The position numbers were made by a program, and so were the translations under genes. From Actinomyces mediterranea (lineage in GTDB: Bacteria; Actinomycetota; Actinomycetes; Actinomycetales; Actinomycetaceae), in assembly GCF_900155595.1 (NCBI RefSeq), contig NZ_FTPB01000004.1:1364001-1428000 (forward strand): a DNA stretch of 64,000 nucleotides, written 5' to 3'. Of the stretch, positions 1 to 64,000 are shown piece after piece. Each line of letters begins with the position of its first letter. The stretch's first letter is position 1. Under the pieces are notes generated by a model. The model did not search any database, was not told the DNA's origin, and saw only the letters and a list, made by a program, of their open reading frames with translations.

Positions 1-1601
1 AATAGGAGGAGACCCACGGAGTAGGGCAGTGCCTTTCGCAAGAGCTCGGGCTCCATCCCCTCCTCCTTGACGGCGGTCGCGGCGATCGCGAGATTCTGGG
101 GGCTGATGATCTTGCCGAGGCCGCCGCCGACCTCGTTGACGGCGAGGAGGAGCTGCGGGCTCAGCCCCGTCTGCGCGGCAACCGTCGAATGGAGGTTCGC
201 GAAGAGTGCGCCTGCCGAGGTTGCCGAACCCGTCACAGCCGTCCCGATCCACCCCAGAATCGGGGCGAAGAAGGCGAAGGCCGCACCTGTCATCGCCAGG
301 GCGGTTCCGATGGCGACCGTCTGACCGGAGTAGTTCATCGCGTAGGCGAGGGCCATGACAGCGGTGATCGTGAGGATCGCCATCTTCAACCCCATGATGG
401 TCGATCCGAGGGTCGCAATGCCCTTCGAAACGGAGAAGGGGAAGCGCCCGTCCGAATCGGTCGCCGAGTATACGGCGATGACGACGAGTGAGGCGAGGAC
501 GAGCATCGTGCCGGGGGAGGACAGCGAGGACAGGGTGAAGACCGTGTCCGTGGAGACTTCGCCGCTCAGCGTCATGAGATTGCCGTCCAATCCCGGCCAG
601 GGGATCTTCACATCCGTCGCCTTGAGAACGGCCGGGATATCGACGCCGAACCTCCACAGCTTGGCGACGGCGAAGACGATGACGACGAACCAGTAGGGCA
701 GAAGGGCCAGGGTGATGCGGCCCGCGCCGAGTGACTCGCTGCCGTTCGCTGCGGAGCGCTGATCGTCGGGCGTCGACGGCGTCCAGAAGGTCAAAAGACC
801 CGCGGCGAGGGCGAAGGAGAGCAGTGCGCCGACGACGGCGGTGAGCTCATAGGAGATGAAGTGCGCGGTTGCGTAGTGACCGACCGCCATGCCGATCCCG
901 GATGCCAGGCCGATGGGCCACAGTTCCTTGACACCGCGCGCCCCGTCGAGCATGGCGAGCAGCAGGAAGGGGAGCCAGATGAGGAACAGCGGGGTGATGC
1001 TCGACGCTGTTGATGTGATGAGCGGAGTGTCGATTCCGCCGAGCTTCGCGGTGGTGATCATGGGGATCGCCATTGCGCCGAAGCCGACGTGGATGGAGTT
1101 TGCGACCATGGTCACGAGGGCGGCCTTCATCGGGGGCAGCCCAAGGGCGAGGAGCATTGCGCAGGTGATCGCCACAGGAGCGCCGAAACCGGCGAGGCCC
1201 TCCATGAGGGCGCAGAATGCAGTGGCGACGAGGAGAGCCTGAATACGCAGATCGCCCTTACCGACGAGGGAGAATACCGCGCGCACATCGTCGCCGCGCC
1301 CGGATGCCTCCGATAGGTTGTAGAGCCACACTGCTGCGACGACGATGTAGCAAATGACGAGCAGACCGAAGGTGGCGCCCTGTGTCGCCGACAAGAGGGA
1401 GAGTCCTGCGGGCATGTGGAACCCGAGGACGGCGACCGCAATGGCGACTGCGAGCGAGCCGATGGCGCACCAGTGCGTCGCGATCTTGAAGACGCCGAGC
1501 ATGACGAAGAAGACCGCGAGCGGGAGGAGGGCGAGCAGGGCTGTCAGGGGCAGTGAATCTGCTACCGCTGTTGTCGAGGGAGTGAACGCGCTTGCGAACA
1601 T
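1..1601 (-). CDS. lldP: L-lactate permease (LctP/LldP family), 3' end cut by window
   Basis: Integral membrane proton/lactate symporter expected to import L-lactate (or glycolate). The minus-strand reading frame is open from an ATG at 1601 to the window edge, giving 533 residues, close to the usual 530-560. The protein is almost entirely hydrophobic helices. The family core is clear near the C-terminal part: a GWIGTAVTGSATSAGALFAN block, then a segment with LAVNEVGGGLGKIISPQNLAIA, both hallmarks of LctP permeases. An AAGGA Shine-Dalgarno-like sequence precedes the ATG. It is transcribed divergently from the ABC exporter at 1798. A large FAD/Fe-S hydroxyacid dehydrogenase lies elsewhere in the window (40637-43771), but no lactate dehydrogenase is adjacent here. 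The assignment to the family is firm; the exact substrate is inferred. Confidence 0.9.
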   Translation of the reverse strand, partial: MFASAFTPSTTAVADSLPLTALLALLPLAVFFVMLGVFKIATHWCAIGSLAVAIAVAVLGFHMPAGLSLLSATQGATFGLLVICYIVVAAVWLYNLSEASGRGDDVRAVFSLVGKGDLRIQALLVATAFCALMEGLAGFGAPVAITCAMLLALGLPPMKAALVTMVANSIHVGFGAMAIPMITTAKLGGIDTPLITSTASSITPLFLIWLPFLLLAMLDGARGVKELWPIGLASGIGMAVGHYATAHFISYELTAVVGALLSFALAAGLLTFWTPSTPDDQRSAANGSESLGAGRITLALLPYWFVVIVFAVAKLWRFGVDIPAVLKATDVKIPWPGLDGNLMTLSGEVSTDTVFTLSSLSSPGTMLVLASLVVIAVYSATDSDGRFPFSVSKGIATLGSTIMGLKMAILTITAVMALAYAMNYSGQTVAIGTALAMTGAAFAFFAPILGWIGTAVTGSATSAGALFANLHSTVAAQTGLSPQLLLAVNEVGGGLGKIISPQNLAIAATAVKEEGMEPELLRKALPYSVGLLL

Positions 1602-1723
1602 CAGCATTCCTTGTCCGGGGTCGGCGATGATACTAGGAGGGGGCCTCAACGATGAGTGCCAGGACTTTCAGCCTAACCCCAGTATTCCTCTCAGCGCAGC
1701 CGTTCCACTCATGACGGACACTC

Positions 1724-1739
1724 CATGACAGATGTCATG
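1724..1739. promoter_or_regulatory. Palindromic candidate operator between lldP and the ABC exporter
   Basis: CATGACA-GA-TGTCATG, two perfect 7-base arms around a 2-base centre. A direct copy of CATGAC lies just upstream at 1710-1715, and a second palindrome GCCACTGGTGGC sits at 1758-1769. The sites lie 30-70 bases before the ABC exporter start. They could be bound by the NarL-type regulator encoded at 4753-5385, but that link is inference only. Confidence 0.45.
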
Positions 1740-1785
1740 TCACCCTCCATCACTGATGCCACTGGTGGCGTGACCAGCGCAAACG

Positions 1786-1791
1786 TACCGT
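1786..1791 (+). promoter_or_regulatory. -10 element of a probable leaderless transcript
   Basis: TACCGT sits exactly six bases before the ATG at 1798, and no Shine-Dalgarno sequence is present. The same TANNNT-N6-ATG spacing recurs at four other starts in this window, so transcription probably begins at or next to the start codon. Confidence 0.45.
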
Positions 1792-1797
1792 TGGCTC

Positions 1798-2703
1798 ATG
1801 ATCGATACGAACCCCGTCATTGAGGCCGTCGCGCTGACCAAAACCTTCGGTCCCACTATTGCCGTCGACTCGGTTTCCATGCGCATCGACGTCGGTGAGA
1901 TCGTTGCACTGCTGGGGAAGAACGGAGCCGGCAAGACGACGCTCATCGATATGATCCTCGGATTGCAGCGCCCTACTTCAGGGACGTCCACTCTGTTCGG
2001 GATGGAACCGCGCCGCGCCATCGCCTCGAGTCTCATCGGCGCCGTCCATCAGAGCGGCGCACTCCCCGTCGACTACACGATCCGCGAGACCCTCTCGCTG
2101 TTCGCCGCGACCCATGCCCGTCCCCTCGGCGTCGAGGCCCTGATGGAGGAGACTCGTCTGGCTCACCTCGCCCGCCGCCCCATCCGAAAACTCTCCGGCG
2201 GCGAATGCCAGCGCGTGCGACTCGCACTCGCACTCCTGCCCGATCCGAGTCTGCTCATCCTCGACGAGCCGACCGCCGGAATGGACGCGACGTCCAGGCG
2301 CGAATTCTGGGACCTCATGAAGGGCCAGGCGAAACGGGGGCGCACCATCGTCTTCGCTACCCACTATCTCGCCGAGGCAGAAGAGTTCGCGCAGCGCACG
2401 ATCATCATGAAGGACGGTGGCATCGCAGCAGACAGTCCCACATACGACTTGCGCAGCTCGTACTCGCGCCGCCGCCTGCGCATCGCCGTTCCCGATCGCG
2501 CCAGCACCGATGCCTGTAGGGAAGTGACGAGTATCAGCCTCGACGTCCAGTGTGAGCGCGTCGACGGGGGCGAGTCGATCATCGTCGTCTCGGGCGACAA
2601 TCTCGACGAGGCCGCCCGCGTACTCCTGTCCATCGACGGGGCGCACGGCCTCGAGATCAGCGCCTCCTCCCTCGAAGACGTCTTCGCCGCCCTCACCGCC
2701 TGA
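1798..2703 (+). CDS. ABC exporter ATP-binding protein (ABC-2 type)
   Basis: 301-residue cytoplasmic ATPase that should power the permease encoded directly downstream. Walker A reads GKNGAGKTT (about residues 40-48), the ABC signature is LSGGECQR, and Walker B is LLILDEPTAGMD, followed by a switch histidine in FATHYL. A C-terminal extension of about 90 residues resembles the accessory domain of drug and antibiotic exporters of the NatA/DrrA class. The ATG at 1798 has no ribosome binding site but lies six bases after a -10 like hexamer, so a leaderless start is likely. It forms a unit with the permease (21-base gap) and is followed by a sensor kinase and response regulator, the usual arrangement for envelope-stress or antimicrobial-peptide efflux. 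The substrate cannot be read from the sequence. Confidence 0.88.
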   Translation: MIDTNPVIEAVALTKTFGPTIAVDSVSMRIDVGEIVALLGKNGAGKTTLIDMILGLQRPTSGTSTLFGMEPRRAIASSLIGAVHQSGALPVDYTIRETLSLFAATHARPLGVEALMEETRLAHLARRPIRKLSGGECQRVRLALALLPDPSLLILDEPTAGMDATSRREFWDLMKGQAKRGRTIVFATHYLAEAEEFAQRTIIMKDGGIAADSPTYDLRSSYSRRRLRIAVPDRASTDACREVTSISLDVQCERVDGGESIIVVSGDNLDEAARVLLSIDGAHGLEISASSLEDVFAALTA

Positions 2704-2724
2704 CACGAGAATCGGATACCGACT

Positions 2725-3516
2725 ATGACCACTGCAATGCCATCTCCAGCCGTCGTCGTTCGCACATCCTCAGGGTGGAAGGGCTTCGGCCTCGTCGCCT
2801 GGTACTCCTTCTGGAAGCTCCTCACCAACCCCTTCTCGCTGGGTTTTGCGATCCTGCTGCCGATCTTCATGTACATGATGTTCGGCGCCGGACGGGACTA
2901 CTCGGACATTTGGACCGTCCACGCGAATGTGGCGGCGACAGTCCTGGTCAATATGACCCTCTACGGCGTCATCATCGAGACCTCCTCCATGGGGGCGAAT
3001 GTCGCACTCGAGAGGACGAGCGGCATCTCCCGCCTATACGCCCTCACCCCCTTGTCGAGTACCGCTCTCACCCTCGCCAGGGCCCTCGCCTCTATGTGCA
3101 TCGCCGCCGCCGTCATCGCGGTCACCTTCACGGTGGGGGCGCTGACGGGGGCGCGCATGGAGGGCGCAGCCTGGGCCTCGGTATGTGCGATCCTCCTCGT
3201 CACCTCCGTCATGCCTGCGACGATCGGCCTGGCCATCGCCTTCGCAGTCAGATCCGATGGGGCCTTCGCCGCATCCAGCGCCGTCACCGTCCTCTCCTCA
3301 TTCGCTGCTGGAATGTTCATCCCCATCGAGCAGATGGGGCAATTCTGGGCGCGCCTGGCCCCGTGGACGCCGTTCTACGGGATCAGTCAGATCGCCCAAT
3401 GCCCCCTATACGGGTGGGAAGCCTTCAAATGGTCGTGGATCGCCTCCATCGCCGTGTGGACCGCCCTCTTCGGACTCCTCGCCGTGTGGGCGCAGCAACG
3501 CGACACTGCCCGGTGA
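2725..3516 (+). CDS. ABC-2 type permease
   Basis: 263-residue membrane protein with six predicted hydrophobic segments, of the ABC-2 (drug/lipid export) permease type, for example the stretches around residues 35-50, 70-90, 120-145, 150-175, 180-200 and 235-255. It begins 21 bases after the ATPase stop, so the two proteins should form one transporter. Residues such as LERTSGISRLYALTPLS match the cytoplasmic coupling segment common in this family (typically ERE/E-RxxG followed by a short helix). The two-component system that follows at 3611 probably responds to the same stress or controls this exporter. No substrate can be assigned. Confidence 0.85.
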   Translation: MTTAMPSPAVVVRTSSGWKGFGLVAWYSFWKLLTNPFSLGFAILLPIFMYMMFGAGRDYSDIWTVHANVAATVLVNMTLYGVIIETSSMGANVALERTSGISRLYALTPLSSTALTLARALASMCIAAAVIAVTFTVGALTGARMEGAAWASVCAILLVTSVMPATIGLAIAFAVRSDGAFAASSAVTVLSSFAAGMFIPIEQMGQFWARLAPWTPFYGISQIAQCPLYGWEAFKWSWIASIAVWTALFGLLAVWAQQRDTAR

Positions 3517-3610
3517 CGAGGTCGCAGGAGAGCACGAATACTCGGCCCGGGCGCCGCATTGAGTGCCTCCGGAACGACTAGTCTCACAGGAGACGGAGGA
3601 GGAGAAGCGA

Positions 3611-4756
3611 ATGACCCCCGACCACTATTCGGCGGGCGCCAACGGGTGGCGTGATCGCGTCGAGCGGCACCCCCGGCTCTTCTCCCTGTTGTGGGCGGTG
3701 CCGTTCATGGTGTTCCTCGCCTTCCCCATTGCGGAGGCGCTCTCTGAGGGCATCGAGACGCGGACGGGTGCGCTCATCCTGGCGGAGGCGATCGCCCTCG
3801 GCGCCGCCTACCTCGCCGTCTGGCTGCTCAACGACCCGGCGCCGACCTGCCAGAAGATCACGCCCGCACTGGCCTCCACCCTGGGCGCCCTCGTCCTCAT
3901 CCAGATCATCATGGCGATTACCATCGCCCGCACTGGAGGAGCGGGCGGGGTGTACATGCTCAGCTACGTCGCGGCTCCGATGGCGCTTCTCGCACCGAGG
4001 CGATGGCTCCCGGCGGGTATGGGAGCTCTCGCGGCACTCGTCGGCATCGAGACTTTCATCTGGCCGAGGGAGGGAGTATTCCCTTTCTTGACGATCCTCA
4101 TGGCGAGCGCCGTATGCCTCCTCGCGCGCACGAGTATCGACCGGGAGCGCCTCGACAAGGTGAAGGCCGCCCAGGAACTCGCCCTCTCCCAGGAGAGGGA
4201 GCGCAGCAGGATCAGTGCAGACCTCCACGACATCCTCGGGCAGACGCTCACGGGGATCACTGTGAAAGCCGATTTGGCCGGGCGTCTCCTCGACACCGGT
4301 AGGATCAATGACGCCCGCGCCCAGATCGACGATCTGATGGAAATGTCGCGCCAGGCTCTGACCGATGTGCGCGCCGTGGTGAGCGCGAATCGTACTCTCC
4401 TAGTGGATGCGGAGATCGAGTCCGCCGCGCAACTCCTCGCCGCGGCGGGAGTCCTCCTCGAGGTGCGCCGCGATGCCGAACCCGCCCCCGGTGCCACTTC
4501 GACGCTCATCGCACACGCCATTCGGGAGGGCTGTGCGAATGCGCTCCACCACGCGCGCCCGAGTCGCGTCATCATCACTGTGGGCGCTCACGGAGTGAGG
4601 ATCGTCAATGATGGCGTGAGGGGGAGTCGGACGACGTTGACGCCGCAGCGTCCGGGCAATGGCCTTGAGGGGCTGCGCGAACGCGTTGGCGACCGCGGTC
4701 GCGTGGCGTGGAGAAGCGAGGGGGATGAATGGATCCTCGATATGGAGGCGGTATGA
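3611..4756 (+). CDS. Sensor histidine kinase (NarL/DesK type, HisKA_3)
   Basis: 381-residue membrane sensor kinase. The N-terminal half carries about five or six hydrophobic helices and no large extracytoplasmic domain, as in DesK/LiaS-type intramembrane sensors. The phosphoacceptor box is ERSRISADLHDILGQTLTG with His206. The C-terminal HATPase domain shows the N-box (IREGCANALHHARPS) and a G-box (NGLEGLRERV). A GTG at 3563 would add 16 residues, but the ATG at 3611 has a strong GGAGGAGGAG ribosome site just upstream and is preferred. The stop overlaps the start of the response regulator by four bases (ATGA), so the pair is translationally coupled. The signal is unknown. Confidence 0.88.
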   Translation: MTPDHYSAGANGWRDRVERHPRLFSLLWAVPFMVFLAFPIAEALSEGIETRTGALILAEAIALGAAYLAVWLLNDPAPTCQKITPALASTLGALVLIQIIMAITIARTGGAGGVYMLSYVAAPMALLAPRRWLPAGMGALAALVGIETFIWPREGVFPFLTILMASAVCLLARTSIDRERLDKVKAAQELALSQERERSRISADLHDILGQTLTGITVKADLAGRLLDTGRINDARAQIDDLMEMSRQALTDVRAVVSANRTLLVDAEIESAAQLLAAAGVLLEVRRDAEPAPGATSTLIAHAIREGCANALHHARPSRVIITVGAHGVRIVNDGVRGSRTTLTPQRPGNGLEGLRERVGDRGRVAWRSEGDEWILDMEAV

Positions 4757-5385
4757 GCATCCCGGGAGGCGGTCGTCTGCGCGTCATCGTCGTCGACGAC
4801 CAGCAGATGGTGAGAGGGGCCCTGGCGACGCTGCTGTCGCTGGAAGAGGATATCGATGTCGTCGCCCAAGCGGGTAGTGGTCGCGAGGCCGTGGAGGCGA
4901 TCGCTGCGACTCCAGCGCCAATCGATGTCGTCGTCATGGATGTGGAAATGCCCGATATGGATGGGATCACCGCCTGTGAGGCGATCCGGTCCCGATTCCC
5001 CTCAGTCAGGGTCCTCATGCTCACCACTTTCGGAAGGCCCGGATACGTGCAGCGCTCTCTCGACGCCGGGGCGAGTGGCTTCATGGTGAAGGACGCCCCC
5101 TCCGAACAGCTCGCCGATGCTGTGCGCCGCGTGTGCGCCGGGCACCGGATCATCGACCCGACGCTGGCCGTCGAGACTCTTGCGCGCGGAGCCTCCCCTT
5201 TGACCGATAGGGAGGTCGATGTGCTGCGCGCGGTCGCAGAGGGGGGAACCATTGCGGATATTGCGGCGCAACTGGGTCTGGGACCGGGGACGGTGCGCAA
5301 TCATGTCTCCGCTGTGATGGCGAAGACGAATGCGAGGACGAGGGCGGAGGCGGTGCGCATCGCGACGGATGCGGGATGGCTCTGA
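4753..5385 (+). CDS. NarL/LuxR-type response regulator
   Basis: 210-residue DNA-binding response regulator, partner of the upstream kinase. The receiver domain (about residues 8-125) holds the acidic pair DD near the start, the phosphoacceptor Asp63 in VVMDVEMPDMDG and the conserved lysine in FMVKDAP. The C-terminal LuxR helix-turn-helix begins at LTDREVDVLRAVAEGGTIADIA and ends with GTVRNHVSAVMAKT. The ATG at 4753 overlaps the kinase stop as ATGA; an upstream in-frame ATG at 4729 lies inside the kinase gene and is less likely. Plausible targets are the palindromes before the ABC exporter at 1724-1769; this is inference from proximity. Confidence 0.9.
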   Translation: MSIPGGGRLRVIVVDDQQMVRGALATLLSLEEDIDVVAQAGSGREAVEAIAATPAPIDVVVMDVEMPDMDGITACEAIRSRFPSVRVLMLTTFGRPGYVQRSLDAGASGFMVKDAPSEQLADAVRRVCAGHRIIDPTLAVETLARGASPLTDREVDVLRAVAEGGTIADIAAQLGLGPGTVRNHVSAVMAKTNARTRAEAVRIATDAGWL

Positions 5386-5422
5386 GGATCCGCTGATCGG
5401 GAGCGCAGCGCTCGCAATCACA

Positions 5423-5475
5423 TTTAGGTAACGCTTATGAGGAATATTTACACCTCACATTAATTTGGTTACGCT
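5423..5475 (+). promoter_or_regulatory. Repeated GGTWACGCT motif upstream of the iron operon
   Basis: Two near-identical elements, TTTAGGTAACGCT (5423-5435) and TTTGGTTACGCT (5464-5475), lie about 40 bases apart, roughly four DNA turns, in an AT-rich patch ahead of the FTR1 gene. TTAGGTAA resembles one half of a DtxR/IdeR iron box (TTAGGTTAG...), but the second half-site is poor. They may be iron-repressor or other activator sites; the identity of the factor is not established. Confidence 0.35.
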
Positions 5476-5556
5476 GTGTATGCGTAATGCGGGGCATTGA
5501 TGAACGACGTGTCCCGCCCATCCCGAACAGCCGTAATCGCCAAGGAGTCGTACACC

Positions 5557-6816
5557 GTGAGTGGAGCCATGCCCTCGACCATCACCGGACATCGGAACCA
5601 CATCCTCCTCGCACTCCTCCTCGCACTCGTCGCAGCCCTCCTCTTCACCGCCCCTCCCGCAGCGCACGCCGACTCCCAGCCGCAGACCTGGACCGAAGTC
5701 GCAGAGGAGATGGGGCAGATCCTCGACGATGCACAGGCGACCTTCCTCGCCGGAGACGCCGAGGGCGGCAAAAACGGGGTGAACACCGCCTACTACCGCC
5801 GCTACGAGACCCTCGGCTTCGAAAAGCAAGTCTTGGCGCGCATCTCCGGAGAGAGGGTCTCGACCGTGGAGATGGAGTTCTCCCTACTCAAGAAGGCGAT
5901 GACCGACGGCGACAGCAACGCAGTCGCCGTGCATACGGCGACGCTCAAAACTTTCCTCCTCGAAGACGCCGCCACCCTCGACGGAAAGAGCGGGACGGCG
6001 AATGCGTCGACGAGCCCATGGCTGTCGGGCTTCGTGCCCTCACTGCTCGTCATCCTGCGCGAAGGCATGGAGGCGATCCTCGTCGTCGCAGCGATCCTCG
6101 CTTACCTGACCAAGACGGGGCACGCAGATAAGGAGAGGGTCGTATGGGCGGGAGCAGTCCTCGCCCTGGCGGCATCCATCGCCCTGGCAGTCGCCTTCTC
6201 AGTGTTCACGAACCTCGCCGGAGCCAACCAGGAACTCCTCGAGGGGGTCACAGCCCTCGTCGCAGTCGCCATGCTCATCTGGGTATCGAATTGGATGATC
6301 AGAGCGTCCAGCGAAAAAGGGTGGGAGCGCTACATCTCGGGCCGCACCGACGCCTCGCTGAGCCGCGGCTCCCTCATCGGACTCGCCTTCATCGCCTTCC
6401 TCGCAGTCCTGCGCGAGGGCGCAGAAACGATCCTCTTCTACGTCCCGATCATCTCCGCGGCCGATGGGGCAGTCCGGCACGTATGGATCGGACTGGGAAC
6501 GGGCGCCGTCATCCTCGTCATCGTGTACCTGCTCATCCGCTTCGCAGCGCTGCGGATCCCCCTGCGCCCCTTCTTCACCGTCACCTCGATCCTCCTGGCC
6601 GTCATGGCCATCACCTTCACGGGATCGGGAATCAAGGAACTCCAAGAGGCCGACGTCGTGTCGCTGACGCCCCTGGGCGGGTTCCCCACCATTGACCTCT
6701 TGGGGATCTATCCCCGAGTGGAGAACCTCGCCGCGCAGGCGCTGGTCCTCATCATCATCGTCGGCCTGTACTTCTGGGGCTCGTGGCGCAAGCGCCGCGC
6801 AGCCGCAGCGAAGTGA
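5557..6816 (+). CDS. FTR1-family iron permease
   Basis: About 419-residue secreted-then-membrane protein of the FTR1/EfeU/OFeT iron permease family. A signal-peptide-like hydrophobic stretch ending in AAHA is followed by an extracytoplasmic region of about 130 residues, then about seven membrane helices. Both family REGxE iron-binding motifs are present: LREGMEAILVV (REGME 168-172) and LREGAETILFY (REGAE 286-290). The GTG at 5557 is preceded by AAGGAG with good spacing and puts the signal peptide at the N-terminus; an ATG at 5500 is possible but adds an unlikely prefix. It is the first gene of an eight-gene operon. Partner proteins (a P19-like lipoprotein, DUF2318, FtsX/ABC) match the P19 iron system described in Campylobacter. 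Ferric/ferrous preference is not deducible. Confidence 0.9.
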   Translation: MSGAMPSTITGHRNHILLALLLALVAALLFTAPPAAHADSQPQTWTEVAEEMGQILDDAQATFLAGDAEGGKNGVNTAYYRRYETLGFEKQVLARISGERVSTVEMEFSLLKKAMTDGDSNAVAVHTATLKTFLLEDAATLDGKSGTANASTSPWLSGFVPSLLVILREGMEAILVVAAILAYLTKTGHADKERVVWAGAVLALAASIALAVAFSVFTNLAGANQELLEGVTALVAVAMLIWVSNWMIRASSEKGWERYISGRTDASLSRGSLIGLAFIAFLAVLREGAETILFYVPIISAADGAVRHVWIGLGTGAVILVIVYLLIRFAALRIPLRPFFTVTSILLAVMAITFTGSGIKELQEADVVSLTPLGGFPTIDLLGIYPRVENLAAQALVLIIIVGLYFWGSWRKRRAAAAK

Positions 6817-6858
6817 CGAGTGCCGACCCCCATCCGACACTGACATGGAGAATCATTC

Positions 6859-7479
6859 ATGAAGCGCTCACTCATCCGACTCGGCGCCGCAACAGCGGCA
6901 CTCGCCCTCGTGACAGGGCTGGCCGCATGCTCCTCCGGCTCGACGTCCACCACCTCGACGAATGCCGATGCAGCGCCGTCCGCGCCCGCCCCCGGCGAAG
7001 ACGCGGGCTTCGACGAGTTCCCCCTCGGGGACGACGTCTTCTCCGGCCCCCTGAAGATCGCGGGCGTCTACTTCCAGCCCGTCGATATGGAGCCCAAGCT
7101 CCAGCTCGCCGCGTCTGAGGCGTCCATGCACATCGAAGCGGACATCTCCGCTGTCGAGGGCAATGACCTCGGATACGGCGTCGGCGACTTCATCCCCGGC
7201 CTCACCGTCGAGTACAAGTTCATCGGCAAGGACGGCTCCACGGTGCTCGAGGGGGTTTTCATGCCGATGAATGCCTCTGACGGTCCGCACTACGGGCTCA
7301 ACCTGCCCAAGCTCGACGCAGGCACCTACACCGTCCAGTTCATCGTCCATTCCCCGGAGGAGAACGGCTGGCTGCTGCACACCGATGCCGCCACCGGTGT
7401 CGGTGGCCGCTTCTGGACCGAGCCGATCGTCGCGGAGTTCACGGACTTCCAGTGGGATCCCTCCGCAGTAGAATGGTGA
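6859..7479 (+). CDS. P19/Tp34-like iron-binding lipoprotein
   Basis: 206-residue lipoprotein of the Fe2+ transport / P19 family (PF10634 type). The N-terminus carries a lipobox LAAC with Cys24 as the lipidated residue, then a short Ser/Thr/Pro-rich linker. The metal-site residues of P19 can be recognised: His91 and Glu93 in SMHIEAD, Met137, Asp141 and His144 in MPMNASDGPHYG, and His174 in LLHTDAATGVGG. These match the Cu/Fe-binding set of the Campylobacter protein. It starts 42 bases after the FTR1 stop. It should bind iron on the outer face of the membrane and hand it to the FTR1 permease. A strong hairpin follows at 7490-7521. Confidence 0.9.
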   Translation: MKRSLIRLGAATAALALVTGLAACSSGSTSTTSTNADAAPSAPAPGEDAGFDEFPLGDDVFSGPLKIAGVYFQPVDMEPKLQLAASEASMHIEADISAVEGNDLGYGVGDFIPGLTVEYKFIGKDGSTVLEGVFMPMNASDGPHYGLNLPKLDAGTYTVQFIVHSPEENGWLLHTDAATGVGGRFWTEPIVAEFTDFQWDPSAVEW

Positions 7480-7489
7480 TGCTGCGTTC

Positions 7490-7521
7490 AGGCGGGTCGA
7501 AGGGGATCCTTCGACCCGCCT
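7490..7521 (+). terminator. Strong intra-operon hairpin without U-tract
   Basis: A perfect 14-base stem (AGGCGGGTCGAAGG / CCTTCGACCCGCCT) with a GGAT loop lies 10 bases after the P19 stop and about 70 bases before the next gene. No T run follows, so it may be a partial terminator or an mRNA-stabilising structure that keeps the first two genes more abundant than the distal six. Confidence 0.6.
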
Positions 7522-7592
7522 CGTCTGCGCCATCCGCAACGGGCGGCCCCCGCTCGCGACGGTCCTGACACGGGAAGAAGAGTCTGAACACC

Positions 7593-8864
7593 ATGATCGA
7601 GCAGATGAGCGAGGTCCTCCTCACACTCCTGCTGACCTCACTCGCCGTCGGTGCCGTCACCGCCGCGATGCCGAGGCGGGGAAGGGGGAGAGCCGAGGTC
7701 GGCCTGCGGGCGCGCATCATCACGGGCGCCATCCTCTCCGGCCTCGTATCCGCGCTCATCCTCACCGTCGTCAATACCATCGCGCCCAAGGCGGTGAACC
7801 GGCAGACCGTCGCCCTATGGACGCTGCCCCCCGCGATCCTCCTCGCCATTGCCCTCATCATCCTCGCCCGCCTCCTGCGCGTATCCGCTGCACAACAGAG
7901 CGGGCGTGCGGGACTCGAGCGGGCGATGAGCGCCGCCGCATCCGCCTATATCGCACTCATCGTGTTCCGCGCAGCACCGACCGCATTCACCCAGGCCATC
8001 ATGATGTTCCCCGCGGGGGTGGAGCTATTCTCAACCGGCATGGTCCTCGCCCTCGTCGGATACGCCCTCGGATGGGTGATCGCCGCAGCACTGGGCTGGA
8101 CTTCGGCGCGGCTGTGCGCCCGCGGGACGCGGATGTGGCCACTCGTCATCATCGTCATCACCCTTGGCACGACCCACGCGCTCATGATCGTGCGGATCCT
8201 CGTCGCTCAGCGGATCCTCGTCGTATCGAACACCGTCTTCACCGCGATCTCCTGGTTCATCAACCACGAGGCGCTCTTCCCGATCCTCGCCATGGCCTGC
8301 CTCGTCGGCGTCGCCGCCAGCATCTGGTATTCGACGCGCCTCATCCCCCGTCAGGGCGACAACCCCGCGGAGTCCCGCCTCTACCGCGCACAGGTGCGCG
8401 TGTGGAAGTGGATGGCGGGAGGCGCCGCCATGGGCTATCTGTGCGGCGCGATCCTCATCACTGTCGGCGTCGCAGTCGGCAGCGCCGACGTGGAACTATC
8501 CGAACCGGAGTCGTATTCCGTTGCGGACGAGCGCATCGTCATCGATCTCAATAATATTTCCGACGGGCACCTCCACCGCTTCGCCCACACGACCTCATCA
8601 GGGGTGGAGGTGCGATTCATCGTCATCCAGAAGGCCGGATCCTCCTACGGGGTCGGCCTCGATGCGTGCGAGATCTGCGGGCCGAGCGGCTACTACGAGA
8701 AGGACGGCAAGATCATCTGCAAACTCTGTGAAGTCGCGATGAATATCGCCACGATCGGATTCAAGGGCGGGTGCAATCCGATCCCCATCGAGTACGAAGT
8801 ATCGAATGGGACCCTCACTGTGCCCCTGTCCGTCCTCGAAGACAGTGCGAGCGTCTTCGCATGA
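7593..8864 (+). CDS. DUF2318 membrane protein of the iron operon
   Basis: 423-residue membrane protein. About seven or eight hydrophobic helices fill residues 5-300; a DUF2318 domain follows, with a cluster of cysteines: Cys359 and Cys362 (CEIC), Cys376 and Cys379 (CKLC) and Cys394 in GGCNPIP. The spacing suggests a bound metal centre or Fe-S/redox site on the extracytoplasmic side. The same family is found as Cj1660 in the P19 iron locus of Campylobacter jejuni. It is placed between the P19 protein and the FtsX permeases. A role in electron transfer to iron, or in iron transfer, is inferred from context; the biochemistry of DUF2318 is not established. Confidence 0.82.
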   Translation: MIEQMSEVLLTLLLTSLAVGAVTAAMPRRGRGRAEVGLRARIITGAILSGLVSALILTVVNTIAPKAVNRQTVALWTLPPAILLAIALIILARLLRVSAAQQSGRAGLERAMSAAASAYIALIVFRAAPTAFTQAIMMFPAGVELFSTGMVLALVGYALGWVIAAALGWTSARLCARGTRMWPLVIIVITLGTTHALMIVRILVAQRILVVSNTVFTAISWFINHEALFPILAMACLVGVAASIWYSTRLIPRQGDNPAESRLYRAQVRVWKWMAGGAAMGYLCGAILITVGVAVGSADVELSEPESYSVADERIVIDLNNISDGHLHRFAHTTSSGVEVRFIVIQKAGSSYGVGLDACEICGPSGYYEKDGKIICKLCEVAMNIATIGFKGGCNPIPIEYEVSNGTLTVPLSVLEDSASVFA

Positions 8865-8916
8865 GCCGCCGACCCGCCCGCACACGCTTCCCCCACACGC
8901 CGAACGAGGACGAGTG

Positions 8917-10194
8917 ATGTTTGTCAGAATGCTGTCGGGGGCGCTCAGGCGCAGGGGCAGCCGCCAGCTCCTCATCGCCCTCACCGTCGCCCTCGGCGCC
9001 TGCGTTGCCACATCCATGCTGTCCGTCATGTTCAATGTCGGAGACAAGGTCAACCAGGAGCTCAAATCCTATGGGGCGAATATCGTCGTGCGCCCCAAAG
9101 GGGCGGCCGTCCTCGCTGACCTCTACGGCGCCGACGCCTCCTCATCGGGGCACGCCTACCTGCGAGAAGACGAATTGTCGAAGATCAAGACGATCTTCTG
9201 GACGTACAACATCCTCGATTTCGCACCCCTATTGCGCGTCGAGGCGACCGACTCTCAAGGCAGGGCGGTCCAGATCACCGGGACCTGGTTCTCCCGCCAC
9301 CTCGACCTCGACACGGGAGAGAGCGTCGACACCGGGCTGAGCAGGCTCCGCGACTGGTGGAGCATCGACGGCGACTGGGCCGACGATGACGAGGCCGACG
9401 CCGTCATGGTCGGCGCCGCCTTCGCCCGCGACCGCGGCCTCGCAGTCGGCGACACCCTCTCCCTGCATGCGCGGGGCATCGTCCGAGACGCCCGCATCGT
9501 CGCAATCTTCACCTCCGGTGACGAAGCGGACGCAGAAGTGTACGCCCCGCTCGCCCTCGCCCAAGACCTCCTCGGCGAGTCCGGCGTCGTCGGCTCCGTC
9601 GAAGTGTCCGCCCTCACGACCCCCGACAACGACCTCGCCCGCAAAGCCGCGAAGAACCCCAAATCCCTGTCCGTGTCGGAGAAAGAAGTGTGGTACTGCA
9701 CCGCCTACGTCTCCTCCATCGCCTATCAGATCGAAGAGGTGATGACGGATTCCGTGGCGCGCCCCGTGCGCCGGGTCGCCGAATCGGAGGGGACGATCCT
9801 GGAGAAGACACAACTGCTCATGCTGCTCGTCACCGCCCTCGCCCTCATGTCCTCCGCACTGGCGATCGCGAACCTCGTGACGGCGAATGTCATGGAGCGA
9901 TCCGCCGAAATCGGCCTCATGAAAGCAGTCGGTGCGCAGGACTCGTCGATCATCGCGCTATTCCTCGCACAGATCATCCTCGTCGGCTTGGCCGGGGGTG
10001 GCATCGGCTATGCGGGCGGACTCGTCCTCGCCCGACTCATCGGACAGATCGTCTTCTCCTCCCCGATCGAGGTCGCTCCCGTCGTCGCCGTCCTCGTCGC
10101 GCTTCTCGTCACCCTCGTCGTCCTGGGGGCTTCCATCCCCGCCATTCGCTACCTGCTGCGCCTCAATGCGGCCGAAGTACTGCACGGGAGGTGA
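8917..10194 (+). CDS. FtsX/MacB-type ABC permease of the iron operon
   Basis: 425-residue membrane protein: one N-terminal helix (about residues 17-40), a large extracytoplasmic MacB-like periplasmic-core domain (about 45-290), then three C-terminal helices of the FtsX domain (ANLVTANVMERSAEIGLMKAVGAQ marks its start). The ATG at 8917 follows an AGGA site; longer in-frame starts upstream give a non-hydrophobic prefix and are not favoured. It pairs with the next gene, a second FtsX-type permease, and with the ATPase at 11382. Such MacB-like complexes are mechanotransmitters rather than classical importers, so it may drive conformational change or extraction of a surface partner, not iron transport through itself. 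Confidence 0.85.
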   Translation: MFVRMLSGALRRRGSRQLLIALTVALGACVATSMLSVMFNVGDKVNQELKSYGANIVVRPKGAAVLADLYGADASSSGHAYLREDELSKIKTIFWTYNILDFAPLLRVEATDSQGRAVQITGTWFSRHLDLDTGESVDTGLSRLRDWWSIDGDWADDDEADAVMVGAAFARDRGLAVGDTLSLHARGIVRDARIVAIFTSGDEADAEVYAPLALAQDLLGESGVVGSVEVSALTTPDNDLARKAAKNPKSLSVSEKEVWYCTAYVSSIAYQIEEVMTDSVARPVRRVAESEGTILEKTQLLMLLVTALALMSSALAIANLVTANVMERSAEIGLMKAVGAQDSSIIALFLAQIILVGLAGGGIGYAGGLVLARLIGQIVFSSPIEVAPVVAVLVALLVTLVVLGASIPAIRYLLRLNAAEVLHGR

Positions 10195-10198
10195 CGAC

Positions 10199-11374
10199 AT
10201 GACTCGACGCTCAATGTTCTGGCGAATGGTCGTCTCATCGATCCTGCGCAGGCGCTCGCGCGTCCTCATCGCGATCCTCGCCGTCGCAATCGGAGCGACG
10301 ACCTTGTCGGGGCTCACCGCCCTCGTCATCGACGTCCCCTCGCAGATCGCTCGGGAAGTGCGCTCATACGGCGCGAACCTCGTCGTGTCGCCCGACGCGG
10401 GAGCCGATCGCCTCACCGACCCGGTCCTCGAGCGAGTGTCGGACCTTATCCCCGCTGACGCGCTCGTGGGAAGCGCATCTTTCGCCTATGAGACCGTCCT
10501 CATCAACGACCAGCCCTTCGTCGCAGCCGGGGGAGACTTCGACGCGGTGAAGACCGTCAACCCCTACTGGTACGTCGACGGGCAGTGGCCAAGCTCCGCC
10601 GGGCAGATCCTCATCGGCGAGGAGATCGCCACCACCATCGGCGCCTCGCCGGGGCACAGGATCACGGTCGCCCTGCTCGGCGAGGGCGCCCAGTCGGGCG
10701 GGGAGGAATCGCAGGGCTCGACATCCGAGCGTCCGCACAGCGCCGAGCTCACAATCGCAGGAGTCTTGAAGACCGGTGGCAATGAGGACTCCTACCTGTA
10801 CATGGGCTTCGACGACCTCGCAGAGCTCACCGATGGGGGAGCCGCCGTCTCCATCGCCGAATACTCCATCGCGCTGCACGGTGAGGAGCTGGCGGGGCTC
10901 GCACAGCGTATCAGCGACGAGGTCGACGGGGCGGTCGCGCAGACGGTTAAGCGCCTCGCCGACTCCGACACCGGAGTCATCCGCATGCTCCGCTCACTCT
11001 TGGCGATGATCACCCTCATCGTCCTGGCGCTCACCATGATCGGGGTATCCACGACAATGGTCGCCGTCGTCGCCGAGCGCCGCAATGAGATCGGCCTGCG
11101 CAAGGCACTCGGCGCGACCTCGACATCCATCGTCTGGGAGTTCATCGGCGAGGGCGCCCTCCTCGGCGCATTCGGCGGCATCGGGGGAGCAGCCCTCGGA
11201 TACGGCCTGGCCGCAGCCGTCTCCATTAACGTCTTCCACCGCGCCGCCCAGCCGCACCCCCTCGTCATCGCGCTCACGATCATCGCGTCCATCGTCGTCG
11301 CAGTGATCGCCTGCCTGCCCCCGGTGCGCCGCGCCGCCGCCATCGACCCCGCGCTCGTGCTGCGCGGAGAGTGA
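10199..11374 (+). CDS. Second FtsX/MacB-type ABC permease
   Basis: 391-residue paralogue of the preceding permease, with the same plan: an N-terminal helix (about residues 20-45), an extracytoplasmic core, then the FtsX helices beginning near STTMVAVVAERRNEIGLRKALGAT and ending in a typical RRAAAIDPALVLRGE tail. The ATG at 10199 has a strong GGAGGTG ribosome site, four bases after the previous stop. The two permeases share about the same length and fold but are clearly different sequences, so they are expected to form a heterodimer with two copies of the ATPase. The same pair occurs as Cj1661/Cj1662 in the Campylobacter P19 locus. Confidence 0.86.
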   Translation: MTRRSMFWRMVVSSILRRRSRVLIAILAVAIGATTLSGLTALVIDVPSQIAREVRSYGANLVVSPDAGADRLTDPVLERVSDLIPADALVGSASFAYETVLINDQPFVAAGGDFDAVKTVNPYWYVDGQWPSSAGQILIGEEIATTIGASPGHRITVALLGEGAQSGGEESQGSTSERPHSAELTIAGVLKTGGNEDSYLYMGFDDLAELTDGGAAVSIAEYSIALHGEELAGLAQRISDEVDGAVAQTVKRLADSDTGVIRMLRSLLAMITLIVLALTMIGVSTTMVAVVAERRNEIGLRKALGATSTSIVWEFIGEGALLGAFGGIGGAALGYGLAAAVSINVFHRAAQPHPLVIALTIIASIVVAVIACLPPVRRAAAIDPALVLRGE

Positions 11375-11381
11375 GGACACC

Positions 11382-12119
11382 ATGCCCGATAGCCCCCGAC
11401 CCACCCTCGTCGACATGTCCGGAGTCTCCAAGATCTACGGGGACCTGCACGCCCTCGACGACGTGTCACTGCAGATCCCCCAGGGGCAGTGGATGTCGAT
11501 CGTGGGCCCCTCCGGCTCCGGCAAGACGACCCTCATGAATATCGTCGGCTGCATGGACACCTCTTCGCGGGGAAGGATCATCCTCGACGGGCACGACATC
11601 AGCGACCTCACCGCCGCTCAACTCACCGAGATCCGCCGCCGCACGATCGGCCTCGTCTTCCAACAATTTCACCTTATCGGCCACCTCACGGCCCTGGAGA
11701 ACATCATGGTCGCCCAGTACTACCATTCGATGCCCGACGAGAAAGAGGCGATGGAGGCGCTCGACCGGGTCGGCCTGGCCGACCGGGCTTCCCACCTGCC
11801 GCGCCAGCTGTCGGGAGGCGAACAACAGCGCGTCTGCGTCGCCCGCGCCCTCATCAATTACCCCAAATTGGTGCTCGCCGATGAGCCGACAGGCAATCTC
11901 GACGAGACGAACGAGGGCATCGTCCTCGACCTGTTCCGCCAACTCCACAAGGAGGGGACCACTCTCATGGTCGTCACCCACGACGCCCTCGTCGCGAGCC
12001 AGGGCCAACGGGAGATCCGCCTCGACCACGGTCGCATTGTCTCCGAGGTCTTCCACGATCACGATCCGGGCGAAGCGGCGAACGCAGGCCCCGGGAAGAT
12101 GAAGGCGGCGCTGCGATGA
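11382..12119 (+). CDS. MacB/LolD-type ABC ATPase of the iron operon
   Basis: 245-residue cytoplasmic ATPase. Walker A is GPSGSGKTT, the Q-loop follows in VFQQFHLI, the signature is LSGGEQQR and Walker B is LVLADEPTGNLDE, with a switch His in VVTHD. The LADEPTGNLD form is characteristic of the MacB/LolD/FtsE subgroup, which fits the two FtsX-type permeases just upstream (seven-base gap). It energises the complex on the inner face of the membrane. Its stop overlaps the start of the FMN-binding lipoprotein gene by four bases (ATGA), tying the flavoprotein to the transporter at the level of translation. Confidence 0.92.
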   Translation: MPDSPRPTLVDMSGVSKIYGDLHALDDVSLQIPQGQWMSIVGPSGSGKTTLMNIVGCMDTSSRGRIILDGHDISDLTAAQLTEIRRRTIGLVFQQFHLIGHLTALENIMVAQYYHSMPDEKEAMEALDRVGLADRASHLPRQLSGGEQQRVCVARALINYPKLVLADEPTGNLDETNEGIVLDLFRQLHKEGTTLMVVTHDALVASQGQREIRLDHGRIVSEVFHDHDPGEAANAGPGKMKAALR

Positions 12120-12661
12120 GTGCGAGACGACTCCTGGGCGTCGGGGCACTCGGTCTGGGCGCCATGCTGGCGGCCGCCTGCTCGCCCTCCTACGACATCG
12201 ACATGACCAGGCCCATGGCGGATGGCGAATGGACGGGTCGCTCCAACCCGGACGACCAGGGCGCCGTCGGCACCATCACGATCACGGTGTCCGGCGGGGA
12301 CATCACGAATACGGTTTACGAGACGGCGCAGGCGGATGGGCGGGACAAGGACGCCGACTACGGGAAGAACTCCGCGGGGGAGGTCTTCAATGAGGAGTAT
12401 TATGCCAGGGCGCAGGCGGCAGTGGAGTCCTTCGAGGAGTACTCCCGGCGACTGACGGAAACGGACGACCCGAATGCGGTCGACGTGATCTCCGGTGCGA
12501 CCGTCGCGCACTCCCAGTTCATGCAGGCCGCGATCCGTGCCATTTCCGCAGCCCAGGGGGTTGACAATGATGCTGCGGCAAACCGGGTCGACATCCCCGG
12601 ACTGTCCGACTCGATGCGGGATGAGGGGTTGGACAAGGACCTCGGCGGGGCGGATCGGTGA
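12116..12661 (+). CDS. FMN-binding lipoprotein with flavinylation motif
   Basis: 181-residue surface lipoprotein. The signal peptide ends in a lipobox with Cys22. The remainder is an FMN_bind domain (PF04205 type), with the strand GTITITVSGGDITNTVY and the C-terminal motif DVISGAT (residues 123-129). In this family the Thr of S-G-A-T is the residue that receives FMN through a phosphoester bond, put there by ApbE. The ApbE gene directly overlaps this gene's stop (GTGA). Context says it is an electron carrier on the outer face of the membrane serving the iron system, for example reducing ferric iron held by the P19 lipoprotein. The electron donor is not in the operon, unless it is the DUF2318 protein. 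Confidence 0.86.
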   Translation: MSARRLLGVGALGLGAMLAAACSPSYDIDMTRPMADGEWTGRSNPDDQGAVGTITITVSGGDITNTVYETAQADGRDKDADYGKNSAGEVFNEEYYARAQAAVESFEEYSRRLTETDDPNAVDVISGATVAHSQFMQAAIRAISAAQGVDNDAAANRVDIPGLSDSMRDEGLDKDLGGADR

Positions 12662-13734
12662 GACTCCCGTCGTCGCGCAGTGCCACGGGATGGGGCGCGA
12701 CGGTCGATTTCAGCGTCCGCGGCTTGCCGACCTGGAGGGTCTCCTTCCCCGCGATGGGCACCCGATTCGACCTCGTCGGCCACGGCGGGGACCTGCGGGC
12801 AATCACCGAGGCCGCCTGCTCCCTCGTCAACGCCCATGAGCAGCTCTGGTCCGTCTTCCGCGATTCCTCCGATGTATCGCGACTCAACGCCTCACAGGGG
12901 TGGACGGATGTCGACGCGTCGACGGATCGCCTCCTTGTCGATGCCCTCGCCCTGTCGGAGGCGACCGGCGGAGTGTTCACACCGCTCATCGGCGCCTTCG
13001 CTGCACTGCGGGAGGGTGCGGGCGGCGGGTGCGCACTCGGGTCGGGAGACCCTGCGACGCTCGCGCCGGACGAACAGGAACGGGCGAGAGCCCTCCGGGC
13101 GTGCTCGCCGTCGCGCCTCGAGCGCAATGACATCGGCCAGTGGCGCCTCATTGCGAGCAGCGACAGCGCGCACCCCAGGGTCGACCTCGGCGGAGTAGCG
13201 AAGGGGGAGACGGCGGACCGTCTGCGCGACCTCGCGGTCGACATGGGAGCCGGGGGAGTCCTCGTCTCCGCTGGAACCTCATCGCTCGCCGCATGGGGGA
13301 CGAGGACGAGCGGCGCGCCCTGGCGGATCGGATTGCGCGACACCGTCGGGGGAGCGGACGACTGGGCGGGGTCGGTGCCCCTGCGAGGAGGGGCACTGTC
13401 GACGTCCGGGATTCCAGGCGGAGCGTCCTGCCCGCCATCCCATCGGATTGTCGACCCGAGGACGGGCGCCCCGCCGGCGCCGACGCGGCACCAGGCGAGC
13501 GTCTTGTGCGCGAGCGGAGTCATGGCGGAGGTCCTGTCGACTGCGATCCTCATCGCCGGGACGGAGTGCGTCAACGAGGAGGCGCTTCGCCGGTGGGCGC
13601 ACCGTCGCGGGGTGAGCGCCGAATGGGAATGGGTCGTCATGGGCGACTCGGGCGTGCAGGCGTCGGCTGGTGCGGGCTGGACCCCGCGCACCGGTCCGAC
13701 TCATGAAGTCCGTCGAGGGGCGGCGGCCCGGTAG
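12658..13734 (+). CDS. apbE: ApbE-like FAD:protein FMN transferase
   Basis: 358-residue enzyme that should transfer FMN from FAD to the Thr of the SGAT motif in the preceding lipoprotein. Recognisable family blocks are AMGTRFD (32-38), DLGGVAKG (176-183) and HRIVDPRTG (262-270). Two parts are unusual. The block normally reading like GGDI is replaced by VSAGTSSLAAWG (203-214), and the Mg-binding segment usually like ADALATAL is AEVLSTAI (290-297). There is also no visible signal peptide or lipobox, although most ApbE proteins act outside the cytoplasm. The GTG start overlaps the upstream stop. An alternative is that flavinylation happens before export or that the true start is elsewhere. The 3' end overlaps the convergent mpg gene by 34 bases. 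Confidence 0.82.
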   Translation: MRLPSSRSATGWGATVDFSVRGLPTWRVSFPAMGTRFDLVGHGGDLRAITEAACSLVNAHEQLWSVFRDSSDVSRLNASQGWTDVDASTDRLLVDALALSEATGGVFTPLIGAFAALREGAGGGCALGSGDPATLAPDEQERARALRACSPSRLERNDIGQWRLIASSDSAHPRVDLGGVAKGETADRLRDLAVDMGAGGVLVSAGTSSLAAWGTRTSGAPWRIGLRDTVGGADDWAGSVPLRGGALSTSGIPGGASCPPSHRIVDPRTGAPPAPTRHQASVLCASGVMAEVLSTAILIAGTECVNEEALRRWAHRRGVSAEWEWVVMGDSGVQASAGAGWTPRTGPTHEVRRGAAAR

Positions 13735-14342
13735 GCGGAGACCGTCGGGTCGCCGTCGATCCAGAAGCGCCACGGGTAGGCGCCGCCGTCCCCGCCGGGG
13801 CCGGTGACGCCCGTCCTCGGGCCCCGGCGGATCATGGCCGGCGCGACCGGTTCCTCCGGCAGGGCGAGGCGGGCGCGGCCGCCTGCCTCGCCCAGCAGCG
13901 CCCCGTCGTCCTCGCGAGTCAGTCCGAGGGCGGTGCACAGCCTCGCCGGTCCTCGCGCGAGGTCGGTGTCGCGCTGGGCCCTCGGCCTGCGGGCCCTGGC
14001 CGCCTCGACCCCCCGGGTGACCTCTCCGGCGCGTAAGAGGACCGCAGAGGCCGACCCGGCGGGTCCGCATACGATGTTCGCGCAATGGTGCATGCCGTAA
14101 ATGGAGTAGACGTAGATGCGGCCCCCGGCTTCGAACATTGACGAGTTCCGGGCGGTACGCCCGCGGAAGGCGTGCGATCCGGGGTCGTGCTCGCCCAGGT
14201 AGGCCTCGACCTCGGTAAGGCGGACGGACACGGCCGTGGTCGGGCCGAGAACGCTCAGGGTTGCGCCGAGGAGGAAGGGGGCGGCTGCGAGTGCGTCGCG
14301 CTCGACGATCCCGTCCAATGAGAAGCGCGCCGTCCGAGTCAT
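13701..14342 (-). CDS. mpg: DNA-3-methyladenine glycosylase (AAG/MPG family)
   Basis: 213-residue base-excision-repair glycosylase that removes alkylated purines. The family signature is visible: RLTEVEAYLGEHDPGSHAFR (residues about 41-60, with the catalytic Glu in TEVEAY), RNSSMFEAGGRIYVYSIYGM, and the LARGPARL block. Length fits the family (180-220). The ATG at 14342 is exactly six bases downstream of TAGACT and has no Shine-Dalgarno sequence, so the message is probably leaderless. It runs convergent to apbE with a 34-base overlap of the 3' ends, which may produce antisense interference between the two transcripts. Confidence 0.93.
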   Translation of the reverse strand: MTRTARFSLDGIVERDALAAAPFLLGATLSVLGPTTAVSVRLTEVEAYLGEHDPGSHAFRGRTARNSSMFEAGGRIYVYSIYGMHHCANIVCGPAGSASAVLLRAGEVTRGVEAARARRPRAQRDTDLARGPARLCTALGLTREDDGALLGEAGGRARLALPEEPVAPAMIRRGPRTGVTGPGGDGGAYPWRFWIDGDPTVSAYRAAAPRRTS

Positions 14343-14348
14343 GAGGAG

Positions 14349-14354
14349 AGTCTA
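14349..14354 (-). promoter_or_regulatory. -10 element of leaderless mpg transcript
   Basis: Read on the minus strand this is TAGACT, then six bases (ctcctc), then the ATG of mpg at 14342. It fits the TANNNT-N6-ATG pattern found at several other starts in the window. Confidence 0.5.
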
Positions 14355-14560
14355 CCGATGCCGTTCCGCTTCCGGATACCGCGGGGCGTACGAGTCGCGG
14401 TCCAAGCGCCGCGCAGCGTATGGACGAAGGGGTGTGTCCGCCCCTGAGCGCGCGTGGTGCCGGTCCAGCGAATGGACCGGGGTCTTTACGCGAGGGGCGG
14501 CACGGAGTACGTTGTGATATGTAGTTTCAGTAACTTGCTGCACAAGACGAAGGAGTCTTT

Positions 14561-17500
14561 GTGAGTCCCTCATACGCCCCGCGAATAATGACCCGCCTGC
14601 GGCTTCTCCTAACCGCCCTCGTCAGCGCCGGACTCCTGATCCCCGGTGCCGCCGCCCCGACCGTCGCCGCCCCGACCGTCGCACCGACGACGGTGACCCT
14701 GACGAACGCCCTCACAGGCGCTTACGACGGAGACGGCGACGCCCTCGTCACCATCCCAGGCTCCCACAACCCCGCCATGGGGTGCTCGGGCGAATGGCAA
14801 CCCGAATGCGACAGGGCCGCCCTCGCCAAAGACCCCGAGACGGGCATCTACACCGCAACCTTCGACCTGCCGCGAGGCCAATGGCAGTACAAGGTCGCGA
14901 TCGGCGGGACGTGGGACGAGAGCTACGGCGCCAACGGAGTCCCCGGTGGAGACAACATCATCTACTCCCTGGACGAAGCCGGTCCCGTCACCTTCTTCTA
15001 CGACCCCGCAACCCATCGGGTGTGGAATACCGCGGACGGCCCCGTCATCACACTCCCCGGAACTCTCCAAGCGCCACTGGGCTGCACGCGAGGGGACAAC
15101 GGCGGCAATTGGGCGCCCGACTGCCTCGCACCGCTCATGGTGCCCAATGGGGACGGGACATGGACCTACTCAACGAATAAGCTGCCTATGGGCAGCTATC
15201 TCGTCAAAGTCGCCCATAACCGCTCCTGGACGGAGAACTACGGCGTCGACGGGGTCGAAGACGGTCCGAACTACTCCTTCTCTGTGACCTCCGACAAGAC
15301 AGTGACATTCACCTACACCATGGCAACGCACCTCCTCGACATCGACGTCGCCGACGCCCCCCTCATGGGAACCGGACAACAAGCCGCCTACTGGGTAGAT
15401 GCGACAACCCTCGCATGGCCGACGTCGATGCTCCCCAAAGACGTGACCGCAGATCAGGTGGTCTCAGGAGAAGCCGGTATCGGCTTCTCCCTCGTCACCG
15501 CGGGCAATGGCGGTGCGGAGATCATCGACGGAGCAGTCGCGGGAGGAGAATCGACGCCGCTGACAATTACCGCAAGCCTGCCGAAGGAGGCGACCGACCT
15601 CCGACCGAACCTCAAGGGCTACATCGGACTGCGCATCCCGGACGGCTTCGGCGCCGACGCCGTGAAGAGGGCCCTCACCGGCCAGGTTCGCGTTCTCGCC
15701 ACCGCTCACGCTGCCCCCTTCGCATTCACCGGAGTGCAGATCGCGCCCGTCCTCGACGCCCTGTACTCCGACGATGCGCGCACTGCGGAACTCGGCGTGA
15801 CGTGGACGGGGGCCGGGCCCTCCTTCGCGCTGTGGGCGCCGACCGCGAAGAGTGTGACGCTGCTGAGTTGGAACAGTGGCGATGACACCGGCTCCGTTCC
15901 CCAGATCAACGAGGACGCCCGCCGCACACCCGCACGCCTGGGCCCCGACGGGCGCTGGGTCGTGGACAATGCGGACGGGGCCATCACCGTGGGTGCGCAG
16001 TACCTGTGGGAGGTGGAGGTCTACGTCCCGGCGACCGGGAAGGTGGAGACGAACACCGTCACCGACCCCTATTCGATCGCCCTGACCGCCGACTCGACGA
16101 GGTCGGTCGCCATCGACCTCATGAACCCGGCGATCATGCCCGAGCAGTGGGCCCGTACCCCGTCCCCTCGGGTCCACAATGACGCCTCTCGGGCGATCTA
16201 TGAACTGCACGTCCGCGACTTCTCCGCGAAAGACGAGTCCGTGCCCGCCGCGCTGCGCGGTACCTACGGGGCATTCACCGTCTCGGACTCGACGGGCATG
16301 AGGGCGCTTGCGGAACTCGCCGAAGCGGGCATCGACACCGTTCACCTGCTGCCGACCTTCGACATCTCCACCATCCCCGAGAGACGTGCGGATCAAGCGA
16401 CTCCGACGATCCCGGATGCGGGTCCCGCGGCCGAGGACCAGCAGGCGGCGGTCGCGGCGGTCGCGGATCGAGACGCCTTCAACTGGGGATACGACCCGTT
16501 CCACTGGATGACCCCGGAGGGCTCCTATGCGGCCGACGGTCACCAGGACGGAGGGGCAAGGATCGCGGAGTTCCGCGACATGGTCGGTGCGCTGCACTCC
16601 GTCGGTCTGCAGGTCGTCCTCGACGAGGTCTACAACCATACGGCCGCAGCGGGGCAGGACCCCAAGGCAGTGCTCGACCGGATCGTCCCGGGCTACTACC
16701 ACCGCCTCGATGCGACCGGAGCGATCACCACCTCCACATGCTGCTCCAATATTGCGACCGAGAACCTCATGAGCGAAGACCTCATGATCGATTCCCTCGT
16801 CCTGTGGGCGCGCGCCTACCGGGTCGACGGGTTCCGCTTCGACCTCATGGGTCACCATTCCCGCGACACTATGATCCGGGCGAAGGAGGCGCTCGCCGAA
16901 CTCACCCTCGAAAAGGATGGTGTTGACGGATCGAGCCTCTACCTGTACGGCGAAGGATGGAACTTCGGCGAGGTCGCAAACAATGCCCTGTTCACGCAGG
17001 CGACCCAGGGACAGCTCGACGGCACACAGATCGGCGCATTCAACGACCGGCTGCGCGACGCAGTCCACGGTGGCGGCCCCTTCGACACGGACCACCGGGT
17101 CTTCCAGGGCTTCGGCTCCGGCGCGGTCACCGATCCCAACGGCTTGGACACGAGGGGTGCCGAGGAACAGCTCGCCGACCTCATGCACCGGACCGACCTG
17201 GTGAAACTCGGGGTGGCCGGCAATCTCAAGGATTACGCGCTGACGACTTACGACGGGAGCGTGAAACTCGGCAGCCAGATCGACTACAACTCCCTGTCCG
17301 CGGGCTATGCCTCAGATCCCGCGGAGAGCGTCAATTACGTGGATGCCCACGACAATGAGACGCTCTTCGATCTGCTGACCTACAAACTGCCCTCGTCAAC
17401 GCCGATGAGCGATCGGATCCGCATGAACACGGTGTCGCTGGCGACCGTCGCCCTCGGACAATCCCCCTCGTTCTGGGCGGCGGGCACTGAAAGGCTCCGC

Positions 17501-18559
17501 TCGAAGTCACTCGACCGGGACTCCTACAACTCGGGCGACCACTTCAACGCCATCGACTGGACGGGTAACGACAACGGTTTCGGACACGGCCTGCCAGTCG
17601 CGTCGAATAATCAGGAGCAGTGGCCGATCATGAGGCCTCTGTTGGAGGACCCCTCCCTCAAGCCCGGCGCGGATGATATCGCTGCGGCGAAGGCGCAGGC
17701 CCTGGACCTTCTGCGCCTGCGCAAGTCGACACCGTTGTTCTCACTCGGATCCGCCCGGCTCATCAAGGAGAAGGTTTCCTTCCCGAACTCCGGTCCCGAC
17801 CAGGCACCGGGCACTTTCCTCATGCTCATTGACGACAACGCCCCAAGCGGTGCGTCTGCGAACGCAGGGAATCGGGCGGTGACGAGCGTCGATCCGAATC
17901 TCAATGGCGTCCTCGTCGTCTTCAACGCCTCGAAGGATCCGCTCACACAGGCAGTCGACGGGCAGGCGGGCCGACACTTCGTCCTCAGCCCCGTCCAGGC
18001 CTCCGGCTCCGACCCCGTGGTGAAAACGACGACCTGGGACGATGCGACGGGCACCGTGACGGTTCCCGCCAGAACCGTCGCCGTCCTCGTCGACGAGGCG
18101 AATGCCCCCGGACCCATCGCGCCCCTCGGCGTCTCCTACGAGCCGGTCGCAGTGACGGCGGGCGACGAGGCGAGTGCGACTCCGATCGTGCGCGACGAGT
18201 CGGGCGAGGTCGTCACCCTGCCCGAGGGGACGTCGTTCACCCTGGGGGAGTCGGCTCCGCGTGATGCGGTGATCGATGCGACCACGGGCGTCATCCGCTG
18301 GAGGGTGCCGGCCGATCATGCGACGACCGCAGTCCGGATTCCCGTGACCGTCTCATTCGCCGACGGGCGGGTGGTGACGAGCGAACTCGTCGTCTCCGTG
18401 AAGGGACGCGACGCCGCATCCGATGCACCGACCTCTCCTCGTGCCGGCATCGTGGGCGCGCTGCCGATCACCGGGGCCGGCGGGCTTCTCCTCGTTCTCG
18501 CCATCGCCGGTGCCGCGGCCGTCGCCGGGGGCGTGTTCGCCTCCCGCAGGCGGGCCTAG
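14561..18559 (+). CDS. pulA: Cell-wall-anchored type I pullulanase (GH13_14)
   Basis: 1332-residue secreted debranching enzyme that hydrolyses alpha-1,6 bonds in pullulan, glycogen or starch limit dextrins. Order: signal peptide (1 to about 38), two X25-like starch-associated modules (about 40-150 and 150-255), an N2-type domain (about 270-395), CBM48 (about 405-500), the GH13 barrel (about 530-1010), a C-terminal beta domain, an Ig-like module (about 1185-1290) and a sortase signal LPITG (1301-1305) followed by a membrane helix and RRR tail. The catalytic trio is visible: nucleophile Asp761 (FRFDLMG), acid Glu798 (YGEGWN) and Asp931 (DAHDNE). The GTG start is placed by GAAGGAG at proper spacing. 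Use of host glycogen or dietary starch at the cell surface is likely. Confidence 0.93.
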   Translation: MSPSYAPRIMTRLRLLLTALVSAGLLIPGAAAPTVAAPTVAPTTVTLTNALTGAYDGDGDALVTIPGSHNPAMGCSGEWQPECDRAALAKDPETGIYTATFDLPRGQWQYKVAIGGTWDESYGANGVPGGDNIIYSLDEAGPVTFFYDPATHRVWNTADGPVITLPGTLQAPLGCTRGDNGGNWAPDCLAPLMVPNGDGTWTYSTNKLPMGSYLVKVAHNRSWTENYGVDGVEDGPNYSFSVTSDKTVTFTYTMATHLLDIDVADAPLMGTGQQAAYWVDATTLAWPTSMLPKDVTADQVVSGEAGIGFSLVTAGNGGAEIIDGAVAGGESTPLTITASLPKEATDLRPNLKGYIGLRIPDGFGADAVKRALTGQVRVLATAHAAPFAFTGVQIAPVLDALYSDDARTAELGVTWTGAGPSFALWAPTAKSVTLLSWNSGDDTGSVPQINEDARRTPARLGPDGRWVVDNADGAITVGAQYLWEVEVYVPATGKVETNTVTDPYSIALTADSTRSVAIDLMNPAIMPEQWARTPSPRVHNDASRAIYELHVRDFSAKDESVPAALRGTYGAFTVSDSTGMRALAELAEAGIDTVHLLPTFDISTIPERRADQATPTIPDAGPAAEDQQAAVAAVADRDAFNWGYDPFHWMTPEGSYAADGHQDGGARIAEFRDMVGALHSVGLQVVLDEVYNHTAAAGQDPKAVLDRIVPGYYHRLDATGAITTSTCCSNIATENLMSEDLMIDSLVLWARAYRVDGFRFDLMGHHSRDTMIRAKEALAELTLEKDGVDGSSLYLYGEGWNFGEVANNALFTQATQGQLDGTQIGAFNDRLRDAVHGGGPFDTDHRVFQGFGSGAVTDPNGLDTRGAEEQLADLMHRTDLVKLGVAGNLKDYALTTYDGSVKLGSQIDYNSLSAGYASDPAESVNYVDAHDNETLFDLLTYKLPSSTPMSDRIRMNTVSLATVALGQSPSFWAAGTERLRSKSLDRDSYNSGDHFNAIDWTGNDNGFGHGLPVASNNQEQWPIMRPLLEDPSLKPGADDIAAAKAQALDLLRLRKSTPLFSLGSARLIKEKVSFPNSGPDQAPGTFLMLIDDNAPSGASANAGNRAVTSVDPNLNGVLVVFNASKDPLTQAVDGQAGRHFVLSPVQASGSDPVVKTTTWDDATGTVTVPARTVAVLVDEANAPGPIAPLGVSYEPVAVTAGDEASATPIVRDESGEVVTLPEGTSFTLGESAPRDAVIDATTGVIRWRVPADHATTAVRIPVTVSFADGRVVTSELVVSVKGRDAASDAPTSPRAGIVGALPITGAGGLLLVLAIAGAAAVAGGVFASRRRA

Positions 18560-18592
18560 AGCGAGGGCGGGGCGCCGTCCTCGCCGCCCGCT

Positions 18593-19111
18593 TCATGCCG
18601 CGGCCGCGAGGCGCGCGCGCCCGGAGGCGAGCAGACCGGTGACGTGCGAGCCGAGGCGGGAAGCATCGCAGCGCAGTGCCTCGACGGTGCCGAAGACCAG
18701 GTAGGACTGGCCGAGGTAGTTGAGTGCGAAGAGGGACGAGTTCGCCCCGATCGATGCGGCCCACAGGGGCACTCCCGCGTTCGTGAGGGCCGTGAGTGAG
18801 GCGTAGGCGAGCAGCATGATCACCGCCCCCCATGCGTAGTAGCGCGCCGCGGTCGCGATGAGGCCGCCGCGCGCCCTGAAGACACGCCGGTTGATGAGGT
18901 AGTTCATCGTGCAGGATGCGGTTCTCGCAATGATGACAGGGGCGAAGAGGCCGCCGATCGTCGCATTGAGGATGAGGAGCATGAGGTAGTCGACTCCGGT
19001 GGAGGACAGAGACGACGCGATGTAGCGGACCTGGGTGCCCAAACGCCTCATGAGGCCGGTCTCCCGGGCGAGTAGCGGAGCGGGAGAGGCGGAGGGTCGC
19101 ATCATGGTCAT
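18593..19111 (-). CDS. GtrA-like four-helix membrane protein
   Basis: 172-residue membrane protein with four hydrophobic segments in the spacing of the GtrA/DPMS family (about residues 30-50, 58-78, 90-112 and 120-140). Conserved features include an N-terminal RYIASSLSSTGVDYLMLLIL and an NYLINRRVFRARG loop resembling the NF..NRRWTF-type loop of GtrA proteins. These proteins help flip or transfer lipid-linked sugars for wall glycopolymers, but the partner glycosyltransferase is not nearby. The ATG at 19111 is chosen because the longer reading frame upstream is Arg-rich and lacks homology. Poor ribosome site. It is divergent from rarA. Confidence 0.7.
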   Translation of the reverse strand: MTMMRPSASPAPLLARETGLMRRLGTQVRYIASSLSSTGVDYLMLLILNATIGGLFAPVIIARTASCTMNYLINRRVFRARGGLIATAARYYAWGAVIMLLAYASLTALTNAGVPLWAASIGANSSLFALNYLGQSYLVFGTVEALRCDASRLGSHVTGLLASGRARLAAAA

Positions 19112-19217
19112 GTCTTCAGGCAACCGTGCTGCGCTGTCGCCGCCGTGTGGCGGACCTATGGACGAGCTGTGACATTTCGAGGATGGGCGCCCCTCGGCGG
19201 CCGGTCCCGCGATCGTC

Positions 19218-19304
19218 CGATGGCGCCTCGATGCGGGCGCCCGCCGTCGCATGCGGCTCGCGGATCCCACGCATAAGATGGACGCATGTATCGAGGCGCC
19301 ATCG
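19218..19304. repeat. Inverted repeat upstream of rarA
   Basis: CGATGGCGCCTCGAT (19218-19232) and its exact complement ATCGAGGCGCCATCG (19290-19304), 15 bases each and 57 bases apart. A smaller palindrome GCGGGCGCCCGC lies inside at 19233-19244. The right arm overlaps the first codons of the short leader frame at 19286. Confidence 0.6.
19274..19279 (+). promoter_or_regulatory. -10 element ahead of rarA leader frame
   Basis: TAAGAT followed by six bases and then ATG at 19286, the same layout as the other leaderless starts here. It probably gives the rarA transcript, which would then begin with the short leader frame. Confidence 0.45.
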
Positions 19305-19396
19305 CGCACCACCAGGGGTTGCGCCGCCGTGTGCGCATTCGGATGATGCGGCGCGCGACCCGACCGCCGTTCTCGGCGGAGGTGCGGGCGCCATGA
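19286..19396 (+). CDS. Short leader frame overlapping the rarA start
   Basis: A 36-codon frame that begins at a leaderless-type ATG and ends with TGA overlapping the rarA ATG (ATGA). The product is very Arg-rich and not recognisable. The overlap means ribosomes finishing it could restart on rarA, which also has its own GGAGGT site. Its start lies next to the right arm of the inverted repeat at 19218-19304, so a hairpin could limit its translation. It could also be only an untranslated leader; I see no independent proof of a real peptide. Confidence 0.3.
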   Translation: MYRGAIAHHQGLRRRVRIRMMRRATRPPFSAEVRAP

Positions 19397-20730
19397 CGAT
19401 TCCGGAGGGTCCCTCCCTTTTCGATTCGGCGGCTGAGGACGGCGGATTCGACGACACGACCCGTCCCCTCGCGGACCGGTTGCGCCCGCGCAGCCTTGAC
19501 GAGGTCGTCGGGCAGGACCACCTGCTGTCAGCCGACGCCCCGCTCGGGCGAATGGTTCACGCGGGGCGGATCTCGTCGATCATCTTGTGGGGGCCGCCCG
19601 GATGCGGCAAGACGACGATCGCCCGACTGCTCGCCGGCAAGACCGGCCTCGTCTTCGAACAGGTCTCCGCCACCTTCTCCGGGGTGGCGGACCTGCGCAG
19701 GGTCTTCACCGCCGCCTCCAAGCGCAAGCAGATCGGTCAGGGCACGCTGCTCTTCGTCGACGAGATCCACCGCTTCAACCGCGCCCAACAGGATTCTTTC
19801 CTGCCCTATGTCGAGGACGGCACGGTCGTCCTCGTCGGCGCGACCACCGAGAACCCCTCCTTCGAACTCGTCGGCGCGCTCTTGTCGCGCTGCCACGTCA
19901 TGGTGCTCCACCGCCTCGACGGCGCCGCTCTCGCAGAGCTCATGGACAGGGCGGAGGGCCTCATCGGACGGCCACTGCCGCTGACCGAGGGGGCGCGCGC
20001 CGCCATGATCGCCATGAGTGACGGGGATGGGCGCTACCTGCTCGGCCTCGTCGAACAGGTCGATGCACTGGGACCGAGGGGCGAAGTTCTCGACGCGGAG
20101 GGCCTCGCCCATCTGCTCGCCTCGCGGGCGCCCCTGTACGACAAGTCAAGCGACGAGCACTACAACCTTATTTCGGCGCTCCACAAGTCGATGCGGGGAT
20201 CGGACCCGGACGCCTCCCTCTATTGGCTGTCGCGAATGCTGCTGGGGGGTGAGGACCCCTTGTACGTGGCGCGCCGACTCATCCGCTTCGCCTGTGAGGA
20301 TGTGGGCATGGCGGATCCGAATGCGTTGTCCGTGGCGCTGTCCGCTTGGGAGTCCTATGAGAGGCTCGGCTCCCCCGAGGGGGAGATCGCCATCGCCCAG
20401 GCCGTCGTCTATCTGGCGAGTGCGCCCAAGTCGATCAGCGTGTACAGGGGATTCAACAGGGCGTGGAGACTGGCGAGGGAGACCGGGTCGCTCATGCCGC
20501 CCGCTCACATCCTCAACGCGCCGACCCGCCTCATGAAGGACCTCGGGTACGGTGCGGGATACCAATACGATCCCGACCTTGAGGACGGCTTCTCGGGCGC
20601 GGATTACTTCCCCGACAGCGTCGCGCGGCGCCGCCTCTACGAGCCGACGGATAACGGGTATGAGCATGCGGTGCGCGACCGCCTCGCACAGTGGGAGCGC
20701 ATGCGCCGACTCAAAGAGCGCGACTCATGA
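19393..20730 (+). CDS. rarA: Replication-associated recombination protein A (RarA/MgsA)
   Basis: 445-residue AAA+ ATPase that acts at stalled replication forks and interacts with single-strand DNA binding protein. After RPLADRLRPRSLDEVVGQDHLL come Walker A (GPPGCGKTTIARLLA), Walker B (LLFVDEIHRFNRAQQD), sensor 1 (LVGATTENPSFE) and the C-terminal MgsA tetramerisation region with SDEHYNLISALHKSMRGSDPDASLYWL and the AHILNAPTRLMKDLGYG tail. All are characteristic of RarA rather than of clamp loaders. The ATG at 19393 with GGAGGT upstream is preferred; the frame stays open to 19126, but the extra residues do not look like the family. A short leader frame overlaps the start. Confidence 0.94.
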   Translation: MTIPEGPSLFDSAAEDGGFDDTTRPLADRLRPRSLDEVVGQDHLLSADAPLGRMVHAGRISSIILWGPPGCGKTTIARLLAGKTGLVFEQVSATFSGVADLRRVFTAASKRKQIGQGTLLFVDEIHRFNRAQQDSFLPYVEDGTVVLVGATTENPSFELVGALLSRCHVMVLHRLDGAALAELMDRAEGLIGRPLPLTEGARAAMIAMSDGDGRYLLGLVEQVDALGPRGEVLDAEGLAHLLASRAPLYDKSSDEHYNLISALHKSMRGSDPDASLYWLSRMLLGGEDPLYVARRLIRFACEDVGMADPNALSVALSAWESYERLGSPEGEIAIAQAVVYLASAPKSISVYRGFNRAWRLARETGSLMPPAHILNAPTRLMKDLGYGAGYQYDPDLEDGFSGADYFPDSVARRRLYEPTDNGYEHAVRDRLAQWERMRRLKERDS

Positions 20731-20767
20731 AGCGGCGGTCGGGGCCGCCGCGCAGCGGTCGCACGGC

Positions 20768-21937
20768 TCAGGAGGGGGTGCGGCGCAACAGCACTGCGAC
20801 CTCGACGTGGTCGGTGTGGGGGAACATGTCGAATAGGCGTGCTTCGACGCACCGGTAGGCGGGCATGGCCTCCAGATCCCGGGCGAGGCTTGTCGGATTG
20901 CACGACGAGTAGATGACGCGCTCGCCTGCGCGCTCGTTGATCCACTGGGCGAGGGTGTCCCCGATCCCGCGCCTGGGCGGATTGACGATGAGGACGTCAG
21001 GCGCCGTGGCGGGGTCTTGCTGAGCAGCCCACGCGGTTGCATCCGCTGCGATGAAGCGCGCAGCGGTGCGGGACAGTCCCGCCTGTGATGCCGAGCGGAT
21101 CGCAGAGGCGATCGCCCGTTCCGAGATCTCGACGCCGGTGACTCGGGGGATGCCAGCGTTCGCGGCGTGAAGGGCGAACCCTCCAATGCCGCAGTACAGG
21201 TCCCACAGGGTCTGCGGCGCATCGCCCGATGCGAGGGGGAGAGCCGCCCAGTCGGCGGCCTGGCGGTACAGATCGCCAGCCACGGCGGCGTTCGTCTGGA
21301 TGAAGGAGCCCGGCCCGAGGGCGAGGTCGAGGTCTCCCGCGCGGATCGGCAGCATCCGGCGCTTGGACAGGATGATCTCATCGGGGCCTTCGATGAGCGC
21401 CTCATGGGCGGGGTGGATATTCGCTGTGACGAGGGCGAGGTTCGGGACGAGGGCGACGAGGTCGGGCAGGGCGAGGCGGATGTCGGTGACGCGGTCGCGG
21501 GTGCGCAGTACGAAGCGGCACATGAGTGCGTCATCGGCTCCGACGGTGAGGAGGATGTACTTGAGCTCCCCGTTCTTGGTCGGAACATCGTAGGGGGTGA
21601 GGTCGAGCGAGCGGATGAAGCGCTTGAGTGCGGGCGTCGCCCGGTTGATCGCAGGATGCTGGATGGGGCAGCCCGGCAGGTCGACGCCGCGCCGATCCGG
21701 CCCGAGGATCCCGAGGGTGGGGCGCCGACGGGTCCCGCCGACGACGAGTTTCGCACTGGTGCGGAATGCTGTGGTCGCGGATCGCCTCGGTGAGAGCCAA
21801 TGGACTCCCGCGGTGGTGGGGACGAGGGCGAGGGCCTCGGCCGCCGTTTCAGACTTGGCGGCGACTTGTTCGTCGTAGGGGATGTCGAGGTAACGGCAGG
21901 AGCGGCATGCGCCCCGGTCCCAGTGTTCGCACTGCAT
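20768..21937 (-). CDS. rlmC: 23S rRNA (uracil-C5)-methyltransferase RlmC
   Basis: 389-residue S-adenosylmethionine-dependent RNA methyltransferase of the RumA/RumB group. The N-terminus keeps the Fe-S cysteines CEHWDRGACRSC (Cys3, Cys11, Cys14) plus GCPIQH further on, so the short RlmC/RumB form without a TRAM domain fits best. SAM-binding motifs LWDLYCGIGGFALHAA and VTGVEISERAI are clear. The catalytic cysteine sits in VIYSSCNPTSLARDL and the proton-handling region in DVLIVNPPRRGIG. The ATG at 21937 gives the Cys cluster at the expected distance. It is divergent from the dnaK operon, with a 0.9-kb space between. Confidence 0.92.
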   Translation of the reverse strand: MQCEHWDRGACRSCRYLDIPYDEQVAAKSETAAEALALVPTTAGVHWLSPRRSATTAFRTSAKLVVGGTRRRPTLGILGPDRRGVDLPGCPIQHPAINRATPALKRFIRSLDLTPYDVPTKNGELKYILLTVGADDALMCRFVLRTRDRVTDIRLALPDLVALVPNLALVTANIHPAHEALIEGPDEIILSKRRMLPIRAGDLDLALGPGSFIQTNAAVAGDLYRQAADWAALPLASGDAPQTLWDLYCGIGGFALHAANAGIPRVTGVEISERAIASAIRSASQAGLSRTAARFIAADATAWAAQQDPATAPDVLIVNPPRRGIGDTLAQWINERAGERVIYSSCNPTSLARDLEAMPAYRCVEARLFDMFPHTDHVEVAVLLRRTPS

Positions 21938-22733
21938 GGCCCGATCGTCTCATGAGGCCGCCACAGATGCACGTGGCTCGTCCGATGATCGAAGGGATGA
22001 TCAGGAAAACCGAAATCGAAAGAGACGTATTGACTACTGTCGTTGGGGTTATCTGACGCTGGGAGAGGCAACGACGCCCCGCCCGGTGCCAAGGCTCAGC
22101 GCCTTGAGCCGTCGACTAACTTCGGTGCGACCAGTGCGAAACACGCTTCGTCCTAGATGCGTCGAACAACGCGTCTGCTGGATGTGCGCGTCTCGTTGGG
22201 GCGATCGTCTGGTCGAGGCTGGGGGAACGGACCCTGTCCTTACGCATGCCCTCGTGCGCGGCGCCCTTGATGAAATCATCGGAACGGTATTTGCGCTGAC
22301 GAGGATCCTGTTTACTTGTCGGAAGAAGAAGGCGGAAGGGGTATCTATCTCTCCACGATACAGAAAGAAAACCGCCCTCGTGATGGCGAAGCAACAGCGG
22401 GGGGCGGTGTCTGAGGGAACGGCGATAACACGGCGTTCGTTGCCTTGGACGATTGCAGTGAAGATGTGGTGATGTCATGTGGGTTGCTTCCGCCCCGGGG
22501 TGTTGTTTCGCTCGTGGCGGACGTGTCTACTCACGGAGGTGTGGGAGGCGCATGAATGGTCACGCGGATAGACCGTGTCGCTGCAGGCGGATAACCGCGC
22601 GATCCAGTCGGGGCGCACGACGGCGCGCTCGGCACGAGTCAGCCGCTGCTGGGCGTCGAGCGGGGCGTGTTCTGCCGGTGATCCGTGATGAGTCTATGAC
22701 GTTGTTGGGCCGTTGTGTGCGCCGACATGAGAG
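21938..22733. other. About 0.8-kb stretch with no recognisable gene, between rlmC and the dnaK operon
   Basis: Several frames are open here on both strands, up to 178 codons, but none has a known motif, clear ribosome site or typical composition of the neighbours. Base composition is patchier and lower in GC than the flanking genes around 22000-22480. It may be remnants of a lost gene or non-coding control DNA. A terminator-like hairpin for a minus-strand transcript is at 22363-22408. Confidence 0.4.
22363..22408 (-). terminator. Terminator-like hairpin (minus strand)
   Basis: Arms ACCGCCC (22371-22377) and GGGCGGT (22402-22408) flank a 24-base loop. On the minus strand the stem is followed by TTTCTTTC (22370 down to 22363). 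It would end a minus-strand transcript coming from the dnaK side, for which no gene is evident. Confidence 0.35.
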
Positions 22734-22752
22734 TTGAGTACATGTGACTCAA
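22734..22752. promoter_or_regulatory. HAIR operator 1 (HspR site) upstream of dnaK
   Basis: TTGAGT-N7-ACTCAA, with acatgtg as the spacer, matching the HspR-associated inverted repeat (CTTGAGT-N7-ACTCAAG) of actinobacteria. It lies 130-150 bases before dnaK, upstream of the likely -35 element. Confidence 0.88.
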
Positions 22753-22768
22753 CGTGAGTCGCGTCGTG

Positions 22769-22797
22769 TTGCGCCCATGAATCTCCTGTTCTAAAGT
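22769..22797 (+). promoter_or_regulatory. Probable dnaK operon promoter
   Basis: TTGCGC (22769-22774), a 17-base spacer and TAAAGT (22792-22797). The -10 hexamer abuts HAIR operator 2, so HspR bound there would block transcription. HAIR operator 1 flanks the promoter upstream. Confidence 0.6.
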
Positions 22798-22815
22798 TGA
22801 GCCCAAGGGACTCAA
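22797..22815. promoter_or_regulatory. HAIR operator 2 (HspR site) at the dnaK transcription start
   Basis: TTGAGC-N7-ACTCAA, with ccaaggg as the spacer, one mismatch from the consensus. It overlaps the end of the -10 element and the presumed start of transcription, the expected place for heat-shock repression. Confidence 0.85.
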
Positions 22816-22882
22816 CTGAGTCCGCAGAACATCAGAAACTCCTGGTCGGGACCCTAGCCCCGACCATATGAAAGGAACTCAC

Positions 22883-24736
22883 ATGGCACGTGCAGTAGGC
22901 ATCGACCTGGGAACCACCAACTCCGCAATCGCCGTCCTCGAGGGCAGTGAACCCACCATCATCGCGAACGCGGAGGGCATGCGCACCACGCCCTCCGTCG
23001 TCGCATTCTCCAAGACCGGTGAAGTCCTCGTCGGCGAGATCGCCAAGCGCCAAGCCGTCACCAACGTCTCGCGCACCATCTCCTCCGTCAAACGCCATAT
23101 GGGCACCGACTGGAGCGTCTCCATCGACGACAAGACCTACACCGCTCAGGAGATCTCGGCGCGCATCCTCTCCAAACTCAAGGCGGATGCGGAGTCCTTC
23201 CTCGGCGAGCCCGTCACCGACGCCGTCATCACCGTCCCCGCCTACTTCAACGACGCCCAGCGCCAGGCGACCAAGGACGCCGGACAGATCGCAGGCCTCA
23301 ACGTCCAGCGCATCGTCAACGAACCGACCGCGGCCGCCCTCGCCTACGGCCTCGAAAAGGGCAAGGAGGATGAGCTCATCCTCGTCTTCGACCTCGGCGG
23401 CGGGACCTTCGACGTCTCCCTCCTCGAGATCGGCAAGGACGAGGACGGCTTCTCCACCATCCAGGTCCGCGCGACCGCCGGCGACAACCGCCTCGGCGGC
23501 GACGACTGGGATCAGCGCATCGTTGACTGGCTCATCTCACAGGTCAAGGCCAAGACCGGCGCCGACCTGTCGAAGGACCCCGTCGCGCTCCAGCGCCTCA
23601 AGGAGGCCGCGGAGCAGGCGAAGAAGGAACTGTCCACGGCGACGACCACGAACATCTCCCTCCAGTACCTGTCGATGACCGCTGACGGACCCATCCACCT
23701 CGACGAGTCCCTCACCCGCGCCAAGTTCGAAGAAATGACCGCCGATCTACTCGAACGCACGAAGAAGCCCTTCCACGACGTCATCCGCGACGCCGCCATC
23801 TCCGTGTCCGACATCGACCACGTCGTCCTCGTCGGCGGCTCCACCCGCATGCCCGCCGTCACCGACGTCGTCAAGCAGCTCACCGGAGGGCGCGAGCCCA
23901 ACAAAGGCGTCAACCCCGACGAGGTCGTCGCCGTCGGCGCCGCGCTTCAGGCGGGCGTCATCCAGGGCGACCGCACGGACGTCCTCCTCATCGACGTCAC
24001 CCCTCTCTCCCTCGGCATCGAAACCAAGGGCGGCATCATGACCAAGCTCATCGACCGCAACACGGCGATCCCGACGAAGGCCTCCGAGGTCTTCTCCACC
24101 GCCGAAGACGGTCAGCCCTCCGTGCTCATCCAGGTCTACCAGGGCGAACGCGAATTCGCCCGCGACAACAAGCTCCTCGGCACCTTCGAGCTGTCCGGAA
24201 TCGCCCCCGCCCCCCGCGGCATCCCGCAGATCGAGGTCACCTTCGACATCGACGCGAACGGCATCGTCCACGTCTCGGCGAAGGACCGCGGCACCGGCAA
24301 GGAGCAGTCCGTCACCATCACCGGCGGCTCCGCACTGCCCAAGGAGGACATCGACCGCATGGTGAAGGAGGCCGAAGAACACGCCGCCGAAGACAAGAAG
24401 CGCCGCGAAGAGGCCGATACCCGCAACCAGGCGGAGCAGGTCATCTACTCCATCGAGAAGCTCCTCAAGGACAATGCCGAGACGATCAAAGAAGAGACCC
24501 GTGCCTCCGTCCAGGCCGATGTCGACGCCGTCAAGGAGGCCCTCAAGGGCGACGACACCGATGCGGTCAAGACCGCACTCGAGAAGCTCAACGCCTCCTC
24601 GATGAAGATCGGTGAAGAGGTCTACGCCGCTCAGCAGGCCCAGGAGGCCCAGGCCTCCGAGGCGCCCGCATCCGATGCGTCCGCAGATGACGATGTCATC
24701 GACGCCGAGATCGTGGACGAGGACGACGCCAAGTGA
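22883..24736 (+). CDS. dnaK: Chaperone DnaK (Hsp70)
   Basis: 617-residue ATP-dependent chaperone. The nucleotide-binding domain starts with [20 protein letters not shown] and includes [18 protein letters not shown] and [14 protein letters not shown]. The substrate domain follows with [20 protein letters not shown], the lid comes next, and the tail is acidic and Ala-rich, ending in DDAK. The ATG at 22883 has AAGGAA upstream and gives the standard N-terminus; an ATG at 22868 adds five residues and is less likely. It heads the dnaK-grpE-dnaJ-hspR operon under two HAIR boxes and overlaps grpE by four bases. Confidence 0.98.
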
Positions 24737-25371
24737 CCGGATCTGAGAACCAGGGCGACGCGTCCGCTCCCCGGGGCGGCGGGACCGACTCGACAGAGTC
24801 GGCCCCCGCGGCCGCGCCCGGGGAGGAACAGCGTACCGCCGAGACGGCCCCCGCCGGTTCGGAGGATGCGAACGCCCTCGACATGACTCAATTCGAAGCG
24901 GATGTCGAAGACTCCGAACTGTCGACGGCACTGGCACGAGTCGCCGAACTCGAAGATCAGCTGGCCAGGGCCCATGCGGAGCTGTACAACCAGGGCCAGG
25001 AGTACTCGAACTATGTGCGCCGCGCGAAAGACGCGATTCCCGCGCACCGCGAGTCCGGGCAGAGCGAAGTCATTGACGCGCTCATCGGCGTCCTCGACGA
25101 CATCGACGCGGCACGCGCCCACGGCGATCTCGACGACGGGCCCTTCGCGTCCATCGCGGCCAAACTCGAGTCCACCCTCCAGGCGCGCTTCGACCTCGAG
25201 CGCTACGGCGCCGCGGGGGAGGACTTCGACCCCGCGATCCATGAGGCGCTGCTCGCCAGCACGAGCGCCGACGTCGACCATCCCGTCATCGCGCAGATCC
25301 TTCAACCCGGATACCGCCGGGGCGAGCGCGTCCTGCGCGCGGCGAAAGTCGTAGTCGACAACCCTGAATGA
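24733..25371 (+). CDS. grpE: GrpE nucleotide exchange factor
   Basis: 212-residue co-chaperone that releases ADP from DnaK. The N-terminal 50 residues are acidic and low in complexity. A long coiled coil follows from about residue 55 ([21 protein letters not shown]), then the family stretch with YVRRAKDAI, and the C-terminal beta wing ending in PAILQPGYR-like sequence ([22 protein letters not shown]). The GTG start overlaps the dnaK stop as GTGA. The order and overlap match other actinobacterial heat-shock operons. Confidence 0.93.
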
Positions 25372-25409
25372 GACCACTCGTACGACGACATGGATGGAGG
25401 TGACCCGCG

Positions 25410-26429
25410 GTGAGTGGACAGGACTGGCTTGAGAAGGACTTCTACGCAACCCTCGGAGTCGCCAAAGATGCTGACGCGGCTACCATCAAGAAGGCCTACC
25501 GCAAGCTTGCTCGCCAATGGCACCCCGACCAGAACCCCGGGGACGCGAAGGCGGAGGAGAAGTTCAAAGAGATCGGCGAGGCCTACGCGGTCCTCTCCGA
25601 TGAGGAGCAGCGCAAGCAATACGATGCGCTGCGCGCAATGGCGGGGGGCGGTGCCCGCTTCTCCGCGGGAGGCCCGGGGGCGTCGGGATTCACGGACTCC
25701 TTCTCCTCCTTCTTCGGCTCCAACGGGGCGAACTTCAGTTTCTCCACGTCGGGAGCCGAGGGCGACCTCGGGGACATCCTCTCGGGGATGTTCGCCCAGG
25801 GCGGCTTCGGCGGCGCCCAGGGCTACTCGGGCGCGTCTTTTCAGGGCGGGTCCCCCTTCGGGCAGCGCACCGCGCGCCCACACAAGGGGAGGGACCGGCA
25901 CGCCTCGGCGACCGTCTCCTTCCGCGATGCCCTCTCCGGCACGGAAGTGTCGATGACGATCGACTCCAAGCGCCAGAAGGTCCGCCTTCCCGCCGGGGTA
26001 AAGGACGGGCAGAGGATTCGACTGCGTGGCAAGGGCATGCCGGGAAGCAACGGCGGCCCCGCGGGCGACCTCGAAGTGACGATCCACGTCACACCGCACC
26101 CCGTGTATACGCGCGATGGCGACGATGTGCGGATCACCGTGCCCGTGTCGATCCCGGAGGCGGCGCTCGGGGCGAAGATCCAGGTGCCGCTCATTGACGG
26201 CAGGATAGTGACGGTGAAGGTGCCCGCGGGAACCCAGTCCGGCGCCGTCCTACGAGTGCGCAACGAGGGCGTGCGCACGGCGAAGAAGACGGGCGACCTA
26301 CTCATCGACATCGCCGTGACGATCCCCAAGAGCCTCTCGAAGGAGCAGAAGGATGCTCTGACCAGGCTCGCGAACGCCCTCGGCGATGCGGATCCGCGTC
26401 ACGGCCTCGCCGAATCGGCGAAGGAGTAG
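25410..26429 (+). CDS. dnaJ: DnaJ-type co-chaperone without zinc finger
   Basis: 339-residue Hsp40. The J domain occupies residues 8-75, with the HPD motif in [11 protein letters not shown] Gly/Phe-rich region follows (about 75-145) and then the C-terminal substrate-binding domain, with [22 protein letters not shown]. No CXXCXGXG repeats are present and the protein has no cysteine at all, so this is the zinc-less (type II, CbpA-like) form. That form is common as the dnaK-linked copy in some actinobacteria but differs from the E. coli DnaJ. The GTG start has GGAGGTGA upstream. It lies between grpE and hspR. Confidence 0.93.
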
Positions 26430-26433
26430 TCCC

Positions 26434-26991
26434 ATGGCCAGGCCTACTCCAATGAACGGCGGGGACGACTCGACCCTCACCTTCGTCATCTCCGTGGCGG
26501 CGGAGTTGGCGGGGATGCATCCGCAGACCCTGCGCCAGTACGACCGCCTCGGCCTCGTCACGCCCGCCCGTACCAAGGGGCGCGGACGGCGCTACTCCCA
26601 GCGCGATATCCAGCGCCTGCGCGACGTGCAGAGGATGAGCCAGGAAGAGGGCATCAATCTGGCGGGCATCCGCCGGATCCTCGGCCTGGAGCGCCAGGTT
26701 GTACGACTCGAGAACGAGTGCGATGCCCTGCGTGAGAAGCTCGATGAATTGCAGGCGCGCCGCGACCGCATCTTCGCGGCCACTCCCACGGGGGAGGTGT
26801 CGCCGCTGCGCCGCGGAGAACGCCCCTGGTCGGAATCGACCACATCCGGGCAGCAGCGCGCAGAAGTCGCCGTCTGGCATCCGTGGCGCTCCTACGGCGC
26901 CTACCGTCCGGCGCGCACCATCCGCGCCGTCATCGAGGCGGACCCTCAGGGGACCCGCATGATCGAGGGAACGGTCACAGTCGTCTCCTGA
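26434..26991 (+). CDS. hspR: HspR heat-shock repressor (MerR family)
   Basis: 185-residue repressor that binds HAIR operators and uses DnaK as co-repressor. The N-terminal MerR helix-turn-helix reads ISVAAELAGMHPQTLRQYDRLGLVTPARTKGRGRRYSQRDIQRL, followed by a dimerisation helix with LERQVVRLENECDALREKL. The ATG at 26434 has AAGGAG just before it, overlapping the dnaJ stop; the longer open frame is not favoured. It is the last gene of the dnaK operon, so it represses its own synthesis. Matching HAIR boxes occur before dnaK and before clpB in this window. Confidence 0.95.
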   Translation: MARPTPMNGGDDSTLTFVISVAAELAGMHPQTLRQYDRLGLVTPARTKGRGRRYSQRDIQRLRDVQRMSQEEGINLAGIRRILGLERQVVRLENECDALREKLDELQARRDRIFAATPTGEVSPLRRGERPWSESTTSGQQRAEVAVWHPWRSYGAYRPARTIRAVIEADPQGTRMIEGTVTVVS

Positions 26992-27171
26992 GTCGACGCC
27001 TCTGCTCGCGCGCTTCGACTTCCCGGTCGGCAACACGGTTCAGGCGGCGAGCGTGCGCAATAGGTCCGGACGACGATTCCGGTGGAGCACGTCGAAGAGG
27101 GGCTCGGGCGCAATAGCGGGTCATCCGAATTTTGCGGCCTTATCGCGCCAGGTGCTCACTATCAGTATTCT

Positions 27172-27186
27172 TCAACAGTCTGTTGA
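27172..27186. promoter_or_regulatory. Palindromic operator candidate upstream of the YheO-like regulator
   Basis: TCAACAG-T-CTGTTGA, a perfect palindrome with 7-base arms. It overlaps a likely -35 element TTGACT (27183-27188), which is followed 17 bases later by TTTGAT (27206-27211). A very similar site lies inside the coding region at 27306-27322. Self-regulation by the encoded protein is a reasonable guess. Confidence 0.55.
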
Positions 27187-27250
27187 CTTCATACGTATTT
27201 TGTTGTTTGATTGTACAAATCAATCGAAGTCGACCAAAGGTGGAAAACCT

Positions 27251-27925
27251 ATGGGGAATGCGTCACGGGTCATAGATGCTGAAAGAGAGTGCATCCTCGC
27301 TACGCTTCAACAGCTTGTTGAACCATTGTGTGCCTCCATCGTCGGCCCTTCGGAAGTCGTCGTCCATGATCTCGATCTTCTACCCCATTCGATCATCGCC
27401 GTCTCGGGGAGCCTGACGGGACGCACAGTCGGAGACCCCGCCACCGATGCCCTCTTGAAGGCCGCGGTCTGCGATGAACTCAACACCCGCCTCGGCTACC
27501 GGACGACTTCGCCGGACGGCAAGAACCTTCTATCCACCACGATCGTCTTCCGGGATTCAACGGGGGCCCCCGTCGCAGCACTGTGCATCAACCGGGATAT
27601 CACCCAATGGGAGGCGCTCCACTCCATCGGAGCATCCCTCGGCGCCCTCATCCACGACGAGGCCCCTCCCCCTCCCGACGCCCAGGAGTCTTTCGTGCAC
27701 GACGTCGACGAGCTCGCCGCACTCCTCTTGCACAAGGCGATCGAGGGGATTCCCGTGTCTGTCGACGACATGCGCAAAGAACACAAGGTCGACGTCGTTC
27801 GACGCCTCAAGGAGCACGGGTTCTTCCTCCTGCGCGATGCTGCGAGCATGGCTGCTGAGGCCCTCCAATGCACGCGTTTCTCCATCTACAACTACCTCAA
27901 TGAGATCGATGCGGAGAAGAAGTGA
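27251..27925 (+). CDS. YheO-like PAS and helix-turn-helix regulator
   Basis: 224-residue protein matching the YheO/DauR family. The N-terminal PAS-like YheO domain (about residues 10-120) has VEPLCASIVGPSEVVVHDLD and INRDITQWEAL near its end. The C-terminal helix-turn-helix (about 160-220) includes KVDVVRRLKEHGFFLLRDAASMAAEALQCTRFSIYNYL-type sequence. The ATG at 27251 has AAAGGTGG upstream. Its stop overlaps the start of a MalY-type lyase (GTGA), so it probably controls that gene and the transporter after it. Two copies of a TTCAACAG-type palindrome sit in and before the gene. Members of this family sense small amino-acid-like ligands, but the ligand here is unknown. Confidence 0.85.
   Translation: MGNASRVIDAERECILATLQQLVEPLCASIVGPSEVVVHDLDLLPHSIIAVSGSLTGRTVGDPATDALLKAAVCDELNTRLGYRTTSPDGKNLLSTTIVFRDSTGAPVAALCINRDITQWEALHSIGASLGALIHDEAPPPPDAQESFVHDVDELAALLLHKAIEGIPVSVDDMRKEHKVDVVRRLKEHGFFLLRDAASMAAEALQCTRFSIYNYLNEIDAEKK
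27306..27322. promoter_or_regulatory. Second copy of the palindrome inside the regulator gene
   Basis: TTCAACA-GCT-TGTTGAA, matching 14 of 17 bases of the upstream site at 27171-27187 and located 135 bases downstream. The spacing is about 13 helical turns, which would allow repressor looping. It may also be chance, since it encodes LQQLVE. Confidence 0.35.
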
Positions 27926-29124
27926 ACGACTCGGATCCCGACTTCACCACCCGTCTGTCGCGCTGGGGGACCCACAGCGCCAAATGGGATCTCCTCGCCT
28001 CCCGCTTGGGCGACGACGTCATCGCCCTGTCGGTCGCGGACATGGAGTTCCAGACCTGCTCGGCAGTCGTCGACGCAGTCACCCTCGCCGCCTTGCACGG
28101 CTCCTACGGATACACCGAAGTCTTCCCCGACTTCGCTGAGGCCGCGGTCGGCTGGCAGCGCCGCCGCCACGGTTGGGCGCCCGACGCAGAGGACGTCCAC
28201 TTCTTCCCGAGAGTCGTTCAGTGCGTATCCGCCCTCGTCAATTTCATCCTCCCGAGCGAGGACGGTCGTCGCGTCCGCGTCGCCACTCTCAGCCCCGCGT
28301 ATTCCCCCCTCCTCGAGGTCTGCGAGCGCTCGGGGGTGGAACTCGCCCGCATCCCCCTCGCCGACACCGCGACGAGGGCGCGCATCGACTGGGGCGCCCT
28401 CGAAACAGCCCTCCACGACGCCGACCTCTTCTTGTGGACGAACCCCCACAATCCGACCGGTCGCGTCTGGACAACAGAGGAACTCAGACGTCTCGCGGAT
28501 ATCCTCCGTGAGGGGAGCGTCCTCGTCCTCTCCGACGACATCCACTCGGACTTCACCCGACCGGGGCGACCCTCTTACACGGCCCTGGCCGCCATAGCCC
28601 CCGACCTGTGGGAATCGGGGCGCATCATCCAGTGCGCATCTCCCGGCAAGACCTTCACCATCGCGGGCCTGGAGGCGACCGCCATCTGTGTGCACGGCGA
28701 ACTCGGGGATCGTCTCGAAGCGGGCAAGCGCCGCATGGGCTTGCACAATCCCAACTACTTCGCCATTCCCGCAGTGCTCGCCGCGTGGAACGAGGGCGGC
28801 CCCTGGGCTGACGAACTCCTACGAGTCATTGACCGCAACATTCGAGCAGCCCTCGACATCTTCGCCCGCCTGCTCCCCGACGCTGCGGCCTGCGACCCGG
28901 ACGGGACCTACCTCATATGGGTCGACGCCTCCGCCTACATCGAGGACGAGGAGGACCTTGCCCGCGCCTGTCGAGCCGCCCGGGTCGCCGTCAGTCCCGG
29001 CGGTGACTTCGGACCGGGGTACGAGCAGTACTTCCGAGTCAACACCGCGCTGCCCCGCCGCGACCTCGAAAAGGGGCTCATCCGATTGTGCTCGGCCCTC
29101 GCACACCGCGAAGCGGAATCCTGA
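27922..29124 (+). CDS. MalY/PatB-type C-S lyase (PLP aminotransferase fold)
   Basis: 400-residue pyridoxal-phosphate enzyme of the MalY/PatB group. The start MNDSDPDFTTRLSRWGTHSAKWD and the phrase LSVADMEFQTCSAVVDAV are typical. The PLP lysine is Lys243 in SPGKTFTIAGLEA, and DLFLWTNPHNPTGRVW carries the ring-stacking Asn/Pro region. Members cleave cystathionine or cysteine conjugates, giving pyruvate or 2-oxobutanoate, ammonia and a thiol. It overlaps the regulator gene (GTGA) and is followed by an NhaC-type transporter. A pathway that imports and splits a sulfur compound is inferred. Simple aminotransferase activity is the main alternative. Confidence 0.88.
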   Translation: MNDSDPDFTTRLSRWGTHSAKWDLLASRLGDDVIALSVADMEFQTCSAVVDAVTLAALHGSYGYTEVFPDFAEAAVGWQRRRHGWAPDAEDVHFFPRVVQCVSALVNFILPSEDGRRVRVATLSPAYSPLLEVCERSGVELARIPLADTATRARIDWGALETALHDADLFLWTNPHNPTGRVWTTEELRRLADILREGSVLVLSDDIHSDFTRPGRPSYTALAAIAPDLWESGRIIQCASPGKTFTIAGLEATAICVHGELGDRLEAGKRRMGLHNPNYFAIPAVLAAWNEGGPWADELLRVIDRNIRAALDIFARLLPDAAACDPDGTYLIWVDASAYIEDEEDLARACRAARVAVSPGGDFGPGYEQYFRVNTALPRRDLEKGLIRLCSALAHREAES

Positions 29125-29175
29125 ACATCCCACAGGCGCACTGTCATGGCGGGCGCCCCCATCGAAAGGACAATG

Positions 29176-30654
29176 ATGCCTCCTGAACCCACAGTCGTCC
29201 CCGTCGCAGAGACGACGAGCCCGCGCGCTCATCGCACTCCCTCGATCGCCATGGCCGCGATCCCCGTCATCACTCTCGTCGTCTTGCTCGGAGGCGGGTA
29301 CATTTTCGCCCAACTTCCCGTTGAGCCGCTCCTCATCGCCTCCGCGGTCGTCGCCGGAATCGTCGCCTGGCGGCTCGGCTACTCGTGGGAGGAGATCATG
29401 GGATCGGTCGCCGAAAAAATCGCCAAGACCATGCCCGCGATCCTCATCCTCATCTCCGTCGGCATGCTCATCGGCACATGGATGGCCGGCGGCACCATCC
29501 CGATGCTCATCTACTACGGGCTGAAGATCATCGATCCGCAGTATCTCGCAGTCATCGCCCTGCTCGTCACCGCCATCGTCTCGCTGTGCACGGGCACATC
29601 ATGGGGCTCGGCTGGGACGGTCGGAGTCGCCTTCATGGGCGTCGCCGTCGGCATGGATGCCAACCTGCCGATGGTCGCGGGCGCCGTCGTCTCCGGCGCC
29701 TACTTCGGCGACAAGCTCTCCCCCCTGTCCGATACGACGAACATCGCGTCGATGGCGACCGGTGTCAACCTCTTCACCCATATCCGCCATCTCCTGTGGA
29801 CCACGCTCCCCTCGCTCCTCACCGCGGCCCTGATCTACCTGGTGTTCGGAATGGGGCTCAAGGGGGGTGAGGTTCCCGAAAAGGTCGGCGACATCCTCGC
29901 GACTCTCGATTCGGCGTTCTCATGGAACCTCCTCCTGCTTGTACCGATCGTCATCGTGCTGGGCGGTTCGATGTGGAAGAAACCGACTGTCCCCGTCATC
30001 CTCGTGTCCAGCGCTGTCGCCATGTTCAACGCGGTCGTCTTCCAGGGCATCGCCGTCAAGGACACCGTCGTCGCAGCCGTTAACGGCTTCAATGTCGAGA
30101 TGGTGGCGAAGAACGGCTTCGATGCAGACCATGTCATCGAGGACGTGACGCGATTGCTCAACCGTGGCGGCATGAACTCCATGATGTCGGTCCTGCTCAT
30201 CTGCTTCTGTGCGATCACCTTCGCCGGCGTCATCGCGGTGTCGGGCTCCCTCGATGTCCTCATCTCGAATCTCCTCAAGCCGGTTAAGAGCACATTCGGA
30301 CTCATCGCGGCGACGATCATCACGGGGCTCGCGACCATCGGCATCACCTCCAATGGCCAGGTCTCACTACTCATCCCCGGCGAGATGCTCCGAGACGAGT
30401 ACGTCAAGCGCGGACTCGACCCGAAGAACCTATCCCGTACGATCGAGGACTCGGCGACCCTATGGGAGCCGATCCTGCCCTGGACGTCGGCCGGCGCCTA
30501 CATGGCGGGCACGCTCGGCGTGGCGACACTGTCATATATGCCATGGGCCGTGTGCAACTGGATCGCGATCTGCTTCGCAATGCTGTGGGGAGCGACCGGC
30601 ATCGGCATCGCCCGTCTATCGAAGGAGCGTCAGGAGGAGCTGTTGAAGGCCTGA
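29176..30654 (+). CDS. NhaC-family secondary transporter
   Basis: About 492-residue membrane protein with some twelve hydrophobic helices, of the Na+/H+ antiporter NhaC family. Recognisable stretches are TAIVSLCTGTSWGSAGTVGVAFMGVAVGM and GAVVSGAYFGDKLSPLSDTTNIA, and a GYSWEEI-like segment near the start. The ATG at 29176 has GAAAGGA five bases upstream; ATGs at 29173 and 29146 are possible. Gene order after a C-S lyase and an amino-acid-type regulator suggests that the substrate is an organic sulfur or amino acid compound rather than sodium alone, since several NhaC members move organic anions or methionine. That is inference. Confidence 0.85.
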   Translation: MPPEPTVVPVAETTSPRAHRTPSIAMAAIPVITLVVLLGGGYIFAQLPVEPLLIASAVVAGIVAWRLGYSWEEIMGSVAEKIAKTMPAILILISVGMLIGTWMAGGTIPMLIYYGLKIIDPQYLAVIALLVTAIVSLCTGTSWGSAGTVGVAFMGVAVGMDANLPMVAGAVVSGAYFGDKLSPLSDTTNIASMATGVNLFTHIRHLLWTTLPSLLTAALIYLVFGMGLKGGEVPEKVGDILATLDSAFSWNLLLLVPIVIVLGGSMWKKPTVPVILVSSAVAMFNAVVFQGIAVKDTVVAAVNGFNVEMVAKNGFDADHVIEDVTRLLNRGGMNSMMSVLLICFCAITFAGVIAVSGSLDVLISNLLKPVKSTFGLIAATIITGLATIGITSNGQVSLLIPGEMLRDEYVKRGLDPKNLSRTIEDSATLWEPILPWTSAGAYMAGTLGVATLSYMPWAVCNWIAICFAMLWGATGIGIARLSKERQEELLKA

Positions 30655-30713
30655 GGGTTTGGCCCGGATCCTCGCCTCCGCGTGGGGCGATCACAATCGA
30701 ATACTCATGAGAA

Positions 30714-30752
30714 GGCGGAGTTCACGCAGGTTCGCCCTGTGTGAACTCCGCC
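30714..30752 (+). terminator. Hairpin after the transporter gene
   Basis: GGCGGAGTTCAC (30714-30725) pairs with GTGAACTCCGCC (30741-30752), enclosing a partly paired GCAGG-TTCG-CCCTGT core. No T run follows, as is common in high-GC actinobacteria. It lies 60 bases after the NhaC-type gene stop. Confidence 0.6.
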
Positions 30753-30900
30753 GCGTTCATGCGCTGCAGCAGCACCTCAGTGGAAGCCCTTCCAGTCGCC
30801 GTGCAAATATGCGCACGAATCACCGGGCCTCTGTGCCTTTCCCGTATGAGGCTCTAATCTACGTGAGATCGATCCCGAACAGTGGTGAGGAGAATCACTG

Positions 30901-32370
30901 ATGAAACCCCGCTCGGTCGCAGCTGCCGCCTGCCTTCCCCTGATTGTCGGCGTCATGGCATCCGGCCCCGTCCTCGCCGCCCCCGCGCAGCCGCCGACCA
31001 CCGGTGTGCTCACGGTCGCCACATTCAATGCCAGCCTCAACCGCGATGCGGGTGGCCAGCTCCTCACAGACCTCGCCACCCCGAACAACGCACAGGCTTC
31101 GAACGTCGCGGAAACCATTCAGAGGGTGGATCCGGACATCCTCCTCGTCAACGAATTCGACTACGACGCCGAAGGCAGAGCCGTTGACCTGTTCCGCACG
31201 AACTACCTCGAAGTCGCCCATAACGGCGCCGCCCCCGTCTCCTACCCCTACGCCTGGTCGGGACCGGTGAACACCGGCGTGCCCAGCGGCTTCGACCTGG
31301 ATAAGGATGGGACGAACAACGGCCCGAGCGACGCCTGGGGCTTCGGCACGTTCCCGGGTCAATACGGTTTCGTCGTCTACTCGAAGTATCCGATCAAGAC
31401 CGACCAGATCCGCACGTTCCAGAACTTCTTGTGGAAGGACATGCCGGGCGCCCTCCTCCCGACCAACGCCGATGGCACGGGCTGGTACTCCGACGAGGTG
31501 CTCCAGCGCTTCCCCCTCTCGTCTAAGACGCACGCCGACCTGCCGGTCGACGTCGACGGCACGACCGTCCACGTCCTCGCCGCGCACCCGACCCCGCCCT
31601 CGTTCGACGGACCCGAGCAGCGCAACAAGAAACGCAACTTTGACGAGATCCACGTGTGGGCCGACTACGTAGCGAACCGGGCCGACTACCTCTACGACGA
31701 CAATGGCGTCAAAGGCGGCCTTCCCGCCGATGCGAACTTCGTCATCCTCGGCGACTACAACTCCGATCCGCTCGACGGCGATTCGTACCCGGGAGCCATC
31801 GACCAGCTTCTCGCCAGCCCCCGAATCGTCGACACGCTACCGACCTCGCAGGGCGGCCCTCTCGAGGCTCAGCTCCAGGGCGGCGCGAACCTCACCCACA
31901 AGACGGACCCGAAGTTCGACACGGGCGACTTCACCGATGATCCGCGGCCGGGGAATCTGCGCATCGACTACGTGCTGCCGAACGCGGGTACGCAGGTCGA
32001 CGAGGCGCAGGTCTTGTGGCCAACCCGCGACGACGAGCTGTTCCGCCTCACCGGCCTCCACCCCTTCCCAACCTCGGACCACCGCATGGTCTGGACGAAG
32101 CTGCGCTTCCCGACGACAGAGCCTCCCGCTCCGGAGCAGCCGGAGCCCGGAGAGCAGACCCCCGCAGACCCCGGCAAGGAATCGGACAGCGGTGCGGATG
32201 CCGGTCCCAGCGGTATGCCGAAGGCCCTTGAACAGCCCAATGCCCTGGCGAACACGGGAGCCGTGAGCGGGGCCGCTCTCGGCTTCGCACTCGTCCTCAC
32301 AACGATCGGTGCGGGCGTCCTCGCGTCGGCCGGTTCGGGTGCCCTTCCACACCGCGGCCGCAGGGGCTGA
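30901..32370 (+). CDS. Secreted, sortase-anchored endonuclease/exonuclease/phosphatase-fold protein
   Basis: 489-residue exported protein. Signal peptide (about 1-28, ending AAPA). The rest is an EEP-fold domain with the expected active-site blocks: VATFNASLNRD (Asn), ILLVNEFDYD (Glu), FVILGDYNSDPLDGDS (Asp/Asn) and SDHRMVWTKLRF (Asp/His). A Pro/Glu-rich linker (about 405-430) leads to LANTG (449-453), a hydrophobic helix and a basic tail. LANTG matches the LAXTG form recognised by class E sortases, unlike the LPITG of the pullulanase. The ATG at 30901 has GAGGAG upstream. Substrate may be phosphate esters or nucleic acid; the choice cannot be made from sequence alone. Confidence 0.85.
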   Translation: MKPRSVAAAACLPLIVGVMASGPVLAAPAQPPTTGVLTVATFNASLNRDAGGQLLTDLATPNNAQASNVAETIQRVDPDILLVNEFDYDAEGRAVDLFRTNYLEVAHNGAAPVSYPYAWSGPVNTGVPSGFDLDKDGTNNGPSDAWGFGTFPGQYGFVVYSKYPIKTDQIRTFQNFLWKDMPGALLPTNADGTGWYSDEVLQRFPLSSKTHADLPVDVDGTTVHVLAAHPTPPSFDGPEQRNKKRNFDEIHVWADYVANRADYLYDDNGVKGGLPADANFVILGDYNSDPLDGDSYPGAIDQLLASPRIVDTLPTSQGGPLEAQLQGGANLTHKTDPKFDTGDFTDDPRPGNLRIDYVLPNAGTQVDEAQVLWPTRDDELFRLTGLHPFPTSDHRMVWTKLRFPTTEPPAPEQPEPGEQTPADPGKESDSGADAGPSGMPKALEQPNALANTGAVSGAALGFALVLTTIGAGVLASAGSGALPHRGRRG

Positions 32371-32372
32371 GC

Positions 32373-35105
32373 CTATCGGTCGAAGACGATCGCCATCGGC
32401 GTCTGCTGCGAGCCCTGGCCCAGCGGATTGTCCGCGAACTGCTCCTCGTAGTACTCCGCGTCGCGCGACGCCGACAGGCCGAGCACATTGCGGCCGATGT
32501 CATTCGCATCCATGACCACGACGCCGTCGAAGGTCTCGCGGAACTCCTCGGGCACCAGGGAGCGTACAAGCTCGGACAGGTGTGCGGCGACGAGATCCGG
32601 ATCCTTCGGGGGGAGCTTCGCCGACACATTCGACGGATACACGGAGTACTCCGTGGGGCCGTCGATCGCGCGCACATTCGCGCCCGCCAACTCGTAGAAC
32701 ACGCCTTTCTTGCCGCGCAGTTTGCCGATCACGGAACCTGCCGCCGCGTAGAGGATGCGGCCCAAGCCGGCCTCGTCAATGGCGAGCTGCATCGTCACCG
32801 GGTTGCCCAAGCCGATGCCGGCGGGCGTCCGAGTCACCATCCGGGACAGCTTGCGGGCCACAAAGGACGGCTTGACGTCCCAGATGAACCACGAGCGCCC
32901 CTGCATGATCGCGATGATCTTCTCAGAGACCGTCAGATTCCAGCGTTTCCCGCTGGTCGCCGCACGGTCGTCCTCGTCGCCCAGATTCTTCAAATCGTTG
33001 AAGAACTGCGTGATATAGTGACCGATTTCGGCATCCATATCAGAGTCTCGGGAGAACTTATCCGTCTGAATCGGGTAGCGGCGCGACACGGTCCCGTCGG
33101 GGAGGACCAGATCGAGGCTCTTCCCCGTATTCGCCTCCAACGGCGTATGCGGATCGGGAGGCAGGTTCTTCCCATGATCGGTGAGATCGAGGTCGGCGAA
33201 TCCCTCGTCGAGAGATGCCCCGAGGTCGTCGCCGTCGAGGTAGATGCGCGCCCACAACTCAACATTCACCAGGCGCCAGAACAGCATCGTCGACGCGTCA
33301 TTGCGGTCATTGATGAAGCCGTCGAATGCGGTGAGGACCTCCGCCTGGTTGAACCAGGGCCTTTGGCCGAAGGACTGCGAGGCCAAGATGTCGAAGATCG
33401 CACCCTTGATGCGCTTGAACCACTCGTCCTCAGGGGTGGTGAAGCCGATCTTATTGCGGCGCAGGCGGATCGAGTCGGGAACGAGGCCCGCGACGGCGCG
33501 GCGCAGGACATTCTTGTTCCACCCGGCGGTGATGATCGCGTCGTCGGACAGGGAGAACAGGAAGCGGACGGTGTCTTTGTCGAGGAAGGGGACGCGGCCC
33601 TCGAGGGAGAAGCGCATCGTATTGCGGTCTTCATAGCGCAACAGCGAGGGCAGCGAATTGTGGAAGAGGTCCTGGATGAGGCGTTCTTTGAGGTCGTCGC
33701 GCACGACGTCGAGGGACTCGTCTAAGTAGCGCTTGCGGAATTCCTCGTTGAGCAGCGTAGACGTGACGACGGGGGTGCGGCGGCGGAGCTTGTCGGCTGC
33801 GGTGAAGCGACCCAGGCGCGCGAGGACGTCCGCGCTGCGAGCAGTCTCCAATGCCAGTTTCGCGAGCTTGCCCTCCTTGCGCAGCTGGCGGAAGTAGACG
33901 AAGTAGTACGGGATGTATCCGGCCATCATCTCGTCCGCGCCCTGGCCGTCGAGGAGCACGGTGACGTGCTTGGAGGCTTCGCGCATGACGGCGTACTGGG
34001 CGTAGGGGCCGGTCGAGATGGTGGGCTCTTCCTGTGTACGGATGAAGTCGACCATGTCGAGTTTGAACTGGTCCGCGGTGGGCAGGATCTTATGGCTCTC
34101 GACGTGTCCGGCGCAGGCATCGAGGGCGTCGTCGACGTAGCGCTCCTCGTCGTTGAGTGAACCGGGGAAGACGGCGGAGAAGGTGTTCTGGCGGGCGCCG
34201 ACTGCGGCGGTTGACTGCGTCGCACCCTTCGCGAGCATCTGGTTGATGATGAGGGCGACCGTCGTGGAGTCGAGGCCGCCGGACAGGGACGTTCCTACGG
34301 GGACCTCGGACTGGAGGCGCTCGCGAACCGACTGGGTGAGCATCTCCTGGTAGGTCCGCACGGCCTCATCGTCGAGGGGGCGGCGCTCCTTCGCGGCCTC
34401 GCGCAATTCGTCGGGGAAGCTCGTGTAGGTGGAGCGGGTGATGCCGGTCGAGTCGATCTGGACGAGCTCTCCCGGCATGAGGCGCTCGATGCCCTCGAAG
34501 AAGGTTTCGGGGGCGTCCTCGTGGATGCGGAAGGCGAGGTAGCGGTAGAGGGTGCGCTCATTGGCGCGCCGGGCGACGAGACCGGTACCGAGCAGGGTCT
34601 TGAGCTCCGATGCGAAGAGGACGGAGGTACCGGCGAAATCGCTGTCTTGGGCGGACAGGTCTGCGAAGTACAGGGGCTTGATGCCGAAGTGATCGCGGCT
34701 CAGAGTAAGTCGCTGTTCGACGGAGTCCCACATGGCGATGGCCCACATGCCGTCCATTCGATCGAAGAAGGCGGGCCCGTGGGCGGCGAAGCCCTCGAGG
34801 ATGACCTCCGTATCGGAGTCGGTGTGGAAGGAGGCTCCCTCGGACTGCAACTGCGAGCGCAGTGGCAGGTAGTTGTACAGCTCGCCGTTATAGATGATGG
34901 TGTAGCGCTTGTCGGCCGTGGTCATGGGCTGTGCGCCGGTTTCGCGGGCGATGATCGCCAGTCGGCGGTGCGCCAAACCGACGGGTCCGTCCGAGAAGAC
35001 TCCTTCACCATCGGGGCCGCGGTGGACCTGCGTCGCATTCATTGTGGTGAGAAGATCGTCATTGAGCCGTTGATCGTGACCGAAGTACCCGCTAATACCG
35101 CACAT
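32373..35105 (-). CDS. asnB: Asparagine synthetase (AsnB) fused to a CofE-like ligase domain
   Basis: 910-residue cytosolic protein with two parts. Residues 1 to about 640 are AsnB: Cys2 of MCGISGYFG is the glutaminase nucleophile, RGPDGEG and NGELYNY form the glutaminase site, and SLSGGLDSTT is the PP-loop of the synthetase domain. Residues about 660-910 match the CofE-like (F420_ligase, PF01996) family seen in many non-F420 bacteria: RYPIQTDKFS, SEKIIAIMQGRSW, the GLGNPVTMQLAIDEAGL block, AIDGPTEYSV and VVMDANDIGRNVLGLSA. Ordinary AsnB ends near 500-640 residues, so this is a genuine two-domain fusion, in one uninterrupted frame. The CofE-like family has no proven role outside F420. The ATG at 35105 gives the N-terminal cysteine required after methionine removal. 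Confidence 0.88.
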   Translation of the reverse strand: MCGISGYFGHDQRLNDDLLTTMNATQVHRGPDGEGVFSDGPVGLAHRRLAIIARETGAQPMTTADKRYTIIYNGELYNYLPLRSQLQSEGASFHTDSDTEVILEGFAAHGPAFFDRMDGMWAIAMWDSVEQRLTLSRDHFGIKPLYFADLSAQDSDFAGTSVLFASELKTLLGTGLVARRANERTLYRYLAFRIHEDAPETFFEGIERLMPGELVQIDSTGITRSTYTSFPDELREAAKERRPLDDEAVRTYQEMLTQSVRERLQSEVPVGTSLSGGLDSTTVALIINQMLAKGATQSTAAVGARQNTFSAVFPGSLNDEERYVDDALDACAGHVESHKILPTADQFKLDMVDFIRTQEEPTISTGPYAQYAVMREASKHVTVLLDGQGADEMMAGYIPYYFVYFRQLRKEGKLAKLALETARSADVLARLGRFTAADKLRRRTPVVTSTLLNEEFRKRYLDESLDVVRDDLKERLIQDLFHNSLPSLLRYEDRNTMRFSLEGRVPFLDKDTVRFLFSLSDDAIITAGWNKNVLRRAVAGLVPDSIRLRRNKIGFTTPEDEWFKRIKGAIFDILASQSFGQRPWFNQAEVLTAFDGFINDRNDASTMLFWRLVNVELWARIYLDGDDLGASLDEGFADLDLTDHGKNLPPDPHTPLEANTGKSLDLVLPDGTVSRRYPIQTDKFSRDSDMDAEIGHYITQFFNDLKNLGDEDDRAATSGKRWNLTVSEKIIAIMQGRSWFIWDVKPSFVARKLSRMVTRTPAGIGLGNPVTMQLAIDEAGLGRILYAAAGSVIGKLRGKKGVFYELAGANVRAIDGPTEYSVYPSNVSAKLPPKDPDLVAAHLSELVRSLVPEEFRETFDGVVVMDANDIGRNVLGLSASRDAEYYEEQFADNPLGQGSQQTPMAIVFDR

Positions 35106-35311
35106 GCCGAACCGTCCTGTTCTTATGACTCCTCACTGAATGATAGAGCGTGGCATTCAATGATGCGAAGTGCGGCCCCGACGGGCGGCACTGTGCGGTG
35201 AGCGGTGCGCTCAGGGTCCCCACTCGGCACGATCAGGGGGACTCCCGTCTATCGCCCGTAGGTGACGACCGATAAGATGGGCGCGGTAACTCGTGACTTA
35301 CGGAGGACTCC

Positions 35312-36154
35312 ATGTCAACACCCGAGATGAACAATGAACCGCGCTACGGCCAGCGCGCCACCCCATCAACGCCCGTCGACGCTGGGCAGGCCCCCGAAAC
35401 GCAGGGGGCGCCGTGGCCGCAGTACGGGTCGGTGAACGGGCAGGCGAATCAGCCGTACGGGACGTATCCGGGCGCATCCGCTCCCGGCGCCCCCACCGGT
35501 GCGCCGCAGGGCGCCCAGCCGAATGCTGAACAGTGGCAGCGGCCCTCCGGCGGACAGCCCCAGCCCGCGCAGTGGAGCGTCCAGACGCCCTACCCGTCCT
35601 CGGGCCCGTACCCGGGCATGCCCGCGCCGAACCAGCCCCTGCCCAGTCGCGTCGGGCCGATCCTCACCATCATCGGCGGCGTCATCATCGCTCTCATCGT
35701 CGCGCCGATCGCCATGGTCTTCGGCGTCGTCGGGGGGCTTGATATCGGCCAGCTGGTCGAAAGCACGCAACCCATCGCCTCAGGTTCAACGGTGACCGTC
35801 GATAAAACGGGTACCTACCTCGTTCTCACGCAGAATGGCGATGTGTCGGGATGTCGTTTGGATAAGGATGGCGAATCGATCTCGATGAGTTTTGAATCGG
35901 GCACCGGCTTCTACGCATCCGGACTCGACGCCGGTCAATACACGCTCACCTGCCAAGGAAGCGGGGCATCGAATCTCATGGGAATGACCGGCGTCTCCAT
36001 TGACAAGATGACGAATGCGGGTCTGTCGGGACTCGCCTGGGGAACGGGAGTCGGGATCCTCGGCATCGTCGTGTCCGTCATCGGCATCGTCTGGCTCGTG
36101 AAAGTCAATGGGCGCAGGCGAGCCCTTCAGCCCGGCGCATACGTCCGGCGCTGA
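35312..36154 (+). CDS. Pro-rich two-helix membrane protein of unknown function
   Basis: 280-residue protein. Residues 1-110 are a Pro/Gly/Gln/Ala-rich disordered segment, then a strong helix (about 115-140), an extracytoplasmic region with one disulfide-capable pair of cysteines (about 145-230), a second helix (about 235-260) and a short basic tail ending RRALQPGAYVRR. I do not recognise the family. The ATG at 35312 has CGGAGGA upstream. A TAAGAT hexamer at 35274 could be the -10 with a normal leader. It is divergent from the asnB fusion gene; a link between the two is possible but unsupported. Confidence 0.7.
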   Translation: MSTPEMNNEPRYGQRATPSTPVDAGQAPETQGAPWPQYGSVNGQANQPYGTYPGASAPGAPTGAPQGAQPNAEQWQRPSGGQPQPAQWSVQTPYPSSGPYPGMPAPNQPLPSRVGPILTIIGGVIIALIVAPIAMVFGVVGGLDIGQLVESTQPIASGSTVTVDKTGTYLVLTQNGDVSGCRLDKDGESISMSFESGTGFYASGLDAGQYTLTCQGSGASNLMGMTGVSIDKMTNAGLSGLAWGTGVGILGIVVSVIGIVWLVKVNGRRRALQPGAYVRR

Positions 36155-36177
36155 ATAACCGCGCACTCGCGGTCAAT

Positions 36178-36207
36178 GGGGGAGCTGCTCGAATGAGCTG
36201 CTCCCCC
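36178..36207 (+). terminator. Hairpin terminator
   Basis: GGGGGAGC-T-GCTC pairs with GAGC-T-GCTCCCCC around a GAAT loop, with one T/T mismatch. It follows the Pro-rich membrane protein gene by 23 bases. Confidence 0.7.
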
Positions 36208-36331
36208 AACCGTGCCGAGGAGTTCCCCTCGTGCATCAGCGTCTCCCATATGCTTGAGAAAGCCGTTATCCTACTGAGTAATCGTTATTCGCCGCGGCCA
36301 CTGATGACTGGCTGCACCATGAGGAGCTTTT

Positions 36332-36790
36332 ATGGGATTGTTCGCTTCGCCCACCCCTGCGCCCCAGCCCGCATCTGTGACACCGCCAGTGACACAGGAG
36401 CGCCTCAAAGCGCTGCTGGATTCTCGGAACTGGAACTGGTGGGTCGATAACGATGGCGACCTCGGCGGAATGTGGGACGACAACCCTTTCTACTTCATCC
36501 TCACGGGCAACCAAAAGGAGATCCTTCAGATCTACGGGAACCTGTCGGAATCCATTTCCATCAATCATCTCGATGCGGTCCGCGACTTCATCCTCAAATG
36601 GCACCACGACAAGCTGTGGCCCAAGTGCTACCACCGCATCACTGACTCCGGTGTCATCCGCATCTTCACGGAGAACACCATTGACTGGGAGCACGGGGCG
36701 ACCGATCAACAGATCATGCAACAGATCGAATGCGCGCTGGGAACGGCAGGCTCCTTCTACTCCGCACTCCGCTCCGAACTCGGCATCTGA
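36332..36790 (+). CDS. YbjN-family protein 1
   Basis: 152-residue soluble protein of the YbjN / type III chaperone-like fold. After a Pro-rich start, the core reads LKALLDSRNWNWWVDNDGDLGGMW and continues with HHDKLWPKCYHRI, followed by DWEHGATDQQIMQQIECALGTAGSF. These acidic D-G-D-L-G-G-M-W and LWPK motifs are shared with the next gene. GAGGAG is upstream of the ATG. It forms a tandem pair with the next gene, seven bases away. YbjN homologues are linked to stress and surface regulation but have no settled biochemical role. Confidence 0.8.
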   Translation: MGLFASPTPAPQPASVTPPVTQERLKALLDSRNWNWWVDNDGDLGGMWDDNPFYFILTGNQKEILQIYGNLSESISINHLDAVRDFILKWHHDKLWPKCYHRITDSGVIRIFTENTIDWEHGATDQQIMQQIECALGTAGSFYSALRSELGI

Positions 36791-36797
36791 AAGGCGA

Positions 36798-37301
36798 ATG
36801 ACCATGGGATGGTTCAACAAGAAGCAACCGAGTGAGCCGAGCCCGGTCGCCCTCGACGAGGTGCGCCCCATCTCCACCGAGCGGATGGCGCTGCTCTTCG
36901 ACACCGAGGGGTGGCACTGGCGCATCGACGATGACGGCGACCTCGGCGGCATGTGGGACGGATCTATGTTCTACTTCCGTCTCACCGGCAAGGATAAGGA
37001 AGTCCTCAACATCGTCTCCTTCATGAAGGGGACCTACCCGCGCGAACTGCGCTCCGACCTCCTCAACCACATCGAGGACTGGCACCGCACGAAGCTGTGG
37101 CCCAAGGGCTACTTCCGCGAGGTCCCGGGCGACCGCCTCCAGGTCATGGCAGAGGTGAACGTCGACTACGAGCACGGCGCGACGGATGCGCAACTCATGC
37201 AGAACTTCCGCTGCGCCTTGGGAACGACGCTGCAGTTCTTCACCTCGATCACCGAACAATTCGGAGCTGCAGAAGAGGCCGAGAAACCCGAAGGGGAATA
37301 A
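36798..37301 (+). CDS. YbjN-family protein 2
   Basis: 167-residue paralogue of the gene before it. WRIDDDGDLGGMWDG, DWHRTKLWPKGYF and the DYEHGATDAQLMQNFRCALGT block line up one to one with the first copy, so the pair came from duplication. Two start codons are possible (36798 and 36804); the first is closer to GAAAGG. The acidic extension at the C-terminus (EEAEKPEGE) is unique to this copy. Function unknown; a heterodimer of the two copies would be a simple guess. A strong terminator follows. Confidence 0.8.
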   Translation: MTMGWFNKKQPSEPSPVALDEVRPISTERMALLFDTEGWHWRIDDDGDLGGMWDGSMFYFRLTGKDKEVLNIVSFMKGTYPRELRSDLLNHIEDWHRTKLWPKGYFREVPGDRLQVMAEVNVDYEHGATDAQLMQNFRCALGTTLQFFTSITEQFGAAEEAEKPEGE

Positions 37302-37308
37302 TCGATGA

Positions 37309-37347
37309 GGGGTGCGGCCCGGTGCACTGTGCACCGGGCCGCACCCC
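37309..37347. terminator. Strong bidirectional terminator
   Basis: A perfect 18-base GC-rich stem (37309-37326 with 37330-37347; arm begins GGGGTGCGGCCC) and a three-base loop lies between the convergent YbjN pair and clpB. Only TTT follows on the plus strand, but the stem is very stable, so it should stop both transcripts. Confidence 0.85.
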
Positions 37348-37362
37348 TTTGAGCGTTTCCCC

Positions 37363-40002
37363 TCATGCCATGAAACAGTCGTCGCTCTCTTCCGGGGCGC
37401 CGACGCTCATCGTCAAGGAGTCGAGGGACTCGGCGATGTCCACGCGGACGCACTGGCCGTCCTCGACCTGTCCGGCCAGGAGCATCTTCGCCAAACGGTC
37501 CCCGATCTCCTTTTGGATCACGCGGCGCAGCGGGCGCGCCCCATACGCCGGATCGTATCCGACGCGGGTAAGCCATCCGCGCGCAGGCTCCGACACATCG
37601 AGCCCGATGCGCCGATCGCTGAGCCGCGTCGCCAGGTCGGAGACCATGAGGTCGACGATCCCCGCGAGATCATCGCTGGACAGCGGATCGAAGACGACGG
37701 TCTCATCGAGCCTATTGACGAATTCCGGCTTGAAGGACCGCCTCACGACTTCCATCACCGCGTCCGTCTTCTCCTGTTGCGATAGGGACGAATCGGAGAG
37801 GAACTGCGAGCCGAGGTTCGACGTGAGGATGAGGATCGTATTGCGGAAGTCCACAGTCCGACCCTGGCCGTCCGTGAGCCGCCCGTCGTCGAGCACCTGC
37901 AAGAGGATGTCGAAGACCTCCGGATCTGCCTTTTCGACCTCGTCGAGCAGGATCACGCAGTAGGGACGCCGACGCACGGCCTCGGTCAGCTGCCCGCCCT
38001 GCTCATAGCCGACATACCCCGGAGGGGCGCCCACGAGGCGCGCCACCGAATGTTTCTCCGAATACTCGGACATGTCGATGCGGACCATGGCCCGCTCGTC
38101 GTCGAAAAGGAACTGCGCGAGCGACTTCGCCAGCTCGGTCTTGCCCACGCCCGTCGGGCCGAGGAACAGGAAAGAGCCTGTTGGACGGTTCGGATCGGCG
38201 ATTCCGGCGCGCGACCGGCGCACCGCATCTGAGACCGCTGCAACCGCACTGTGCTGGCCGATGAGGCGCTTGCCGATCTCCTCCTCCATGTGGAGAAGTT
38301 TGTCGGTCTCCGTCTGCAACAGCTTGCCCGTCGGAATACCCGTCCAGGATTCGACGACTTCCGCGATCTCCGTGGGGCCGACCTTCTCGGCGATCATCGG
38401 CTCGGCAGATCCGGAGGGGCCCTCCGCCTCGGCGCTTGCCTCGGCTTCAGCGATCTGGCGCTCAACGGCGGGGATCTCACCGTTTTGCAGGCGCCCCGCC
38501 TCCTCCCATCGGTTCTCGCGGATCGCCACGTCGAGCTGGGTTCGCAGCTCGTCAAGCTGGACGCGCAGATCGCCGACCCGGTTGTGACCGGCCTTCTCGG
38601 CTTCCCACCTGCCGGTGAGCGCGGTCAGTTCCTCCTGCTTATCGGCGAGGTCGGCGCGCAGTTTCTCCAGGCGCTCCTGCGTGGCCTCGTCCTCGTGGGC
38701 GGGGTCGGATTCGGCGAGGTAGGACTCCTCCATGCGCAGGCGGTCGACCTGGCGACGCAGTTCGTCGATTTCGACGGGGCTGGAGTCGAGTTCCATGCGC
38801 AGGCGGGACGCGGCTTCGTCGATGAGGTCAATGGCTTTGTCGGGGAGTTGGCGGCCGGTGATGTACCGGTCGGACAGGGTCGCGGCGGCGACGAGCGCGC
38901 CGTCGGAGATCGTCACCTTGTGATGGGCCTCGTACTTCGGGGCGATGCCGCGCAGGATCGCGACGGTGTCCTCCACCGAGGGTTCGCCGACGAAGACCTG
39001 CTGGAAGCGGCGCTCCAACGCCGGGTCTTTCTCGACGTTCTCGCGGTACTCGTCGAGGGTGGTGGCGCCGACCATGCGCAGTTCCCCGCGGGCGAGCATG
39101 GGTTTGAGCATATTGCCCGCGTCCATGGCGCCTTCGGAGCCGCCGCCCGCGCCGACGACCGTGTGGAGTTCGTCGATGAAGGTGATGATCTGCCCGTCGG
39201 AGTGCTGGATTTCGGCGAGGACCGCCTTGAGGCGCTCCTCGAACTCTCCGCGGTATTTGGCGCCCGCCACCATGGACGCGATGTCGAGGGCGATGAGTGT
39301 CTTGTCCCGCAAAGATTCGGGCACGTCTCCTGCAACGATGCGCTGTGCGAGTCCTTCGACGACGGCCGTCTTGCCGACGCCGGGTTCGCCGATGAGGACC
39401 GGGTTGTTCTTCGTGCGGCGCGAGAGCACCTGGATGACGCGTCGGATCTCGGAGTCGCGTCCGATGACGGGGTCGAGTTTGCCTTCGCGGGCGACCTCTG
39501 TCAGGTCGCGACCGTACTTCTTGAGCGCCTCGAACGAGCCCTCAGGGTTCGCGGAGGTGACGGGTTCGGGGCGCAGACGCGCCAATGCGGCTGACAGCGC
39601 CTCAGGGGTTGCGCCGCTGTCGGTGAGGATGCGCCCGGCATCCGTGGAGGACGCGGCGATGGCAATGAGTAGGTGCTCAGTCGACACATAGGAGTCGCCC
39701 CCATTGGTGGCGAGCTCCTTCGCGGCATTGATGATGTCGAGTAGGGCGCGGGCGGTGTGCGGCTGTCCTGCAGTCGCGCCGCTGGTCTGCGGCAGATTGA
39801 CGAGGGCGGAGCGGGTGCGCGCACCGATGGCGGCGGTATCGGCCCCCGTGGCGTGGAGCAGGGACGCGGCGATGCCGTCGGTCTGTTCGAGGAGCGCTGC
39901 GAGTAGATGGAGCGGTTCAACATTCGGGTTGCCCGCAGCGTTCGCGGATTGGAGCGCGGAAGCGATGGCTTCCTGTGCTTTCGTAGTGAATTCGTTGGTC
40001 AT
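37363..40002 (-). CDS. clpB: ATP-dependent disaggregase ClpB (Hsp104)
   Basis: 879-residue protein disaggregase that works with DnaK. The N-terminal Clp repeat domain begins [38 protein letters not shown]. The first AAA+ domain has Walker A GEPGVGKT and Walker B TFIDELHT, the coiled-coil middle domain covers about 410-530, and the second AAA+ has [15 protein letters not shown] and [10 protein letters not shown]. The ATG at 40002 has GGAGGA directly before it. A HAIR box lies 85 bases upstream, so it should be in the HspR regulon with dnaK. Length and domains are normal. Confidence 0.97.
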
Positions 40003-40086
40003 GGGTCCTCCTGCGACGCGGTCGCGTCGGTTGATACGCGGTCACCGGCAGTCCGGTGAGTGTCTGCATATACAACGCCGACAAAC

Positions 40087-40105
40087 TTGAGTCTATTCCA
40101 CTCAA
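40087..40105 (-). promoter_or_regulatory. HAIR operator (HspR site) upstream of clpB
   Basis: TTGAGT-N7-ACTCAA with spacer ctattcc, near-perfect to the HspR consensus including the outer C on the left. It lies 85 bases before the clpB ATG on the minus strand. It is the third HAIR box in the window and joins clpB to the dnaK regulon. Confidence 0.88.
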
Positions 40106-40636
40106 CTTTGTTTCGCGCGTCGAAAACCGTTTGAAATACCGCAGATTGTTCCCACCTGTGCACGCCCTCGCACCCCGTGGTGCCTGTGCCCGGTACACCC
40201 GCGCGGTCGACGGAGGCTGACCGCGCCCTGCGTCGCCCTCTCCACTGCTGGTCTTCTGTTCCAGATTTTCCGACCCATTCCTGTCCTCTGCGCAGTGTGT
40301 CGGGAAGCCTGGAATCGTCGAAGTGAACGACGGCGGGCAGGCGGAATAAACGAGACCCCGGCAAGCTTGGCAAGGCCAGGGCGGGCCCACTGGGAGCGCA
40401 GCGATCCCTGCCGCTGGCGGAAGCGCCGCCTATCGGCCATTCACCCGTCAAAACGCACACAGTTTGTGGAAACCGCGCCACACCGCACGAGTATCTAAGG
40501 CTGTGGCCTGCGGCTACGGACAGCACGCCAGAGGATGAGTGTCAGAGAGTGCAAAAACTGTGTGCGTGTGCGCGGGTTGAGCAGGAGCGGGACACGGGCG
40601 GGCTCTCTGGGGGGCGCAGGCCGCCCCGGGAGTGAG
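40106..40636. other. Gene-free stretch between clpB and the FAD/Fe-S dehydrogenase
   Basis: About 530 bases with no convincing gene. It contains a 13-base inverted repeat: ACGCACACAGTTT (40453-40465) and AAACTGTGTGCGT (40555-40567), 89 bases apart. Whether this is a transposon scar, a promoter architecture or chance cannot be told. The clpB promoter must also lie in this region. Confidence 0.4.
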
Positions 40637-43600
40637 TCAGTCCTCTGCCGAGCGGGTGAGCAGTGTCGCCAGATGCATGCCACTGCGATCGGCAAGCTGA
40701 GCGGCCTGGGTGCGGCACGAGAAGCCATCGGCGAGGAACACAGCATCGGGATGAGACTCCAGGGCGGGCAGCAACGACTGGGAGGCCACCGCTACCGACA
40801 CGTCGTAGTGGCCCTTCTCGTACCCGAAGTTTCCGGCCAAACCGCAGCAGCCCGACAGCTCGGTGACGCTCGCTCCCAAACGGTGGAGGAGTGCTCGATC
40901 CGCATCCCACCCCATGACGGAGTAGTGGTGGCAGTGGGGCTGGGCCACGATTTCCACCCCCGACAGGTCCGGTAGATTCAACTGCTCGTCGGGGACCGTG
41001 GCTAGCAACTCGGACAGCGTCACCGTCTCGGCCGCGACCGTATGCGAGCGCGGGTCGTCGGGGAGCAACTCGAGTAGGTCATCACGCAGGACCGCCGTAC
41101 ACGACGGCTCTACCCCGACAATGGGAATGCCATTGACGGCGAAGGGCGCGAGAACATCGAGAAGCGTGCGCAGCTTCTTCTTCGCGCCCGTCAACTGACC
41201 GGTCGTGATCCATGTGAGACCGCAGCACACATCCGGCGCGACGATGACGGCGAAGCCGTTGGCCTCCAGCAGGTTGGCGAGGGAGCGCGCCCCGGTGTCG
41301 TCGAGGGACTGGGAGAAGGAGTCCGCCCATATGACGACATATCGCCGCCCCTGCGGGTCCGTGGGTCCGAGTGCCCCGACGGACGAAAGCGTCGCAGCGC
41401 GCCCAGCATGCCCGGCCTGGCCGCCTCGCGCTGTGGGCACCGCCCCGGCGAGGCCGCGTTCGCGCGCCCAGGAGGAGAAGGTCCCCGACTGAAGGGGCGG
41501 CATGGGGCGCCTGGCGTCCAAACCGATCATCCCGAAGACCAGGCGGCGCAGGGCCGACACTGACAGCACCGCGGTTCCCAGCTTCGCCAGCCCGGGGATG
41601 GAAGCCGTGATGCGGGTCCATCTCGGCAGCCATCCGAGTGTGTAATGCGATAGGGGACGCCCTCGCCCGCGGTAGCGGCGGAAGAACACCTCTGAGCGGT
41701 ACTTCGCCATATCCACCCCGGCCGGGCAATCCGAGGAGCAGGCTTTGCAGGCGAGGCACAAGTCGAGAGCCTCGAGCACTTCGGGGGATTCGATGGAGGC
41801 AATGAGCTGGCCATTAGCCGCCTCTTGCAAGATGCGTGCCCTACCGCGGGTCACGTCCTTCTCGTCCCCGGTGGCGGCGAAGGAGGGGCACATGAAGGTG
41901 CCCGGAATACCCGCCCTGCACTTGCCGACGCCGGTGCACCGATGAACGGCAGTCGCGAAATCGGAGTGGTCCTCGCTGAAGGAGAAACCCCCGTCGGCGG
42001 GCATTCGCCGGGCTGCGGGGCGGCGGAGGAAATGGTCGACGAGGTCGACGCCGGGCTGCACATCCTGAAGCGACGTGGCGCCGCGCTCGCCCGAGCGCCG
42101 CTCGCGCCGTCGCGCTCGGGCAGTCTTGGCGCTCATCGGTGCCGTCAAAACTCCCGGGTTGAAGAGGTTGTCGGGGTCGAAGAGGGCCTTCACCTGGGCG
42201 AAGAGGTCGAGCATGTCGGGCGAGTACATGTAGCGCAGCAGCTCGGTCCTCGCACGCCCGTCACCGTGCTCCCCGGACACGGAGCCCCCGTGGCTCGCAC
42301 ACAGGCGGGCCGCGCGCTCCAAGAAGCGCCGCGAATGGGCGACGCCCTCGTCCGTGCCGATCGGCATATCGAGGCGGATGTGCACGCACCCGTCACCGAA
42401 GTGCCCGTAGAGGAGGCCATCGATGGAGAACTCCTCCATGAGGGCGGTGAAGTCGCGCAGATAATCGCCCAGGTTCTCGGGTGGCACCGCGGCGTCCTCG
42501 AAGCCGGGCCACGCCTGCTCACCACCCGTTCCGGTCGCCTCGTTAATGGGGGTGCGGCCCCCCAGGCCCGCGCCGTCAGCCCGGATGCGCCACAGGCGCG
42601 AAGCGTCGGCCCCCGGCGGGTACACGGCGACGGCATCGGTGTGGGCGGAGCGGGCGAGGGCGTGCGCCCGGGCGAGTGAGTCTTCGGGGGAGTCGCCTCC
42701 GACCTCGCACAGCATCCACCCCTCTCCTGCGGGAAGCTCAGGGACGGCTCCCGGCCCGTTGTGGCGTCGCACCGCGTCGACGAGCCTCTTGTCGAGGCCC
42801 TCGACGGCGAGGGGGGAGTGGGCGAGAAGAGTCGGTACGTCATCGGCAGCGGCGATCATGTCGCGGTATCCGAGGGCGACGAGGACGGGCGCAGTCGGCA
42901 GGTCGACGAGGCGGACAGTGATCGCCAGGATCGTCACGAGGGTGCCTTCAGTTCCGACGAGCATCGCCGCCAGATTCCGGTGCCCCTCCGGGGTGAGGTG
43001 TTCGAGGGAGTAGCCGGAGACTTGACGTCCGAAGGTTCCCAGCTCGGTGCGGATCAGACCGAGGTTCGAGTCAATGAGGGGGGCGAGGCCGGGCACCTCG
43101 CCCAGGTCGGCATCATGGCGGGTTGTGGCAGTAAAGCGCCTCCCTCTGCCGTCAATGCAGTCGAGGGCGACAATATTGTCAGCGGTGCGCCCCCATGCCG
43201 TCGCATGAGGGCCGCACGCGTTATTGCCGACCATCCCTGCGATGGTCGCTCGGTTCTGACTTGACGGATCGGGGCCGAAGCGCAGACCGTAGGGTTGTGC
43301 CGCTTCCTGCAGGGTCGAGGCGATGCATCCGGGTTCGACGACGGCGGTGCGCGCTTCGGGGTCGATGGACAGGACGCGGTTGAGGTGGCGGGCGAACTCG
43401 ATGATGAGGCCGGGGCCGACGGCGTTGCCCGAACAGGAGGTGCCTCCGCCGCGGGTCGTCACGGGCACCCCGTGTGCGCGTGCGACAGTGAGGGTGTGCA
43501 GGACGTCGTCAACGCGTGCGGGGAAGACGACGGCGAGCGGGGGGATGCGGTACAGGCCCGCATCCGTCGAGTAGCGCGCTCTCGTTGCGGGAGTCGCATC

Positions 43601-43771
43601 CACTTCACCGTCGATACCGGCGACGATGCTGTTGAGGACGACGGTGGTGGCATCGCTGTACGGGTCGGGAGCTGCGGCTTGCAGCGTCGACGTGCCGTTC
43701 ACCGGGTGTGGGTCGCCGGGCGTCGCAGAACGGGGCATGGGGGTGAGGCCGGGGTCGACGAGTGCACTCAT
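40637..43771 (-). CDS. FAD-binding oxidase fused to Fe-S/CCG domains (D-2-hydroxyacid dehydrogenase type)
   Basis: About 1044-residue flavoprotein of the GlcD-GlcF fused or YdiJ/Dld type. The N-terminal FAD-binding domain (about 60-270) includes VTTRGGGTSCSGNAVGPGLIIE, followed by the FAD oxidase C-terminal region (about 300-560) with LYGHFGDGCVHIRLDMP. The C-terminal half carries ferredoxin-type cysteine clusters (CTGVGKCRAGIPGTFMC and CLACKACSSDCPAGVD) and two CCG domains, as in GVEPSCTAVLR and ELSGCCGLAGNFG. Such fusions oxidise D-lactate, glycolate or D-2-hydroxyglutarate and pass electrons to the membrane chain. The ATG at 43771 is favoured over the GTG at 43795 because the extra eight residues are not conserved-looking. 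The substrate is undetermined. Confidence 0.88.
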   Translation of the reverse strand: MSALVDPGLTPMPRSATPGDPHPVNGTSTLQAAAPDPYSDATTVVLNSIVAGIDGEVDATPATRARYSTDAGLYRIPPLAVVFPARVDDVLHTLTVARAHGVPVTTRGGGTSCSGNAVGPGLIIEFARHLNRVLSIDPEARTAVVEPGCIASTLQEAAQPYGLRFGPDPSSQNRATIAGMVGNNACGPHATAWGRTADNIVALDCIDGRGRRFTATTRHDADLGEVPGLAPLIDSNLGLIRTELGTFGRQVSGYSLEHLTPEGHRNLAAMLVGTEGTLVTILAITVRLVDLPTAPVLVALGYRDMIAAADDVPTLLAHSPLAVEGLDKRLVDAVRRHNGPGAVPELPAGEGWMLCEVGGDSPEDSLARAHALARSAHTDAVAVYPPGADASRLWRIRADGAGLGGRTPINEATGTGGEQAWPGFEDAAVPPENLGDYLRDFTALMEEFSIDGLLYGHFGDGCVHIRLDMPIGTDEGVAHSRRFLERAARLCASHGGSVSGEHGDGRARTELLRYMYSPDMLDLFAQVKALFDPDNLFNPGVLTAPMSAKTARARRRERRSGERGATSLQDVQPGVDLVDHFLRRPAARRMPADGGFSFSEDHSDFATAVHRCTGVGKCRAGIPGTFMCPSFAATGDEKDVTRGRARILQEAANGQLIASIESPEVLEALDLCLACKACSSDCPAGVDMAKYRSEVFFRRYRGRGRPLSHYTLGWLPRWTRITASIPGLAKLGTAVLSVSALRRLVFGMIGLDARRPMPPLQSGTFSSWARERGLAGAVPTARGGQAGHAGRAATLSSVGALGPTDPQGRRYVVIWADSFSQSLDDTGARSLANLLEANGFAVIVAPDVCCGLTWITTGQLTGAKKKLRTLLDVLAPFAVNGIPIVGVEPSCTAVLRDDLLELLPDDPRSHTVAAETVTLSELLATVPDEQLNLPDLSGVEIVAQPHCHHYSVMGWDADRALLHRLGASVTELSGCCGLAGNFGYEKGHYDVSVAVASQSLLPALESHPDAVFLADGFSCRTQAAQLADRSGMHLATLLTRSAED

Positions 43772-43892
43772 ACCCTGATTCTGGCATCTTGACACCGCTG
43801 AGGGGACCTCGTGTTCACAGTGGGGTTACCACCGATCGGCCCGACCTGTGGAACAATGGGCGGCAAGGGGTTCACGAGGAGAAGGGAAATCG

Positions 43893-45032
43893 ATGGCTCT
43901 GTTCGAGTTTGAGGCCGGTCGACTCATCCCAGCGCAGTTCGGGCGCCCCATGTCCGCCGACCTCAGCGAGGATGTTGTGGACGCGATCTGCGCCCAAGTC
44001 CTCGAGATCGTGTCGCGCCCCCTCTTCCCGATCACCTGGCGCAATATCGCCCGAGGCGTTGACGACGACTCCCAGACGCCTCGCCTGACTTCTTTGGATG
44101 CGACCGGGCAGGTTGTGTCCGTCGAGGTGATGACCCGCCTCGATTCCGACGCACTCATCTCCTCCCTGTCCCGTCTGTCGCACACCGCCGCCCTATCGTG
44201 GTCCGACCTCGCCCGCGAGTACCCCGGTGGTGTTGAGAGCTTCAAGATCGGGTGGTTCGCCTTCAAGGATTCGATGCCGCCTTCGCCGGTCGCCGGCCCC
44301 AGGCTCATCATGGTCGTCGGCGCGATCGACCCGCAGGTGCGCCCCGCCCTCGACGTCCTGGCGACGTCGGGTGTGGAGGTCCACGAGGTGAGCCTGCGTC
44401 AGATGTCGAATGGTCGCATCTTCCTCGAAGTGTCCGCAGTCGGCCCGCGCCTGTACACCCACGCCCCGCAACTCCTGCTCACCCAGACGGAGCGCCCCGC
44501 GCAGATCGAGGTCGCCGAATCCACACCGGTCGAGGCCGCAGAGCCCGCAGAGAACGAGGACGCAGGTCCCGCGCCGCTCGAGCAGCCCCGTGAGGATGCC
44601 ACCCCCGTCGACACAGAGGATTCTTCATCCGAGGAGCCGCCCGTGCAGCCCGATTCCCCCTCCGAGCCCGACGACATCGCCCAGGCCCGCGCCGACGGCG
44701 TCCCCGTCCTCGGCCGCGATGCGCAGTCCCTCGCGATCCTCGCGGAGATCATCGGCGAGGACGTGCCCCTCGTCGCCCACCAGGACTGCGGTGCACCCGA
44801 GGACCTGTGGCTCACCCGTCAGGGGACGTTGCACAGCGGCGAGGACGTGTGGCTGACTCCCAGGCACCTCGAAGCGGCGGCGCCCAAGCTCGCAGACGCC
44901 TGGGACCATCTGCACATCTCGGATATGCGCGGTCCGAGCCTGGCCGAATCCCTCACCGAGGTCAACCACGAGATCATCCGCGAGTACTCGCAGGCCGTCC
45001 CCCGCTCCGCCCCCGCCAGACACGGCAGCTGA
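43893..45032 (+). CDS. Protein of unknown function with acidic linker
   Basis: 379-residue soluble protein that I do not recognise. The N-terminal part (1 to about 190) starts MALFEFEAGRLIPAQFGRPM and contains a mixed alpha/beta segment (GPRLIMVVGAIDPQVRPALDVL). A low-complexity acidic/Pro-rich linker follows (about 200-265), and then a small C-terminal domain (about 265-345) including LGRDAQSLAILAEIIGEDVPL and EDLWLTRQGTLHSG. An AGGAGAAGGG ribosome site fixes the ATG at 43893. It is convergent with the alpha/beta hydrolase gene. An effector or nuclease-associated role was considered but no supporting motif exists. It looks like a two-domain protein of a lineage-specific type. Confidence 0.7.
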   Translation: MALFEFEAGRLIPAQFGRPMSADLSEDVVDAICAQVLEIVSRPLFPITWRNIARGVDDDSQTPRLTSLDATGQVVSVEVMTRLDSDALISSLSRLSHTAALSWSDLAREYPGGVESFKIGWFAFKDSMPPSPVAGPRLIMVVGAIDPQVRPALDVLATSGVEVHEVSLRQMSNGRIFLEVSAVGPRLYTHAPQLLLTQTERPAQIEVAESTPVEAAEPAENEDAGPAPLEQPREDATPVDTEDSSSEEPPVQPDSPSEPDDIAQARADGVPVLGRDAQSLAILAEIIGEDVPLVAHQDCGAPEDLWLTRQGTLHSGEDVWLTPRHLEAAAPKLADAWDHLHISDMRGPSLAESLTEVNHEIIREYSQAVPRSAPARHGS

Positions 45033-45043
45033 CGCCGGGGCCG

Positions 45044-46168
45044 TCACACGGTCGGCGCGAATGCGTCGATCCAGTGCGTCATCGTGTCCCAGACGCGGGC
45101 GCGCACATCCGGGTCGGAGAGGAACAGGTCGTGTTTGCCGGGGAAGCGGGCGATCGTCACGAGTCGGCCCAGAGTCGATGAGCGCTCTGCGATGACATTG
45201 ACGTCAAGTACCACATCCGAGCAGAAGACCCTTTCATTCCACTCGTCGCCGAAGTAGGATGAGGAGGACATCATCGACAGCACCGGGCATTCGAGATCGA
45301 GGTCCTCTTCAATGATCGCATGCCCGTCCATGATGGTGTCGAGCCAGGCCGCCGGAATGGGGTAGGACTCGGGGCGCTTCCACTCGTGGCGGTAGCGCCA
45401 TCCGACGAGGGCGGGATCGTCCTCGTGAGCGGCGACTGAGGAGGGGATGGTCAGGCCGGAGTTCACCCACCCCCCAATGAGCGACGTCGAATAGAAATCG
45501 GGGCCCTCGCCGGCGGGGACCTCCCACTTGGGGTTGTATGCGGCGATGCGCCCGAGGACGGGGGACACTGCGGATCTCAGATTCGCCATCGTCTGCATCT
45601 CGAGCCACGCGGAGTTGAGGATGAGCGCCGCCACCGCACCCGGATGGCGGTGCGCCCATAGTGCGGCGATGAGTCCTCCCGTCGAGTGGCCGACGAGGAT
45701 GAGGGGCAGGCGGCCGTGTTCGGCGCGGATGACGTCGAGGGCGTCGGAGATCTCCTCGTCGTAGGCGCTCAGATCGTCCGTGTAGCCGATCGACTGCCAG
45801 GGGCGCAATGATCGCCCGTATTTGCGCAGGTCGAGGGCGTAGAAGGCGCTTCCAGAAGCGGCCATGGTCTGTGCGAGCTCAGTCTGGAAGAAGTAGTCGT
45901 TGCGCCCGTGCAGGTATAGGGCGACATGACGGGGGAAGGACTTGGCCGAAGCGGGGGCGCCGGGATCACGGTGGGGCAGGTAGCGGATGAGGGTCGCGAC
46001 ATTGTCGCCCTCGGAGTCGGGGAGCAGGGGGAGGGTCCGCGAGTCATAGGCGGACCCGAGGATGTCTTCGCGCCACGAGCCCTCGGGGGGCGGGCCCCCC
46101 TCACCCCAGGGTGCCATGACGTCGTATGCGGGCTCCTCGCCCGCGGGTTGCGTGTCAGTGTCGCTCAT
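45044..46168 (-). CDS. Alpha/beta hydrolase (monoacylglycerol lipase-like)
   Basis: 374-residue cytosolic hydrolase. The nucleophile elbow is GHSTGG in LILVGHSTGGLIAALWA; the oxyanion region is VALYLHGRNDYFF and the C-terminal His lies in FPGKHDLFLSD, giving the Ser-Asp-His triad layout. The plan matches the serine hydrolases of the PldB/monoacylglycerol lipase-like class seen in actinobacteria. The ATG at 46168 has no ribosome site and lies exactly six bases after TAGGCT, so the transcript is probably leaderless. Substrate unknown; a lysophospholipase or monoglyceride lipase is possible. Confidence 0.82.
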   Translation of the reverse strand: MSDTDTQPAGEEPAYDVMAPWGEGGPPPEGSWREDILGSAYDSRTLPLLPDSEGDNVATLIRYLPHRDPGAPASAKSFPRHVALYLHGRNDYFFQTELAQTMAASGSAFYALDLRKYGRSLRPWQSIGYTDDLSAYDEEISDALDVIRAEHGRLPLILVGHSTGGLIAALWAHRHPGAVAALILNSAWLEMQTMANLRSAVSPVLGRIAAYNPKWEVPAGEGPDFYSTSLIGGWVNSGLTIPSSVAAHEDDPALVGWRYRHEWKRPESYPIPAAWLDTIMDGHAIIEEDLDLECPVLSMMSSSSYFGDEWNERVFCSDVVLDVNVIAERSSTLGRLVTIARFPGKHDLFLSDPDVRARVWDTMTHWIDAFAPTV

Positions 46169-46174
46169 GATCCA

Positions 46175-46180
46175 AGCCTA
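46175..46180 (-). promoter_or_regulatory. -10 element of leaderless hydrolase transcript
   Basis: On the minus strand this reads TAGGCT, then six bases (tggatc), then ATG at 46168, the same pattern as at mpg, the ABC exporter and the DUF2342-like gene. Confidence 0.45.
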
Positions 46181-46199
46181 AGCACCCGAGGTGCTCGCA

Positions 46200-46428
46200 G
46201 CGGTGGCGGCGCGCATGGTTGCGGCGGGTCTGGTGTGCGACACGGTAACCCGGGGCGATCGGCGTTCTTGCGTTGGACAGGACACGGAAGATCGGCCAGA
46301 TCCCGAAGCGTTGCGTGTACTGGTCGATGTCCTGGCAGATCATCGCTGGGCGGGTCCTCCATAGCGTCCACGCACATCCGGATCGCGCGCTGTTTACACT
46401 CATCGCGATACCTCCTAGGTGCTGACAT
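46200..46428 (-). pseudogene. IS3-family transposase remnant
   Basis: On the minus strand one frame begins with MSAPRRYRDECKQRAIRMCV, the typical start of an IS3 OrfA (helix-turn-helix transposase subunit). After about 25 residues it loses sense. The neighbouring frame then gives ICQDIDQYTQRFGIWPIFRV, which matches the start of the IS3 OrfB integrase. So the end of OrfA has been deleted, a frameshift separates the two and nearly all of OrfB is missing. No terminal repeats could be identified. This is the only mobile-element trace in the window. Confidence 0.6.
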
Positions 46429-46848
46429 GGTCCTTATCCTTCCGCGGAATCAGACCCTCCACCACACCCAGGACAAGCCACTTTCACAAGCGCCCCCGTC
46501 TGCGCCCACATTAGACACCACTACACTATGCACCAGACCCGGGCGATTACACCACTATGCGGGACTGAACTCAGGCGACGCGCACAGCGCTTCACTAAAG
46601 ACATGCTCCTCGACTACACGGCGGCCGTCGGACTACGCTCCTGGGACGAGAACTTCTACACCACCCCCTTCTGCCTCATCACCAACACCGAACCGCCCTT
46701 TTTGTCCTACACCCTCGAAGAAGCCCGCGTCATGCTCGGCATTCCCCCACACTGCGGTCACCACACGCAGGAGAACACAGCCCAGTCCGGATGAGCGTAC
46801 TTCATTCAGTCGGGACACACTTCCACCCTTTTTCCTGTTCCCCAGCCC
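46429..46848. other. Low-information stretch next to the IS remnant
   Basis: This 420-base region shows lower GC than its neighbours. It holds one open frame of uncertain status at 46528-46794 and no recognisable control element. It may be foreign or decayed DNA brought with the insertion sequence. Confidence 0.35.
46528..46794 (+). CDS. Uncertain short open frame
   Basis: 88 codons, beginning MHQTRAITPLCGTEL and ending HTQENTAQSG. The middle part (RSWDENFYTTPFCLITNTEP) looks protein-like, but there is no ribosome binding site and no family match. It is near the IS3 remnant, so it may be the tail of a broken gene. It is kept only as a candidate. Confidence 0.2.
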   Translation: MHQTRAITPLCGTELRRRAQRFTKDMLLDYTAAVGLRSWDENFYTTPFCLITNTEPPFLSYTLEEARVMLGIPPHCGHHTQENTAQSG

Positions 46849-48015
46849 TTAGCGGGAGAACACGGAGGCCCGGGAGGGGATCCTCTGGGTGAGGAACTCG
46901 TCGAGGAGCGCGGTGAGCTGGTCGGATTCGATGAGGAAGCCGTCATGCCCGTGGTCGGAGTGGATCTCCCGGTAGTAGGCCCCCTTGATGCCGTCCGCCA
47001 TCTGCCATACTTGCTCGGGGAAGAAGAGGCGGTCGGAGTCGACGGCGACGACCAGGGTCTGAGCGGTGACCCGTTTGAGCGCTTCGCGCTGGCCGCCCCG
47101 GTCGCGCCCGATGTCGTGGCTGAGCATGGAGCGCGACAGAGCGACATAGGATCCTGCGTCGAAGCGCCGGATGATCTTCTCCCCGTGGTAGTCGAGATAG
47201 GACTCCACGGCGAGCCGCCCGCCGTGGAGGGGATCCTCCTCGCGTTGAGGCAGGCGCCCGAAGCGCGAATCGAGTTCGGAGGGGGAGCGGTACGTGGTGT
47301 GGGCGATCTGCCGGGCGAGGGCGAGGCCGCGGGTCGGCCCCTCTTCCTGGTCGTAGTAGTCGCCTCCCCTCCACGCCGGGTCGAGTTCAATGGCGCGGAT
47401 CTGCGTGTGCGCCCACGCCGCTTGGTCGGCGGTGGTCTGCGCGCCGGAGGCGACGATGATGAGTCGGTCCACCCGCTCGGGGTAGGACACCGCCCATTCG
47501 ATGGCGCGGTGCCCGCCCAGGGAAGCGCCGACGACGAGCGACCACGCATCGATGCCGAGGAGGTCGGCGAGGCGGGCCTCGGCGCGCACTTGATCGCGCG
47601 TGGAGATCACCGGGAAGCGCGACCCCCAGGCCTTGCCGTCCGGTGCGAGGGAGGCAGGGCCCGTCGACCCCTGGCATCCTCCGAGGACATTCGCCGCGAC
47701 GACGAAGTAGCGCTCGGTGTCGAGGACCTTGCCGGGGCCGACGATCTGCTCCCACCATCCGGGGGTGGGCTGGCCCGGCTGGACGGGTCCGACCACATGC
47801 GCATCCCCGGTCAGGGCGTGGAGGATGAGAACGGCATTGGACTTCGACTCGTCGAGGGCGCCCCACGTCTCATAGGCGAGGGCGACGCCCTCGAGGATCT
47901 TCCCGTTCTCAAGGCGCATCGCCCCCAGATCGGCGAAGAGCCTGTCGGCTGGCGGGTCGGATTCGCTCCAAGCCCCCGTGACGTCGGCACGGCTGGGATC
48001 GGTGTGGGCAGTCAT
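46849..48015 (-). CDS. metX: Homoserine O-acetyltransferase (MetX)
   Basis: 388-residue alpha/beta-hydrolase-fold enzyme that makes O-acetylhomoserine for methionine synthesis. Conserved segments are YETWGALDESKSNAVLILHALTGDAHV, the nucleophile elbow VVGASLGGHRAIEWA, and SDHGHDGFLIE near the C-terminus with the catalytic His. The ATG at 48015 follows CAGGAGA. It is downstream of metY on the same strand (33-base gap), so the two form a methionine operon. Some MetX members use succinyl-CoA; the acyl specificity cannot be set firmly from sequence here. Confidence 0.95.
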   Translation of the reverse strand: MTAHTDPSRADVTGAWSESDPPADRLFADLGAMRLENGKILEGVALAYETWGALDESKSNAVLILHALTGDAHVVGPVQPGQPTPGWWEQIVGPGKVLDTERYFVVAANVLGGCQGSTGPASLAPDGKAWGSRFPVISTRDQVRAEARLADLLGIDAWSLVVGASLGGHRAIEWAVSYPERVDRLIIVASGAQTTADQAAWAHTQIRAIELDPAWRGGDYYDQEEGPTRGLALARQIAHTTYRSPSELDSRFGRLPQREEDPLHGGRLAVESYLDYHGEKIIRRFDAGSYVALSRSMLSHDIGRDRGGQREALKRVTAQTLVVAVDSDRLFFPEQVWQMADGIKGAYYREIHSDHGHDGFLIESDQLTALLDEFLTQRIPSRASVFSR

Positions 48016-48048
48016 GGCGCGATCGTCTCCTGCGCAATGGTATCGGGT

Positions 48049-49383
48049 TCAGTCCTGGACTGCCGCGGCGGCGGCGAATCCGAGTTCGAGGTCGGCGATG
48101 ATGTCGTCGATGTGCTCGATGCCGATCGACAGGCGGAATGTTCCGCCCTCAATGCCAGCGGATTCGAGCTGGGACGGTGAGAGCTGGGAGTGTGTCATCG
48201 ATGCCGGGTGCGTGGCGAGGCTCTTATTGTCGCCGAGGTTGGCGATGAGGGGGAGCAGTTCGAGCGAATCCGCGAAGGCCCGCCCCGCCTCGTTGCCGCC
48301 CTTGATGACGAAGGAGAGCAGGGGACCCGCCCCCCGCGGGCAGTACTTGAGTTGAAGGCGGTGCAACGGCGAGGACTCCAGTCCGGCGTAGGACACTGAC
48401 TCGACTTGCGGATGCGCCTCGAGGTAGCGGGCGACGGCGAGGGCGTTGTCAGTGGAGCGCTCGATGCGCAGCGACAGCGTCTGGATACCCGATTCGATGA
48501 GGAACGCATTGAAGGGGGAGGGGACGAATCCGAAGTCGCGCTGTCCGAGGAGCCTGGCGCGCAGGATAAAGGACAGGTTCACACCGAATGCGCCGTCAAC
48601 TCCGAGATCGCGCGCGTAGACGATTCCCCCATAGGAGGGGTCCGGGGTGTTGAAGTGCGGGAAGCGCTGCGGATCGGCTGAGTAGTCGAAGCGCCCGGAG
48701 TCGACGATGAACCCGCCCATGGCCGTGCCGTGTCCGCCTAAGGCCTTCGATGCCGAGTGCACGACGATATCCGCGCCCCATTCGAAGGGCCTGGTCAGGT
48801 ACGGGGTCGACACAGTGTTGTCGACGATGAGGGGGACGCCGACCTCGTGGGCGGCGTGGGCGATCGGCTCGATGTCGAGGATGTCGCCGCGGGGATTAGG
48901 GATGGCCTCTCCAAAGAAGGCGACGGTCTTATCGTCGGCGAGTGCCTTCCACGCGTCGGCGTCGAGGGGGGCGGGGACGAAGCGGACGTCAACACCGAGG
49001 CGGCCCAGGGAGTTCTTCAACAGTGTGACGGTGCCGCCGTAGAGCGACCCGGAGGCGACGATGTTATTGCCGGTGTCAGCGAGGTTGAGGATCGACAGGG
49101 CGGTCGCGGACTGTCCGGATGCGAGGAAGAGCGCGCCAACTCCGCCTTCGAGGGCCGCGACCCGGGCTTCGACCGAGTCGTGCGTCGGATTCGACAGGCG
49201 GGTGTAGATATTGCCGAGCTCTTTGAGGGAGAAGCGGTCGGCCGCCTGCTGCGCAGAATCGAAGGCGAAGCCATTGGACATGTGGATCGGCAGGGCAGTC
49301 GCCCCCGTCGCCGGATCGCGGTCCCAGCCCGCGTGGACCTGCTGCGTTTCAAATCTCCAGTTCTCGGCGTTGGAATAAGACAT
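48049..49383 (-). CDS. metY: O-acetylhomoserine aminocarboxypropyltransferase (MetY)
   Basis: 444-residue PLP enzyme of the cystathionine gamma-synthase family that joins sulfide to O-acetylhomoserine to form homocysteine. Recognisable segments are YSNAENWRFETQQVHAGWDRDPATGA at the start, the YTRLSNPTHDSVEARVAALEGG block, and the PLP lysine in DIVVHSASKALGGHGTAMGGFIVD. The length of about 440 is that of MetY rather than the 380-400 of MetB. The ATG at 49383 has GAGGAG nearby. A structured leader upstream (49475-49531) may regulate it. Confidence 0.95.
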   Translation of the reverse strand: MSYSNAENWRFETQQVHAGWDRDPATGATALPIHMSNGFAFDSAQQAADRFSLKELGNIYTRLSNPTHDSVEARVAALEGGVGALFLASGQSATALSILNLADTGNNIVASGSLYGGTVTLLKNSLGRLGVDVRFVPAPLDADAWKALADDKTVAFFGEAIPNPRGDILDIEPIAHAAHEVGVPLIVDNTVSTPYLTRPFEWGADIVVHSASKALGGHGTAMGGFIVDSGRFDYSADPQRFPHFNTPDPSYGGIVYARDLGVDGAFGVNLSFILRARLLGQRDFGFVPSPFNAFLIESGIQTLSLRIERSTDNALAVARYLEAHPQVESVSYAGLESSPLHRLQLKYCPRGAGPLLSFVIKGGNEAGRAFADSLELLPLIANLGDNKSLATHPASMTHSQLSPSQLESAGIEGGTFRLSIGIEHIDDIIADLELGFAAAAAVQD

Positions 49384-49474
49384 GTGGGCTCCTCAATAGG
49401 CGGTGACAAGGAGCGGGAAGACGCGGCCTCAGCAGGGCACGATGCCGACGATGACTCCCCGCGGGTGGGGAAAA

Positions 49475-49531
49475 CGACTGCACGGGGCTCTGCGACTGTG
49501 AAGCAGTCACAGGCGGGGCTCAGAGCAGTCG
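49475..49531 (-). promoter_or_regulatory. Structured leader element upstream of metY
   Basis: Read on the minus strand, CGACTGC (49531-49525) pairs with GCAGTCG (49481-49475). Inside it TGTGACTG (49511-49504) pairs with CAGTCGCA (49498-49491) around a CTTCA loop, using one G-U pair that only works for the minus-strand RNA. The two sides of the internal loop both contain GAGCCCC or AGCCCC. It lies about 90 bases before the metY start. A methionine- or SAM-linked cis element is the obvious guess, but it does not match the SAM-I, II, IV or SAH patterns I know. Confidence 0.4.
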
Positions 49532-49635
49532 GCTCGGCATTCGACGAATCATAGGTGAAGGTTAACGGTCCTGCGGGTGCGCCTTGCCGCCCGTTCCGGG
49601 GGGTGGACGAACGTAACAGCGCACACACATGTGAT

Positions 49636-49709
49636 GAATGTGGCGAATGTTGCAATTGTTGATGACGTGATTAATGTGGAACCTGTTGCGTAATGTGGCA
49701 CCTGTGAAG
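49636..49709 (+). repeat. Tandem 19-base repeats upstream of the NlpC/P60 gene
   Basis: TAATGTGGAACCTGTTGCG (49672-49690) is followed directly by TAATGTGGCACCTGTGAAG (49691-49709), 15 of 19 bases equal. A weaker copy GAATGTGGCGAATGTTGCA lies at 49636-49654. Regularly phased repeats like these may be regulator sites in the region shared with metY. Confidence 0.45.
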
Positions 49710-49770
49710 TACGCTCGCAGGGAAGTGCGGTGCAGGAGCACCGTGCCATTTCTGACGACAGGTACACCGA

Positions 49771-51075
49771 GTGTCTCGACTACCACAGCGCTGGATGCGC
49801 CGATCCCGAGCAGTTGTGATCACCGCCGTGGCGACCGTTGCCCTCCTGACCCCTCATATGGCATATGCGGCTCCGTCTCAGGAGGACATCGCCCGCGCCC
49901 AGGCCGAAGAAGAAGCCGCGAAGATGTCCGTCGCCCAGATCGAAGTGAGGCTCGCATCAGTCACCGCACAGGCCAATGAAGCGCTCCAGGCGGCCCAGAT
50001 CGCAGCCGAAGAGCTCAACGCCGCAAACATCGCTCTCGACGAGGCCACCGCTACCGCGGATCAGGCCCAGAAGGACGCGGACCGGGCGCAGGCCGACTTC
50101 GAACAGGGGCGGCGCGAGATCGCATCCGTCGCACAGACCGCTTATCGCGAGGGCGCCTCCTCCCTCGACTCCATCGCCCCCTACCTCGGGTCCAATGGTC
50201 TGAGGACCGTGGAGACCAAGCAGAACTCCATCGAAACCTTCTCCGCATCCGCCGATGCAAAGATGCAGCGGGTCGTCGCCCTCGAACAGGTCGCATCCGT
50301 CATGCAGAAGGCGGCGGACCAGGCGCTTGAGAACCAGACCGCTGCGACTGCCGAAGTCGAGGTGAAGACGAGGGCCGCCGAGAGTGCCGCGCAATCCGCT
50401 CTCAGCCTCCAGCAGAGCACCGAGATCCAGCGTGAGGCGCTCGTCGCCGAACTCGCGAGGAAGACGTCGACAACGGTCGAGCTCATCAACGAGCGCGAAG
50501 CCGCCCTCGAAGCAGAGCGCCGAGCTGCCGCCGAAGCCGCGGCAAGGGCTGCCGCTGAAGAAGCAGCACGTCAAGAGGCCGCCCGCCAGGAGGCGGCGCG
50601 CCAAGCGGAGGCCGCTCGACAAGCAGCAACGCAAGACGATGACGATGACTACTACACGCCTCCCGCCTCGCGCGACGACTCGCGCACCACAGTCCCCTCA
50701 GGCTCTTCTGGCGAGGCGTCGACGGCGATCGCCGCGGCGAAGACCTACCTCGGCGTCCCCTACGTGTGGGGAGGCGAGTCCTACAGCGGCGTCGACTGCT
50801 CCGGCCTCACCATGCTCGCCTACAGGCAGGCGGGGGTGTACCTGCCGCACTACTCGAAGTCCCAGTACAACTACGGAACGAGGGTCTCCTTCAATTCCGC
50901 AGAACCCGGTGACCTCATCTTCTGGTCGACGAACGGATCGCAGTCCGGCATCTACCACGTCGCCATCTACCTCGGCGGGAACCAGATGATCGAGGCCCCC
51001 GCACCGGGATCCTCCGTGCGCATCACATCGATCTGGGGCTGGTCGCAACTCATGCCCTACGCAGTGCGCCTCTGA
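49771..51075 (+). CDS. Secreted NlpC/P60 peptidoglycan hydrolase (RipA-like)
   Basis: 434-residue exported wall hydrolase. A signal peptide (ends AYAAP) leads to a long coiled-coil (about 35-265) rich in Ala, Glu and Arg, then a short acidic and Ser/Thr linker and an NlpC/P60 domain (about 315-434). The catalytic Cys343 (VDCSGLTMLAY) and His396 (YHVAIYLGG) are visible, with PGDLIFW between them. The plan matches RipA/PcsB-type endopeptidases that cut stem-peptide crosslinks at division, where the coiled coil holds the enzyme in check. Start GTG at 49771; an ATG at 49795 would also be acceptable. A terminator follows. Confidence 0.9.
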   Translation: MSRLPQRWMRRSRAVVITAVATVALLTPHMAYAAPSQEDIARAQAEEEAAKMSVAQIEVRLASVTAQANEALQAAQIAAEELNAANIALDEATATADQAQKDADRAQADFEQGRREIASVAQTAYREGASSLDSIAPYLGSNGLRTVETKQNSIETFSASADAKMQRVVALEQVASVMQKAADQALENQTAATAEVEVKTRAAESAAQSALSLQQSTEIQREALVAELARKTSTTVELINEREAALEAERRAAAEAAARAAAEEAARQEAARQEAARQAEAARQAATQDDDDDYYTPPASRDDSRTTVPSGSSGEASTAIAAAKTYLGVPYVWGGESYSGVDCSGLTMLAYRQAGVYLPHYSKSQYNYGTRVSFNSAEPGDLIFWSTNGSQSGIYHVAIYLGGNQMIEAPAPGSSVRITSIWGWSQLMPYAVRL

Positions 51076-51088
51076 CAGACAAGACGGC

Positions 51089-51119
51089 GGTGGCGCGAAT
51101 CCTCGGGGTTCGCGCCACC
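51089..51119. terminator. Terminator hairpin between convergent genes
   Basis: GGTGGCGCGAA (51089-51099) pairs with TTCGCGCCACC (51109-51119) across a nine-base loop. It lies between the NlpC/P60 gene and ppa, which converge. Confidence 0.75.
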
Positions 51120-51127
51120 CCCATGCG

Positions 51128-51622
51128 TCAGTGCCCGCCTTCGTGTTCCTTGAGGCGCTGGTAGGAGCGGCGGATCTCCTCTTCCGCCTCCTCGCGGCCC
51201 ACCCAGTGGGCGCCCTCGACGCTCTTGCCCGGCTCAAGATCCTTGTAGACCTCGAAGAAGTGCTGGATCTCCAAGCGGTGGAACTCTGATACGTCGTCGA
51301 TCTCAGTGCGCCACGATGCCCGCTGGTCCGATGCGGGTACGCACAAGACCTTGTCGTCACCGCCCTTCTCGTCGCGCATGCGGAACATGCCGAGCGCGCG
51401 GCAGCGGATGACGCACCCTGGGAACGTCGGCTCCTCCAGGAGCACCAGGGCGTCCAGCGGGTCGCCGTCCTCGCCGAGCGTGTTATCGATGAAACCGTAG
51501 TCGTCGGGATAGCGAGTGGATGTGAAGAGCATGCGGTCGAGGCGGATGCGGCCCGTCTCGTGATCGATCTCGTACTTGTTCCGATTACCCTTGGGGATCT
51601 CGATTGTGACGTCGAACTCCAC
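51128..51622 (-). CDS. ppa: Inorganic pyrophosphatase
   Basis: 164-residue family I soluble pyrophosphatase that hydrolyses pyrophosphate from biosynthetic reactions. The start [20 protein letters not shown] carries the Lys/Arg/Tyr residues, [22 protein letters not shown] the metal-binding Asp cluster (GDPLDA). The GTG start follows GGAGGAAGGAG. It stands at the head of the conserved block ppa/dacB/(DUF2342)/tilS/hpt/ftsH/fol known from mycobacteria, though it is read on the opposite strand to the rest. Confidence 0.96.
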
Positions 51623-51721
51623 TGCGCTCTCCTTCCTCCAGCCGTTCGCCCGCGGTGTCGGGCGACCGTCAGGTGACCGTGCCGCTAGGGTGGATGCAGT
51701 TCCTACTCCCGAAGGAGACCC

Positions 51722-53098
51722 ATGCGGCGCTCAACTGTTGCGAAGATTGTAAGCGTTTCGGTGCTCGCACTGCTGGCTTGCGGGTATGGTGCCGCTGATA
51801 TCGCGGATATTGTTCCCGGATTCCTCACCGCCGCGCCCGCACGCGAAGCGGCACCGGTTCCCGCGATCCCCGAACAGGCCGACGCCGTCCTCGCCGCCGT
51901 CGCCACCGCACAGGGCGACGAGGTATCGCCAACAGACGTCAGGGCGCTGTGGAGCCCCGTCGAGAGAGCCGCTTCGGAAGGGAAGTGGGCGTCGTGGGGG
52001 AGCGTCATCGATGCCGCCACTGGACAGGTTCTCCTCGACGCGGATGCCGCCACCGCCCACACCCCCGCATCGACGACGAAAGTCCTCACCGCTTTCTCTG
52101 CATTCTCCACGCTCGACACGTCCCAAAAGCTGACGACGAGCCTGCTCCTGTCGGGGGGCCGCCTCCACCTTACCTCTCAAGGGGACCTGCTCCTCGGCGA
52201 GGGCGCATCGAACCCCGATGCGGTGGAGGGCCATGCGGGCCTGGGCGATCTTGCCGCCCAGGCGGCGGCGGTCCTCAATGAGCGGGGCATCGCCGACGTC
52301 AGCCTCACCTGGGATGAACAGCCCTTCGACGGGGAATCGCGCCTGGCAGCCTGGGGCGAACAGGGAGTCGCCGGTTTCGAGGGCCGCGTCGGCGCAATGG
52401 CGATCGACGCCGGACGGACGGTCGAGGGCGCCTACGCCTTCGTCGACGACCCGAGCCGCAACGTCGCCTCTGTCGTGGCCAATGCACTCACCAACGCGGG
52501 CATCGAGACGAGTCTCGGCTCTGAGGCCCGTCCGCCCGACGGCGCCGAGGCCATCGCATCCGTCGAATCGGCGACCATGGGGCAGCAGATCCGCTGGATG
52601 CTCCACGAATCCGATAACACCGTCGCCGACCAGTACTGTCGACTCGCCGCCCGTGCCGCAGGCAAGGACACCTCCGCCCCGGGAGCCGTCGCGCACCTGC
52701 GCTCGACCCTGGAAGACGCGGGCGTCGACACGACCGGGATGTCCCTTCAGGACTGCTCCGGGCTGTCTGAGAACGACAAGATCAGTGCCGCCACCCTCGT
52801 CAATGCGCTGCGCGCATCGGCCTCGTCGTCGGGCGACCTCGCCGGACTCGTCCGTTCCCTGCCGTGGGCGGGACTCGACGGGACGATGACATCGCGCATG
52901 TCCGGTTCTGCGGCCGTCGCTAATGCCCAAGCGAAAACCGGATCCCTGGGAAGCGTCTCCTCCCTCGCCGGCATCGTCCAGACGAACTCCGGCCGCATCC
53001 TCATCTACGCGATCGGCAACGACGCGGTCCCCGACGACGCCGCCGCCCTCACCCGCCCTGTCCTCGACCGCTTCATCGTGGGTCTGGCCGAGCTGTAG
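51722..53098 (+). CDS. dacB: D-alanyl-D-alanine carboxypeptidase/endopeptidase (PBP4, DacB)
   Basis: 458-residue low-molecular-weight penicillin-binding protein that trims wall cross-links outside the cell. An N-terminal hydrophobic signal or anchor (about 5-35) is followed by the three active-site motifs: STTK (117-120), SDN (297-299) and KTG (405-407). The wide spacing between the first and second motif is that of class C PBP4 enzymes, which carry an insert domain. The ATG at 51722 follows GAAGGAGA. It starts the plus-strand block that runs through disA's neighbour. Confidence 0.93.
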
Positions 53099-53132
53099 GG
53101 CCCGAGCTCCGCCGGTGGCGAAGCCGACTGGC

Positions 53133-53138
53133 TACACT
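53133..53138 (+). promoter_or_regulatory. -10 element of leaderless DUF2342-like transcript
   Basis: TACACT, then six bases (gggcgc), then ATG at 53145. It fits the TANNNT-N6-ATG pattern and suggests a promoter directly after dacB. Confidence 0.5.
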
Positions 53139-53144
53139 GGGCGC

Positions 53145-53972
53145 ATGCGTGTTCCCTTCGGAGCCCCCCAGATTTCACGAGCCCTCACTGCACTCACCTA
53201 CGCGGGTCCGAGCGTGCCCACGACCAGCGCCGCCGGAATCGTTGCGCGCCTGCGCAAGGCCACCGCATGGTCCGCCCCCTACCTATCCGCCCTCACCGGC
53301 CTTGCTGAGAGCGCCGCGTGTGTCAGCGCCGCACCGACGCGCATCGTCGACCGGCACGGCGCCATCACCATCGCAGCCCGTCTTGTCGACGACTACACGA
53401 GGACGCTCACGCCGACCCAGGGCGTCGCCTGCTTCAAACTCCTCTCGGTGCTCGCCGAGACGGCGACGGGAATCTGGGATCCGCGCAGCTGCGAGCGCGT
53501 CCTCGTCGCACCGAATGTCTTGGAGGACGCCCACCGCTACTCCCTTGACCAGGGGGACTGGTCCAAGTGGGTCGCGCTGCGAGCGGGACTGTGGGGGGTC
53601 GCTCTTGATGCCGCTCCCTTCATCGCCTCCTTCGATCCCGGCGACGAGGAGCCCCTTGCGGGTCTGCTCGAGCGGATGCTCCTGGTCGATTGCCTCGTCA
53701 GTGCACAACTCGACCAGCTCACCCCCGCCGATATCGCCTCGGTCGGCTGGCTCAAGGCTCACCGCCACTACAGCGCGGTCGCCACTCTCGTCTCCCTCAC
53801 GGCGAGGGCCTCATCACTGCCAGTCCCCGACCACGTGCTGCGCTCGGGCGACGCCTTCGCCCGGTACATCGTCGCCGAAGGGCTCGGCGGCGCCCTCCTG
53901 TCTGAGGCGTCGAATCTGCCGACACCGGACGAACTCGACAGCCCCCAGCGCTGGCGGACTCGTGTCGCCTGA
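53145..53972 (+). CDS. Degenerate zinc-protease-like protein (DUF2342 family, HEXXH lost)
   Basis: 275-residue protein in the place taken by the DUF2342 "zinc-dependent metalloprotease" (Rv3626c type) between dacB and tilS in mycobacteria. Typical family features remain, such as RVLVAPNVLEDAHRYSLDQGDWSKWVALR and AAPFIASF. However, the family motif WVALHExxH reads WVALRAGLW here, with RAGLW at residues 146-150 where HEXXH should be. No other HEXXH exists. It may be a catalytically dead homologue kept for structure, or in decay, but the frame is intact and in phase. The ATG at 53145 is leaderless-type and fits the N-terminus; a longer frame upstream is not credible. Confidence 0.72.
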   Translation: MRVPFGAPQISRALTALTYAGPSVPTTSAAGIVARLRKATAWSAPYLSALTGLAESAACVSAAPTRIVDRHGAITIAARLVDDYTRTLTPTQGVACFKLLSVLAETATGIWDPRSCERVLVAPNVLEDAHRYSLDQGDWSKWVALRAGLWGVALDAAPFIASFDPGDEEPLAGLLERMLLVDCLVSAQLDQLTPADIASVGWLKAHRHYSAVATLVSLTARASSLPVPDHVLRSGDAFARYIVAEGLGGALLSEASNLPTPDELDSPQRWRTRVA

Positions 53973-55113
53973 ACCCTGCGAGGCGACGCGACTCGTCGGA
54001 GTGCGCCCCACGGGTGCTCTGGGCAGAGTCTCGCGCGCCATCCACCCCGTCCTCGCCGGGCTCGATGCGCGAACCCCGGTCGTGATCGCCCTGTCCGGGG
54101 GCGCCGACTCCCTGGCCCTCGCCCTGTGCGCCATCGATTCTGCCCGCAGACTCGGATTGCCCGTCCACACGATCACCGTCGACCACGCCATCCGCCCCGA
54201 CTCCGCTGACGAGGCCGCAGGCGTCGCCGATCGGGCGCGGGCACTAGGAGCCGATGCGAGGGTCATCCGCGTCCACGTGGGGAGCCGTGGAGGTCCGGAG
54301 GCGGCGGCGCGAGACGCCCGCTATGCGGCGCTGCGGGGGGCGCTCGCTGACATCGGCGCATCCGCCGCTTCGACCCCGACTCCGGTGGTCTTGCTCGGAC
54401 ACACGATGGACGACCAAGCGGAGACGGTACTGCTGCGCCTCTCCCGCGGCTCAGGCGCCCACTCTCTGCGCTCCATCAGCCCCGAAACAGTCAATGGGGA
54501 CGGCGTGCGCTGGATGCGTCCCCTGCTGTCGCTGCGCCGCTCGGACACGCGCGAGGCGTGCGAGCAGGCGGGGCTGGAGTGGGCGGAGGACCCGTCGAAT
54601 GCTGCGGACGGCCCATGGAGGGCCGCCGACGGCACCCCTCTGCGCCGAGCCGCCGTACGGGCCGCCGTCCTGCCCGCCCTCGCCCGAGCCCTGGGAATGG
54701 ACCCCGTCCCCGCCCTCGCGAGGACCGCCGCGCTCACGGCAATCGACGACGATGCGCTCGAGCACTGGGCGCAAGCAGTGTGGGCGGATGTCGCATCCGC
54801 TGTATGCCCCGAGCCCGGGGAGGACAGGCGAATCTCCCTTGACGTGCGAGGGCTCGAAGCGCAGCCGCGCGCCATCCGCACGAGGGTGCTGCGCCGTTTC
54901 GCCCTCGATGCGGGTGCCCGTGCGGGGGATCTGAGCACCCGGCACCTCGACGCCCTCGACTCGCTCATCACGTCCTGGCACGGCCAGGGACCGATCGACG
55001 TGCCCGCGGGGAGGATCCTCAGGACTCGCGACGAGCGTGGGAGCCCCGTCCTCGTCGCTGAGCTGCAAGCACACTGCGCGCCGGGCGCGGATTACGCTGA
55101 CAGTGAGTTGTAG
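53962..55113 (+). CDS. tilS: tRNA(Ile)-lysidine synthase
   Basis: 383-residue ATPase that modifies C34 of a minor tRNA-Ile so that it reads AUA codons; essential in most bacteria. The PP-loop SGGADS (residues 45-50) sits in VVIALSGGADSLALAL, then LGHTMDDQAETVLLRLSRGSG, the conserved TilS block, and WMRPLLSLRRSDTR before EWAEDPSN. The C-terminal domain is variable, as in short actinobacterial TilS. The GTG at 53962 overlaps the preceding gene by 11 bases; a GTG at 54001 is possible. Confidence 0.93.
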   Translation: MSPEPCEATRLVGVRPTGALGRVSRAIHPVLAGLDARTPVVIALSGGADSLALALCAIDSARRLGLPVHTITVDHAIRPDSADEAAGVADRARALGADARVIRVHVGSRGGPEAAARDARYAALRGALADIGASAASTPTPVVLLGHTMDDQAETVLLRLSRGSGAHSLRSISPETVNGDGVRWMRPLLSLRRSDTREACEQAGLEWAEDPSNAADGPWRAADGTPLRRAAVRAAVLPALARALGMDPVPALARTAALTAIDDDALEHWAQAVWADVASAVCPEPGEDRRISLDVRGLEAQPRAIRTRVLRRFALDAGARAGDLSTRHLDALDSLITSWHGQGPIDVPAGRILRTRDERGSPVLVAELQAHCAPGADYADSEL

Positions 55114-55204
55114 CGCCCCGCGTCGCCGGAGCACAGGCAAATATGGCACCCTTGACCCTGGGTGCCCCTAGGGTCGGGCATGTGATGAGAGAAGAGAGAC
55201 GCTC

Positions 55205-55759
55205 GTGGACGCCACCGATATGGGTGAAGACCTCAAAGATGTTCTGGTCACCGCTGAACAGCTCGACCAACGACTGACGGAAATGGCCGACCAGATCGAC
55301 CGGGACTACGTCGGCAAAGAACTGCTGCTCATCGGAGTCTTGCGCGGAGCCGTCATGGTGATGGCCGACCTGTCGAGGAAGATCCACACCCCGTTGCAGA
55401 TGGACTGGATGGCCGTGTCCTCCTACGGGTCGGGGACGAAATCCTCCGGCGTGGTCCGCATCCTCAAAGACCTCGATCAGGACGTCAATGGGCGCCACGT
55501 CCTCATCGTCGAAGACATCATCGATTCTGGGCTGACGCTGTCATGGTTGCGCACGAACCTCTTATCCCGCGGCGCTGCATCCGTTGACATCGCGACGGCT
55601 CTGCGCAAACCCGGGGCGGCGAAAGTCGACGTCGACGTCGCCTATGTCGGCTTCGAGATCCCCAATGAATTCGTCGTCGGATACGGGCTCGACTACGCGG
55701 AGAAGTATCGCAATCTCCCCTTCGTCGGCACCCTCGCACCGCACGTGTACTCGAACTGA
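55205..55759 (+). CDS. hpt: Hypoxanthine phosphoribosyltransferase
   Basis: 184-residue purine salvage enzyme converting hypoxanthine or guanine with PRPP into IMP or GMP. The PRPP-binding motif is VLIVEDIIDSGLTL, and the family start region includes LLIGVLRGAVMVMADLSRKI, followed by DWMAVSSYG. The C-terminal DYAEKYRNLPFVG is typical. The GTG start follows AGAAGAGAGA. It lies between tilS and ftsH, as in other actinobacteria. Confidence 0.96.
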   Translation: MDATDMGEDLKDVLVTAEQLDQRLTEMADQIDRDYVGKELLLIGVLRGAVMVMADLSRKIHTPLQMDWMAVSSYGSGTKSSGVVRILKDLDQDVNGRHVLIVEDIIDSGLTLSWLRTNLLSRGAASVDIATALRKPGAAKVDVDVAYVGFEIPNEFVVGYGLDYAEKYRNLPFVGTLAPHVYSN

Positions 55760-55773
55760 AACGAAGGACGCTC

Positions 55774-57759
55774 GTGGCAGACAAGAAGAAGCGGATCAAC
55801 TGGGCGTGGATCCTCGTCCCGCTCCTCATCCTCATGATGGGCGGCTGGTTCATCTGGCAGACTTTCCAACCCAAAGCCGTCGACACCTCTGAGGGCCTCC
55901 AGATCCTCAAGGGCACGTCCCTCCAGAGGGTCGTGGTCAATGAATCCACCCAGCAGGTCAATCTCACCCTCAACGAGGACTACACCCACGAGTCCACGGG
56001 CATCGGGGATAGGACCGCGAACCTCGGCAAGTCCGTCTACTTCACCTACGCCTACACGCAGACGGAGTCCATACTCACGGCAGTCGACGCCGCTGCGCCC
56101 GCGAAGGGGTGGAACGCCATGCGGCCGCAGGCATCCGCCCTGTCGTCAATGGTGCAGATGATGGTGCCGCTGTTCCTCGTCCTCCTCGCCACCTGGTACC
56201 TCTTGTCGAAAATGGGCGGGTCGCGCTTCATGAGCGGCTTCACCCAGTCCAGAGTCAAAGAGTTCAACCAGGAGCGCCCCGACATCACATTCGCCGACGT
56301 CGCAGGCGAGGACGAGGCCGTCGAGGAGCTCGAGGAGATCCGCGAATTCCTCGCCGCCCCCGACAAGTTCCACAGGGTCGGAGCCCGCATCCCCCGCGGC
56401 GTCCTCCTCTACGGGCCCCCCGGAACCGGTAAAACGCTCCTCGCCAAGGCTGTCGCCGGTGAAGCGCACGCACCCTTCTTCTCCATCTCCGGATCGGAGT
56501 TCATGGAGCTCTACGTCGGCGTCGGCGCCTCCCGCGTGCGCGACCTCTTCGACCGCGCGAAGAAGAACGCTCCGGCGATCATCTTCGTCGACGAGATCGA
56601 CGCAGTGGGCCGCCACCGCGGCAGCGGCATCGGCGGCGGCAATGACGAGCGCGAGCAAACCCTCAACCAGCTCCTCGTTGAAATGGATGGCTTCGATGAG
56701 CGTGCGAATATCATCATCATCGCCGCGACGAACCGCCCCGATATCCTCGACCCGGCGCTCCTGCGCCCCGGTCGTTTCGACCGTCAGATCGCCGTCGAAG
56801 CCCCCGATCTCAAGGGGCGCGAAGCGATCCTCAAGGTCCACGCCTCCGGCAAGCCGATGACTGCGGACGTCAACCTGCGACAGGTCGCCAAGCGCACCCC
56901 CGGCTTCACGGGCGCCGACCTGGCGAATGTCCTCAACGAGGCCGCGCTGCTGACGGCCCGTTCCAATGCGGACCTCATCGACAACCGCGCCATTGACGAG
57001 GCCATCGACCGCGTCATCGCGGGTCCGCAGAAGCGCACGCGAGTCATGAACGATCACGACAAGACCGTCACCGCCTATCACGAGGGCGGACACGCCCTGT
57101 GCGCCGCTGCTCTGCGCTACACGGATCCGGTGACGAAGGTGACGATCCTGCCGCGCGGACGGGCGCTGGGCTACACGATGGTGATGCCCACCGAGGACCG
57201 TTACAACAAGACGCGCAACCAACTGCTCGACGACCTCGTCTATTCCATGGGCGGACGCGTCGCCGAAGAGCTCGTCTTCCGCGATCCATCGACCGGCCCC
57301 GCTAATGACATTCAGCAGGCGACGAAGACCGCACGCGCCATGGTCACCGACTACGGCATGTCCGATCGCGTCGGCATGGTGAAACTGGGGACCACCGACA
57401 CCGAGGCCTTCGGACACGGTTCGACCGCCCAGCCGAGCGACATGTCCGACGAGATGGCCTCGATCATCGACCATGAGGTGCGCATGCTGCTCGATAGTGC
57501 GATGCGCGAGGCATGGGAGATTCTCACGAAGAATCGTGACATCCTCGATCGTCTCGCCGCGCGCCTCCTCGAAGAGGAGACCCTCGATGAGGGTCAGCTC
57601 GCTGAGATCTTCCGGGATGTGCGCAAGCAGGATGAGCGTCCCGTGTGGAACTACGCGTCCGATGCGGCGATCCCCGGCGCGCATTATGGCGACCCCATCG
57701 GACTCGTCGAGCAGCAGGATGCGTCCGACGCGGGCGATTCTGCTGTGAAGGAGTCCTGA
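55774..57759 (+). CDS. ftsH: Membrane ATP-dependent zinc metalloprotease FtsH
   Basis: 661-residue hexameric membrane protease for quality control. Two helices (about residues 9-30 and 120-145) enclose an extracytoplasmic segment. The AAA+ domain has Walker A GPPGTGKT (214-221), Walker [18 protein letters not shown] and the second region of homology ending RPGRFDRQI. The peptidase zinc motif is HEGGH (436-440). The GTG start is 14 bases after hpt. The last bases overlap folE (TGATG). Confidence 0.97.
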
Positions 57760-58328
57760 TGGCCTACGATGTCGCCCGCGTTGAGCTGGCCTCGAGGGAC
57801 TTCCTCAGCGCCATCGGCGAGGATCCCGACCGTGAGGGCCTGACCGAAACCCCCGACCGTATGGCGCGCGCATGGCGCGAGATCCTCTCCGGCATGGATG
57901 AGGACCCGAGCGAGCATCTGCGCACCCAATTCCAGGCGGGCACCGACGAACTCGTCCTCGTCCGCGACATCGCCTTTCACTCCATGTGCGAGCACCACCT
58001 GCTGCCCTTCTTCGGGCGCGCCCACGTGGGCTACATCCCGCGTGGCGGGCGCGTGACGGGGCTGTCGAAGCTGGCGCGCGTCGTTGAGGGATACGCGCGC
58101 CGCCCCCAAGTCCAAGAGCGCCTCACCGCTCAGATCGCGGATGTCATCGACGAGGTCCTCAACCCGCAAGGCGTCATCGTCGTCATCGAGGCAGAGCACA
58201 TGTGCATGTCGATGCGGGGCGTCACGAAGCCCGGCTCGTCGACTGTGACCTCGGCGCTGCGCGGCATCATGACCGATGGCCGGACCCGCGCCGAGATGAT
58301 GGCCCTCGTACTGGGCGGACGTCGCTGA
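57759..58328 (+). CDS. folE: GTP cyclohydrolase I
   Basis: 189-residue enzyme that starts folate biosynthesis by opening the GTP ring to give dihydroneopterin triphosphate. The family motifs are present: [38 protein letters not shown] with zinc ligand Cys and His residues, and [19 protein letters not shown], which carries the remaining zinc-binding Cys. The ATG at 57759 overlaps the ftsH stop, so it is translationally coupled. First of three folate genes in a row. Confidence 0.97.
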
Positions 58329-58329
58329 A

Positions 58330-59139
58330 ATGCATCCTCTGAGTCCGTCCGCCGGAGCCGCCCCCGATGAGGACCGCACCCTCATCATGGGGATCCTCAA
58401 CGTCACCCCGGACTCCTTCTCCGATGGGGGGCGCTTCAAGGGCGCGGATGCGGCGATTCGCCATGCGCACGACATGATCGCCGAAGGCGCGGACATCATC
58501 GACGTTGGCGGGGAATCGACGCGCCCCGGCTCGACTCGGATCAACGAGGACGAGGAGTGGGCGCGCATCGGCATCGTCGTCGCGGAACTCGCCGACGCGG
58601 GCGTCCTCGTCTCAGTTGACACCCTTCACGCCCGCACGGCGTTGAGGGCCGCTGCAGCGGGCGCCGGAATCATCAACGACGTGTCCGGGGGGTGCTGGGA
58701 CGGCGACATGAACGCCGCAGTCGCCGACACCGACTGCTCGTATGTCATTCAGCATTACCGGGCGCTGCCGGGCATGCCGGGGGAGTCCTTCGACTACGGT
58801 CCCGACCTGATGGCGGCGCTCTCCGGGCGCCTCAGATCCCAGGTGGGCGCCGCCCTCGACGCCGGAGTCGCCCCGGAGAGGATCATCATCGACCCGGGGC
58901 TCGGCTTCTCCTTGACGAATGAACAGTGCTGGGAAATCCTCGCTTCCCTCGGAAAGTTGAAGTCTCTCGGGTACCCTGTGCTCATCGGAGCATCGCGGAA
59001 GCGCTTCGTCGCAGCGCAAGGCGCCGACGTCGATGCCCTCACCGCCTCAATCACACGACAGGCGGCGCGTGAGGGGGCCTGGGCTGTGAGAGTCCACGAA
59101 ATTGCAGGCAATGCGCGTGCAGCGCGTGAAGGAAGATAG
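58330..59139 (+). CDS. folP: Dihydropteroate synthase
   Basis: 269-residue enzyme joining pterin pyrophosphate with para-aminobenzoate, the sulfonamide target. It holds the two PROSITE-type motifs: LIMGILNVTPDSFSDGGRF and GADIIDVGGESTRPGS; also IIIDPGLGFSLTNEQCWEIL and the phosphate-site RKRF (IGASRKRFV). The ATG follows folE by one base. Length and motifs are normal. Confidence 0.97.
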   Translation: MHPLSPSAGAAPDEDRTLIMGILNVTPDSFSDGGRFKGADAAIRHAHDMIAEGADIIDVGGESTRPGSTRINEDEEWARIGIVVAELADAGVLVSVDTLHARTALRAAAAGAGIINDVSGGCWDGDMNAAVADTDCSYVIQHYRALPGMPGESFDYGPDLMAALSGRLRSQVGAALDAGVAPERIIIDPGLGFSLTNEQCWEILASLGKLKSLGYPVLIGASRKRFVAAQGADVDALTASITRQAAREGAWAVRVHEIAGNARAAREGR

Positions 59140-59148
59140 GAGCGGTAA

Positions 59149-61101
59149 ATGTCGACACCCCTCGATGTCATTGCGCTTCGCGGCCTGAGCGCGTACGGAA
59201 CCCACGGTGTGCTCCCCGACGAACAGACGAACGCCCAGCCCTTCGTCGTTGACCTCGCCCTGTGGGTCGATACGCGGGCAGCGGCCGACTCCGATGACAT
59301 CGACGACACGATCTCCTACGCCGAGGTCGCCGACCTCGTCTGCGGAATACTCACCGGCCCCTCCGTTCGCCTCATTGAGACGCTCGGCTCGCGGATCGCC
59401 GTCGCCATCCTCGAATTCGATCCGGTCCAGGGCGTCGAAGTGACCATCCACAAGCCCAACGCCCCGATCGGACACCCCTTCTCGGATGTGTCGGTGACGG
59501 TGCGCCGCGGCACATGCGACCCCCTGCCCATCATCTACGACACCGCAGAGGAAGCCCGGGACGATGACGAGGAGGAGCGCATTACGCGCCGGGCTGTCCT
59601 CGCCCTCGGGGGCAATGTCGGTAACGTCCCGGTGACGCTCATGCAGGCGATCGCTGAACTCATCGACACGCCGCGTATTCTCGTGCGCGAGGTCTCCCCG
59701 CTGATCCGCACGGCACCCGTCCTCGCCGATGGACAAGACGCCCAAGACGACTATTGGAACGCGGTCGTCATCATTGAGACGGACCTCGGGGCGATGGAAC
59801 TGCTGGAGACGACCAGCGCCATCGAGACGCGCTTCGGGCGCGAGCGGAACGAGCACTGGGGTCCGCGCATCCTCGACATCGACCTCATCGACGTCGAGGG
59901 CGTGACCAGCGACTCCGATGCTCTTACTCTGCCCCATCCGCGCGCCGCCCGGCGCGCCTTCGTCCTCGCCCCGTGGCTCATGGTCGACCCGAATGCGTTG
60001 CTTGCCGACGCACCGGTCGTGGAGCTGCTGGAGGGGGCTCCCGATAAGGAAGGGATCCTCGACGCCGTCGACGACTGGTTGGAGGACCCCGCATCCGTGT
60101 CCTCCGACTCCGATGACTTCCTCGGGCGCGGCGCCGCCGTTCGCTCCGGTGCGAGCGAGGGCGCCGCCGACGAGGCCGGTGAACCCGCGCACGAGCCCAC
60201 TCCAGCACCGCCGGTGAGCCACGAGCCCGAATCCATCACCTCGCGCCTCGACCTCATGCCAGAGGCCTCCCGAAGGGGACTCGCCCCCGCCACCGACGGA
60301 GACGACGTCGTATGGCGCACACTGTGGGCGCGCTGGGAGAAGACGGACTACACGGCACCTCCGGCGCACCTGTTCGCACAGCGCGCCGCTCCCGCAGTCT
60401 ACGCCTCACTGGCCCCCGCGATGCCCGCCGGACTCATGCAATCCTCCGCCGCCGAGGAGCAGCTCGAATCCGACGAGGACGACCACGCACCCCCAGTCGA
60501 AGGGGAGCGCGCCCCGCACGAGGCGACTGACGAGGCCGCCCCCGCGAGGGCGGAGCCCGCAACGCCGCCTGCGGCAACGACGAATGAGCCGGACGCCCCC
60601 GCCGTGCCCGCGAAGAATGCGAACGACCGCAAGGCGCAGCGGCGCCCCCAGTGGAAGTCGCTCACCAAGTACGCGGCGGCGCCCCCGAAAGAGCCGGACA
60701 CCGCCGATGATGGCGCGGCTGAAGCCCCCGAGGCGCCTGAACCGCACACGGCCCCGGCTCAACGGGAGCTGCCGCAATGGGACTTCGCGAGCGCTGATGT
60801 GCGCATCGTTGACGACCCGACCGCCGTCGCACAGGTCAACGGAGCCGCGGGCGCACCCGCGTCGGGCGAAGCCGATGCCGACGCCACTGATCCCGATGAG
60901 GCCGCTCCTTCGGAATCAGCCGGAGCCCCCTCGGGCGTCGTGCGCACGTCGATCCTCGACCCGAAGCTCCCCAAGGGCGCGCTGCGCGGGCCGATTCCGG
61001 ATTCGGAGGTAACCCAGACGGGCATTCTCCGCAAGGTCATCGTCCGGCCGTCGACGACCGGCCACATCCCGATCGTGAAGAACCAGGACAGGCAGAAATG
61101 A
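59149..61101 (+). CDS. folBK: Fused dihydroneopterin aldolase / pyrophosphokinase (FolB-FolK) with disordered tail
   Basis: 650-residue bifunctional folate enzyme. Residues 1 to about 122 are FolB, which forms hydroxymethyl-dihydropterin (VIALRGLSAYGTHGVLPDE and VTIHKPNAPIGHPFSDVSVTV). Residues about 145-300 are FolK (ALGGNVGNVPVTLMQAI, ETRFGRERNEHWGPRILDIDLI, LPHPRAARRAFVLAPW). The remaining 350 residues are a low-complexity tail rich in Ala, Pro, Glu and Asp with a positively charged KKRP-like patch, without a known domain. Many actinobacteria have separate folB and folK or a plain fusion; the tail is the unusual part. The gene overlaps the DUF3180 gene by four bases. Confidence 0.92.
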   Translation: MSTPLDVIALRGLSAYGTHGVLPDEQTNAQPFVVDLALWVDTRAAADSDDIDDTISYAEVADLVCGILTGPSVRLIETLGSRIAVAILEFDPVQGVEVTIHKPNAPIGHPFSDVSVTVRRGTCDPLPIIYDTAEEARDDDEEERITRRAVLALGGNVGNVPVTLMQAIAELIDTPRILVREVSPLIRTAPVLADGQDAQDDYWNAVVIIETDLGAMELLETTSAIETRFGRERNEHWGPRILDIDLIDVEGVTSDSDALTLPHPRAARRAFVLAPWLMVDPNALLADAPVVELLEGAPDKEGILDAVDDWLEDPASVSSDSDDFLGRGAAVRSGASEGAADEAGEPAHEPTPAPPVSHEPESITSRLDLMPEASRRGLAPATDGDDVVWRTLWARWEKTDYTAPPAHLFAQRAAPAVYASLAPAMPAGLMQSSAAEEQLESDEDDHAPPVEGERAPHEATDEAAPARAEPATPPAATTNEPDAPAVPAKNANDRKAQRRPQWKSLTKYAAAPPKEPDTADDGAAEAPEAPEPHTAPAQRELPQWDFASADVRIVDDPTAVAQVNGAAGAPASGEADADATDPDEAAPSESAGAPSGVVRTSILDPKLPKGALRGPIPDSEVTQTGILRKVIVRPSTTGHIPIVKNQDRQK

Positions 61102-61583
61102 CCCCGGTGTCCAAGCTCTTCCTCAGCCTGGTCGCCCTCGTCTCATTCTTCCTCCTCGCAGGCGGCACCATTGTCGGCATGTCCGTCGGCGGATCACCCC
61201 TGCAGATCACCCCGCTGCTGGGAGTCGTCTTCGTCTTCCTTGCCGCCCTCATCCTGTGGACGGGCGGGCATGTGCTGCGGTACCGCAAGAAGAAGAGGAC
61301 GTGGGTCGACTCCCTCACGGCCTTGAGAATCGCTGTGGCGGCTCGGGCCTCCGCCCTCGTCGCCTCCTTCTTCACCGGTGCCCTCGCGGGCATCATGGCG
61401 GCGAGCCTCACCCGAGTCTTCGCAGCGGCGATGGCGGCGAATGCCCTCGCCGCAGGACTCAGCGCCATCGCCGCCTGCGTGTGGTGCATATGCGGCGTTA
61501 TCGTGGAGCGGTGGTGCACCATTGACCCCGACGACCCCGACGACCGACGTGAACAGCATGAGCCGACGGTGAGCCCCGCCTAG
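61098..61583 (+). CDS. DUF3180 membrane protein
   Basis: 161-residue protein with four hydrophobic segments (about 8-28, 38-55, 80-108, 112-135) of the DUF3180 family. It is always found directly after folK in this actinobacterial gene order (Rv3605c in Mycobacterium tuberculosis). The ATG overlaps the folBK stop (ATGA). The cytoplasmic tail is acidic. Its function is unknown. Confidence 0.88.
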   Translation: MTPVSKLFLSLVALVSFFLLAGGTIVGMSVGGSPLQITPLLGVVFVFLAALILWTGGHVLRYRKKKRTWVDSLTALRIAVAARASALVASFFTGALAGIMAASLTRVFAAAMAANALAAGLSAIAACVWCICGVIVERWCTIDPDDPDDRREQHEPTVSPA

Positions 61584-61617
61584 GGCGCCGTCATTCCGGC
61601 ACTGCAAAGGAGCCACG

Positions 61618-62319
61618 ATGGCGATTCGACGCCCCAGTACTCGCACATCCGCGAAGCGCGCTCGCAGCCGCTCGCGGGTGAATCTGTGGCCGCGTCGCAT
61701 CATCACCGGCACGATCCTGCTCGGCCTCATTGCCCTCCTCATCTGGGGCGTGGTCACCATCGTGTCCCTCGTCACGGGGTCCGCGCCCGAACCGACTGCG
61801 GTGCAGTCCGCGGCTCAATCCGGAGATGCAACGGCCCCCCAATCCGCTCCACCCGTCGCAGGTCTCAAGGCCGGTGAGAGGGCAACAGTCGACGGGATCC
61901 TTGACGACGGGGAGAAGACGGTGAGGATCCCCGAATGCGCGGTGAAAGACCTCGACTATGCGGCGACGGCGATGAATACCAGCGTCGGAGCGGGCGAAAC
62001 GATCACCGTGACCATCACAAACCGCAGCGGTGTTGCCTGTACGACCGCTAAGGGCGCGATCACGATGAGGATCGTGACGGGGGAGGAGACTGTCTACGAC
62101 TCCGCGTCCTGCGACGGTCGCGACGACGCGGATACTCCGCTACTCCTCGCTCCCGACGCACCCTGGTCGGGGGGCCTGTCATGGGACGGCACAGTGTACG
62201 CCGCGGGCTGCACGGTCCCTGAAGGGGGACGGGAGGCCGCCGCTGTCGGCACCTATCGAGCGATGCTCTTTGTCGCGGGCACCCCCGTCACCGGGGAACT
62301 GATCTTCACGATCAACTGA
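61618..62319 (+). CDS. Membrane-anchored protein with extracytoplasmic domain
   Basis: 233-residue protein I cannot assign to a family. A basic Arg/Ser-rich N-terminus (1-28) is followed by one membrane helix (about 33-55), a Pro/Ala/Gln-rich linker (about 60-85) and a compact beta-rich domain (about 90-233) with three or four cysteines (AVKDLDY preceded by Cys, GVACTTAKG, SCDGRDD, GCTVPEGG) that could form disulfides. The GTVYAAGCT region and repeated T-V-T-I-T strands look like an immunoglobulin-like fold. GGAG lies upstream of the ATG. It follows DUF3180 and may be the last gene of the operon. The outward orientation is inferred from positive charges before the helix. Confidence 0.65.
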   Translation: MAIRRPSTRTSAKRARSRSRVNLWPRRIITGTILLGLIALLIWGVVTIVSLVTGSAPEPTAVQSAAQSGDATAPQSAPPVAGLKAGERATVDGILDDGEKTVRIPECAVKDLDYAATAMNTSVGAGETITVTITNRSGVACTTAKGAITMRIVTGEETVYDSASCDGRDDADTPLLLAPDAPWSGGLSWDGTVYAAGCTVPEGGREAAAVGTYRAMLFVAGTPVTGELIFTIN

Positions 62320-62343
62320 CGCACATGTGCGCCCATGGGGCGT

Positions 62344-63414
62344 TTACCAGCCGACGATGCCACTCGCCGCCATCTGCGCCTGGTGTTCGAGGTTCTCGCG
62401 GATGAGTTTCGCGCGGTAGGGGCCGATGCCCTCAATCACCTGGAGATCATCCGCGGAGGCTTGGCGCAGTTCCGCGAAGGACGGCCAATGGGAGGAGACC
62501 TCTTTGATGACATTCCACGGCAGGTGGGGGACCAGGGACAGGGCGCGGATGCCCCGCGGTTGAATATCGCGGTCGAGGTCAGCGACTTCGAAAACGCCGA
62601 GGCCGAGAATATTCGCAATCGCCGTGAGGTCGACGAGCTTGTCGCTGGACAGGTCGGACAGGCGCTGTTCGACGGAGGCGACGAGGGACTGGTCGCGGAT
62701 GTAGTCGCGCATGACGAGGGCGCGCTCCGAGGCGGAGCCGCGGATGAGGTCGTCGACCTGGAGGGCGAGGAGGCGGCCCTCCGATCCGAGTTCTTCGAGG
62801 TAGCCGTTGATCTCGGAGGTGATGCGCCGGATCATCTCCATGCGCTGCATCACCGTCGCCACGTCGCGGATCGTCGCCGAATCGCGCATCTCCAAGACGG
62901 TGAGCGTCTGGAGGACCTCGTCGAGGCGCTGGGAGTACCGGTCGAGCGTGTCGACGGCGAGATTGGCGCGGGCGAGCAGGGCCTCGGGCTCTTCAACGAG
63001 GCGGTGGAACTCTCCGACGTAGACGGAGATCATCCGCATGGATGCAGACAGGGAGAGGACGGGCAGGTGCGTTTGGCGCGCGGTGCGTTGAGCGGTGCGG
63101 TGGCGCATGCCGGACTCGTCCGTGGGGATCGTCGGATCGGGGAAGAGCTGGACATTCGCCTTGCGGATGTGCCATGTGTTCATGTCGAGGACGACCGCGC
63201 CATCCATTTTGCACAATTCGCGCAGCCTGGCGGCGGTGAAGGGGACATCGAGGTCGAATCCGCCCGAGCACAGTGATTCAATGGCAGCGTTGTAGCCCAG
63301 AACGATGAGCGCACCCGTGTGCGAACGCTTAATGCGTTCGAGTCCTTCACGCAAAGCAGTGCCGGGGGCAACCGCTTGGAGTGCCTCTCGCAGCGCTGCG
63401 GAATCCGGATTCAC
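62344..63414 (-). CDS. disA: DNA integrity scanning protein DisA (diadenylate cyclase)
   Basis: 356-residue enzyme making cyclic di-AMP and scanning DNA. The N-terminal DAC domain shows DGA (71-73) in KMDGAVVLDMN and RHRT (104-107) in GMRHRTAQR, both catalytic. A long linker domain follows (about 150-290) and a C-terminal helix-hairpin-helix DNA-binding region (VIEGIGPYRAKLIRENL). GTG start with AAAGACGG upstream. Neighbouring radA, the usual partner, is not in the window. It is convergent with the membrane protein gene before it. Confidence 0.96.
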   Translation of the reverse strand: MNPDSAALREALQAVAPGTALREGLERIKRSHTGALIVLGYNAAIESLCSGGFDLDVPFTAARLRELCKMDGAVVLDMNTWHIRKANVQLFPDPTIPTDESGMRHRTAQRTARQTHLPVLSLSASMRMISVYVGEFHRLVEEPEALLARANLAVDTLDRYSQRLDEVLQTLTVLEMRDSATIRDVATVMQRMEMIRRITSEINGYLEELGSEGRLLALQVDDLIRGSASERALVMRDYIRDQSLVASVEQRLSDLSSDKLVDLTAIANILGLGVFEVADLDRDIQPRGIRALSLVPHLPWNVIKEVSSHWPSFAELRQASADDLQVIEGIGPYRAKLIRENLEHQAQMAASGIVGW

Positions 63415-63578
63415 TGACCGACCGTCTTTCTCTGGGCGATGTCTTACAGTGAGTTTACGGCAGCGTCACGCGAATTGCTGTGAACAGGTCCGAGACGATG
63501 AATACGTTCATCCCGTCAATGGCGGGGAGTTTCCTTCTGGTGATCGCGGCTGTCGGGTGGATCGAGTGGAAGTGCGGA

Positions 63579-64000
63579 TTATGCGTCGGCAGTCAGACCG
63601 GAGCGCGCGGCGCGCAGGACGAGCTGCGTTCTCGATCTGGAGTCGGTCCGCCTCAAAATCTTCGACGAGTAGTCTTTCACGGTGCTCAGCTTGAGGTGCG
63701 TGCGTCGTGCGATCTCTGCGTTCGGTAAGGACATCGTCATGAGGTCGAACACCTCTCGGAGTGCGGGAGGAAGATCAGCCACAGCCGCTTCGAATACGCT
63801 GTCTGACCGCTGTGTGATGAGGTGCTGACGAAACGAGTCGACGAGTAATGCGGTCGGCTCGGGGCTCATTACTGTCTCTCCTGCATGGACGCGATGCAGG
63901 ACGTCGGCAATGTCCTCAGTAGGAGTGTCTTTCGTGATGAAACCGCTGGCGCCGGCGAGGAGTGCTCGAGACAACGAGTCGGGCTGTTCGAAGACCGTGT
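63579..64000 (-). CDS. LuxR-type response regulator, 5' end cut by window
   Basis: At least 140 residues of the C-terminal part of a NarL/LuxR regulator. The receiver end is visible in ALLAGASGFITKDTPTEDIADVLHRVHAGETVMSP, and the DNA-binding domain follows with LPPALREVFDLMTMSLPNAEIARRTHLKLSTVKDYSSKIL. The frame stays open to the window edge, so the phosphoacceptor region is missing here. The helix-turn-helix is atypical in lacking the LTxRE opening of LuxR proteins and having LPPALREV instead. A partner kinase would lie beyond the window. Confidence 0.88.
   Translation of the reverse strand, partial: TVFEQPDSLSRALLAGASGFITKDTPTEDIADVLHRVHAGETVMSPEPTALLVDSFRQHLITQRSDSVFEAAVADLPPALREVFDLMTMSLPNAEIARRTHLKLSTVKDYSSKILRRTDSRSRTQLVLRAARSGLTADA

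Follow-up and report, generated by a model that had tools for sequence, protein, structure and literature searches.

Does a flavin-carrying lipoprotein, encoded beside the enzyme expected to attach its cofactor, belong to a bacterial iron importer, and in which direction would its electrons run? The question is raised by an eight-gene operon of Actinomyces mediterranea, delimited by gene calls and Pfam search, which lies entirely on the plus strand at positions 5557-13734 of the 64,000-nucleotide stretch of DNA analysed here (the window). Many bacteria of the gut and mouth obtain iron through P19/Fet systems, and a sole FMN_bind gene together with a sole ApbE gene in one operon makes this locus a clean place to test the role of flavinylation in iron import. 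The reading put forward as probable is that the eight genes form a chromosomal P19/Fet-type operon, in its flavin version, through which iron is imported with high affinity.

Organization of the operon

The first gene (5557-6816) encodes an FTR1-type iron permease (PF03239, 103.6 bits, cut-off 25.3) with an N-terminal extracytosolic domain and two RExxE motifs, REGME and REGAE; at least two motifs of the REGxE type were found in 33 of 33 relatives. A GTG at 5557 is a possible start, a TTG at 5497 and an ATG at 5569 being also open. The P19 (FetP/FtrA) iron-binding lipoprotein follows (6859-7479; PF10634 Iron_transport, 169.1 bits, cut-off 21), with 18 PDB relatives, including P19, Tp34 and FtrA, and with H91, E93, M137, H144 and H174 invariant in all 12 aligned sequences. 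The third product (7593-8864; PF10080, formerly DUF2318, 105.5 bits, cut-off 26.3) is an FtrD/FetA-like membrane protein with multiple helices and a conserved, extracytosolic five-cysteine domain at its C-terminus. Two FtsX/MacB-type ABC permeases, one FetB-like (8914-10194) and one FetC-like (10199-11374), both matching PF02687 and PF12704, precede a FetD-like ABC ATPase (11382-12119; PF00005, 120.8 bits); the start of the first permease was revised from 8806 to near 8914, and that of the second lies near 10199. The two permeases and the ATPase are assigned by sequence to a heteromeric ABC complex.

The operon closes with the FMN_bind lipoprotein (12116-12661; PF04205, lipobox LAAAC) and the ApbE flavin transferase (12658-13734; PF02424, 139.5 bits, cut-off 25.6). 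Four bases are shared by the ATPase and FMN_bind genes (12116-12119) and four by the FMN_bind and ApbE genes (12658-12661), while a convergent MPG gene (13701-14342, minus strand) overlaps the 3' end of ApbE by 34 bases. An earlier note on this DNA had named these eight genes, had placed a DVISGAT flavinylation motif with Thr129 on the lipoprotein and had described tight linkage through overlapping stop and start codons: all eight identities were recovered by Pfam search within the span given there, the motif threonine is indeed residue 129, and the four-base overlaps bear out the linkage.

As regards regulation, the best IdeR-like box in the window scored 11 of 19 against the consensus, a value reached by 48% of shuffles; with the same consensus, 13 of the 33 loci held a box of at least 15 of 19, reached by 0.06% of shuffles. 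An Rfam search of window positions 1-20000 gave no match, and a promoter and terminator scan gave no more signals than shuffled sequences.

Conservation and linkage among genomes

Thirty-three relative loci were fetched, 31 of which were long enough to judge, and all 31 carried the operon. Of these family loci, 28 keep all eight genes in the window's order, ApbE lying directly downstream; in the other three, ApbE lies divergently upstream and FMN_bind follows the ATPase, as identified by Pfam search. Since the same order is kept across relative loci, the arrangement is not due to chance. On a wider scale, FMN_bind was the seventh gene in 70 of 70 testable loci (69 of them distinct; 10 further loci were truncated), belonging to several phyla.

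The earlier note would have been undermined had FMN_bind and ApbE rarely been tied to P19/FTR1. The opposite was observed: among 151 family genomes, ApbE was present in 33 of the 34 with FtrD vs 19 of the 117 without it (Fisher 1e-18, a p-value that overstates the association because the genomes are related). Moreover, ApbE accompanies FMN_bind in each of the 44 genomes where the latter was matched, and in three genomes of the same genus (G132, G139 and G150) FtrD, ApbE and FMN_bind are all missing together. Where the locus has no linked ApbE, 28 of 35 genomes carry the gene elsewhere; none was seen in the other seven, all of them metagenome-assembled and perhaps incomplete. What did not hold is the view that the flavin parts were added to an already known type of P19 locus, as outside Proteobacteria the seventh place normally belongs to FMN_bind, and its presence in P19-type clusters is already in print (Liu 2018, PMC6083913; Meheust 2021, PMC8238504).

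The flavoprotein, its transferase and the topology puzzle

The Pfam score of the lipoprotein is borderline, 21.9 bits in one search (below the cut-off of 22) and 22.8 in the other (above it). Its structural model (pLDDT 84.7) matches the FMN_bind-type structure 3o6u (E 8.6e-6), Thr129 is kept and the preceding G127-A128 are invariant in 50 of 50 sequences; it is the only FMN_bind match of the whole genome. Its identity to the FMN_bind proteins of Bifidobacterium is 16-21% in the rows identified, and the acceptor residue is a serine in 12 of 12 Bifidobacterium loci.

The genome's sole ApbE match is likewise the operon's own. The enzyme carries the DxGG..KG motif and the conserved Thr, has 13 PDB relatives, and D176, G178, K182, G183 and T295 are invariant in 11 of 11 aligned sequences. 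An N-terminal export signal is typical of ApbE, but not universal. In a scan by hydropathy alone, none of 64 linked ApbEs had an N-terminal hydrophobic stretch (the window's reaching a maximum of 0.32 vs a threshold of 1.6), and 18 of 20 unlinked non-actinobacterial ApbEs had one. Family membership stands despite the missing signal because cytosolic ApbEs are known (PMC12052999).

Thus, there appears to be a topology puzzle: judging from the predicted proteins, ApbE has no export signal, yet its lipoprotein target sits outside the cell. Tat export of a pre-flavinylated protein was considered and rejected for the window's genus, TatC being found in none of nine same-genus genomes, with SecY detected in the window genome as positive control. 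TatC does occur in 25 of 47 genomes in all, its carriers being relatives outside that genus, so those relatives may use Tat export. Near the lipobox, 35 of 96 N-termini of FMN_bind proteins, among them that of the window, fit a loose RR pattern, which can also pick up residues ahead of the likely start.

The conflict raises the general question of where and when exported flavoproteins gain their cofactor in Tat-less bacteria. One tentative answer, rather unlikely when taken as a whole, is that the signal-less ApbE would flavinylate the unfolded precursor with cytosolic FAD, that Sec and not Tat would export the chain with its covalent FMN, and that the FMN, once outside, would supply a Rieske-like centre of FtrD with cysteine ligands. 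If true, no FAD would be required outside the cytosol, and Sec would prove capable of exporting flavoproteins that already carry their cofactor. A signal-less linked ApbE with a lipoprotein partner in a TatC-less genus was not found in the open-access PMC literature.

The five-cysteine domain of FtrD

The motif CxxC-x13-CxxC-x14-C is present in 64 of 64 FtrD sequences. In the structural model (pLDDT 94.7) the C-terminal domain resembles Rieske proteins in structure comparison; instead of the Rieske ligands CxH...CxxH, all 64 have CxxC...CxxC and a fifth cysteine. A relationship by sequence was rejected, the FtrD profile giving 0.35% probability against 17 Rieske segments, with 34 of 100 column-shuffled controls matching the score; 13 of 30 Rieske loci had been dropped from the comparison because the motif was not found in them, and among the 17 segments L170, taken from a fallback frame, is unlikely to represent a Rieske protein. 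The domain thus models as Rieske-like in the sense of a fold resemblance only, a reading not found in the open-access PMC literature. Should the domain contain a Rieske-like centre with cysteine ligands, electron transfer would become a candidate role for the conserved part of Fet systems that is least understood.

Proposed mechanism and alternatives

In the mechanism envisaged, ApbE would attach FMN to Thr129 of the lipoprotein, and the flavoprotein would trade electrons with P19-bound iron, the cysteine domain of FtrD probably acting as intermediary or partner; FTR1 would thereby receive iron in the right redox state, while the ATPase would work the assembly mechanically. Redox coupling of the flavoprotein to P19 iron is plausible. 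The earlier note had put forward, as hypothetical steps, a delivery of electrons to ferric iron on P19 and a resetting of the assembly by the FtsX/ATPase complex. Support for the iron-import reading comes from the conserved order with FMN_bind in seventh place, the sole FMN_bind and ApbE of the genome, the joint absence of FtrD, ApbE and FMN_bind from three same-genus genomes, the constant company of FMN_bind with ApbE, the 28 of 35 genomes that carry an unlinked ApbE and the mutant literature. It is weakened by the borderline FMN_bind score, the seven of 35 genomes without ApbE, the chance-level IdeR-like box of the window and the lack of a transmembrane electron donor encoded in the operon. 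PF01794 and the NQR/RNF family PF03116 are absent from the genome, and PF02683 (DsbD/CcdA-type) matches it twice, both times outside the operon.

Electron flow towards iron is somewhat favoured. The same operon could work with the opposite flow, Fe2+ being oxidised at P19/FTR1 and the flavoprotein taking electrons away, as in Fet3/Ftr1-type systems; this is a possible reading, of lower probability, a small remainder being left for neither direction. PplA-type flavinylated lipoproteins usually donate electrons to outside acceptors, which counts against oxidation. In its favour, Fe2+ is the only iron form that FtrABCD uses, the system being predicted to draw on the energy of Fe2+ oxidation, and Cu-loaded Rubrivivax FtrA can oxidise Fe2+ (PMC11966278); moreover, FetE is similar to thiol oxidases, oxidation being promoted by FetEF (PMC10783030), and the sif mutants of B. 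breve are affected by ferrous chelators but not by ferric ones (PMC5449479). Reduction is nevertheless preferred by both Liu 2018 (PMC6083913) and Meheust 2021 (PMC8238504).

Two further explanations would detach the flavoprotein from iron. That it is a general PplA-like extracellular electron-transfer protein, merely adjoining iron genes, is suggested by an NCBIfam PplA match, a weak one at 40.4 bits, far under the cut-off of 325; linkage in all testable loci and the joint absence in three same-genus genomes make it very improbable. Hardly more probable is that the lipoprotein is not flavinylated here, the ApbE being a relic or serving another substrate, an idea which arises because enzyme and target appear on opposite sides of the membrane and which finds support in the missing export signal and the TatC-less genus; it is opposed by the invariant residues kept in ApbE, by the conserved acceptor site and by the lack of a second FMN_bind match in the genome.

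Comparison with known systems

The FtrABCD system of Bordetella and Brucella shares with the window a P19 (FtrA), an FTR1 (FtrC) and FtrD, which names the Pfam family. It has the cupredoxin FtrB and is not known to carry FMN_bind, ApbE or FtsX genes.

A further related system is bfeUO-sifABCDE of Bifidobacterium breve UCC2003 (PMC5449479), with an FTR1, a second gene, a membrane protein, two FtsX permeases, an ATPase and the FMN_bind protein SifE; its apbE (Bbr_1825) lies elsewhere in the genome, whereas that of the window is inside the operon. The cluster is iron-induced and needed under ferrous chelation, and sif mutants (of the cluster including sifE) and the apbE::Tn5 mutant showed a defect with ferrous chelators alone (PMC5449479). 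The authors ascribe the apbE phenotype to Fe-S repair; joining the sifE and apbE phenotypes as one possible pathway is a link drawn by the present analysis.

Meheust 2021 (PMC8238504) described an FMN-binding gene in 260 P19 clusters, most of them from Gram-positive bacteria, and proposed a role in iron redox; its P19 section makes no mention of the operon ApbE, its missing signal peptide or the FtrD fold. The window operon is a real member of these already described flavin-type P19/Fet iron-import clusters.

Finally, fetMP-fetABCDEF of Campylobacter jejuni (PMC6083913, PMC10783030) has an order in common with the window, FetM corresponding to FTR1, FetP to P19, FetA to the former DUF2318 protein and FetBCD to the permeases and ATPase, and its FetA shares with the window's FtrD the motif CxxC-x13-CxxC-x14/15-C. 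Deletions of fetA-D and of fetEF weaken growth at low iron (Richardson-Sanchez 2023, PMC10783030). The redox slot is occupied by the thioredoxins FetE and FetF in C. jejuni vs FMN_bind and ApbE in the window, and since Proteobacteria place the thioredoxin-like FetE/FetF there, the seventh position may represent a redox job open to different carriers.

Operon organisation and surroundings

Eight adjacent genes on the forward strand (5557-13734) encode FTR1, P19, an FtrD-like protein, two FtsX permeases, an ATPase, an FMN_bind lipoprotein and ApbE, and it is nearly certain that they form a P19/Fet iron-uptake operon with flavin parts. The ATPase, FMN_bind and ApbE genes are linked by 4-base overlaps, as the overlapping stop and start codons described in the earlier note implied. 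The window's genome (2.40 Mb, 99.99% complete) has a single FMN_bind match and a single match to ApbE at E up to 0.001, and the operon contains both. The closest named relatives of FtrD are from Schaalia, Pauljensenia and Actinomyces species, in a list that may omit the window's own record. The operon is preceded by genes for an ABC exporter and for a two-component system, and a DNA glycosylase gene (MPG) is convergent with the ApbE gene, the two 3' ends sharing 34 bases (13701-13734); GC content reaches 0.75 at 13-14 kb.

The five-cysteine domain of FtrD (residues about 304-423, 8500-8864) is Rieske-like in the model, a likeness to which sequence comparison lends no support; the window's genome is the sole one among 60 of the class with no Rieske (PF00355) match. 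IdeR/DtxR-like boxes of at least 15/19 precede FTR1 in 13 of 33 loci (L034, L054-L057, L060 and others), against 0.06% of shuffles; none was found 5' of FTR1 in the window.

Co-occurrence and gene order

The co-occurrence of FMN_bind, ApbE and FtrD (DUF2318), for which the earlier note had proposed a search, is borne out by a strong association across the 151 family genomes scored for the three, with matches in 44, 52 and 34, respectively. ApbE is present in 33/34 genomes with FtrD versus 19/117 without (Fisher 1.0e-18) and Pfam FMN_bind in 28/34 versus 16/117 (p 1.1e-13), p-values which are too strong because these genomes share kinship. Moreover, ApbE is found in all 44 genomes with FMN_bind. 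Five of the six FtrD genomes without Pfam FMN_bind (G092, G095, G114, G120, G134) carry the gene by a window-derived profile; in the sixth, G093, FtrD is matched only below threshold and the operon is absent. All three genes are absent from the same-genus genomes G132, G139 and G150. The eight-gene order is kept in 28 of the 33 family loci fetched, in three ApbE is divergent on the upstream side and FMN_bind comes after the ATPase, one ends at a contig edge and one showed no operon gene. FTR1 in L033 and the second FtsX in L073 and L126 are split over two frames, as by a frameshift or interruption.

The wider sample comprised the best 80 of 537 relatives from a single search of genome contigs, and is therefore biased towards the window and devoid of the proteobacterial thioredoxin type. 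Twelve of these loci are the same DNA as family-set loci and 10 are incomplete, leaving 70 testable (69 distinct, since L120 and L124 are identical). FMN_bind follows the ATPase in 70/70. ApbE lies directly downstream in 21/70 (15/15 Actinomycetaceae outside Actinomyces sensu stricto, 4/4 Propionibacteriaceae, the one Bifidobacteriaceae metagenome bin and 1/19 Firmicutes) and divergent upstream in 12/70 (7/8 Actinomyces, 5/12 Bifidobacterium); it was not found inside the remaining 37 loci, whose flanks are in many cases short. These 37 belong to 35 genomes, of which 28 encode ApbE elsewhere and seven, all metagenome bins and five of them spirochaetes, have none. L120 and L124 are the same 11.8 kb, inverted, one at each end of a Bifidobacterium pongonis contig, possibly an assembly artefact; L071 and L074, titled Sanguibacter keddieii and Xylanimonas cellulosilytica, match the DNA of L038 and L043 from the window's genus, so the titles look wrong.

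Two FMN_bind sequence types were distinguished. One is window-like; the other, a divergent type, occurs in Bifidobacterium and in Actinomyces, shares 16-22% identity with the window's protein among the rows identified, and has a serine as its likely acceptor. We infer that one slot holds three different redox carriers, namely the two FMN_bind types and the proteobacterial thioredoxins.

Probable flavin attachment and electron flow

Thr129, the putative acceptor in the DVISGAT motif, is probably flavinylated. A lipobox is present on the FMN_bind proteins of 96 of 100 loci, counted over two locus sets that overlap. ApbE export was called on hydropathy alone (a 14-residue stretch at 1.6 or above, lying anywhere in the open frame over the 70 residues that precede the catalytic domain). 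Such a stretch was found in none of 64 locus-linked ApbEs (about 53 distinct, 11 repeating DNA of the other locus set), six of which have fewer than 14 residues there; the window ApbE reaches a maximum of 0.32. This poses a topological puzzle, as the partner of these ApbEs is an exported lipoprotein. Unlinked ApbEs of Firmicutes, Spirochaetes and others have it in 18/20 (20 of 28 genomes with a match). Since actinobacterial ApbEs of family genomes without FtrD mostly lack it as well (2/19 with a stretch, one doubtful), its absence is a trait of the lineage, not of the operon.

The flavin might be attached before Sec export, an order of events that we consider rather unlikely. SecY is present in the window's genome. 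Cytosolic ApbEs with cytosolic targets are known, and in a Salmonella experiment reviewed in the same source a cytosolic ApbE was no substitute for the periplasmic form (PMC12052999, available text). TatC is absent from 9/9 same-genus genomes tested, including the window's, and from 10/11 Bifidobacterium genomes, and present in most other family genomes (25/47 overall). ApbE may be exported by a non-classical route. The flavin would probably be redox-coupled to the P19/FTR1 iron; on balance electrons may serve to reduce the iron, its oxidation being a less probable, though plausible, direction.

Comparison with known systems

A predicted FMN-binding protein is the seventh gene in Actinobacteria, Firmicutes, Spirochaetes and Synergistetes in the available text of Liu 2018 (PMC6083913), and that of Meheust 2021 (PMC8238504) gives 260 P19 clusters of FMN-binding type, chiefly Gram-positive, with iron redox chemistry suggested. 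In B. breve, the consulted portion of PMC5449479 describes sifABCDE mutants as impaired with dipyridyl and phenanthroline and normal with ciclopirox olamine, and apbE::Tn5 as impaired with ferrous chelators only, its authors favouring Fe-S repair as the role of apbE; the shared mutant profile suggests to us that ApbE flavinylates SifE, the FMN_bind protein of B. breve. Finally, C. jejuni at low iron requires each of fetA, B, C and D, and fetE/fetF redundantly (PMC10783030, in the extract available). The main idea has therefore already been published.
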